Shown: positions 1-35,162 of the stretch, piece by piece | Position numbering within the stretch: the stretch's first letter is position 1 | How the letters are laid out: the number at the start of each line of letters is the position of its first letter | Virus record (IMG/VR): IMGVR_UViG_3300020411_001430 | Location: 1 to 35,162 of that record | Source: a virus | Length of the DNA stretch: 35,162 nucleotides | Direction: 5' to 3' (one strand) | Position numbers and translations under genes: made by a program | The notes under the pieces: generated by a model | The model's database searches: none | The model's input: the letters and a program-made list of their open reading frames with translations, nothing else | Told to the model about the DNA's origin: nothing

Positions 1-11
1 AGAGGTTAATT

Positions 12-158
12 ATGACTATGAGATTAGATGATATATTAAGTGGTTTAATATTAACTGTATTCGCTCTTGGTTGGATAGACACAATGTGGATATTCGGAAT
101 TGAAAATAGTCAACACTATACTTGGTGGGGTCTTATGCATTATTTAGGGAACTTATAA
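12..158 (+). CDS. Small hydrophobic membrane protein, function unknown
   Basis: A 48-residue reading frame starts MTMRLDDILSG and ends HYLGNL. An AGAGG ribosome-binding sequence lies at bases 1-5, six bases before the ATG, which supports it as a real gene. Residues about 8-30 form one hydrophobic stretch rich in Leu, Ile, Trp and Phe, so a single membrane span is likely. The next gene starts one base after its stop, so the two are probably co-transcribed. These are the only plus-strand genes in the window and they converge on the capsid gene. No family is recognised. The promoter lies outside the window. Confidence 0.6.
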   Translation: MTMRLDDILSGLILTVFALGWIDTMWIFGIENSQHYTWWGLMHYLGNL

Positions 159-159
159 T

Positions 160-342
160 ATGGGAATTAAACCTTTTGAACATTATGTAGCTAATGCAGA
201 TTCAGATAGCTTAGCTTTGAAATTAGTTGAAAATCATCCTGAAGCAGCTGAAGCTTTAGCATCTGCATTAACTGCACATCTTCAGGATAAAGATATTAGG
301 GAGAATTACAATGAATTAGATATGGAACAGGCTCTGAATTAA
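160..342 (+). CDS. Small hypothetical protein (60 aa)
   Basis: This short, soluble, mostly helical and acidic protein starts MGIKPFEHYVANADSD. Its ATG lies one base after the stop of the preceding small gene. An AGGGAA Shine-Dalgarno-like sequence sits about nine bases upstream, within the end of that gene. The middle (residues about 20-42) is Ala/Leu/Glu-rich and likely forms a helix. Nothing identifies a function. It is the last plus-strand gene before the convergent terminators, so it is probably the distal gene of a small unit that begins to the left of the window. Confidence 0.6.
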   Translation: MGIKPFEHYVANADSDSLALKLVENHPEAAEALASALTAHLQDKDIRENYNELDMEQALN

Positions 343-373
343 ACGCCATTTACAAATTGCTTGGATCGACACC

Positions 374-398
374 AAAAAAAGAGCCGCTAGTGCGGCTC
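374..398 (-). terminator. Rho-independent terminator of the gp23 (minus-strand) transcript
   Basis: A perfect 7-bp stem (GAGCCGC / GCGGCTC, bases 381-387 and 392-398) closes a 4-base loop. On the minus strand it is followed by seven T residues (the A run at 374-380). It lies 45 bases past the gp23 stop, as expected for the end of the late capsid transcript. The plus-strand side has only a weak T-rich tail, so the minus-strand direction is favoured. Confidence 0.85.
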
Positions 399-410
399 TC
401 TTAGTTTTCA

Positions 411-432
411 GTGGGTAGCTTCCCACGTTTTT
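411..432 (+). terminator. Rho-independent terminator of the small plus-strand genes
   Basis: The stem GTGGG (411-415) / CCCAC (422-426) has a 6-base loop and is followed by GTTTTTATT on the plus strand. It is about 70 bases after the stop of the 60-aa gene and adjoins the opposing terminator, so each strand has its own stop signal between the converging units. Confidence 0.75.
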
Positions 433-442
433 ATTATTATTC

Positions 443-1798
443 TTAAGTAAGAATATTGTCTACGCGCATAATGCGGTAGTATTGGTTTGTACGATTAGAT
501 GCAAGACCATCTGCTGGAGAAGCTCCTACAAATGGATTTGACGCCATGCCATATCGAGTTTTGAAACCGATTCTTGGCTGGAAGTCATTCTCGCCAACTG
601 CACGTACCATTGTTAGTGGTACATATGGGCAGTAGAATATACCTGCGTCATAAGGATTAGTACCCTTATATCCCATTGTACAATAATCTGTGTCAGCATA
701 CGGATCAATATAAACTTTGATTCTTCCGTTCATAACACCTGCGAAGGTATTACCTGTATCATCAATATTTAATTTTGTTGATAATGCAGGAGCGTAATCT
801 AGCATTCCTGAAGCTGCTAATGCTGTAGCTACATCAGAAGAGCAGATGATAAAGTTACCTTTACCCCTACGAGTCTCTTTTGCAATTACGTTAGCTTCTC
901 TGTCTAGCTGTACGCCAAGACCTTTAAATTTCTCCGCAGACCAACGACCATCAGCATCTGAAGATAAGTTAAAGATACCTTTAGTTGTTACGTTAGCTTG
1001 TCTAGCACCAATTTTCGCTTGAGCGTTAATGGTTCTAATAACCTCACGGTTAATTTCAGCTAAGATCTCTGTTGACAAGATATTTGCCAATTCTGTCTCA
1101 GCGTCAAGACCATGAATCGCTTTCAAGTCTTGTGCTAGTTCAAGAGTGTATTCTGCTTTGAGTGCTCTTGACTTTGCAGTCACAGTAGCTTTCTCAATGC
1201 TGAATCCCATCTCTGCGAAAGATTCTCCAGTATTACCTAGAGCTTCAGCTTCTGCTGTTGTATAAGCATCACCTGTATATGGGTGAATACCAGCAGAGTC
1301 AGCGTCGTCAACGATTGTGCTATCGCCATCAGCGTCTACAACACCTAGCAATCCTGAAGGACTACCATTTCCGGTTGCTGCAGAGTCACCTGAATAGCCA
1401 ACTGCTGCTTCGTCGAATAGTGCTTCATCATTTACTGAAACACCAGCTTTTGTAGTTTTATATTTTGACTTCATTGCGAAGATAAGACCTGTTGGTCCTG
1501 TCATCGGCTGAACTCCACAGATGTCATATGCCATTAGATTAGGCATAGCTCGTCTGACGAGTGAAATCAAAATAGGATTCCAGTTATCAGCAGCACCGCC
1601 GCCTGAAACTGTACCATCAGCAGCAGCGTTAGCTGCGACCTCTGTTAATTGACCTTGCTCGCGCAAAGCTTTCTCAGTATTCTCAAGAACAACAGCTGTA
1701 ATTGATCGCTTATGAGCATTATCAATTTTACCGGCTGCCTCTTCATCCAATACTGGAGACCACTTTTCTACGAGTTTGTCATATGAATTGATTTCCAT
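443..1798 (-). CDS. gp23: Major capsid protein (T4 gp23 family)
   Basis: This protein forms the hexamers of the head shell. The hallmark core is plain at residues about 78-115, including 'RRAMPNLMAYDICGVQPM' and 'GPTGLIFAMKSKY'. The C-terminal part 'QPRIGFKTRYGMASNPF' is also typical of the family. Length is 451 residues against 521 in T4, normal for marine T4-like phages. A candidate maturation site for the gp21 protease, L51-T52-E53 before V54, fits the (L/I)-x-E rule, so about 53 residues would be removed. A GGGGAG ribosome-binding sequence precedes the ATG. It is last in the head operon, after gp22, as in T4, and a terminator follows. Confidence 0.97.
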   Translation of the reverse strand: MEINSYDKLVEKWSPVLDEEAAGKIDNAHKRSITAVVLENTEKALREQGQLTEVAANAAADGTVSGGGAADNWNPILISLVRRAMPNLMAYDICGVQPMTGPTGLIFAMKSKYKTTKAGVSVNDEALFDEAAVGYSGDSAATGNGSPSGLLGVVDADGDSTIVDDADSAGIHPYTGDAYTTAEAEALGNTGESFAEMGFSIEKATVTAKSRALKAEYTLELAQDLKAIHGLDAETELANILSTEILAEINREVIRTINAQAKIGARQANVTTKGIFNLSSDADGRWSAEKFKGLGVQLDREANVIAKETRRGKGNFIICSSDVATALAASGMLDYAPALSTKLNIDDTGNTFAGVMNGRIKVYIDPYADTDYCTMGYKGTNPYDAGIFYCPYVPLTMVRAVGENDFQPRIGFKTRYGMASNPFVGASPADGLASNRTNQYYRIMRVDNILT

Positions 1799-1816
1799 AC
1801 TCGGATCTCCCCTATT

Positions 1817-2827
1817 TTATTTGATTTTCTTTAAGGCGTTAATGTAAGATTCCATTGCAGGGCTTACTTCAACTGTGTCATCTGCTGATTCATCAGTTTC
1901 GGAATTTTCTGCGATAGGACTCTTTGCAGTTTTTTGATTGAAATAAGACTCTTTTAGAGTAGCAACTTTAGCTTTAAAGTTCTCTTCAGATTCAAATTCA
2001 ACACTTTCTGCTAGCTTGTTTAGCTTTTCAACTTGAGTTTCAGCTAGATCCTTAGAAGCTTCACGAATAATTTCGTTACGCTGATAAGTTTCTACTTGCT
2101 TACTCATGTCCATAGCTTTTTGAACTGCATCGTTGTACTTTTCTTCAAGTTCTTCGTTTGCAGTTGCTAGTTCGTCTACTAGGTCAACTTTGGCTTCGGG
2201 GACTTCTACGTAAGACTCTGTGAATAGATCTTTCATCTTATTCATAAAGTTTTCTGCAATTTCGGTTCTAAGACCAGATTGAATTGCTACTTTGTTGTCC
2301 TCTACCCATTGTTCAACCACATAGTTGAGGTAGCTGTCTACTTTTTCTACCATATCAGATTTAGTCTTTTCAACCTCTTCAGCTAATTGCTCAGTGTATT
2401 CGGTTTCAAGACGATTAATCTCATCGGCAATTTTAGACTTTACCGCTGCTTCAAATATAACAGCTGTTTTGGCTTTAAACTCATCACTGAGTGTAGCCTC
2501 AGATTCGACCAGTGCATTCAGATCGTCACTAAAGTTCCCATCAATTTCAATTTCTTCAGTAGCTTTAAATGGCGCACCATTAGCTGGAGCTCCTTTACTA
2601 CTTGCTGAATGCTTATCTGGATCGCCAGGTGTTACCTTTTGCATTGGTTCGCTGTTGCTTTTGTCTTTAGGACGTTTCTTAGCAGATTTGCCTGCGGCTT
2701 CTGCTTTATCATTCGCCGCTAAAGATTGCTGCTCAGCATTTTTGGTGTCGTGAGCCTCTTCAACTTCATTCTCGTTGAGCTCGACATCCTGATCTTCGAC
2801 TTCTTCAGTCTTTACTTCTTCAGTCAT
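1817..2827 (-). CDS. gp22: Prohead core scaffolding protein (gp22-like)
   Basis: This is the major scaffold of the prohead core, around which the shell assembles and which gp21 then degrades. Evidence is its place between the gp21 protease and gp23 genes, and its composition: a very acidic, Glu-rich and Lys-rich protein with an unstructured N-terminus (residues 1-95) and long charged coiled-coil helices (about 100-290). It has 336 residues and is longer than T4 gp22 (269), mainly through the acidic N-terminal tail. The start has a good GGAG site six bases upstream. Sequence similarity in this family is weak, so synteny carries much of the weight. Confidence 0.85.
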   Translation of the reverse strand: MTEEVKTEEVEDQDVELNENEVEEAHDTKNAEQQSLAANDKAEAAGKSAKKRPKDKSNSEPMQKVTPGDPDKHSASSKGAPANGAPFKATEEIEIDGNFSDDLNALVESEATLSDEFKAKTAVIFEAAVKSKIADEINRLETEYTEQLAEEVEKTKSDMVEKVDSYLNYVVEQWVEDNKVAIQSGLRTEIAENFMNKMKDLFTESYVEVPEAKVDLVDELATANEELEEKYNDAVQKAMDMSKQVETYQRNEIIREASKDLAETQVEKLNKLAESVEFESEENFKAKVATLKESYFNQKTAKSPIAENSETDESADDTVEVSPAMESYINALKKIK

Positions 2828-2837
2828 AATCGACTCC

Positions 2838-3497
2838 CTATTTATTAGATTTCATTAACGAGAGGAAATTCTTAAACTCACGAACTTGCGTTTCATATAG
2901 ATCCGCACGTGGAGCACGTTTAATTTCAGTCTCTATTTTTTCAATTTCTTGAGCTTGTAAGATTCCATTATTCCAGATCCAATCTACACCTTCCATTATT
3001 CCATTAACAAATGCTTCTGGTGCTGAAGGGTCTTGTACGATATCAATCGTATTAAGCATAAAGTCATCTTTTACATACATAGCACTTTCGCGCTGCTCAA
3101 GGCTACCCATACCACGAGTTGAGACACCTAGTTGGACGCCGCCGTCAAGTAAACCTTTTACAATATTACCCATTGGAGTATCCAATATTCGTGCCTTACC
3201 CATAACATTATTTCCCTCAAATTTGAGTTCCGTAATCTTATGAGATACTTTATCTAAGTTAACAGTTGGTCCATCAGGGTGATTTAATTCACCGACCGCT
3301 CTGTCCTTAGAAACCTGTTCATCAACATATTTACCTACTGCCTTTTCCATAACCGGCATAGGATAAACACGTCCATTTCTATTCTGTGATTCAGCCATTG
3401 CAAAGATACCGGAAATAGTATGTGACTTACTTCCGTCATCTTTCTTTTCAACAATACATTCAACGTTGTTTTCGTTATATTCTGTAATTAGCTTCAT
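2838..3497 (-). CDS. gp21: Prohead maturation protease (gp21 family)
   Basis: This serine protease sits inside the prohead and cleaves the capsid and core proteins during maturation. Motifs visible are 'NRNGRVYPMPVM' (39-50), the histidine motif 'GELNHPDGP' with H73, and the nucleophile motif 'LGVSTRGMG' with S126. These are the signature sites of the T4 gp21 prohead protease family. It has 219 residues, close to T4 gp21 (212). The ATG overlaps the stop of the 72-aa gene as ATGA, so translation is coupled. It is followed by gp22 after a 10-base gap. Confidence 0.95.
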   Translation of the reverse strand: MKLITEYNENNVECIVEKKDDGSKSHTISGIFAMAESQNRNGRVYPMPVMEKAVGKYVDEQVSKDRAVGELNHPDGPTVNLDKVSHKITELKFEGNNVMGKARILDTPMGNIVKGLLDGGVQLGVSTRGMGSLEQRESAMYVKDDFMLNTIDIVQDPSAPEAFVNGIMEGVDWIWNNGILQAQEIEKIETEIKRAPRADLYETQVREFKNFLSLMKSNK

Positions 3498-3712
3498 CGT
3501 TTACCTTTATATTGTTTAACAAATTCTTTTGCCATCTTTTCAGCTTCTCGCTGATTCTTATAACTTTCTAATCGATCTCCATCGATCCACACGATGAATT
3601 CATTTCTATCTTTCATAATCTTAACTGGTATTCTACCATGCTTTTTATCATAAACAACTTGCCCTTGAGGCTTGCGACCAGTTAATTCTCTTAATTCTTT
3701 AAATTTTTTCAT
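3494..3712 (-). CDS. Small basic protein in the gp68 position
   Basis: This 72-residue, strongly basic protein starts MKKFKELRELTGRKPQG and ends KQYKGKR. Predicted organisation is an amphipathic N-terminal helix, a short beta region (about 20-48, 'GRIPVKIMKDRNEFIVWIDG') and a C-terminal charged helix. In T4 the slot just ahead of gp21 holds gp68, a prohead core protein, so a head-assembly role is possible. It is half the length of gp68 and similarity is not evident, so no symbol is given. It overlaps gp21 by ATGA and is preceded by a late-promoter-like TATAAATA box. The ribosome-binding site is weak. Confidence 0.75.
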   Translation of the reverse strand: MKKFKELRELTGRKPQGQVVYDKKHGRIPVKIMKDRNEFIVWIDGDRLESYKNQREAEKMAKEFVKQYKGKR

Positions 3713-3730
3713 CGCTTTACTTTTAACATT

Positions 3731-3738
3731 TATTTATA
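3731..3738 (-). promoter_or_regulatory. T4-type late promoter box TATAAATA
   Basis: On the minus strand the exact T4 late-promoter consensus TATAAATA lies 19 bases before the ATG of the 72-aa gene, in the 31-base gap after the oxygenase gene. The expected transcription start would lie a few bases downstream, giving a very short leader. It could drive the 72-aa, gp21, gp22 and gp23 group. The match is exact, but the region is AT-rich and activity is inferred. Confidence 0.6.
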
Positions 3739-3743
3739 CAAAT

Positions 3744-4394
3744 TTAATTTTCGCCTACTGATTTATAAAAAATACATTCATTTATACGCCAATCATTAAC
3801 ATATTTGTTATGATCTTCAATATAACCGCCATGAAATTTATCACCTCTAAAAATTATATGCCTATTAGGTTTAGCAGGTATGACCTTTTTTATCATAGTA
3901 CTAACATCATAAAACAAATCTCGACCTTCATTATTTGCAAAATGACCAGTTATACCTTCATAAAAAGCCGTACCACCTGAACAAACTTTATCTATGTATA
4001 TTATAGAAGCATATTGTGTATCTCTATGTGGATACATTTGATGTGTTTGCGGTGATATATTTTGCTTCCATTTAAAATAATTATATTCTTTTTCATTGCT
4101 TCCTAATTTTTCTATACGTCCTTGTTCATGATAAACTTCTGCTATTATATCAAATTCATATTTAATGTCTGCATGTGCAATAGATATACACGGTCTACAA
4201 TCATAATAATCTATAAAATTTCTACTATGCTCTTTATCAGCTTTCCACATAGGTGCATAAGTATTCATTAACATATCATAGATATCTTCATAATGTAAAT
4301 AATAATCATCAATAATTACTACATCCCCATCAACTGATGTTTTTGCTTTGGGATTTCTTTCAAATATTTCACTGGGATTAAATGGTATAATCAT
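3744..4394 (-). CDS. 2OG-Fe(II) oxygenase-like protein in the head operon
   Basis: This is a predicted non-haem iron, 2-oxoglutarate-dependent oxygenase, likely a hydroxylase. The double-stranded beta-helix pattern is clear: iron ligands H123-x-D125 in 'YPHRDTQYASIIYID', a 'GGTAFYEG' strand, distal H188 in 'FRGDKFHGGYIED', and a co-substrate-binding Arg R203 in 'DWRINECIFY'. It has 216 residues. It resembles short phage and bacterial oxygenases of the prolyl-hydroxylase/DUF6445 type (family recalled, not searched). It sits between the lipoprotein gene, which it overlaps by ATGA, and the 72-aa/gp21 group, a place where T4 has only core genes. The substrate is unknown; a virion protein is an attractive guess. 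Confidence 0.8.
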   Translation of the reverse strand: MIIPFNPSEIFERNPKAKTSVDGDVVIIDDYYLHYEDIYDMLMNTYAPMWKADKEHSRNFIDYYDCRPCISIAHADIKYEFDIIAEVYHEQGRIEKLGSNEKEYNYFKWKQNISPQTHQMYPHRDTQYASIIYIDKVCSGGTAFYEGITGHFANNEGRDLFYDVSTMIKKVIPAKPNRHIIFRGDKFHGGYIEDHNKYVNDWRINECIFYKSVGEN

Positions 4395-4585
4395 TTTTTA
4401 ATAGGTATTTTACACTTCTCTTCAGTTGCTGTTAAGTTTTCACCTCTTTTAGTTATCCAGATATAACTCCAAATTTTTTCATTACATTTCTTCCCAAATG
4501 AAGAAACATGTGGATCATTTAAGGGTTCTGGCATATAAGAGCATGATATTAATAATATAGGTAATAATAAAATTATTTTTTTCAG
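4391..4585 (-). CDS. Small lipoprotein with a CTG start codon
   Basis: This 64-residue frame lies in the gap between the gp67-like gene and the oxygenase. It starts (M)KKIILLLPILLISCSYMPEP. It has a complete lipoprotein signal: two Lys, a hydrophobic core, then lipobox L12-I13-S14-C15. Ser at +2 after the Cys favours the outer membrane. The mature part has two further Cys (in 'GKKCNEK' and 'EEKCKIP'). The only start giving the full signal is CTG, placed eight bases after a strong AGGGAG ribosome-binding site. The first ATG would fall after the lipobox. The TGA overlaps the oxygenase ATG as ATGA, which argues for real translation. Function is unknown; a host-envelope role such as exclusion is possible. 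Confidence 0.7.
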   Translation of the reverse strand: MKKIILLLPILLISCSYMPEPLNDPHVSSFGKKCNEKIWSYIWITKRGENLTATEEKCKIPIKK

Positions 4586-4588
4586 TTT

Positions 4589-4936
4589 TTATTCTCCCTT
4601 GGACTCTTCGTCCTCGTCAGTTGTTTCTATTTCTGGTTCTTCCTCCACCACAGGATCGTCTTCAGCAGTTTCCTGAGCATCAGACTCAATTTCATCAGCA
4701 AGAGCATCTTGAACGTCTTGATCATCAAGACTATCTTCAACATTGGCTTCAGGATCTTGAATAATTTCTTCATCGCTTTCTCCGTCAGTCACTTGATTAA
4801 ATACCTCTCCAGCGACTGCTATTTTTTCTTGTTCTAATGCATCATCTACTTTAGTTGCCATTATCTCTGCAAAAGTAGGTGCTGCTTTGCTAAAATCTTG
4901 TTTAACCACATGGTTAATTATATCTTCAATTGCCAT
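4589..4936 (-). CDS. gp67: Acidic prohead core protein (gp67-like)
   Basis: This protein follows gp20 directly, where T4 carries gene 67, an acidic prohead core protein cut up during maturation. The N-terminus MAIEDIINHVVKQDFSKAA is helical. The C-terminal half (about 55-115) is almost entirely Asp, Glu, Ser and Thr. I chose the ATG at 4936 because GGAG lies six bases upstream. A second in-frame ATG at 4948 would add MEQI but has no such site. It overlaps the end of gp20 by 11 bases. Assignment rests on position and composition rather than strong similarity. Confidence 0.75.
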   Translation of the reverse strand: MAIEDIINHVVKQDFSKAAPTFAEIMATKVDDALEQEKIAVAGEVFNQVTDGESDEEIIQDPEANVEDSLDDQDVQDALADEIESDAQETAEDDPVVEEEPEIETTDEDEESKGE

Positions 4937-6521
4937 TATTTGCTCCATTTACATTAATATCTATACTGTGTTGCTGACCACCATTACCATTCATTGGAGG
5001 TGGCGCTTCCTCTTCTTCTTTATCTTCATCATCTATTTCACCAGATGCTTTCTCAGCAGCTATTTGTTTCTGCATTTCTTTCATATCGTCTTCATCAAAC
5101 ATAAGAATATTTTTCATAATCCATTCTTTAGAGAAAAATTCTCCGACGTATTGTTGAATATTATCTAAATTTTGAAATCTTACTTGCATAAGTTCATTGT
5201 CTTTTAATTCTGAAAAATGATTATCTCTTACATAATCAACGACGATATCTTGTTCCCATTGTTTCCAATCTTCTTCGGTACAAATTGCTTTCATTACACA
5301 TTGCTTCTTAAGGATCTCTGTAAATAACATAGAGAAACGTTTTCTACATCTATCAATAAACTTTTGAAACTTAACTTCATCTCTGTTTATTTCTGTAGAT
5401 CTACCTAAAGAAAATTGTGCTTCTTGTTCTAATCTGTTTATAGGTACATTGAGTGAACGGTAAAGACGTTTTTGAAAATAGATGATATCTTCAATTTGTC
5501 CGAGATTATCTCCTCCTGGTAAAGTAGTAATCTCAGTTCCTCTGCCGCCTTCTCGTCTAGGTAACCAGAAATCTTCAAGCATAGACATATGCTTTCTATC
5601 ATCTCTTATTTTACCTGTATCTGCATCATATACTAATTTATTTCTATATCGAGACATTATATCTTTCATATATTGTTCGGCTTTACCTCTTGGTAAATTA
5701 CCTACATCAATATAGAATATACGTCTTTCAGGTGCTCTAGCCAATCTATAAATGACTAATGCATCTTCCATCATACGTAATTGATTAATTGGTTTTAATG
5801 CTTTATGTAAATGAGAAACAACTTTTTTACGATCTATATCTAATAGACCTGAAGTTACATATGATACAGAATCATTTGATAGTTTAATTCCTGTTGCTTG
5901 TGCGCCTGGTTTCTCTTGGTAAATATAAAATTCATTTACTTGTTCAACTAAGGTTGCGCCTGTTGATTCGTCTTTTTTCTTTTTAACTTCTTTTACTTTT
6001 CTAATTTTAGTAGCATCAATAGGTCTTATTTCTTGAATACCAAGTTTTAATTGATTTTCATCTACTACTAAATGATGATATATTCTTCCGTCAATGTACC
6101 ATCTTTTAAATATATCATGACCTAATTCAGTAAATTTTAACATACTACATATCTGGTCAAATTCTTCTAACATAACTTTTTTAAGTTGATCACTAAGACC
6201 TTCTACATGATCTAATACAAGACTTACCGGCGATTCATTTTCATTCGCCGTTACTGATTCGTTTACAATATCTTCAATAGCTGCATCAACTTCGGGATGA
6301 GTAGCTACTGCTCTATATTGTCTAATATTTTGGAAATTATCTTTTGAGGCATCGCCTTCTCCAAGATTAACATAAGTTCCATAATGTGCTCCAGCTGCAG
6401 TAACGTAACCTGCACCATCCTGATCTACAGGAGGCACTACAGATTGTCGTTTTTCAGCCTTTCTATCTCTAGCTCTTTTGATTTCAAATCCAAAAAGCTT
6501 TATGCCTTCTTGTTCAGCCAT
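4926..6521 (-). CDS. gp20: Portal vertex protein (gp20)
   Basis: This is the dodecameric portal through which DNA is packaged and to which the neck attaches; it also starts head assembly. Typical family segments are 'GRIYHHLVVDENQLKLGIQE', 'IRPIDATKIRKVKE', 'NVPINRLEQEAQFSLGRSTE' and 'RDEVKFQKFIDRCRKRFS'. Length is 531 against 524 in T4. The C-terminus is a disordered acidic then Gly/Asn-rich tail (about 490-531). A GAGGAG site precedes the ATG. It lies between gp19 and the gp67-like gene, as in T4. A GC-rich stem-loop precedes it. Confidence 0.97.
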   Translation of the reverse strand: MAEQEGIKLFGFEIKRARDRKAEKRQSVVPPVDQDGAGYVTAAGAHYGTYVNLGEGDASKDNFQNIRQYRAVATHPEVDAAIEDIVNESVTANENESPVSLVLDHVEGLSDQLKKVMLEEFDQICSMLKFTELGHDIFKRWYIDGRIYHHLVVDENQLKLGIQEIRPIDATKIRKVKEVKKKKDESTGATLVEQVNEFYIYQEKPGAQATGIKLSNDSVSYVTSGLLDIDRKKVVSHLHKALKPINQLRMMEDALVIYRLARAPERRIFYIDVGNLPRGKAEQYMKDIMSRYRNKLVYDADTGKIRDDRKHMSMLEDFWLPRREGGRGTEITTLPGGDNLGQIEDIIYFQKRLYRSLNVPINRLEQEAQFSLGRSTEINRDEVKFQKFIDRCRKRFSMLFTEILKKQCVMKAICTEEDWKQWEQDIVVDYVRDNHFSELKDNELMQVRFQNLDNIQQYVGEFFSKEWIMKNILMFDEDDMKEMQKQIAAEKASGEIDDEDKEEEEAPPPMNGNGGQQHSIDINVNGANNGN

Positions 6522-6536
6522 TTATTCTCCTCATTT

Positions 6537-6557
6537 GGCGGGGAATAAATCCCCGCC
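6537..6557 (-). other. GC-rich intergenic stem-loop between gp19 and gp20
   Basis: An 8-bp perfect stem (GGCGGGGA at 6537-6544 with TCCCCGCC at 6550-6557) closes a 5-base loop in otherwise AT-rich DNA. On the minus strand it lies after the gp19 stop and just before the gp20 ribosome-binding site. No T run follows on the minus strand, so it is not a standard terminator. It could be an mRNA processing or stability element, or a partial transcription attenuator that lowers portal expression relative to tail tube. Confidence 0.6.
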
Positions 6558-6572
6558 TTTGTAATACGTTCA

Positions 6573-7100
6573 TTATGAAGTTGTGTTTGCTTCCCAGTAT
6601 TGAACTTGGAATTCAACAGTAAATCTCTCAATATCGTTTTCTAAGCCATAACTTAGATCAATTGGAGCAATTGCTGTAGGAAAACAACCACGGAAGCTAT
6701 AAGACTTTAATGTAGATCCATCTTTATCGATTTGATCTACAGTTAGATCTGCTTCATAGTCAACTGGATTTGTTAGTCCGGTATTAGCACTATGTGCATT
6801 CATACCATTCATCCAACGTTCCATAGCATTCCTAACATTAAAGTCAGTGTCATTAATAATAGTTGGAGTCCAAACATCAAATGTTCTATCTCCAGCCATC
6901 TTTAATTGACGACCTCTAAAAGGAACTATAATTGTTCCCATGATTGAGCCAGGCAACTGAGCTGCCTCGCATAGAAATGATGTTAATTCAACATCTCCGT
7001 TTGCATAGCCTGGAAAATTAATCGTGGCTTTAAAAAGATTCGGTCTAGCACCGCCACCACGTAATTTGGCTTTAAAATCATCAACGCCTAATACTGCCAT
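6573..7100 (-). CDS. gp19: Tail tube protein (gp19)
   Basis: This subunit stacks as hexameric rings to form the inner tail tube. It has 175 residues against 163 in T4. Typical segments are 'ARPNLFKATINFPGY', 'FLCEAAQLPGSIMGTIIVPF', 'GRQLKMAGDRTFDVWTPTII' and the C-terminal 'IERFTVEFQVQYWE'. The fold is expected to be the tail tube/Hcp-like beta-barrel. A GGGAGG ribosome-binding site precedes the ATG. It is 12 bases downstream of gp18 and presumably co-transcribed with it; both are needed in large amounts. Confidence 0.96.
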   Translation of the reverse strand: MAVLGVDDFKAKLRGGGARPNLFKATINFPGYANGDVELTSFLCEAAQLPGSIMGTIIVPFRGRQLKMAGDRTFDVWTPTIINDTDFNVRNAMERWMNGMNAHSANTGLTNPVDYEADLTVDQIDKDGSTLKSYSFRGCFPTAIAPIDLSYGLENDIERFTVEFQVQYWEANTTS

Positions 7101-7112
7101 TTTCTACCTCCC

Positions 7113-8729
7113 TTATACCGAAAGTCCGGCAACTTCTTCGAAGTCGACTCCGGATCTCACAGCAACAAAGTTAAGAGTAATGTAGTTGATTGAGCGCGCT
7201 GGCTTGATGAAAATATTCGCAACGAATTCATTTCGATCAATTACCGCTGCGGTATTATTAGTTTCATCACAAACTACCCTGAAATCGGTAATACCTCTCC
7301 TTCCTTTGATCTCTCTTAGGAAAGGTTCGACGATATTAACAAATTCAGCTCGAGTAAACTCATCATTCAATTCGAACAATGTGTTTCTTGCAGCTAATGA
7401 AATAGCTCTTTCAATTACATTGAATAGTCTTCGTACATTGATTCTATCAAATGCTGAAGGTCTATTCATATGAGTTTTATCACCATATAGTAAAATACCT
7501 TGACCAGGTAAATTAGCTATAGGATTAATTCCTGCTTTATAGAGCGTATCTCTTTGAGTCTTAGTTGGCGTATAAGCCAAACTTGTAACTCCTAGATATG
7601 CACCTCGTCTACTTCCTGCTGGTGAAAACCATGGAGCTGCATTTTGATCTGCGGCTGCCATTAAACCTGCAGTAGAAGAAGCTGCTGGAATATTGATATA
7701 TTTATCGTTATACTTATCATAGACTTTTAACCAGTTATTATCTACAACTAAGTAAGAACTATACGTATAATCAGCTGCATCGGCAACTGTTGCTGTAACA
7801 GGAGTTGCATTTCCAACTACTGAAGCAGAAGCTGGTGATGTTACCACCACACAATCTTTACGTAATGAACTAGCTGTAGTAACTAAGTCATCTACAAGTG
7901 TTTCTTGATCTGTAGCATTATTTTTACCAGGAGCAATTAAGAAGTCTAATTGAACAGTATCTTTATCTTCAAATTTATCCATTGCTCTCATGTAATCGTC
8001 AGTGCCTGCTATGGCTCCATCGCTTCCATGTACCAGAGATAAAGATGCTCCAGAGTCTGATAATGACTCACTCATCCTTATATAACTTGAAGATCTATTA
8101 ATTACTTCTTTCATATTGTTACTAGAACCATCTGCATTAACAGCTCCGTCGGTTATACTAACAAACGGAAATCTTTCTAAGACTGTTCCAGATGTTCCAG
8201 ATATAACGCCATCTTCATCAATAACTAATACATGACGTTCTGCACCTGTCGGTGCTCCGTCGAAATTATTTTTATTAGAAGCTCCCCAAGCGGCCCATGT
8301 TGTAGCACCGGCTACTTCCACTTTAAGTGAATTTCCAAATGTACCAGGATATTTTGCCCAGACCTTATTGCCCAGATGGGTTCCATTATCCCAGTCATCA
8401 TCATTTTTAATTAGCTTCGCGGCTCCGGCACTGTCTGCACCAACAGCATTTAAAGCTGTTGCATCAATTGCGCGAGATACTTGAAGCTGGTTAGAATATT
8501 TAAGAAAATACGCAGCAGATAAAAAATCTACCGCGAAACTATCGCTAGGTGATCCAAATGTTTCAGCAAGAGTGGCTTCATTGCCTACAAGAGTTGCTTG
8601 TTCCACTGGTCCCCAACGAAACGCACCTGCAAAAGCGCCTGTTGTCGACTGAACATTAGGCACTACGCCTGATAGATCGACCTCTTTGACGACTATTGCT
8701 GGAGACTCTGAAGGTGTACCAATTGCCAT
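7113..8729 (-). CDS. gp18: Contractile tail sheath protein (gp18)
   Basis: This protein forms the contractile sheath around the tail tube. It has 538 residues against 659 in T4, typical of the shorter marine versions. The N-terminal 'SPAIVVKEVDLSGVVPNVQS' and 'AGAFRWGPVEQATLVGNE' and the C-terminal domain 'RRLFNVIERAISLAARNTLF', 'NDEFTRAEFVNIVEPFLREI' and 'ARSINYITLNFVAVRSGVDF' are characteristic of sheath proteins. The variable middle (about 130-350) would be the surface-exposed domain. The start has a GAGGA site. It lies between gp17 and gp19, as in T4. Confidence 0.97.
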   Translation of the reverse strand: MAIGTPSESPAIVVKEVDLSGVVPNVQSTTGAFAGAFRWGPVEQATLVGNEATLAETFGSPSDSFAVDFLSAAYFLKYSNQLQVSRAIDATALNAVGADSAGAAKLIKNDDDWDNGTHLGNKVWAKYPGTFGNSLKVEVAGATTWAAWGASNKNNFDGAPTGAERHVLVIDEDGVISGTSGTVLERFPFVSITDGAVNADGSSNNMKEVINRSSSYIRMSESLSDSGASLSLVHGSDGAIAGTDDYMRAMDKFEDKDTVQLDFLIAPGKNNATDQETLVDDLVTTASSLRKDCVVVTSPASASVVGNATPVTATVADAADYTYSSYLVVDNNWLKVYDKYNDKYINIPAASSTAGLMAAADQNAAPWFSPAGSRRGAYLGVTSLAYTPTKTQRDTLYKAGINPIANLPGQGILLYGDKTHMNRPSAFDRINVRRLFNVIERAISLAARNTLFELNDEFTRAEFVNIVEPFLREIKGRRGITDFRVVCDETNNTAAVIDRNEFVANIFIKPARSINYITLNFVAVRSGVDFEEVAGLSV

Positions 8730-8793
8730 ATTTTTTTCCTCTTTCCAGTAATCGAATTATAAGATTTTTCATAATGCGGAATTCAATTACAAG

Positions 8794-8801
8794 TATTTAT
8801 C
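8794..8801 (-). promoter_or_regulatory. Possible late promoter (GATAAATA) ahead of the sheath gene
   Basis: The minus strand reads TGATAAATAC about 65 bases upstream of the gp18 ATG, in the 83-base gap after gp17. It differs from the T4 late box TATAAATA at the first base. The same 10-mer occurs upstream of the tyrosine-rich structural gene (26941-26950). Plausible but unproven. Confidence 0.35.
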
Positions 8802-8812
8802 AATTTCAATAT

Positions 8813-10411
8813 TTAGTAGGGTCCACCCCACTCTTCAACCCATTTTTTAGTAGCCCAAGGATCTTCTTCTTCTTTTTGTGGAATATTATCCATACCATCA
8901 TCTATAAATCCAAAAGGTAATACATCGTTCTCAATTGCGTTCATTTTCTGTTTAAATATCATATCTTTTACATCCACATCTGTAAGAGTAGAGAAAAAAC
9001 TTCCTGTAGCAAAATAACCAAACATAACTAAATTCATCATTAAATCATCGTGATTTCCATCTGATGCTTCATATGATTGACCCTTTGCTACAAATGTAGA
9101 TATTTCCATAATAGTATTTTCATCTACTATATCTAGTTTTCTTTCTTCTAATAAATCTTTGGCACCTGAACATCCAATACGTTTTACTTTACGATTCATT
9201 TCAATACCTAATCTATTAGCCTTTACAGTAGATTCTATAAACAAATTTTCATATTCCAATTCATTATAAAGCCCATTTGTTACTAATACACCTTGATCAT
9301 TAGATTCTACAACTACTAAAGCATCATTGTAGACTTTCGCATACTTATATATAATGTTAGGGTAGAGTAGTGGAGATATAAGGTTATTGCGATATACAGC
9401 AACCTGTTTGAATGGCCTCGTGCTAATATCGATCAAAGTAAAAGTAGAATAATCCTGTCCTCTACCTTTAGAAACGTCTACGGTCATCACATATTGATGA
9501 TCTTTTACTGGTTCTTCATAGATCCAGACTGAATTGTTTTCTATTAAGCGCAAAGGTGGCTTTGCTCTAAGACTCATTAATGTCTCTGCATTAATTAAAG
9601 TATCTCCAGTTCCAAAAAATGTATTACCAAATTCTTGATCAAATTGTAATTGAGATGTATTATTAATTGTTTCTTGTTTCCAATCATCATCTCTACCTGG
9701 AACATCCCACCAATCAACTCTAAATGGAATAAACTCATTTACTTTTTGAACTGATCCAGTCCATATCTTTTCAAATTGATTACCAATACCATTAGCAGTA
9801 GATGTAATAATAACTTTAGTATCTTTACCAGATGAAATCACAGGATATGTAGATGTATAAAATTCAGCAGCATTTTCTACGAATGCAAACTCGTCGAGAT
9901 ATAATAAGTTAACTGACATACCACGAATAGAAGATCCTGATGTAGCAGCAGAAACAATTCTACTGTTATTACTAAATTCTATAGATCTTTTATTAAGAGA
10001 TTTACATCCAGGTTGTAAAAAGAATGGCAGATTCTCTAACATAAGAGTAACTCTACCTAACATTTCTTGAGCAGTAGCACCTTTATTTGCTAATATAGTT
10101 ACGACTTTCTCCGGATTAAATATAGCAAACCATAATAAAAAGGCAACAGAAGATATTGATTTTCCCGATTGTCTACAGGCTAATATAATAGAAAATCTAT
10201 TATTATTAAAATGCTTAAACATTTTATCCTGATAAGGATATAATTTAAAGGGAACTAATCCTTTATCAACATGAATAATTTTACAATAATTCTCTGCAAA
10301 GTATGAAGGTGAATCCATACATTTTTTATATTCATCTACTTCTTTTAAAGTAAAATTTGTGACTACACCATCTTTTTTAACATTAATGTTACCTAGATAT
10401 GTGTCATTCAT
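8813..10411 (-). CDS. gp17: Terminase large subunit (gp17): packaging ATPase and nuclease
   Basis: This motor pumps DNA into the prohead and cuts the concatemer. Counting from the ATG at 10411 (532 aa): Walker A 'CRQSGKS' (79-85), Walker B 'LLYLDE' (169-174), coupling motif TST (203-205), and the nuclease domain beginning with D312 in 'YVMTVDVSKGRGQDYST'. T4 gp17 has 610 residues. A longer frame would need a TTG at 10435 deep inside gp16. The ATG at 10411 gives an ATGAATGA overlap with the gp16 stop and is preferred. A Walker A with Arg-Gln in place of small residues is normal for terminases. Confidence 0.97.
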   Translation of the reverse strand: MNDTYLGNINVKKDGVVTNFTLKEVDEYKKCMDSPSYFAENYCKIIHVDKGLVPFKLYPYQDKMFKHFNNNRFSIILACRQSGKSISSVAFLLWFAIFNPEKVVTILANKGATAQEMLGRVTLMLENLPFFLQPGCKSLNKRSIEFSNNSRIVSAATSGSSIRGMSVNLLYLDEFAFVENAAEFYTSTYPVISSGKDTKVIITSTANGIGNQFEKIWTGSVQKVNEFIPFRVDWWDVPGRDDDWKQETINNTSQLQFDQEFGNTFFGTGDTLINAETLMSLRAKPPLRLIENNSVWIYEEPVKDHQYVMTVDVSKGRGQDYSTFTLIDISTRPFKQVAVYRNNLISPLLYPNIIYKYAKVYNDALVVVESNDQGVLVTNGLYNELEYENLFIESTVKANRLGIEMNRKVKRIGCSGAKDLLEERKLDIVDENTIMEISTFVAKGQSYEASDGNHDDLMMNLVMFGYFATGSFFSTLTDVDVKDMIFKQKMNAIENDVLPFGFIDDGMDNIPQKEEEDPWATKKWVEEWGGPY

Positions 10412-10763
10412 CCGATTTATAGTCGTTAATGTCAACTACTTTTTCCTCATCATCTTTTTTTAACAACATACGTTGTAAATCACTAGTAGAACCAATAAAG
10501 ACATTATTATTAGTTGTTTGGGGAATTTGTTTTATATCATTATCAGGTTTATCATAATCTTTTTTCTTTTTATGTAGATCCATTAATGAATCACTTATTT
10601 CACCTATATTTTTAATCATACCAGACATAACTTCAAATGCTCTAGGATGTTCAGTTGCTTTTGCTACATCAACCATATCATCTAAAGCGGCAGAACCCTT
10701 TGCTAAAAGTTCATGCTTTATTTGTCTAGCATATTCAAAATCATTTTTTGCATTATCCGACAT
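10404..10763 (-). CDS. gp16: Terminase small subunit (gp16)
   Basis: This is the regulatory partner of gp17, thought to recognise DNA and stimulate the ATPase. It has 119 residues against 164 in T4. The central helical region 'AFEVMSGMIKNIGEISDSLM' (about 43-62) and the C-terminal 'NNVFIGSTSDLQRMLLKK' resemble small terminases of T4-like phages. It lies directly upstream of and overlaps gp17. AGGAG lies six bases before the ATG. Confidence 0.93.
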   Translation of the reverse strand: MSDNAKNDFEYARQIKHELLAKGSAALDDMVDVAKATEHPRAFEVMSGMIKNIGEISDSLMDLHKKKKDYDKPDNDIKQIPQTTNNNVFIGSTSDLQRMLLKKDDEEKVVDINDYKSDE

Positions 10764-10771
10764 TTTATCTC

Positions 10772-11566
10772 CTAACTACTATCAAAATCAAATAAGTAAT
10801 TATAATCTGCAGAATCATTAAATCCAAAGTCACTATCTGCAGATACGTCAAACGGATTTGGTCTTGTTCTAAATTTAGACACTTGCATGTCTGAATCTCT
10901 TAATCCTCTATTTATTTCAAATACACTAGTTTCAGCTGATCTAATAATCTTAGCTTCTGCTATTGGACCATAGAAATTCATTCTCATATCAAATGTTAAA
11001 GTATATATTATTGTTCGTCTTTGTTCTAAGGCACTTTCGAAATCATCTTGAAAATCTACACCTGTAAGTGCAATAGGAATATCTTCTTTTACATTCGGAA
11101 AATCTTTAAACGGTTTTATAGTAACCGAATATTGAGGATTAAAGAATGGTAATATTTGTTCTACTATCTGTAAACAATCATCTTGTGTTTTTGAATATAT
11201 GTTTAATTGGAAAGTTATATTATATGGAACAAATGTATAAAATTTATTTCTTAATGCGTTAGTAGAACCTGATTGTTGAAATGTATTGGTTTTTTGTAGC
11301 TGTCTAGTAGCATCATATTGTATAGCAGCTATCTCAAAAGACATTCTAGGTAATTTTATTGCTACTTTAGTATTAGTATCTAAATCAGGATTCTCTCTAA
11401 TTCTTTCTAAAAATTTTCTACTTGGTGCATAAGATAAAGGAACTTTTATTTGAGATATGACTTTACCAGCACTATCCATTCGTAAGCAATACAAATTATT
11501 AAAGAGCGTACCAAATACTGCTACGCTTTTTCTAAGGCGTTGATGATAAAACCATGTTCCAAACAT
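10772..11566 (-). CDS. gp15: Tail sheath stabiliser / tail completion protein (gp15)
   Basis: The hexameric ring of this protein caps the finished tail and joins it to the neck. It has 264 residues against 272 in T4. Family-like segments are the N-terminal 'MFGTWFYHQRLRKSVAVFGT', 'IKVPLSYAPSRKFLERI', 'CLQIVEQILPFFNPQYSVTI' and 'RRTIIYTLTFDMRMNFYGP'. It is placed between the neck gene region and gp16, as in T4. The ribosome-binding AAGG lies in the end of the upstream gene, two bases away. Confidence 0.93.
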   Translation of the reverse strand: MFGTWFYHQRLRKSVAVFGTLFNNLYCLRMDSAGKVISQIKVPLSYAPSRKFLERIRENPDLDTNTKVAIKLPRMSFEIAAIQYDATRQLQKTNTFQQSGSTNALRNKFYTFVPYNITFQLNIYSKTQDDCLQIVEQILPFFNPQYSVTIKPFKDFPNVKEDIPIALTGVDFQDDFESALEQRRTIIYTLTFDMRMNFYGPIAEAKIIRSAETSVFEINRGLRDSDMQVSKFRTRPNPFDVSADSDFGFNDSADYNYLFDFDSS

Positions 11567-11568
11567 TG

Positions 11569-11832
11569 TTAACCTTTATAAATTTTCTGCAAATGATCTT
11601 CAAATGCTTCTACCTTAGCTAATCTATCAGGCCAAAGTATATATTCTTTTTCTGGATTCTTTTTTAAATTATTTAATAATGGCGTCATAGCATTATATAA
11701 TTTATCAAGTCTATCCTGTGTTGTTGTCGCAGTGTCTGCAATTTGTGTAGCAGCAGTCGTTGCCTTTTGAACTGCTTCTAATTCATTTTCATCTACGGCT
11801 GTAAAGCCAAAGTCAAATATATCATCACTCAT
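11569..11832 (-). CDS. Small acidic coiled-coil protein between gp14 and gp15
   Basis: This 87-residue protein starts MSDDIFDFGFTAVDENELEA, continues with a helical, Ala/Thr-rich segment (about 19-58) suited to a coiled coil, and ends with a conserved-looking 'YILWPDRLAKVEAFEDHLQK'. T4 has no gene here, but marine T4-like phages commonly carry a similar small gene at this spot (recalled, not searched). Its first base is the last base of the gp14 stop (TAATG), so it is translationally coupled to the neck gene. A virion or assembly role in the neck or baseplate is inferred. Confidence 0.8.
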   Translation of the reverse strand: MSDDIFDFGFTAVDENELEAVQKATTAATQIADTATTTQDRLDKLYNAMTPLLNNLKKNPEKEYILWPDRLAKVEAFEDHLQKIYKG

Positions 11833-12737
11833 TAATTATTCTCCGGGTCTCCAAATGGGTTATCTTCACTGAAATCTAAGAAATCAGAAGATATTGTACT
11901 AAAATCTTTATTTTGTTCATTTTGCGATATTTGATTATCATCATTCATAATTTCTATAATTCCGGCCACTGAAACATTACCTTCATCATCAGTAGCTAAT
12001 GTTCCTACTAATTGTCGACCAGTTACAAGTGTGTGGAATTTACCATCATTAGCCCCAACGTGAATTAAACTTGCTACATTATCTGAATCTGACCAGTGAG
12101 ATATTTCACCACTTATTATAGTTCCATCTGATAAAGTTGAAGTTACATTTTCTCCAACAAAGAATCCTCCGCTAGAACTATCTAATTTCACTCTATATTC
12201 ATAGGCATAGTTTTGTTCTATCTTATCTACTGCATCAACGCCTGTATCTAGATCTTCATCACTATATTCGAATAACTCGCAACGTAATTTATATGTTACC
12301 AAATTACGTAACTGATAAAAAGGTTGTTCATGTTCAACGTGCATTACTTGAAATAAAGAATTAGATAAGGGCAAATATATTAAATCACCTTCTCTAGGTC
12401 TTTCAGAATTTATTTCATTATCATAACGACTTATTGTATTTTTCCATCTACGTCTAGCAACAACAAAAGTTGCCTGGTCTCTAATTTCTACACCAAATCT
12501 AGTAAATAGATCTCCTTCACCATCAAAGCCATCGGTATTTTCTAAATACATTTCTACTTTATATGATGAACTAAATTTAGATGGGACATCATCTCCCCAA
12601 ACTCTATCTTCATTTACTATAGTTCTAGGTAGATAATACACGTCTTGACCAAACATCTTTAAAGATTCTATAGTAATATCTTCATATAGATTCTGTTCTG
12701 ATGTTCTTTTTTGATCAAAGTGTAAGTTAGTAGCCAT
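11832..12737 (-). CDS. gp14: Neck protein (gp14)
   Basis: With gp13 this protein forms the neck that completes the filled head and accepts the tail. It has 301 residues against 256 in T4. The N-terminal region 'LKMFGQDVYYLPRTIVNEDR', 'FTRFGVEIRDQATFVVARRR' and 'RPREGDLIYLPLSNSLFQVM' is diagnostic. An additional region (about 180-245, with 'VGENVTSTLSDGTIISGEIS') explains the extra length and looks like a small inserted beta domain. The Asp/Glu-rich C-terminus 'SEDNPFGDPENN' is probably flexible. It follows gp13 with a 4-base gap. Confidence 0.94.
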   Translation of the reverse strand: MATNLHFDQKRTSEQNLYEDITIESLKMFGQDVYYLPRTIVNEDRVWGDDVPSKFSSSYKVEMYLENTDGFDGEGDLFTRFGVEIRDQATFVVARRRWKNTISRYDNEINSERPREGDLIYLPLSNSLFQVMHVEHEQPFYQLRNLVTYKLRCELFEYSDEDLDTGVDAVDKIEQNYAYEYRVKLDSSSGGFFVGENVTSTLSDGTIISGEISHWSDSDNVASLIHVGANDGKFHTLVTGRQLVGTLATDDEGNVSVAGIIEIMNDDNQISQNEQNKDFSTISSDFLDFSEDNPFGDPENN

Positions 12738-12741
12738 AGAA

Positions 12742-13494
12742 TTATCCTACAAAGAAGTCTACAGGAAGTTCATGGTCTGATCGTATTTTTTCTCTTAGCA
12801 TTTGTATTTCTGAAACAGCATCATCATATATTTGTCTGCCATTTAATGTAACTCCTCCTGGCATTGTCATACCATCGAATTTAATTAAATTAGATCCCCA
12901 TTGCTGTTTAATTAATGCAGCTGTATATTCCTTTAACCACATATCTTTCCATACTTTTGTAAACGTTGAATTATCAACAACTACATGTGCTTCCATTACT
13001 ATATAGTCACCTTCTAAGATGTCTTTATTTTCAAATTCACCAAAGATATACAATCTTAATTGTTCTCTTACGAATTCAATTTGCGGAGAACCATTTAATT
13101 GCATTTCTAGTAAACCTAGATATTGTTGTATTTGTTCATAATATGCCAAGTCACCTAAATATGAATGCATATTAGCAATATCATTTAAATGCATTTGGTA
13201 TTTAATACTAAACATATTTCTTGAGAATAACGTTGAACTTACTTTAAATAATTTTATTACAAAGTGTGTTCCATCCGGTATAGTAATATACCCATTATCA
13301 ATATCGGTTTGAGTTACCTGATGTTTCAAATAAGTTCTATATGTTCCATCATCATGATATTCTCTATAATATTGCATAGCTTCATCTACACGATCATCAC
13401 ACTGATCATCGTCAACATTAACTTCAATAACTGGTTCGCCTAACCTTCTTTTACACCAATCTATTAATTCGGCTCTACTTGTTGGATTTGACAT
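12742..13494 (-). CDS. gp13: Neck protein (gp13)
   Basis: This head-completion/neck protein works with gp14. It has 250 residues against 309 in T4. The N-terminus 'SRAELIDWCKRRLGEPVIEV' followed by 'DDRVDEAMQYYREYHDDGTY' is characteristic of the family, as is the C-terminal 'MPGGVTLNGRQIYDDAVSEI'. A GGAAGG site precedes the ATG. It is the first recognisable T4-type gene after the fibre-like block, matching T4 where wac/fibritin precedes gp13. Confidence 0.94.
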   Translation of the reverse strand: MSNPTSRAELIDWCKRRLGEPVIEVNVDDDQCDDRVDEAMQYYREYHDDGTYRTYLKHQVTQTDIDNGYITIPDGTHFVIKLFKVSSTLFSRNMFSIKYQMHLNDIANMHSYLGDLAYYEQIQQYLGLLEMQLNGSPQIEFVREQLRLYIFGEFENKDILEGDYIVMEAHVVVDNSTFTKVWKDMWLKEYTAALIKQQWGSNLIKFDGMTMPGGVTLNGRQIYDDAVSEIQMLREKIRSDHELPVDFFVG

Positions 13495-13506
13495 AATACC
13501 TTCCTA

Positions 13507-14814
13507 TTAATTTAACAATGAACCGGCTTTATTGTATATGTTAATTCTATAATACGAACCATGTTGTCCGTCTAATAGATCTGCATCTAAGCCTGTTCCT
13601 GTCCCATCTCTTGTTTTTAAATCTGTAAATATTGTTGCACCATATAATGAGGTTAATTCTGCAGAATCAATTTTAATATCTCCAGATGATAACCCTATTC
13701 CTGTACCACCTGTAAAGTGGGCTCTGACATCAGATGCAGAAGGACCAGTATATGTAATAACTCCTGTACCCGAATTATATCCCAAAGACCCATCACCACC
13801 TGCATCTGTAATTGATATAGCAGCTCTTACTTTAGCATCTGTATAATATTCATTACTACCTTCTGATAAATCAGTTGTGCTAAATCCTGATAACCCAATT
13901 CTAGCGTTTAATGTATCTCCACCAGCAGTACCAATTGACATAGTTTTATTAGCAGAGTCAAATGTTAAAGTAGAAACACTATTAATCGGTACAACACCAA
14001 TACTATCAATAAATCCACTAGCATCTACATTTATTTTAGGTACAAAAGCAGCTGATCCATAAGTACCTGCTACACCTGTTTGAGAAGTTCTAGCTAGATA
14101 TTTAACTGATAATTTACCATCAGCACTATCTTTAGAAGTTAACACACCTGATGTTGGTAATGTTAATGAAGTAGTATCAGTTGGGGTTAATGTTACATCC
14201 TTAGCAGAATCAATTACGAAATCGCCTTTAAGTGTTAAATCACCTTGTAATGTAACAGCCCTATCTTCATTTCTAACATCAAGAGTAATTGTTCTATGTG
14301 CAGTCAATGCTGCTCCTGCAACGGCATTATTAGAAACAAGCTTCGTCATATAATTTGTATTAGTGACGTCTCTCATTCCGAATGTAGATATATCAGTTAT
14401 AGATCCACCAGTTATTGCAGGAACTGATAATGTAGCACTATTTAATGTTTTATTAGTTAATGTTTCAATACCATCTATAGAAACGAAATTAGCACCTGAT
14501 AAGGCGGCATTAAACTGACCTATTGTACCCACTAAAGTATTATTAGTCAAGTTAATTGTTTTATTTGTTAATGTCTTAGTATTAGTAAGCGTGGGTATTT
14601 CTGATGAATCAACTCTAATAATAACATCTTGATTCCTTGCTCCAGTCGGAACAATTTCCATACCTCCGCCATCGGTTAATTGTCTTACATAATCACCGCT
14701 CGTATTAGAGTCTAATTTAATTATTTCACTTTGTACAATGTTGATAGTTGTACCAGAATCTAGACCGTCCGCTAGAGATGTGCTTAACCATGTACTAAGT
14801 TTTACATTCGACAT
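13507..14814 (-). CDS. Fibre-like virion structural protein with TLTNKT repeats
   Basis: This 435-residue beta-rich protein has short repeated 'TLTNKT' motifs (residues about 78-87, 115-124) of the kind found in phage tail fibres. Its C-terminal part carries one copy of a shared fibre module: 'AGGDGSLGYNSGTGVITYTG' continuing to 'VRAHFTGGTGIGL'. It ends near 'LDADLLDGQHGSYYRINIYN', a common fibre tail motif. It occupies the position of T4 gp12/wac next to gp13. It may be a neck whisker, short fibre or fibre connector; the sequence does not decide between these. The N-terminus 'MSNVKLSTWLSTSL' probably anchors it. Confidence 0.8.
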   Translation of the reverse strand: MSNVKLSTWLSTSLADGLDSGTTINIVQSEIIKLDSNTSGDYVRQLTDGGGMEIVPTGARNQDVIIRVDSSEIPTLTNTKTLTNKTINLTNNTLVGTIGQFNAALSGANFVSIDGIETLTNKTLNSATLSVPAITGGSITDISTFGMRDVTNTNYMTKLVSNNAVAGAALTAHRTITLDVRNEDRAVTLQGDLTLKGDFVIDSAKDVTLTPTDTTSLTLPTSGVLTSKDSADGKLSVKYLARTSQTGVAGTYGSAAFVPKINVDASGFIDSIGVVPINSVSTLTFDSANKTMSIGTAGGDTLNARIGLSGFSTTDLSEGSNEYYTDAKVRAAISITDAGGDGSLGYNSGTGVITYTGPSASDVRAHFTGGTGIGLSSGDIKIDSAELTSLYGATIFTDLKTRDGTGTGLDADLLDGQHGSYYRINIYNKAGSLLN

Positions 14815-14822
14815 ATTTTATC

Positions 14823-17771
14823 CTATGCTTGTGCCTCTGTCCATTTAAGTTCGATTGTTCCATCACCACGACCTGCCAAGAAGAAAATGTTAATAGCCAA
14901 AATATCTGGACCATCTGGATACTTAAAGTCTCCTCCCATTGGCGCACCATCCATCTGTTTAATTGGAGATAAATCCTGCACTGTTGAAATTGTTTCTAGA
15001 TACCCTGTCGCAGTAGCAAATGAGAAAATCTGTTCTCCAGGTAATGCGTAAGATCCTGAAGACCATGTTATATCACCTCTATCTGCCACCTGAGCAAATG
15101 AAGGTTGTCCGCCATCAGCTTCAGCTGTTAAGCTTTTCCATGTAGCATCTTGGAAATTCTTTGGATTCAAAATACCTTGACAAATACAGTCACCTTGGTT
15201 AAATCCACGACCCATCGCAACTGTAATTTCTTGTAATAACATCTGACTTCTATTAAGTAAGTCTTGTGCTCCTAATCGGCCAACAGATGCATTAGATACT
15301 GAAGGAGCTAATCTTACAGCAAATGCTGTTTGTGGTGTAACTGTCACACGGAAGTCGTTTCTTGAATATGAGAACAAATATCCTCGGTCAAATTGGAATC
15401 CACCATCCATTATTAATGCAGAACCCCAGTGAGATAATGTAGGCGAACAAGTATTAGATACTTCAATAATACCTGTATTACTACTATGTGTTGTTTTACC
15501 ACCTGCACTTACAGTAACATTATTACCTTGTAAAAACTGTGACACAGTTGCTTGTCGCGTTGCACCAGTAAAGTTACCAGCACCATCCGATACACTTCTT
15601 CCAGTATATGTAATCAATTCATTATCAATTAATAGTGTTCCAGCATTACTAAATTCATTCATTTCTGCTGCAGGGATTGTCGTAGCATTACTATCAATAG
15701 AAGCTGTTAGATAAGTTATCGGACTATCGTTATCAATAGCATACCTAACAGGTAAGTTACCCGATCTCATAAACGCTTCAGTATTTACGTTATTGTTTTT
15801 AATTCTATGACACATAATCCATTTACCATCTTGTCCTCTAACCATGAAGTGAACAAAACCGGCTCCGTACCATGAGAATTCAATACCAATCATCTGCATT
15901 CGACTAGGATTAAAATTAAATCCGGATGGACCTGTTCCATCTAATCGATCAAGATTCCATTTAGATTGTGGAACTCTTATTTGTGTTATTTTTTGTGCTC
16001 TTACTCCAGATGCAGAAATACCTCTATAGTCAGGAGATATATTAACTGATGTATCACTTTCAATATTTGTTACATAATGGGTCATACCTTTAATGGATAT
16101 TTTAGATCCAGCTCTTAATTGTTCGCTAAACCTTGTATTTGATCCAGTAATATTATTACTATTTTGTGTAACAGACACTGTTCCTGTTATATTATAAGTA
16201 GATGTTCTTTGAACAACATAGATTTGCTGGCCATCATATTCCCAAAATAATCCATTTTGATCATCAAACATACCAGCTCGAACAGAAGCTCCAACCCAAT
16301 TTTTAACTTGAACTGTAGATATTTCTGCTAATTGTGCTGTAGTATCACCCAATGTTCCTGTTGATATAACTGTAAATGTGTAGTCATCTACAATTGTATT
16401 AACAGAATATGTTCCTTCATATCCAGAAGTATCTATTCCAACTAACTCTACAGAAGCTCCGGCTTGTAATCCATGATCTATATCATCTGTTTTAATTGTT
16501 ATTAATTGTCCTGCACCTGTTCCAGCCGCAGTAACCGATTGCAAGTCATATACTGGAGCAAACAAAGTACCAGATGAAAATAAGAATCCTTTACCTGATT
16601 GATATCTAAAATATCTTTTTGTTTGACGAGTAACTGACGCAGCATATGTAGGTGTTTTTGTTGATAATATAACACCACCATCTGATGGTCTGTGAAGAAT
16701 AGTAGCATTACTAATAGCATATACAGTAGCACTTCCAGGACTTGTAACAGCCGCGCCACTTCTAGCATCATATTTCATTTGATTAGGTTCAGGAGATGAT
16801 TTCATAAAGAATGGACCAGAAGCCTTTGCTTTATTAGTACCGGATCCCATTATAACGTGTAATGGTGTTCCTGGGACCAATCCATGAGGTTTTGCAAATG
16901 TTAATGTTATTTCAGAAGGATCTGCTCCATTTGATGCAACAGCTGTTGGTGTAGGTAAAGCAGCATTATCATAAAGAGCTCCTTTTCTAACTAATGTTTC
17001 TTCTGTAAATAAACTATCACCATCAGAAGAACCAACAGTTCCTCTAGCATAATAAGTTAATTGGTGAGATGCAGGAACTGACTCAATGATAAAACTTCCG
17101 TCTGCTCTAGAGAATCCTGCAGCACCAGCATTTAAACTTGATACGTTAACAACATCTCCTGCGCTTAATCCATGCGCTTGATTTAAAACACCATTTGCAG
17201 AATCTTTAAATGAAACTGTGATAATACTCTGATCATTATTATCAGTTTGATAATCTGTCACAATAGTATTAACAACTAAGTCTACTCCTGGTAGATCATA
17301 TGTAGATGGATATCCTTTAACAGATCCAAACCCTGCCCATTTCGTAGGCTGTAGTCCATATTCAAAGTCAGCATCAATAAGAGATTCACCTTGTGATATT
17401 CTCATTCGTTCGATAGCATCCGTACCAAAATCCCATGGTCTTATTTTTTGTCCATGATCTTCTTGATCTTCTACAAATATTTGCAATATATCATTTGCAC
17501 TCATACCTGTTGAATTGTATTGTAATGTTATCCTAGTATAACCGTCATACGCTTGTGTTACTCTTGGCCAATTTGTCGAATCATTAGCCAAAGTTGTAGC
17601 TACTGTAGTACCCGCAAAAGTTGCATCTGCGAAGTTATACATAATTATATTATCTGTTACGTTAGTTATAAGTAACAGTTTATCTAAAGTATATCGTCCC
17701 GGAACTTCTACGTATCCGACTCCTGCCGCGCCAGGACTAAATAAATAATCTCTTAGTAGTTTTTTTGCCAT
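14823..17771 (-). CDS. Large virion structural protein (baseplate/fibre associated)
   Basis: This 982-residue protein starts MAKKLLRDYLFSPGAAG. An N-terminal domain (1-150) contains 'IRPWDFGTDAIERMRISQGE' and 'FEYGLQPTKWAGFG', typical of a large structural protein of marine T4-like phages. Residues about 170-460 contain three beta domains, each with an HGL motif followed by a Gly and hydrophobic strands (HGL at 200, 296 and 433). The C-terminal half (about 600-980) has 'FHFMVRGQDGKW'-like strands seen as 'VHFMVRGQDGKWIMCHRIKN'. Position suggests replacement of T4 baseplate genes gp9-gp12. It could be a baseplate wedge or receptor-facing scaffold. Preceded by a 6-base gap. Confidence 0.8.
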   Translation of the reverse strand: MAKKLLRDYLFSPGAAGVGYVEVPGRYTLDKLLLITNVTDNIIMYNFADATFAGTTVATTLANDSTNWPRVTQAYDGYTRITLQYNSTGMSANDILQIFVEDQEDHGQKIRPWDFGTDAIERMRISQGESLIDADFEYGLQPTKWAGFGSVKGYPSTYDLPGVDLVVNTIVTDYQTDNNDQSIITVSFKDSANGVLNQAHGLSAGDVVNVSSLNAGAAGFSRADGSFIIESVPASHQLTYYARGTVGSSDGDSLFTEETLVRKGALYDNAALPTPTAVASNGADPSEITLTFAKPHGLVPGTPLHVIMGSGTNKAKASGPFFMKSSPEPNQMKYDARSGAAVTSPGSATVYAISNATILHRPSDGGVILSTKTPTYAASVTRQTKRYFRYQSGKGFLFSSGTLFAPVYDLQSVTAAGTGAGQLITIKTDDIDHGLQAGASVELVGIDTSGYEGTYSVNTIVDDYTFTVISTGTLGDTTAQLAEISTVQVKNWVGASVRAGMFDDQNGLFWEYDGQQIYVVQRTSTYNITGTVSVTQNSNNITGSNTRFSEQLRAGSKISIKGMTHYVTNIESDTSVNISPDYRGISASGVRAQKITQIRVPQSKWNLDRLDGTGPSGFNFNPSRMQMIGIEFSWYGAGFVHFMVRGQDGKWIMCHRIKNNNVNTEAFMRSGNLPVRYAIDNDSPITYLTASIDSNATTIPAAEMNEFSNAGTLLIDNELITYTGRSVSDGAGNFTGATRQATVSQFLQGNNVTVSAGGKTTHSSNTGIIEVSNTCSPTLSHWGSALIMDGGFQFDRGYLFSYSRNDFRVTVTPQTAFAVRLAPSVSNASVGRLGAQDLLNRSQMLLQEITVAMGRGFNQGDCICQGILNPKNFQDATWKSLTAEADGGQPSFAQVADRGDITWSSGSYALPGEQIFSFATATGYLETISTVQDLSPIKQMDGAPMGGDFKYPDGPDILAINIFFLAGRGDGTIELKWTEAQA

Positions 17772-17777
17772 TGTTCC

Positions 17778-19739
17778 CTATCCTAATGCTACTGAGTACG
17801 CGATGGTTTCTGCCCTAGTAGAGAAATCAGCAACATCTGCTGAATCTCCTTTAGGTCCTTCGGGTCCTCTTTGGCCGATCGATGAATAGACCTGCCAATT
17901 ACTATTTATGTAAATAAATTCAATAATACTTTGACCTAAATCAAGTTCAAAGTTTTGTGAATAACCTTCTATTGTTGATCCGTTTCTATTGACTATAACT
18001 GAATTAGTTGCATAACTAGCTACGTCAATTAATCTAACATAAAATCCTGTTTGAGGACTTGCTGGTAATGTAACTGTAACAGAACCGCCAGATGTGTTTA
18101 TTGCATATCTTCCTGCATTTACTGCAGTAAAGTCATTTGTATGTACAACATAATTAGATGAGAATGCAGCAAAGTCTGAATCAAATCCTAAATATCTTCC
18201 TCTTAATGCTCCAAAATTCCATGTTCCTAGTTCAAAAGAAGCATGAGCTCTATCGATTGTAGTATCTGCAGGTGCAGAATCTAAACCGTCTTGTATTAAA
18301 TTATTAAATGTATACCATTCACCATTAGAAGCATCTCTAAAAAATCCTGCTCTTCTGATAGTACTTCCACCATCTTTTGAATATCTTCCTACTACACCTA
18401 TATCATTTACATCTGCAGTATTAGAATCCGCTAGTTTTATTAGTGCATTTCTAACTCTTAGATCTTGTTGTGAGTCAAGAAAATATCCACCGCCAACTGT
18501 TAAATCACCAGAGATAGTAAGGTTACCTGTAATTAAACCTCCAGAGAATTGAACTGAATCTGCAGAGGAAACAGGCTGACCAATTGAAAATCCACCTGTA
18601 GCAGAATCATATGAAACACCTGTACTACCTGAAAAATGTGCTCTAACTTCTGTAGGCGAAGGACCAACATATCGTAAAATACCTGAATCTTGACTATATG
18701 CTAAAGATCCATCTCCGCCACCATCAGAAACTACAAATGCTCTTTTAGCGTCTGAATCTGCTCTAGCAGTTGTATAATATAATTTGGAATTACCTTCACT
18801 TAAACTATCTGTAGTTCTTGTAGAGAAGTTTGCATTAACTCTTGCATCAGTAAAATATAAATTAGTACCCTCAGGTAAATCTCCAGTATTTCTAGTTCCC
18901 AAAGAAGCTTGTGATAATGTACCTAATAATTGTCCATTTGCTTGAATATTATTTGCTGCTATAATATCTTCACCACGGATATTTTTTTCTGCCGCAATAC
19001 CGCCTTTAGTAACAAAAGATCCTGTCGTTTGTGTTGAAGCTTCTTCCGTATTAGATGAAGTAATTTTACCAGCATTAGTTATTGTAATAAGATCATCGGC
19101 TACAGCAGGAGCATCTAATGCAATAGGCCCCGTACCAATATTTCTAATAATATTAATTTTTGAATTAGTCCCATCCAATCCAATAACTAATTTATTATCT
19201 GCAGCATCTCCTTTAGTAGCAATTACATGTTGAATTTGATTATTAACACCTAATACTAATCCGGCGGCTTTTCCAGAATCTTGAGATGCAAAATATAATA
19301 AAGACTGAGTACTATCTCCTAAGTTTTGATCAACAGTTACTGATAATCCACCATACTGTTGTCCATATAATGGAGTAGAATCTATAATAGGATCAACTAT
19401 GGTTTTATTAGTCATAGTTTGAGTATTAGTTTCTCTGATGTATTCTGGAGTCCTTAAAGTAATATATGCAGAATCTACTCGTGCATCGATAGCGGAATCT
19501 GCTCTAGCAGTTGTATAGAATAAATTTGTATGTTCAGTAAGATCTCCAGTAGCTTTTGCAGCAAAGTCTGAATCAAAGCCTTGATACTTACCTGATAATC
19601 CACCTGTTATAGATGTTGTACCATCAATAGTCATATTACCCTTAACATGGGTATGTACATTAACTGTTAGATTTGAACCAATAGTAGCACTATCTGCTAC
19701 ATGTAATCCATTTTTAACTTTAAAATCTTTTACTGACAT
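17778..19739 (-). CDS. Tail fibre-like protein with shared repeats and a collagen-like end
   Basis: This 653-residue protein begins MSVKDFKVKNGLHVADSA. Repeats of the type 'LTEHTNLFYTTARADSA', 'LPEGTNLYFTDARVNANF' and 'LSEGNSKLYYTTARADSD' occur through the first half. A module 'GGGDGSLAYSQDSGILRYVG' plus 'EVRAHFSGSTGV' matches the neighbouring fibres. 'GFDSDFAA' occurs twice (about residue 54 and 525). Near the C-terminus is a short collagen-like stretch 'RGPEGPKGDSADVADFSTRA'. These features fit an elongated trimeric fibre or its chaperoned tip. It lies between two other fibre-like genes and is probably co-transcribed from the TATAAATA box near 22.5 kb. Confidence 0.82.
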   Translation of the reverse strand: MSVKDFKVKNGLHVADSATIGSNLTVNVHTHVKGNMTIDGTTSITGGLSGKYQGFDSDFAAKATGDLTEHTNLFYTTARADSAIDARVDSAYITLRTPEYIRETNTQTMTNKTIVDPIIDSTPLYGQQYGGLSVTVDQNLGDSTQSLLYFASQDSGKAAGLVLGVNNQIQHVIATKGDAADNKLVIGLDGTNSKINIIRNIGTGPIALDAPAVADDLITITNAGKITSSNTEEASTQTTGSFVTKGGIAAEKNIRGEDIIAANNIQANGQLLGTLSQASLGTRNTGDLPEGTNLYFTDARVNANFSTRTTDSLSEGNSKLYYTTARADSDAKRAFVVSDGGGDGSLAYSQDSGILRYVGPSPTEVRAHFSGSTGVSYDSATGGFSIGQPVSSADSVQFSGGLITGNLTISGDLTVGGGYFLDSQQDLRVRNALIKLADSNTADVNDIGVVGRYSKDGGSTIRRAGFFRDASNGEWYTFNNLIQDGLDSAPADTTIDRAHASFELGTWNFGALRGRYLGFDSDFAAFSSNYVVHTNDFTAVNAGRYAINTSGGSVTVTLPASPQTGFYVRLIDVASYATNSVIVNRNGSTIEGYSQNFELDLGQSIIEFIYINSNWQVYSSIGQRGPEGPKGDSADVADFSTRAETIAYSVALG

Positions 19740-19751
19740 AGTTCACTTTCC

Positions 19752-22103
19752 CTATGAAATTATATGTTTAATTGGTTTGATATTAACTGTTCCCATTCCA
19801 GTGGCCCTTGTAAACTTTAATCTAATATTTCCACTATTTTCATCTGCAACTAGAGTTCCAATGTCACTATCATTATTAAATGAACTTATCATACCATATT
19901 CTGCATAAGAAACTGTTGATTTATTATACGTTACTAATATCTTTGAAATTTGAGATGCATCGATTACATCTTCTGTCATATGAACTGTATATTCAATAGA
20001 CATAAAATCAGAATTATGTGCTACTGTATCTACTATTACTTCTGCGGCTGATGCGGCTTGAACATTAGTTGGTAAAGTAGTTACTGATCCAGTAGTATTA
20101 ATTAAACTATTAACCGTTGGACTAGAAGCAGAATCAATATCTATTCTTCCGTCTGCCGTAAATGTTATACCATTACCACCTGTTATATGTGCTCTTACTT
20201 CAGCAGCACTAGGGCCTGTATAAGTAAATTTTCCAATAGCTGAGTCATATGTTAATGATCCATCACCTCCAGCATCTTGTAAATTAATAGCATCTCTAGT
20301 TCGTGATCTAGTAAAATCAGAATCAAATAGCATTGTATTGAATACGCCACCATCTGCTGTATTAATAGTAAACATACCTGATGCAGAATCAAAAGTTGTA
20401 GCAGAAACACCTGCGACTGAAACTTCACCTATTGAGTCAATTTGTCCACGGGGATTAACTTTAACTATTGGAACTAAGGATGCTGATCCATAAGTTCCAG
20501 CAATTACAGTAGTATCTGAAATTTTTATGGTATTACTATCTGCAGCGTATTCTAATCCTGTACCTCCAATAGCAGTACCATCTAGTGCTGCATTAAAATC
20601 GGAATCAAAATTAGCTTTTGTATAAACTTGTTCTACATCAAAACTAAATTGTCCTGTAGCAGAATCATATGATAAATCACCAGCTGCGGAAAACTGAGCT
20701 CTTAAATTTGTTCTAGTTAATCCTAGATATTCTATTACGCCTGTACTACTATCATAAGTTAAATGACCACCGACAATTGAATCTTCAGTTAGATCTGATA
20801 TTACTATTGCATTGCGGGCTCGTTTAGTTGTAAAATCAGAATCGTTAATAATCGTTGTAAAAACACCACCATCAGCAGTATTAATTGTAAAACTTCCGGT
20901 TTGTGAATCAAAACTTGCGGAACTTACACCTGCAACAGTCACAGTTCCAATACTATCAACCATTCCTAATGAGTCGACTGTTACAACAGGTATGTTTGAT
21001 GCATCACCCCAAGTACCAACTAAATTAGGATTACGATATGGTATATAATAATTTCCGGCTCCAGAGTCTAATCCTAGGCCTCTACCACCAGGTCCTGTAA
21101 CAGCTGCATGGTGAGACATATGAACTTCATGTGTTATACCCTGAAAAATAAATCTACCTTGAACAGAATCATATTCTAATGATCCATCACCACCTAGATC
21201 TTGGACTCTTAAAGCACTTCGAGCAGCAGAGTCTGCTCTAGCATCTGTATAATATAAATTTGTAGACCCTTCTGTTAAACTATCAGTCGTCCAAGGATCT
21301 AATTTTATAGTAGCGCTATAATCGCGACCTGCAGGAGTAAAAACCGTAATTATACCATCAGTATTATTCCATTGTAGATTGTTAACACCATTAATCGGTC
21401 TTTGTGTAACTGATGATATACGACCTTGAGTATTAATAGTTAACTCTGGAACTCTAGTTGAATCACCGACGATTGTGTCACCAGAATATTGATTATTTAA
21501 TCTAAGTGTTCTAAATTTAGCTCCAGCTGAATCTGCACTATCATACACTAAACTTGAAGGATTTAAAGGAAATACATCTAACCAAGAATTAAATACAAGA
21601 CTTTGTATACTAAAATACTGGTGTTGGCTAGTCTCGGAATCCCATGCTATTAGTTTACGGACACCTCCAATTTGAGATGGAATATCTTTTTCCGTACTAT
21701 TAAGATCACTTAAATTTCGAAGGCCTATAGTTCCTTTACTAGAATCTAGATCTCTAATACCTATAGTATCGTATATGTGTTTACTAGAAGCCGAATCCCA
21801 TCTAAGAAACGGCTTAGTATCTGATCTATCTGTTTGTGTTATGTCTGATAAATTTTGAAGACCTAAAGTTCCTTTAGTAGAATCTAAGTCTTCGATACCT
21901 ATAGTATCATAAAAATGTTTGCCTGTAGCAGAGTCCCATCTAAGAAATGGATTTAAATCAGATTTTTGAGATTGATTAACATCATCTAGGGCGCTTAAAT
22001 TACCTACAGATAATGCACCTTGTGGTAGACCTACTGGACTTCCAATCGTAATTTTTTTAACTATAGTTTTTCTTTTAACCATAGCATTAGCATTAGTAGC
22101 CAT
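19752..22103 (-). CDS. Large tail fibre-like protein with three kinds of repeat
   Basis: This 783-residue protein has an N-terminal anchor (1-33), then three tandem units of about 46-49 residues carrying 'PFLRWDSA..KH.YDTIGI' and 'DLDS.KGT.GL..LSDL' (34-163). The long shaft (about 200-670) carries the fibre modules: 'LTEGSTNLYYTDARADSAAR', 'LGGDGSLEYDSVQGRFIF', 'AGGDGSLTYDSAIGKFTYTG' and twice 'V.GVS...FDS.(T/S)G.FTINTADGGVF'. The C-terminal domain (about 690-783, 'AAEVIVDTVAHNSDFMSIEY' onward) looks globular and resembles terminal domains on other marine phage fibres. A receptor-binding fibre is likely. The repeats are targets for recombination. Confidence 0.82.
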   Translation of the reverse strand: MATNANAMVKRKTIVKKITIGSPVGLPQGALSVGNLSALDDVNQSQKSDLNPFLRWDSATGKHFYDTIGIEDLDSTKGTLGLQNLSDITQTDRSDTKPFLRWDSASSKHIYDTIGIRDLDSSKGTIGLRNLSDLNSTEKDIPSQIGGVRKLIAWDSETSQHQYFSIQSLVFNSWLDVFPLNPSSLVYDSADSAGAKFRTLRLNNQYSGDTIVGDSTRVPELTINTQGRISSVTQRPINGVNNLQWNNTDGIITVFTPAGRDYSATIKLDPWTTDSLTEGSTNLYYTDARADSAARSALRVQDLGGDGSLEYDSVQGRFIFQGITHEVHMSHHAAVTGPGGRGLGLDSGAGNYYIPYRNPNLVGTWGDASNIPVVTVDSLGMVDSIGTVTVAGVSSASFDSQTGSFTINTADGGVFTTIINDSDFTTKRARNAIVISDLTEDSIVGGHLTYDSSTGVIEYLGLTRTNLRAQFSAAGDLSYDSATGQFSFDVEQVYTKANFDSDFNAALDGTAIGGTGLEYAADSNTIKISDTTVIAGTYGSASLVPIVKVNPRGQIDSIGEVSVAGVSATTFDSASGMFTINTADGGVFNTMLFDSDFTRSRTRDAINLQDAGGDGSLTYDSAIGKFTYTGPSAAEVRAHITGGNGITFTADGRIDIDSASSPTVNSLINTTGSVTTLPTNVQAASAAEVIVDTVAHNSDFMSIEYTVHMTEDVIDASQISKILVTYNKSTVSYAEYGMISSFNNDSDIGTLVADENSGNIRLKFTRATGMGTVNIKPIKHIIS
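21615..22004 (-). repeat. Tandem 46-49-residue repeats at the N-terminus of the 783-aa fibre
   Basis: Three in-frame copies are visible: residues 34-82, 83-128 and 129-163, the last incomplete. Conserved positions include NLS-LDD/SDI/SDL, the aromatic pair in F-L-R-W (W56, W102; IAW in copy 3 with W154), D-S and K/Q-H before Y. The copies have diverged in DNA sequence, so this is an old duplication, not slippage. Confidence 0.75.
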
Positions 22104-22111
22104 AGTATCTC

Positions 22112-22459
22112 CTACCTAGTCACTGAAGGCGTTACCAGTAATTGACCTTCTAATATTCTTTCAACTAATGTATTCGCGGAGCTATCTTCATGTGATATCT
22201 CTATATCATAAACATACCTATTAGATGTGAAAGTACTTGTCTGAATATTTGATAATGAAGCATTTAGCACTCCTCCTGTTCGAGGAGTTTCAAAAGCGCA
22301 AGTAAATGAGGTTGATGAATCGTTATTGTAGGTTTTTCTTATTTGGCCAGCTGCACCATATCCGGTTAAATCTTTTGTTGAGCCATCTTCATTTGTAAGT
22401 TCTAATCTAATTATAACATCTGTACCAGCATCGATGCTTATATCTTCATATTGCGCCAT
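22112..22459 (-). CDS. Small virion structural protein (115 aa), baseplate/fibre adaptor-like
   Basis: The protein starts MAQYEDISIDAGTDVIIRLE and contains 'DLTGYGAAGQIRKTYNND' and a C-terminal 'LVERILEGQLLVTPSVTR'. The pattern, a charged N-terminus followed by an immunoglobulin-like beta sandwich with 'DLTGY', resembles small structural proteins of marine T4-like phages and the N-terminal domain of upper baseplate (BppU-type) proteins. This is a resemblance by eye. It leads the fibre group, with a TATAAATA box about 45 bases upstream and an AAGAGAAAG ribosome-binding region. A role attaching fibres to the baseplate is inferred. Confidence 0.75.
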   Translation of the reverse strand: MAQYEDISIDAGTDVIIRLELTNEDGSTKDLTGYGAAGQIRKTYNNDSSTSFTCAFETPRTGGVLNASLSNIQTSTFTSNRYVYDIEISHEDSSANTLVERILEGQLLVTPSVTR

Positions 22460-22502
22460 TAGAAAATCTTTCTCTTAATAAATGATTTAATATTTTTACC
22501 AT

Positions 22503-22510
22503 TATTTATA
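22503..22510 (-). promoter_or_regulatory. T4-type late promoter box TATAAATA ahead of the fibre operon
   Basis: An exact TATAAATA on the minus strand overlaps the stop region of the upstream glycosyltransferase gene and lies about 45 bases before the ATG of the 115-aa gene. The 46-base gap here is one of the few real gaps on this strand. It probably starts the late transcript for the 115-aa, 783-aa, 653-aa, 982-aa and 435-aa genes and perhaps the neck genes. Confidence 0.6.
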
Positions 22511-23210
22511 AGAAATATTTCTCCAAACCTTGATACATATCATTATGTTCTTGGCTAATTATACATATAGTTTTTCTTGGATCATGAGCTAAATAAAATA
22601 ATTTACCGTCTACCATAGTATCTTTACAATACATTGAGGGCGTTTTATCACTTTTCCATCTAAAATAAAAGTCATTGTCAAATTCAAGATATTTACATAA
22701 TGATAAATGATTATCCGAAATATATCTGTCTAAACCATAATATTTGACTATATTATAGTCTTTAGCCGCGATAAAACGCTCGTATACAAGCGAAACAGTC
22801 ACCGGATGTATACCAAGGACCGAGGAATTTATCTTAGCTTCAAAGGGTAAGAACATCGCGTCTTGTAACCTATTTATTCCAGCTAGATCGGGATTAATTG
22901 TCAATATCTTATTTTTCTCTATTCTTTGTAAAAGAGAATCAATATTATTTTGTATAACAATATCTAAATCAAAATATAAAGTAGGATTTTCCCATGGGAG
23001 GTTAAAAAGCTGCATCTTCCACCAATAAGATTCTAGATCTAAATCTAAATCTAATGGGTATCTCCATTTTTGAGATTTGTCTTCAGTTAAGCAATAAAAA
23101 GAAAATGGCAGAGAACAATTTTTCTCTACCATTCTATAAAGGCGATCTACTCGATCTGAATTATACTTTGTGCCGTATTTAAGACATACTATATTATAGT
23201 GGGGTTTCAA
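22506..23210 (-). CDS. GT-A type glycosyltransferase-like protein
   Basis: A nucleotide-sugar transferase is predicted. The N-terminal strand 'YNIVCLKYGTKYNSDRV' and 'CSLPFSFYCLTED' lead to a metal-binding DxD at D81-L82-D83 ('TLYFDLDIVIQNNIDSL'), the arrangement of small GT-A enzymes related to GT8. It has 234 residues. It belongs to the same family as the four short glycosyltransferases at 27-33 kb, which also start with a beta strand and 'G.KY'. The start is TTG at 23210, inside the end of the upstream gene (17-base overlap); the next Met would remove the first strand and is rejected. Acceptor and donor are unknown. Confidence 0.75.
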   Translation of the reverse strand: MKPHYNIVCLKYGTKYNSDRVDRLYRMVEKNCSLPFSFYCLTEDKSQKWRYPLDLDLDLESYWWKMQLFNLPWENPTLYFDLDIVIQNNIDSLLQRIEKNKILTINPDLAGINRLQDAMFLPFEAKINSSVLGIHPVTVSLVYERFIAAKDYNIVKYYGLDRYISDNHLSLCKYLEFDNDFYFRWKSDKTPSMYCKDTMVDGKLFYLAHDPRKTICIISQEHNDMYQGLEKYFL

Positions 23211-23874
23211 GGTCTTCTATAACCTCCTCCCAGAAGGCATTCGCTTGGGCAAAGACATATGCAATTGTAATTCTATAACAATCCGTATAAGCTGCATGAT
23301 AACATACTTTATTAGGTTCTTCATAAGGACCAAAGTATGTCATTTTACATTGCCAACCTGGAACATCATTTATTCGACAACGTTTTTGTTCATCTATATC
23401 CCAATAATCAAACCAACCTTCACCGGTTTCTGAATAAGTAAGTATTAAATTATACCCATGCGCATTAGCATTATTATGCCATGAAATGAAACCTCCAGGA
23501 TTATACGCAGCATTTAATGAATTATTTCTAGCAGAAATATATTGTAATAATTCTTGATTGACTTTAGCAGAAGCATTTCTTACTATATTTTTATTACCTG
23601 GTAAAACTTGAACACCTTCATCTACATGTTTTAAACTATCAAATCCTCTAAATTGTTTAGGGAATCCATCATGAGCTTTACCTTCATTAATTATTTTATG
23701 CATGTATTCATCGCCAACCCAATCTTCGGCTTTTAAATCCTGACCTTTAAGTGGCATTTCATTTTCTATATTTCGTTTACCGTTTTCGGCTATTCCAAAT
23801 AAAGTGTCTTTGTATTCATCAATAATCTTTAGGAATTCCGTATTATTTAATTTAACATCTCTTACTGGTATCAT
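23194..23874 (-). CDS. 2OG-Fe(II) oxygenase-like protein with an HxN site
   Basis: The core 'YNPGGFISWHNNANAHGYNL' followed by 'TYSETGEGWFDYWD', then 'VCYHAAYTDCYRITIAYVF', fits a double-stranded beta-helix oxygenase. Proximal His is H133, distal His H193, Arg R201. The expected Asp of H-x-D is Asn (H133-N134-N135), so iron binding could be altered or activity lost. From the ATG at 23874 the protein has 226 residues. That ATG overlaps the stop of the upstream glycosyltransferase (ATGA) and is preferred over one at 23916. It lies between two glycosyltransferase genes, suggesting hydroxylation linked to glycosylation. The family assignment is by motif only. Confidence 0.65.
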   Translation of the reverse strand: MIPVRDVKLNNTEFLKIIDEYKDTLFGIAENGKRNIENEMPLKGQDLKAEDWVGDEYMHKIINEGKAHDGFPKQFRGFDSLKHVDEGVQVLPGNKNIVRNASAKVNQELLQYISARNNSLNAAYNPGGFISWHNNANAHGYNLILTYSETGEGWFDYWDIDEQKRCRINDVPGWQCKMTYFGPYEEPNKVCYHAAYTDCYRITIAYVFAQANAFWEEVIEDLETPL

Positions 23875-24686
23875 ATTATAAAATCCTTTTTCATTTTTGC
23901 AGAATGGTGAAAGCATACTGGTCCATCACTATATGTCCTTCTTGGGTCTAGTTTTTTGTAATTCGATGGTGGATCCATTAAACCAAAAATGGCAAAATAA
24001 TTCCATCTAAAGTTATCATCGAAGAATTTCCATTTTAATGATTTATATTTAGGGCTGTGATATAATAACCACCACAGTGTTAATTGATCCCACTGTCTAA
24101 AATTACCTGTTCTAATACAATCAAATTCTTTTGGATTCCACGATCCACTTCGTTGTTTATGGAATAATGTAAACCAATCCATCATAAAATCCTTAACGAG
24201 AGGATTTTTAAAATTGTATAAACAAACTCCGCCACATGCTGATAAATGATCAGGAGCTCCTTTCCAACCATCTGCGAGATGATTTGGACCCCAGTCCCAC
24301 TCTACAAACGCAGGAGAGGCTTCTTTAGTTAATTCAGTAAATACTAAATCATTGTCTTCTAAATGATCGAAAACATTGAGAATATCTTTATGCGCGATTT
24401 CTATATCTGAATCCATATAAAACGTTTGATCATATGGAGATTTAGCCATACCCCACATTTTTTGTCTAGCTGTGTCTCCTGGAGTAACAATTACTTGATC
24501 AAAAGGTGCAAAGTATTTTTTATACTCTGGATCTTCAACCCAACTTTTTTGAGTGAATAGGGTAATTTTAGCATTTAGATCGTAATCTAAAATACCTTCT
24601 GCTAAATTTTGTGCTGCGGCAAGAAAGGCTTGTTTTTTAGTAGCAACTACTACGTAACCTTTACTTGGATCCTTTTTCTTTTGCAT
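23871..24686 (-). CDS. GT-A type glycosyltransferase-like protein
   Basis: This 271-residue protein has a strand 'GYVVVATKKQAFLAAAQNL', 'AKITLFTQKSWV', a DxD at D92-S93-D94 in 'QTFYMDSDIEIAHKDI', and a C-terminal His in 'GPVCFHHSAKMKKDFI' that could complete the metal site. These fit a nucleotide-diphospho-sugar transferase. It is not closely similar to the shorter glycosyltransferases in this window and seems to be a different subfamily. It overlaps the upstream 151-aa gene by 26 bases and the downstream oxygenase-like gene by ATGA. A role in modifying the flanking structural proteins is possible but unproven. Confidence 0.7.
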   Translation of the reverse strand: MQKKKDPSKGYVVVATKKQAFLAAAQNLAEGILDYDLNAKITLFTQKSWVEDPEYKKYFAPFDQVIVTPGDTARQKMWGMAKSPYDQTFYMDSDIEIAHKDILNVFDHLEDNDLVFTELTKEASPAFVEWDWGPNHLADGWKGAPDHLSACGGVCLYNFKNPLVKDFMMDWFTLFHKQRSGSWNPKEFDCIRTGNFRQWDQLTLWWLLYHSPKYKSLKWKFFDDNFRWNYFAIFGLMDPPSNYKKLDPRRTYSDGPVCFHHSAKMKKDFII

Positions 24687-25116
24687 TCATGTTTTCCATC
24701 AATAATATAGTAGCAAAAGCATTTAATTCGGGAATATTTCTAGCTTTACGTATTCTACTTTTTAACTCTCTATTTGTAGATTCTTTTATTTCGGGTATTT
24801 CAAAAGCCTGTAATTTATAATTAAAAAGTTGTTCTAAACGCTGTTGTTCATCTCTTTCTTTCTTTCTTGCCACATCAGCTTCGCGTTTTGCTTCATGCCT
24901 TTTTATTCTTTCTTCAGTATTCTCATTAATAGCCTTTAAAGAATTTTGGGCAATCACTTCTTCATAGTCTTTTGATATTTTACCATTTTCATCAAATTTT
25001 GATACACGTGCTACACTAGTAGTAAATGATCCATCATTATGGGTAATATTAAGACGAACCGTTAATCTATCTTTAGCCGCTGTATCCCAAAACGGGTGTT
25101 TCCATTCTTTTTTCAT
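24661..25116 (-). CDS. Conserved-looking protein with a charged coiled coil
   Basis: This 151-residue protein has an N-terminal beta region 'RLTVRLNITHNDGSFTTSVA' (about 17-36), then a long charged helix (about 50-100) rich in Lys, Arg and Glu, including 'KRHEAKREADVARKKERDEQ'. It ends in a helical region 'RIRKARNIPELNAFATILLM'. No family is recognised with confidence. It lies just downstream of the tyrosine-rich structural gene. A virion or assembly role, such as a chaperone or connector for that protein, is an inference from position. Confidence 0.7.
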   Translation of the reverse strand: MKKEWKHPFWDTAAKDRLTVRLNITHNDGSFTTSVARVSKFDENGKISKDYEEVIAQNSLKAINENTEERIKRHEAKREADVARKKERDEQQRLEQLFNYKLQAFEIPEIKESTNRELKSRIRKARNIPELNAFATILLMENMNAKEKGSK

Positions 25117-25137
25117 AATTTCTATTGTCTCCTTGTT

Positions 25138-26904
25138 TTAAGCAACTCGTACATATAGTACATAATCTTGTACACCGCCTAGTGTATAAAAATTTCGTGA
25201 GGGGCCCATATAATTAATATAATCCAATGATGTTCCTGAATAATTTCTTTCATATTCTTTTATATATTCCTGTATATATCCAGTAGCAAAAAAACTTTCA
25301 TAATTTGCTGAATATGAACCGGAAAAAATAGTTACAAACTCATTTTGATAATCCTCAGTAAAGCTTGTCGTATAGTTATCAATACGAAAATTCTCATATG
25401 CGCCAGTGCTTAGATAATAAATGTTACCTTCATAACGTGATGGTCCTACATATGTTGTTGCATAAGCAAGTTCTGGCCCAGTATAATAGAAAATAGGACC
25501 ACTTTGGTATTGCGCCGAACCCGGACCTTGGTAATACATAGGACCAGGGCCCTGGAATACACCTGCGAAATATGCTTGATTCCATCTTGTACTGCCAGAA
25601 TAATAAAATGGATATTGACCAACATAAAAATTCGTGAAAAAGGAATTACGACCGCTTCCTAAAGTATATGTACTTATTCCATCAGATCTATTAAATAGAC
25701 CTCTAATTCTTTGATATGCAGGCCATAAACCTACTCCTAAGTAGTTTCGTTGAAAATACAAGACCCATGGGGGACTTACTACCATATAAGTACCTTCACG
25801 TTGATAATAAGCAATATAGTTAGTTGTTCTATTTTCATAATTCGGATTTTGATCACCAGAAATATAATCTATTTGACCTGTAAATGCCTCTGCAGTAGTA
25901 TAAGTAACGTTAACTAATCGGCTAAACACACGTTCATAATCTTGTATGTAATTGGCAATATAGTTCCCTGTATATTCACTTGTATAAGGTTGTAGAAATT
26001 CCGATGTATAATATCCAGTAAAATACCGGATAAAAGTCTGTTCATAGCTTCCAGAATAGTATGACTTACCTATCCCTTTATGAAAGGCAGCAAGACTATC
26101 TGTAATTCTACCCTTTTCAACCCATGTGCCGGGATCGGTTGGTACCCCATCGCCTACTAATCTTAGCTGATAAGTCCCAATTTTAGTTTCTCGCATTCTT
26201 TCATGAAAACGAGTTTTCCATTTACTAGCCCACGTATCAGGTCCATGTTCTCTAATATCATATTTTGTAGAACCGCCTTGGCTGGAATCAAGTAAGAAAA
26301 CAGGATCAGCACCTGAGTCAACACTAGCTAATGGCATTCCTGTTCTTTGCCAAATTTTATATACATCTTCGGTTCCATTTTGAACATTGGTATCAGTTAA
26401 AAGGGTAAATCGTGCTGTCCAATCCCCAACTGGAGTAGGTGAAGTGTGTCCCACTCTATAAGTTCCGATACCTTCATTAAGAAGTGTTTCACCCAATATA
26501 CCATCAATAACATTATTGATATCTGAATCTTCCATTTGTTTTAGACCAGTACCAGATGGCCGGTCAATCCACATCATAGGGGCATATGTATTTTTATCAG
26601 AGTCTGCCATAACATCAGCAGAATCATAACGTTGATATAAAAATGCTTGCGTGACTTCTGATGGACCAACATATGTATCAATACCATCGCCTATATTTGC
26701 ACCAGTCCATGCATGATCTTTTGGACTACCAACAAGGTTATATTTATTACTTCCTATTTTAACTTTTGTTAATTTACCAGGTAAATTAGAATCTCCATTA
26801 GCCCAGTCCAATAAACAATTATGCCCGAACCATTGCACCTGTTCATCATCGGTCATTTCTCTTAAATTGGTCCCATCGACCTTGAGCATATTATGATTAG
26901 CCAT
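25138..26904 (-). CDS. Tyrosine-rich virion structural protein
   Basis: This 588-residue protein has two halves. Residues 1-280 look like a normal structural domain ('DDEQVQWFGHNCLLDWANGD', 'DHAWTGANIGDGIDTYVGPS', 'GDWTARFTLLTD') with 9 Tyr. Residues 281-588 hold 51 Tyr, plus many Phe, Gly, Ser and Asn, in short repeats such as 'GYYTSEF', 'YTGNYIANYIQDYERVF', 'FSGSYSANYESFFATGYIQE' and 'MYYQGPGSAQYQSGPIFYY'. It has no signal peptide or membrane span. The style matches large structural proteins of marine T4-like phages, probably an adhesive fibre or tip. It is flanked by glycosyltransferases on both sides. A GATAAATA box lies 38 bases upstream. Confidence 0.75.
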   Translation of the reverse strand: MANHNMLKVDGTNLREMTDDEQVQWFGHNCLLDWANGDSNLPGKLTKVKIGSNKYNLVGSPKDHAWTGANIGDGIDTYVGPSEVTQAFLYQRYDSADVMADSDKNTYAPMMWIDRPSGTGLKQMEDSDINNVIDGILGETLLNEGIGTYRVGHTSPTPVGDWTARFTLLTDTNVQNGTEDVYKIWQRTGMPLASVDSGADPVFLLDSSQGGSTKYDIREHGPDTWASKWKTRFHERMRETKIGTYQLRLVGDGVPTDPGTWVEKGRITDSLAAFHKGIGKSYYSGSYEQTFIRYFTGYYTSEFLQPYTSEYTGNYIANYIQDYERVFSRLVNVTYTTAEAFTGQIDYISGDQNPNYENRTTNYIAYYQREGTYMVVSPPWVLYFQRNYLGVGLWPAYQRIRGLFNRSDGISTYTLGSGRNSFFTNFYVGQYPFYYSGSTRWNQAYFAGVFQGPGPMYYQGPGSAQYQSGPIFYYTGPELAYATTYVGPSRYEGNIYYLSTGAYENFRIDNYTTSFTEDYQNEFVTIFSGSYSANYESFFATGYIQEYIKEYERNYSGTSLDYINYMGPSRNFYTLGGVQDYVLYVRVA

Positions 26905-26934
26905 AATTAATTATACCTTATTTTTTAAAATATA

Positions 26935-27606
26935 TCAAGTGTATTTATCAGGTTTATTATGTGCATGTGTATAATGAATTAATTTAATATCTGGATGAAA
27001 TTCACCTAACCACAGATATTCATTATTAGATACTTTTTTATATTTTTGTGTTATCTCAAATTTCCAATCTTCGAATTGCCAATCAGTCATATTATAACTA
27101 TTAGACCATCTTGTTATCCAACTATGTGGTACTAATTTTAATTTTAATTTTTCATTTACACTGTCTTCTACAAAGTATTGTTCACCATTTACCGGGCCTT
27201 TAGTTGTCCCATTTTTGATATAATATTCTTGCCAATACAATGGATCTTTCATAAATTTATCGTAGATATATTTACAATCCTTTGGATAGTATTTAAAGAA
27301 TCCGCCATTAATATTATAATTAGTAGAGTCTTTCCACCAAGAAGGAATAGCTATAAATTCACCTTTCTTTATTGGATAATTAATTAACTCCCAGTAATTA
27401 TTTATTAACTGAATATCTATATCTATAACACATATAGGTTCGTCGATATCTAATGACATCGGATACATTTTATTCCATTGTAACTTAACCCTATCATCAA
27501 AAGGTTTTCTAATCCAATTAACCTCGTGGATTAGAAATTTAGAATCTATATAATCTTCATAATCAATTCCATATTTGTCGCCTATTCTAACACAAAATAT
27601 TTTCAT
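26935..27606 (-). CDS. GT-A type glycosyltransferase-like protein with GPVNGEQ motif
   Basis: This 223-residue predicted sugar transferase starts MKIFCVRIGDKYGIDYED. Its DxD is D62-I63-D64 in 'PICVIDIDIQLINNYWEL'. A motif 'YYIKNGTTKGPVNGEQYFVE' (128-147) is nearly identical to one in the glycosyltransferase at 30643-31341, so the two are paralogues. A C-terminal 'FHPDIKLIHYTHAH' provides a likely metal-binding His. It is the last gene of the right-hand chain and overlaps the upstream 462-aa gene by 20 bases. Substrates are unknown. Confidence 0.8.
   Translation of the reverse strand: MKIFCVRIGDKYGIDYEDYIDSKFLIHEVNWIRKPFDDRVKLQWNKMYPMSLDIDEPICVIDIDIQLINNYWELINYPIKKGEFIAIPSWWKDSTNYNINGGFFKYYPKDCKYIYDKFMKDPLYWQEYYIKNGTTKGPVNGEQYFVEDSVNEKLKLKLVPHSWITRWSNSYNMTDWQFEDWKFEITQKYKKVSNNEYLWLGEFHPDIKLIHYTHAHNKPDKYT
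26942..26949 (-). promoter_or_regulatory. Possible late promoter (GATAAATA) ahead of the tyrosine-rich gene
   Basis: The minus-strand TGATAAATAC is identical over ten bases to that upstream of the sheath gene. It is 38 bases before the ATG of the tyrosine-rich protein but lies within the last codons of the preceding glycosyltransferase, so it could be coding coincidence. Confidence 0.35.
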
Positions 27607-28975
27607 GAAATTTTCTTATATTTTCAAATGGTGTATCAGCTCTTAAATAATAATTATTACTATGTTTTAAACTTTCCTCAAGTTTATCTTTAGCATCAAT
27701 TATTTCTTTTACTGTATAATATAGCAAAGTATAATTATACACGTATATGTTACTTGCATTAAAAAATACATTTTTCTCTGTTACTTCGGTAATTATTTTA
27801 TCGTAATTTGCATTTAATAAATCCATTGTCCAAAATTCTATATCACAATATTGCTTCACATTTTCTACATATTTTCTACATGTTTCATGAGACTCTTTCA
27901 TATAATCTTCATAAGATATACAAGGATCAATATTTTCTTTTTTGTTTTCTTTAATTAATATTTTTAATTCATCATATGTAGGATTTAATTCTATAATCTG
28001 TTTTTTTACATTTACAATTTTATCATTAAAATCATAAAAAATTATTTTTTCTGGGTAACTTCCTGTCAAAGAGGTCTTTAATGAACATGCTATTTTTTCA
28101 CCTATATATCCCGAACATGGAGTAAATATAATATGAGGCGTCCACAATCTAGGTATTTTCTCAAAATAGAAATCCTCATTATTCTGATAATAGTATCTAG
28201 TTTCTTTAAAGTTACAATTTCTTTTTAAGGGATTAGAATAATAACTACCAGGTTGATCATTTGGAATGGCTTCCCACCATTTTTTATTATTTACTATATT
28301 ATCCCATAACATATCTTGGTATTCTTTATTGTGATATGAATATCCCTTTTTACCTCGCTCTATTTCTGTAAAATTATATATTTTCGGTAAACCCTTTGGA
28401 ATAATCCATGAAGGCGTATAATCATCATGAAAATTATCTTCTGCTCTTTCATATTCTTTAAAATCTTTGAAGATATCTGGACATTTTAATTCCTGCCATT
28501 TGTTTAAGTTTAATAATATATGTTCAGGGTGTATAAAGGCTGCTTTATTGGGATGCGCAATAATATGACCTTTCATATATTCATTGCTCTTTATAAAACT
28601 ATAAAAATCCATAACAGAATGACACTCAATACCTTCAACTTTAGCTCCTGTATGAAATACCATACCCGCTTGACAAATCATAACATGGGTGCAAGGCCTT
28701 ATCTTCCGATTTTTTAATTCCTTTATAACTTCCATAACTTCGCTCTGCAAGCAAAGTTTTACTTCACCTTTAGAAGTAACTTTTCTTTCTCCTATTTTTT
28801 CTATTTGCATTCTTGTTAATTGAGCCCAAGTCATTTGAGTCTGGCGTTCAACTGCGAAGTCCCAATTAAGTTTATCGGGATAAGATACAATAAAACCTAC
28901 AGATCCAATACCAATTGGTATTCTCTGTTCTATAAATTTTTTAAATTCATGAAAATTATCGAAAGAAGATTTCAT
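27587..28975 (-). CDS. Unrecognised two-part protein; possible methyltransferase-like C-terminal half
   Basis: No family is recognised with confidence in this 462-residue protein. The N-terminal half (about 1-200) contains 'THVMICQAGMVFHTG' (96-110) and 'GHIIAHPNKAAFIHPEHILL' (136-155), ending in 'NLNKW', a pattern somewhat like glycosyltransferase acceptor regions. The C-terminal half (about 275-462) has 'HIIFTPCSGYIGEKIACSLK' (281-300), 'KIIFYDFNDKIVNVKKQIIE' (310-329) and 'FFNASNIYVYNYTLLYYTVK', which suggest a Rossmann fold with an acidic D315, possibly SAM-binding. It overlaps neighbours by 20 bases on both sides, so it is part of the glycan chain. A fused or bifunctional enzyme is one possibility. 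Confidence 0.7.
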   Translation of the reverse strand: MKSSFDNFHEFKKFIEQRIPIGIGSVGFIVSYPDKLNWDFAVERQTQMTWAQLTRMQIEKIGERKVTSKGEVKLCLQSEVMEVIKELKNRKIRPCTHVMICQAGMVFHTGAKVEGIECHSVMDFYSFIKSNEYMKGHIIAHPNKAAFIHPEHILLNLNKWQELKCPDIFKDFKEYERAEDNFHDDYTPSWIIPKGLPKIYNFTEIERGKKGYSYHNKEYQDMLWDNIVNNKKWWEAIPNDQPGSYYSNPLKRNCNFKETRYYYQNNEDFYFEKIPRLWTPHIIFTPCSGYIGEKIACSLKTSLTGSYPEKIIFYDFNDKIVNVKKQIIELNPTYDELKILIKENKKENIDPCISYEDYMKESHETCRKYVENVKQYCDIEFWTMDLLNANYDKIITEVTEKNVFFNASNIYVYNYTLLYYTVKEIIDAKDKLEESLKHSNNYYLRADTPFENIRKFHENILC

Positions 28976-29660
28976 TTATCACATTACTTCCATATTGTTT
29001 AATTAAAGATTTCTTGGCTAGATCTAAGTAATCACCATGACCATGAATTATAAAATGAAACCGATTTTCATTTGAGTTATTAATTACTTCATGATCTACT
29101 CCATTATCAAACCAAAATCCAGTACAAGGTTTAAATGGTAATATATCTCCATTATCTACACGTCTAAAATCACATCCAATGGGCTGTGTAAACGCTAGGT
29201 TTATTGCAGACCAAATAAATCTCTTTTGGCCTTTGTCCTCTCGTTCCTTAAAAGAATCATTATGTGGAGGAATATGCGCACCAGGTTCTAATAACATAAA
29301 TCTACACCTAGCATATTCTTTGTGGGGAAAATCTAGAAGCCAACGTTTAGTTTCCGGTGCTAGTTCTTGGATTTCAGACCAACCCCATTCTATATCTTCC
29401 CATTCTAACCCATAATCGCCATTTGGACCTGTATATCTCCAAGCATATTTAATATCTTGGCCTTTGGGGACAAACCCATGTAATGAAGAAGATGCCCATC
29501 CCTGAGTGTCTCTATGTTTAACAAAATACCCTTCCTCGTATACTTGCTGGGCTTCTGAAATGCACTCTTCTGGTATATCGATATCTATTTTTAAATACCA
29601 TATATCATTATTACGGGCCCATTCTGCTATTTTATCATAATCATTCATTGACCATCTCAT
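28956..29660 (-). CDS. Aspartyl/asparaginyl beta-hydroxylase-like 2OG oxygenase
   Basis: A protein or small-molecule hydroxylase of the Asp/Asn beta-hydroxylase type is predicted (234 aa). The core is well formed: 'RCRFMLLEPGAHIPPHNDSF' with H133-N-D135, 'AINLAFTQPIGCDFRR', 'GDILPFKPCTGFWFDNGVDH' with H190, and R200 in 'NSNENRFHFIIHGHG'. Unlike the oxygenase-like protein near 23.5 kb, it keeps the full H-x-D...H set. The ATG at 29660 gives a 20-base overlap with the upstream gene; an ATG at 29648 is a second option. The target could be a virion protein later glycosylated by the neighbouring transferases; that is inference. Confidence 0.82.
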   Translation of the reverse strand: MRWSMNDYDKIAEWARNNDIWYLKIDIDIPEECISEAQQVYEEGYFVKHRDTQGWASSSLHGFVPKGQDIKYAWRYTGPNGDYGLEWEDIEWGWSEIQELAPETKRWLLDFPHKEYARCRFMLLEPGAHIPPHNDSFKEREDKGQKRFIWSAINLAFTQPIGCDFRRVDNGDILPFKPCTGFWFDNGVDHEVINNSNENRFHFIIHGHGDYLDLAKKSLIKQYGSNVINEIFFR

Positions 29661-30027
29661 TTTCGAATTTCATTATGTGTTTTGTTTTCTGCCTTTTTAA
29701 ACCTGATAATGAATATAATTCTACTCCTTTTCTATTCATATATTCTCCTTCATAAAATTCTATAAAAGGAAATATAGGCTCTAATTTTAAATTATCTATT
29801 ATATCTGGAAAACGATAATTTTGAATTCGTATATTATAATAAAAATCCCATGTGTGTTTATAATCATATATGACTGTATGTTCATAACTTGAAATTACTA
29901 TCCCTTTTTTAAAAGTTAGTGTTGCTATTCTAGCAAAGTCCCCACATTCTAAATCTTTTACTTCATGTCGATGCATAAACAATATATCTTTAATCTTAAA
30001 AAGATCTTTTAATTCATGTTCATACAT
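29641..30027 (-). CDS. Unrecognised small protein (128 aa) in the glycan chain
   Basis: The protein is rich in aromatic and charged residues and starts MYEHELKDLFKIKDILFMHR. It has beta-like stretches 'FARIATLTFKKGIVISSYEH' and 'WDFYYNIRIQNYRFPDII', and no signal peptide or membrane span. The ATG at 30027 follows a strong AAAGGAG site by eight bases; an upstream in-frame TTG at 30033 is too close to that site. It overlaps the upstream glycosyltransferase by 19 bases and the downstream hydroxylase by 20. No function can be assigned. Confidence 0.65.
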   Translation of the reverse strand: MYEHELKDLFKIKDILFMHRHEVKDLECGDFARIATLTFKKGIVISSYEHTVIYDYKHTWDFYYNIRIQNYRFPDIIDNLKLEPIFPFIEFYEGEYMNRKGVELYSLSGLKRQKTKHIMKFENEMVNE

Positions 30028-30656
30028 TTCCAATGCTCCTTTACAATTTTATGGTCAAGACAATCATGTATTTCAGGTTCTCCGTGAAATAAAGCAACAC
30101 TGCAGTTAGGATTAAATTCAAAGTTTGAATTTTTATATGAGTATATTAAATCTTCTTTTTCATATGTTTTATATTGATGTTCATGGTGTAAATATCTATC
30201 ATCACCTTTGTATTTAAAATCATAATATTCAGGATCTTTTAAAAAGTGTTTTAATATATGGCGGCTGTCATTCCAAGACATTATAGATGAATTAGTATAA
30301 GATGTGCCTATATCAGGACGGCCTTCTATATACTTTGCAGCCGCTCGTTTCTTCCAAAAACCATTTATCATATGAAATTCATCTCGTAATAAATGATCTA
30401 TAGGCCCATGAATAATAAGATCAATATCAAAATATAAACATTTTCCTACATTTTCAAATACTAAAAGTTTATTCCACCACGTACGAAGATTGTGTTTAAC
30501 AGGAATTGCAAAATCATATTGATCAACATTATCAGTGTAAACATTAAATGTATGTGGTAAAGATAGATATTTTTCTACTGCATATTTTAATTTATACACA
30601 TATTGAGGATCATACTTAGATCCTACATTAACACAAAATACTTTAACTTCCTGCAT
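30009..30656 (-). CDS. GT-A type glycosyltransferase-like protein
   Basis: This 215-residue predicted sugar transferase starts MQEVKVFCVNVGSKYDPQYV. It has 'LSLPHTFNVYTDN' and a DxD at D77-I78-D79 in 'KCLYFDIDLIIHGPIDHLL'. A C-terminal 'CSVALFHGEPEIHDC' gives a candidate metal-binding His. The layout matches the glycosyltransferases at 22506, 26935, 30643 and 32113, and the arrangement resembles GT8-like enzymes. It overlaps its neighbours by 14 and 19 bases. Confidence 0.8.
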   Translation of the reverse strand: MQEVKVFCVNVGSKYDPQYVYKLKYAVEKYLSLPHTFNVYTDNVDQYDFAIPVKHNLRTWWNKLLVFENVGKCLYFDIDLIIHGPIDHLLRDEFHMINGFWKKRAAAKYIEGRPDIGTSYTNSSIMSWNDSRHILKHFLKDPEYYDFKYKGDDRYLHHEHQYKTYEKEDLIYSYKNSNFEFNPNCSVALFHGEPEIHDCLDHKIVKEHWKCMNMN

Positions 30657-31341
30657 AGTGAACTATTCTTATATCTGGATGCCATTTCTTGTCATTAATA
30701 TATGTATTAGAAGTAAATTTTTTCCAATCCTTTTCTAATTTCATTTGCATAATATAATCATCTTTATGCCATTTTACAATATATTTTTCTGGGAAATATG
30801 AAAAATCAGATTTAAAATCATATAATGTTTTTTGTACAAAATGCTGTTCACCATTAACAGGACCTTTAGTAACACCGTTTTTAATAAAATATTCTTCCCA
30901 AAAAGGAATATCTTGTTCAAAGGTATCTACTACATATTGATGTTTTCCATTTTTAAATTTATATACTGTTCCGGATAATGCAAATGGTAATTTATCTTTA
31001 TCTTCTCTCCATCTCCACCACCAGCGATGAGAACCAACGAAGCCCTCGTAATCATCGAAAAGAAAATCTATATTACCAACAATGTCTAAATCAATATCCA
31101 TTACTATAATATCTTCTTCTTCAACAAAATCTTTTTTAAAGAAATCTAATTTAAACCACTGTAATTTTTTATCAGTAGTAGTAATTGGCCGAATTATAAT
31201 ATCTTTATTAAATTTAGACTTATGGGATGTATAGCATAAAAATTTAAATTTAACCGTTGCATTCTTCTTTAAATTAGTGTATAGTCTGTTAACATCTTTA
31301 ACACTGTATTTGGTTCCATCTAATACAGTACATATAATCAT
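30643..31341 (-). CDS. GT-A type glycosyltransferase-like protein, paralogue of the one at 26.9 kb
   Basis: This 232-residue protein starts MIICTVLDGTKYSVKDVNRL. Its acidic metal site is 'IIVMDIDLDIVGNIDFLF' (D82/D84/D86). The segment 'YFIKNGVTKGPVNGEQHFVQ' (151-170) is shared with the glycosyltransferase at 26935-27606. The C-terminus 'WHPDIRIVHYAGS' parallels 'FHPDIKLIHYTHAH' there. The likely donor site is conserved between the two copies while the middles differ, as expected for paralogues with different acceptors. It starts with an ATGA overlap on the methyltransferase gene. Confidence 0.82.
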   Translation of the reverse strand: MIICTVLDGTKYSVKDVNRLYTNLKKNATVKFKFLCYTSHKSKFNKDIIIRPITTTDKKLQWFKLDFFKKDFVEEEDIIVMDIDLDIVGNIDFLFDDYEGFVGSHRWWWRWREDKDKLPFALSGTVYKFKNGKHQYVVDTFEQDIPFWEEYFIKNGVTKGPVNGEQHFVQKTLYDFKSDFSYFPEKYIVKWHKDDYIMQMKLEKDWKKFTSNTYINDKKWHPDIRIVHYAGS

Positions 31342-32144
31342 TTTATCTCATACTTTTGAAGTGTTTCTGACCAAACCATTCTACGACCTTCGGTATCAAA
31401 CCAATCTGCTTTATCTCTTTTACCTAATACCATAAATCTATTATAAAAATCTTTGCCCCCAGCTGCTGCTAATTCTATAGCTCCCATGTAATAAATTCTT
31501 GTTATATCAGCTTGTGTAGATAATTCTACTGCATCTTTTACACAACTAACGTGCTCTCTTATATTATATAAGTTATTAGATTGTAATACATATAATACTT
31601 GTGGATCATTGGCACACCTAACTTGTTTCATATGATACATATGCTCACAGCTAGTGTTAATCATTATATGAGTATTATATGTAGCCCAATTTCTAAAATT
31701 AACATCATCATGAGTCCATTTTAATTCTACCTTTGTATTATACATATCAGGATAAAATTGTAAAAATTTCCGGCTTATATCCAACGCATCTTGGTCCATA
31801 TCAATCATTTCAATAGTTTTAATTCCAGGAAAATTGCTTATAAGCATAGGGACTAGAATATTTCCATACCAACTACCTATTATAGTAACTTTCTCACAAA
31901 GCTGATGCTCTTCTTTATGTTCTAATACTTCTTTTAAATGTTCGACTAGCCAAGCCTTACAAGTAATCTGATTAGATAAAAAACTTTCTACGAAATCCTT
32001 TACTTTATGAGGATAACTTTTTAATATAACTCTATTCATTATATCGCCGAATAGCCCTAGATCATAATCTAATACTACAGTACCTTCATACATATCTTTA
32101 TTTCGTTTTGTCTTACGTTTTATTTCTGCCATGTGCACTTCCAT
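31338..32144 (-). CDS. SAM-dependent methyltransferase-like protein
   Basis: A class I methyltransferase fold is suggested by motif I 'KVTIIGSWYGNILVPMLISN' (85-104), an acidic strand end 'KTIEMIDMDQDALDIS' with D115/D117, and 'HIMINTSCEHM' further on (numbering from the ATG at 32144; 268 aa). A second ATG four codons in (32132) has GGAAG a few bases upstream and would give a 20-base overlap with the upstream gene; either start is possible. It lies between two glycosyltransferase genes, so sugar or glycan O-methylation is plausible. The substrate could also be a protein or small molecule. Confidence 0.75.
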   Translation of the reverse strand: MEVHMAEIKRKTKRNKDMYEGTVVLDYDLGLFGDIMNRVILKSYPHKVKDFVESFLSNQITCKAWLVEHLKEVLEHKEEHQLCEKVTIIGSWYGNILVPMLISNFPGIKTIEMIDMDQDALDISRKFLQFYPDMYNTKVELKWTHDDVNFRNWATYNTHIMINTSCEHMYHMKQVRCANDPQVLYVLQSNNLYNIREHVSCVKDAVELSTQADITRIYYMGAIELAAAGGKDFYNRFMVLGKRDKADWFDTEGRRMVWSETLQKYEIK

Positions 32145-32712
32145 TGTTTGATATAATAATAGCCTTTTCTTTCATCATAGGCTGAAATTCTTTTGTTTTA
32201 TGTTGAATATAATAGCTAGGAAAAAAGTCATACCAATCTTTATGTTTATGATAAAACCATTTATCGGTGCCTTCAAAAAGCATTTCAAGCTTTGGTTTCC
32301 ATTTTACTAATTCTTCATATATATGATTGCAGTATTTATTATTAAATATAAAGACCCCAGAATTTACATTACAACTAATATATGTTGATTTATCACGCTT
32401 CATTTTGTAATTATCAAACCAATGAACGTGAGTTAACATAACCTTATCCCTAGATCCTTTTTCTTTATAATACTGTATTAGTTTATTAATGTCACCCTTT
32501 ATTTCTACATCTAAGTCTAGAAATAAACATTTACCTAAGTTTAAACGACTATCAAATAATGTCATTTTTTTCCAGGTGTGTTTATACGACATATCAATAG
32601 GTATAGTTTTTATACCTTTTATTTTTCTATCACTGAATACTATATCGACAGGTAACTTACGAACATCTTCTTCGCTATATTTGTCACCCCATAATGCTGT
32701 TATAATTTTCAT
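32113..32712 (-). CDS. GT-A type glycosyltransferase-like protein
   Basis: This 199-residue protein is the shortest of the group. It starts MKIITALWGDKYSEEDVRKL; DxD at D66-L67-D68 in 'GKCLFLDLDVEIKGDINKLI'. 'CNVNSGVFIFNN' (about 114-125) resembles the acceptor-site region of GT8-like enzymes, and 'IIISNNGSAHG' near the end holds a candidate metal-binding His. It overlaps the dehydrogenase gene by ATGA and the methyltransferase gene by about 20-32 bases. Confidence 0.8.
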   Translation of the reverse strand: MKIITALWGDKYSEEDVRKLPVDIVFSDRKIKGIKTIPIDMSYKHTWKKMTLFDSRLNLGKCLFLDLDVEIKGDINKLIQYYKEKGSRDKVMLTHVHWFDNYKMKRDKSTYISCNVNSGVFIFNNKYCNHIYEELVKWKPKLEMLFEGTDKWFYHKHKDWYDFFPSYYIQHKTKEFQPMMKEKAIIISNNGSAHGRNKT

Positions 32713-33770
32713 TTATTATTACCATAATTGTTCCAAGGATCAAAGTTATATACATTGTCTTTAGGTTTATCATCTGGATGTACTAAGACATAAACATGTG
32801 GATTATCATTTACTATCCAACCACCTAGTTCTTTTATATAGAATTGAACTAATAAGCTATAAGATCCATCTTCTATTTTAACTCCAGGTTTGAAAGCATT
32901 ACTACTAAACATAATTTTATTACCATGTTTAAGAATTTCACATGCCATATTTTTAGCTTGCTTTTCTCTTGTACTTATGATAGCATCAAATAAATCATAT
33001 CCTAAATTTAAATCCTTTGCTAATTTACGTAGAGCTATATTATCTCTAGGATGACATGAACCACCATCACCCATTCCTGCTTTCATATATTTGGGAGACA
33101 TTATTCTTTGAGTTGAATTAGCTAATGCATCTGTTACAACATCAACGTTCATATTACCTAATTTAACTGCAACGTCTTGGATCATATTAACTATGGCTAA
33201 TTTAGTTGATATAAAAGTATTATAAAATATTTTAATAGATTCACATTCTTCATAAGTCCCTATAATATATCGATCGCAATTGCAAAGGTCTCTATAAAAA
33301 TTTTCGAGGATATTGCAGTATCTTGTTTTACCACCTATCATTATCATCTCAGGATTTCTTATATCCCATTTAACAGATCCCATGGCTATTAAATATGGAT
33401 TATACACTAAATTAGTTTTTTTGGCAACGGGTAATAAATGTTTTCTTATTGTACCAGGTAATACGGTAGAAATCAACACTAAAATTTGTGTTTTATTCAT
33501 ATACTTGTTAGCTTCATTTATAACTTCTTTGACTATCGTATAATCAAAGTCTTTAGGTTCCAAATGGCTACAAGGATGTTTACCATCATATTGTGGATCA
33601 TGGGGAGTGGGAACTGCGACAAATACTATATCTGTATTAGATACACATTCTTTAATAGAAGATACTCCATCACCATTAATATCATAACCCTTAACATTAT
33701 GACCTTCTTCTATTAAAACTTCACTTGTAGGTTTACCTAATTTACCTAATCCAATAATTCCTATATTCAT
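32709..33770 (-). CDS. UDP-glucose/GDP-mannose dehydrogenase family enzyme
   Basis: A predicted NAD-dependent sugar-nucleotide dehydrogenase, which oxidises C6 of a UDP- or GDP-sugar to a uronic acid. Numbering from the ATG at 33770 (353 aa): NAD site G7-L-G9-K-L-G12, D30 at the end of the second strand, 'LISTVLPGT', 'VYNPYLIAMGSV', active-site Lys K180 in 'ECESIKIFYNTF', and catalytic C239 in 'GGSCHPRDNIAL'. All key residues are kept. It is shorter than usual (about 390-450), mainly at the C-terminus. An upstream TTG (33776) would add two residues; the ATG, overlapping the TAA of the previous gene, is preferred. It probably supplies the activated sugar for the neighbouring transferases. Confidence 0.88.
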   Translation of the reverse strand: MNIGIIGLGKLGKPTSEVLIEEGHNVKGYDINGDGVSSIKECVSNTDIVFVAVPTPHDPQYDGKHPCSHLEPKDFDYTIVKEVINEANKYMNKTQILVLISTVLPGTIRKHLLPVAKKTNLVYNPYLIAMGSVKWDIRNPEMIMIGGKTRYCNILENFYRDLCNCDRYIIGTYEECESIKIFYNTFISTKLAIVNMIQDVAVKLGNMNVDVVTDALANSTQRIMSPKYMKAGMGDGGSCHPRDNIALRKLAKDLNLGYDLFDAIISTREKQAKNMACEILKHGNKIMFSSNAFKPGVKIEDGSYSLLVQFYIKELGGWIVNDNPHVYVLVHPDDKPKDNVYNFDPWNNYGNNK

Positions 33771-35047
33771 TACCAACTTTCAAATGTATATTCTATATGT
33801 TTCATTAAAGACTTAGTATTTGCTATTTTTTCAAAATGATTTAAATTATATTGGATCTGATCAGCACTAAAAATTTCTTTAGGTTCTGAACATACTCTTT
33901 TTATTTCTTCTATAAAGCCTTCAATATATTTATCACCTCGATTTCGGTCTATACCGGCTCTATGTTCTTCAAATTCAAATTTAAAAATATTATTATATGG
34001 AATAAATCCCATTTCGCTAATTTGTTGATTTTGATGAGAACATCCTAAAATAATAAAAGGTAAACCGCATATAATAGGTTTATAAGTTTTTTCTGTATAA
34101 AACATAGTATTCCAATTACTTTCAAATACTATATTAAAATAACTTTCATGTATTTCTTGTGGACATTTTCTATCAGTTATATTATTTAAATTAATATTAT
34201 TATCGTCTGAATCAAATCTTTTTTCTATTTGTAATTCATCTTTATATTTTAAAAATGCATCGCGATATTTGTAGTTTTTATTGTATGTTTCTACGTTAAT
34301 TTCATGCGCCAGAATTTTTTGTAATTCATAACTTTGATACCTATTCACAGTAGAATAAAAACTATTATCTAGTAATCCTAAAGATTTTAAACCAGTCATT
34401 GTTTTTATTCTATGGATCTTTCTCACTTCACCTGCAAGAAGAGAAAATGTATATTTCTTTTTCCTTGACATCGGTTTCATATTAAAATCCTTTGTCAATG
34501 GATTATTTTTTAACCCATATGTTTCGAAAAGAAAAAAATCAGCATCTAATAATAAACGCTTATATTTTGGGTTTAATGCAAAATTATTACAATGTTTTGA
34601 CCAAGAGTTTTTATCATTTATTAATATTCTAAAGTAAGAATAGTCTATTAGTTCGTGACTATTCATCCAATCAATCATTTTATCAATATTAAATGGAACA
34701 CATTCTCTAGATCGATCTATGACAACTTTAACTTGATTATCATAACACCATAAGATATTTTCTTTTTGATGAAGTGCTGCTCCAGTAATTTGTTGGTATG
34801 TAAAGTCATCTATGTATGTAAAGTTATTAACTTCTCTGTCGGGTATACCATCAGCCGGAACTAAAAAGATATTAACATCATTAATATCTACTTTATCTTT
34901 TTTTATTGTTTTGATATGATATTCAATTCCATGGAGCTCAAACAATTCTAAAAAATAACTAATACAATTATAAGCTGGTATGTTTCCGAAAAAATGTTTA
35001 AACTTTCCAGGAGCTATCCAAAAGACATATTTACAATTGAACTTCAT
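33770..35047 (-). CDS. GT-B-like glycosyltransferase (probable)
   Basis: This 425-residue protein, from the ATG at 35047, starts MKFNCKYVFWIAPGKFKHFF. The strongest sign is near the C-terminus (about 300-348): 'IHESYFNIVFESNW', 'FYTEKTYKPIICGLPFIILG' and 'QISEMGF', a pattern common in the nucleotide-sugar-binding half of fucosyltransferase/exostosin-like enzymes (E-K-T-x-K-P-I). The N-terminal half is less conserved. A TTG at 35062 would extend it by five residues but the ATG has GAGAAG upstream. It overlaps the partial upstream gene by 17 bases and the dehydrogenase by one base. The sugar transferred is unknown. Confidence 0.65.
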   Translation of the reverse strand: MKFNCKYVFWIAPGKFKHFFGNIPAYNCISYFLELFELHGIEYHIKTIKKDKVDINDVNIFLVPADGIPDREVNNFTYIDDFTYQQITGAALHQKENILWCYDNQVKVVIDRSRECVPFNIDKMIDWMNSHELIDYSYFRILINDKNSWSKHCNNFALNPKYKRLLLDADFFLFETYGLKNNPLTKDFNMKPMSRKKKYTFSLLAGEVRKIHRIKTMTGLKSLGLLDNSFYSTVNRYQSYELQKILAHEINVETYNKNYKYRDAFLKYKDELQIEKRFDSDDNNINLNNITDRKCPQEIHESYFNIVFESNWNTMFYTEKTYKPIICGLPFIILGCSHQNQQISEMGFIPYNNIFKFEFEEHRAGIDRNRGDKYIEGFIEEIKRVCSEPKEIFSADQIQYNLNHFEKIANTKSLMKHIEYTFESW

Positions 35048-35162
35048 TATAATACTTCTCAAACTCAGGGAATTGATCTAATAGATATTTACCTCTTCTT
35101 TTATCTAATTTTTTTAGATATGTCATTCCTTCCATAAATCTACCATGATCTGCGTTAGGAGA
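35031..35162 (-). CDS. C-terminal end of a partial gene at the window edge
   Basis: The last 43 codons of a minus-strand gene run off the right edge. The visible protein includes 'NADHGRFMEGMTYLKKLDKR' and 'YLLDQFPEFEKYYNEVQL' before TAA. The pattern of a helix with L-D-x-x-R-G and then F-P-E-F resembles the tails of some radical-SAM-type phage proteins, but this is weak and no function is assigned. Its 17-base overlap with the next gene and shared strand show the glycan gene chain continues beyond the window. Confidence 0.55.
   Translation of the reverse strand, partial: SPNADHGRFMEGMTYLKKLDKRRGKYLLDQFPEFEKYYNEVQL

Follow-up and report, generated by a model that had tools for sequence, protein, structure and literature searches.

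Sugar-synthesis islands in marine T4-like phages were recognized by 2010 at the latest, and LPS change, a virion coat and stuffer DNA have been suggested as their functions. In pelagimyophages, the passages of a published study on which we draw describe such sugar-modifying islands as the host recognition cluster (HRC) and report an Asp/Asn β-hydroxylase as a core gene (PMC7029224, mSystems 2020). The cyanophages P-SSM2, S-SSM7 and S-SM2 likewise carry sugar-synthesis clusters, described as LPS gene clusters in the portion of that work considered here (PMC3037559). A further precedent is the human lysyl hydroxylase LH3 and the mimivirus protein L230, in which a 2OG hydroxylase is joined covalently or genetically to a GT-A-fold protein.

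Organization of the gene run

The window analyzed here is a stretch of 35,162 nucleotides (IMG/VR record IMGVR_UViG_3300020411_001430) from a T4-like phage, whose capsid is nearest to those of Phage C48C1 (65%), Pelagibacter phage HTVC008M (60%), and Methylophilales phage Melnitz (60%). Ten complete minus-strand ORFs follow one another between 26935 and 35062, with all nine junctions overlapping by 4–32 bp, and are preceded by a 33-codon gene fragment on the same strand (Table 1). An earlier note on this DNA had described nine complete genes and one partial gene on a single strand with no intergenic space. The strand, the absence of gaps and the existence of a partial gene all hold, but the complete genes number ten; the ORF at 33770–35062 is itself complete, with a stop codon upstream and an in-frame ATG at 35047. 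The run has a GC content of 28.4%, compared to 34.8% in the remaining window, and SD-like sites accompany 1 of its 10 genes versus 18 of 25 elsewhere in the window.

The upstream boundary of the island lies outside the contig. Downstream, fiber-like and structural genes are followed by gp13–gp18, a layout shared by relatives. A second small set of modification genes in this downstream region includes a DSD motif in 23871, and its 23194 product is assigned by motif only.

Table 1 Features of the window, in order of position.
Feature	Position	Strand	Evidence and remarks
T4-type late promoter	22503..22510	(-)	TATAAATA; 51 bp upstream of 22112 (fiber-region gene), downstream of the cassette
Second small set: GT-A 23871, 2OG-oxygenase-like 23194, GTx-type GT 22506	22506..24686	(-)	phrog_1962 (22506)
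GTa, small GT-A glycosyltransferase, last gene of conserved cassette	26935..27606	(-)	DID 62–64; GPVNGEQ
U462, two-domain HYD partner, 462 aa	27587..28975	(-)	N-x-HDDYTP invariant; no Pfam/PHROG family
HYD, Fe(II)/2-oxoglutarate hydroxylase, Asp/Asn β-hydroxylase family PF05118	28956..29660	(-)	PF05118 E=3e-9
130-aa protein, function not assigned	29641..30033	(-)	No Pfam/PHROG match; no homolog in related loci
GT-A glycosyltransferase, GTx type	30009..30656	(-)	phrog_1962 E=2e-9; YFDID
GT-A glycosyltransferase, GTa paralog	30643..31341	(-)	phrog_1962 E=1e-7; 32% identity to 26935
MT, class-I SAM methyltransferase-like, conserved core	31338..32144	(-)	Spermine_synth E=1e-4, just below cut-off
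GT-A glycosyltransferase, GT8-like	32113..32712	(-)	phrog_1962 E=7e-8; Glyco_transf_8 E=1e-4; FLDLD
UDP-sugar 6-dehydrogenase, module 2	32709..33776	(-)	PF03721/PF00984 above cut-off; phrog_9148 E=2e-83
33770, putative transferase, module 2	33770..35062	(-)	Likely start ATG 35047; no library match
Cut-off upstream gene fragment	35064..35162	(-)	33 codons, contig end; open frame SPNADHGRF...LLDQFPE

An exchangeable cassette upstream of gp13

Module 1 of the run has the frame GTx–MT–exchangeable middle–GTa, sits upstream of the neck gene gp13 and is widespread in IMG/VR. With its core gene order seen again in 93 distinct cassettes, the run is more than a chance assembly. In 79 of the 93, GTx immediately precedes MT, and in 66 of 80 loci MT immediately precedes HYD. 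The middle genes vary widely among relatives, most of which carry HYD and U462 in this position. The earlier note had proposed a search for the same gene set beside fiber genes. Dozens of contigs from marine T4-like phages carry GTx, MT, HYD, U462, and GTa together between tail/fiber genes and gp13. Given this recurring linkage, independent scatter of the homologs, which the note would have taken as refutation, does not apply to the core; the dehydrogenase, 33770, 32113, and 29641 are not conserved in the cassette. The core is thus an exchangeable cassette in which HYD and U462 here form the middle, extra glycosyltransferases have been inserted, and a dehydrogenase/33770 pair has been joined on.

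All four proposed GT-A glycosyltransferases contain a D-x-D motif (DID in 26935, 30009, and 30643; DLD in 32113), and three of them match phrog_1962. The fourth, GTa, yields no database match and is read as GT-A through its paralogy with 30643 and its DxD, which is invariant together with GPVNGEQ in 20 family sequences; it has 327 relatives in IMG/VR. The family alignment for MT reveals a coherent family with class-I motifs, although its Pfam match stays below the cut-off.

Module 2 comprises the dehydrogenase and 33770. The former had been credited with intact catalytic residues, and its N-terminal and central domains are recognized, while inspection shows the GGSC cysteine and Lys/Asn motif; the C-terminal UDP-binding domain goes unrecognized. 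The GT-B-like assignment of 33770 is a putative one made by motif only, and library searches gave no match. As a single query 33770 retrieved no relatives in viral contigs, and divergent proteins 23–33% identical to it lie near dehydrogenases of other phages. About half of the 33 viral relatives of the dehydrogenase have a 33770-like protein beside or near them, in surroundings that differ from those seen here, and neither gene is present in the core-cassette loci of relatives. The single complete pathway envisaged in the earlier note is not supported, given this independent linkage, and 32113 and 29641 are likewise not conserved in related cassettes. Judged by gene linkage, the run combines two modules and is not one inherited pathway.

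HYD and U462 as a paired unit

HYD scores 37.4 bits against the PF05118 profile, above the curated cut-off of 22.6, and, in line with its proposed assignment as an Asp/Asn β-hydroxylase-like enzyme, His133, Asp135, and His190 (HxD...H, Fe-binding) and Arg200 (2OG-binding) are invariant across 17 sequences. It shares the fold and the Fe- and 2OG-binding residues of PF05118 enzymes such as AspH and cis-4-proline hydroxylase. Human AspH lacks the carboxylate ligand, whereas phage HYD has HxD...H...R, a set that its bacterial relatives retain. The AF2 model (pLDDT 89) has 7v4f, 4p7x, and AspH, and not LH3, as its top PDB matches. The PF05118 structures that HYD matches, at similar scores, include hydroxylases of proteins, of free amino acids, and of a nucleoside antibiotic, so its own substrate may fall in any of these classes. 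HYD has 94 viral relatives.

Two proteins of the run had been listed as unknown; 29641 still lacks a match, and the other, U462, which the note listed separately from HYD, proves to be the partner of the hydroxylase. U462 consists of a GT-A-like N-terminal domain without DxD and a methyltransferase-like C-terminal domain. Its AF2 model (pLDDT 83) finds LH3 (best), B3GalT5, glycogenin, NNMT, and MePCE in the PDB, all as weak, partial-chain matches with TM values of ~0.2. None of 35 sequences shows DxD, or a motif close to it, where one would be expected, so U462 may not be an active glycosyltransferase. By sequence it has no useful match in the PDB, Pfam, or PHROGs, and with its 265 viral relatives it constitutes a family not described before. 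Its HDDYTP-type motif is kept from phage to bacteria.

The 93 distinct cassettes divide into 61 with both HYD and U462, 28 with neither, 4 with U462 only, and none with HYD only, counts of contigs that are not independent events. HYD precedes U462 in all 61 cassettes having both, and two of the four U462-only cassettes contain another PF05118 enzyme. One locus, L053, appeared U462-only when an antisense ORF was picked over its HYD gene, and was scored HYD-positive solely in the HYD family-association analysis. Loci fetched by GTa alone comprise 10 with both, 27 with neither, and 2 with U462 only. HYD and U462 distances form the best-correlated pair (rho 0.54), and the pair is present whole or in part in hundreds of related phage contigs.

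Bacterial U462 occurs in 13 of 369 genomes from the phylum of a Bacteriovoracaceae genome, and 12 of these 13 also encode HYD, either as a fusion with U462 or within its gene cluster. Fusions run HYD–U462 in L217, L218, L219, L263, and L287 and in the opposite order in L216, while the genes are adjacent or overlapping in L224, L283, L284, L285, and L286. These clusters often have radical-SAM enzymes with phage homologs as neighbors, and several lie in radical-SAM runs and not in plain polysaccharide operons, a setting that possibly points to a small-molecule or peptide product. Phage loci and bacterial clusters have in common radical SAM, a carbamoyltransferase, a QueC-like PP-loop enzyme, a second 2OG oxygenase, and MT. 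A search of 50,697 deposited phage records returned no match to HYD or U462, and among isolate phages MT and GTa have distant matches in Pelagibacter phage Mosig EXVC030M only. The pair appears to be new and to be the unusual part of the island. Co-occurrence, constant gene order, and bacterial fusions together strongly imply that HYD and U462 act as a single two-component enzyme.

Proposed activity and its target

Our preferred reading, to which we assign a probability of roughly 0.55, is that a marine T4-like phage here carries an HRC-type composite island for the tailoring of surface glycans, with HYD and U462 as one two-component oxidative tailoring unit. HYD, with Fe(II), O2, and 2-oxoglutarate, would place a hydroxyl on a sugar or acceptor, and both domains of U462, the GT-A-like one (with an HDDYTP site in place of DxD) and the methyltransferase-like one, would work on that same substrate. 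Sugars would be added by GTx and GTa and a cap by MT, and the product would decorate a surface-exposed target. The genes present are fairly read as those of glycan assembly accompanied by hydroxylation and methylation. The target is tentatively placed in a host envelope glycan; a virion fiber or tail protein is a possible alternative, and something else again is improbable.

Remodeling of the host surface, whereby the infected cell would acquire an altered O-chain or other envelope glycan and superinfection would be blocked, is plausible, if short of even odds. It has been proposed for the same pelagimyophage region, with GT8 enzymes and UDP-glucose dehydrogenase, in the passages cited above (PMC7029224), and the dehydrogenase and soluble GT8-type enzymes suit envelope glycans. 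HYD–U462 is also found in bacteria, which have no virion. The constant position of the cassette between tail/fiber and neck genes argues against it, as does the fact that no initiating lipid-linked transferase, flippase, or polymerase is recognized among the cassette genes.

That same fixed location beside fiber genes and gp13 would suit virion glycosylation, in which hydroxylation of tail, fiber, or neck proteins would be followed by their glycosylation, a logic analogous to that of LH3 and collagen hydroxylysine; we consider this rather unlikely. It is favored by a hydroxylase paired with and fused to a GT-A-like protein, by the matches of U462 to LH3 and of HYD to AspH among others, both protein modifiers, and by collagen glucosylation in mimivirus, as presented in the portion of that report relevant here (PMC9546862). 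Late promoter sites of the form TATAAATA, however, precede none of the 93 cassettes, compared to 52 of 54 downstream gp13 genes. Co-expression of the cassette with virion genes is therefore not shown, and an argument from late expression for virion modification draws no support from these sites; their absence allows expression before virion assembly, as host remodeling would have it. Nor does a cassette-specific substrate protein emerge: the strongest associations of HYD are with head-neck gene families, which lineage and the extent of the contigs account for, and the bacterial homologs occur without fibers. A glycogenin-type target in the tyrosine-rich fiber-like protein 25138 is only an idea. 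It also seems improbable that HYD–U462 is a novel oxidative glycosylation system, two-component or fused and without kinship to lysyl hydroxylases, by which a protein residue is first hydroxylated and then glycosylated; marine phages would apply it to their own virion proteins, and Bacteriovoracia-type bacteria to a surface protein or peptide.

A small-molecule, peptide, or nucleic-acid modification pathway in place of a glycan is unlikely. Radical SAM, QueC-like, carbamoyltransferase, and GNAT-like genes do occur in the same loci, and a nucleoside-antibiotic hydroxylase is the top structural match of HYD, but the cassettes are framed by DxD glycosyltransferases and HYD belongs to PF05118, not to the TET/JBP-type DNA hydroxylase family. 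Very unlikely is cargo without joint function, unrelated genes gathered in a hypervariable island, which would fit the mosaic structure (with 32113, 29641, module 2, and much of the middle variable), the low GC, and the scarce SD sites of the run, but is disfavored for HYD–U462 by the absence of HYD without U462 in 93 cassettes, the preserved HYD catalytic residues, and bacterial fusions in both orders.

Comparison with known systems

Like the HRC, which extends from baseplate/tail genes to the neck gene in the pelagimyophage account, the island lies between tail/baseplate and neck genes and contains fibers and glycosyltransferases. According to the same passages, tail fibers, several GT8-type transferases, a UDP-glucose dehydrogenase, and radical SAM cassettes are common to the HRC and this island type (PMC7029224). 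The earlier note had placed the novelty in the gene combination; as those passages already describe such islands, the unusual part is instead the HYD–U462 pair, and they do not mention the GTx–MT–middle–GTa frame, the pair, or its bacterial fusions. The cyanophage LPS clusters differ in lying near hli03/phoH and not in the neck region, and the portion of the work considered here does not describe HYD–U462 (PMC3037559).

As in LH3, a hydroxylase and a GT-A-like protein are found together, as neighbors in phages and fused in bacteria. HYD, however, is a PF05118 enzyme and not a prolyl/lysyl hydroxylase, and U462 differs from LH3 and L230 in its missing DxD and extra methyltransferase-like domain; sequence identity is ~6%, and the likeness is one of analogy, not relationship. 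One of the sugar-synthesis islands of marine T4-like phages now resolves into a defined frame around an exchangeable middle, in which HYD and U462 make a testable unit that, given the bacterial fusion, can be expressed and assayed as one protein. Should the pair indeed hydroxylate a surface target and modify it, this would go some way to explaining the proximity of 2OG oxygenases and glycosyltransferases in phages.

A conserved cassette frame with an exchangeable middle

The main genes of the 35,162-bp IMG/VR fragment (G000) all lie on the minus strand and include T4-like sheath, gp15 and terminase-region genes; the nearest capsid proteins are those of Phage C48C1 (65%), Pelagibacter phage HTVC008M (60%) and Methylophilales phage Melnitz (60%). 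Ten complete ORFs, preceded by a 33-codon piece of a further gene, overlap by 4-32 bp at all nine junctions. This run is distinct from the structural genes, since both its GC content (28.4% vs 34.8%) and its frequency of SD-like sites (1/10 vs 18/25) differ. The enzyme assignments of the earlier note stand, except that its "GT-B-like" label for the protein encoded at 33770 has a motif alone behind it.

Features located in the window and related loci
Feature	Locus	Positions	Strand	Remarks
Gene run	window	26935-35062	minus	ten complete ORFs
TATAAATA site	window	3731-3738	minus	coding strand, 26-51 bp upstream of a gene
TATAAATA site	window	22503-22510	minus	coding strand, 26-51 bp upstream of a gene
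Second small set	window	22506-24686	minus	beside fibre genes; GT-A 23871 (DSD), oxygenase-like 23194 (HxN, motif only), GTx-type 22506
588-aa protein	window	25138-26904	minus	10% Tyr; many Y-x-G/S-x-Y/F repeats in second half
Radical SAM protein split from its SPASM-like part, two adjoining genes	L284 (bacterial)	12693-13683		
Radical SAM protein split from its SPASM-like part, two adjoining genes	L057 (phage)	8050-8938		

Viral contigs yielded 94 relatives of the PF05118 hydroxylase HYD, 265 of the 462-aa protein U462 and 327 of the glycosyltransferase GTa. ORF calling and profile searches of the fetched loci, deduplicated on GTa sequence, gave 93 distinct cassettes running from the methyltransferase-like gene MT to GTa. 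Their frame is conserved: a second glycosyltransferase, GTx, lies directly 5′ of MT in 79, and in many loci GTa is followed by one gene (often GNAT-like) and then the neck gene gp13. The middle is exchangeable, holding HYD and U462, a GT8-like protein, a nitroreductase-like protein, or radical SAM proteins or PP-loop enzymes. The proteins most similar to the window's GTa (68%) are encoded in L147 and L148. These loci have fibre genes in common with the window but neither HYD nor U462, suggesting that exchange added or removed the pair. Upstream of GTx, phage loci such as L029, L040 and L069 recurrently encode a 440-454-aa carbamoyltransferase homologue (34% identical to that of bacterial L221, E=2e-81) together with a 270-290-aa protein.

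The UDP-sugar dehydrogenase, 33770, 32113 and 29641 fall outside the conserved core. About half of 33 dehydrogenase relatives have a 33770-like protein (23-33% identical) beside or near them, and these pairs sit in other surroundings. In one other phage context (L236-L241), a dehydrogenase gene, an MT-like gene and a HYD-like gene all fall inside 8 kb. The gene order of the second small set is repeated in L190; the 588-aa protein has no family match.

HYD and U462 are paired in phages and fused in bacteria

HYD and U462 occur together in 61 of the 93 cassettes, always in that order, a class inflated by HYD or U462 queries having fetched most loci; 28 have neither, four U462 only and none HYD only. 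Loci fetched by GTa only give 10, 27 and 2 for both, neither and U462 only. In two of the four exceptions the stretch from MT to GTa encodes a different PF05118 enzyme. A third, L053, is an artefact of ORF calling (HYD had fetched that locus), and in the fourth, L170/L171, HYD lies downstream of GTa. HYD-U462 distances show the highest correlation among ten pairs tested (rho 0.54), by a modest margin. Outside these cassettes, HYD-like proteins also exist with no U462, for instance in L236-L241 and, directly before gp13, in L032-L035.

A scan of genome contigs gave three matches. One is a phage contig within a Flavobacteriales MAG; the other two are MAGs of Bacteriovoracia type, with adjacent genes in a Halobacteriovoraceae MAG (L142) and a U462-HYD fusion in a Bacteriovoracaceae MAG (L143). 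L141 (CAJWSQ010000087.1), binned in a Flavobacteriales MAG, bears MT, HYD, U462, GTa and gp13-gp15 and is therefore phage DNA. U462 is present in 5 of 129 genomes of the class and 13 of 369 of the phylum, and in 12 of these 13 HYD is fused to it or in the same cluster: fused as HYD-U462 in G008, G009, G030, G201, G204 and G205, in reverse order in G002, and neighbouring in G001, G220, G228, G239 and G280. No HYD was seen on the 8.6-kb contig of G179. Several bacterial loci look chromosomal, as they lie on 200-900 kb contigs. Several are within radical SAM gene runs whose proteins match phage cassette proteins. Phage and bacterial loci have further enzymes in common (carbamoyltransferase, QueC-like enzyme, second 2OG oxygenase, MT), and so a shared tool set.

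HYD retains a complete set of Fe and 2OG ligands (model pLDDT 89). Its nearest structures, a nucleoside-antibiotic hydroxylase, cis-4-proline hydroxylase and AspH, score nearly equally, so its substrate is not readable from them. The U462 model (mean pLDDT 83) has a GT-A-like N-terminal half and a Rossmann, methyltransferase-like C-terminal half, with weak PDB matches to LH3, B3GalT5 and glycogenin, and to NNMT and MePCE, respectively. DxD is absent from all 35 family sequences searched; the invariant features are H149, H152 and N-x-HDDYTP, and nearly all bacterial relatives retain HD[D/G/N]YTP. Close structural relatives occur among unnamed proteins of uncultured phages, and no described family was found. 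We infer that HYD and U462 act on a common substrate and that the cassette would tailor a glycan, with a surface target that may belong to either the virion or the host.

The cassette lacks its own late promoter

TATAAATA is rarer in the window than chance predicts (2 observed vs 10.6 expected). Across 93 related loci, it precedes gp13 in 52 of 54 cases and favors the coding strand (194 sites vs 28); this placement and bias make it very probably a genuine late promoter, conserved at gp13 and generally avoided elsewhere. It precedes the first cassette gene in 0/93, HYD in 0/71, U462 in 0/66 and GTa in 1/95 cases. The cassette thus has no late promoter of its own and could be transcribed by read-through or from another promoter class.

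Relationship to known islands

PMC7029224 lists an Asp/Asn beta-hydroxylase in the pelagimyophage core. We do not equate it with the window's HYD, because tblastn gave no match to HYD in HTVC008M or Mosig and the Mosig Asp_Arg_Hydrox protein (L085) matches PF05118 below cut-off. In cyanophages, asparaginyl hydroxylases and LPS clusters are found at other places (PMC3037559). The island type itself is already known as the host recognition cluster of pelagimyophages, which its authors (PMC7029224) read as O-chain modification against superinfection.
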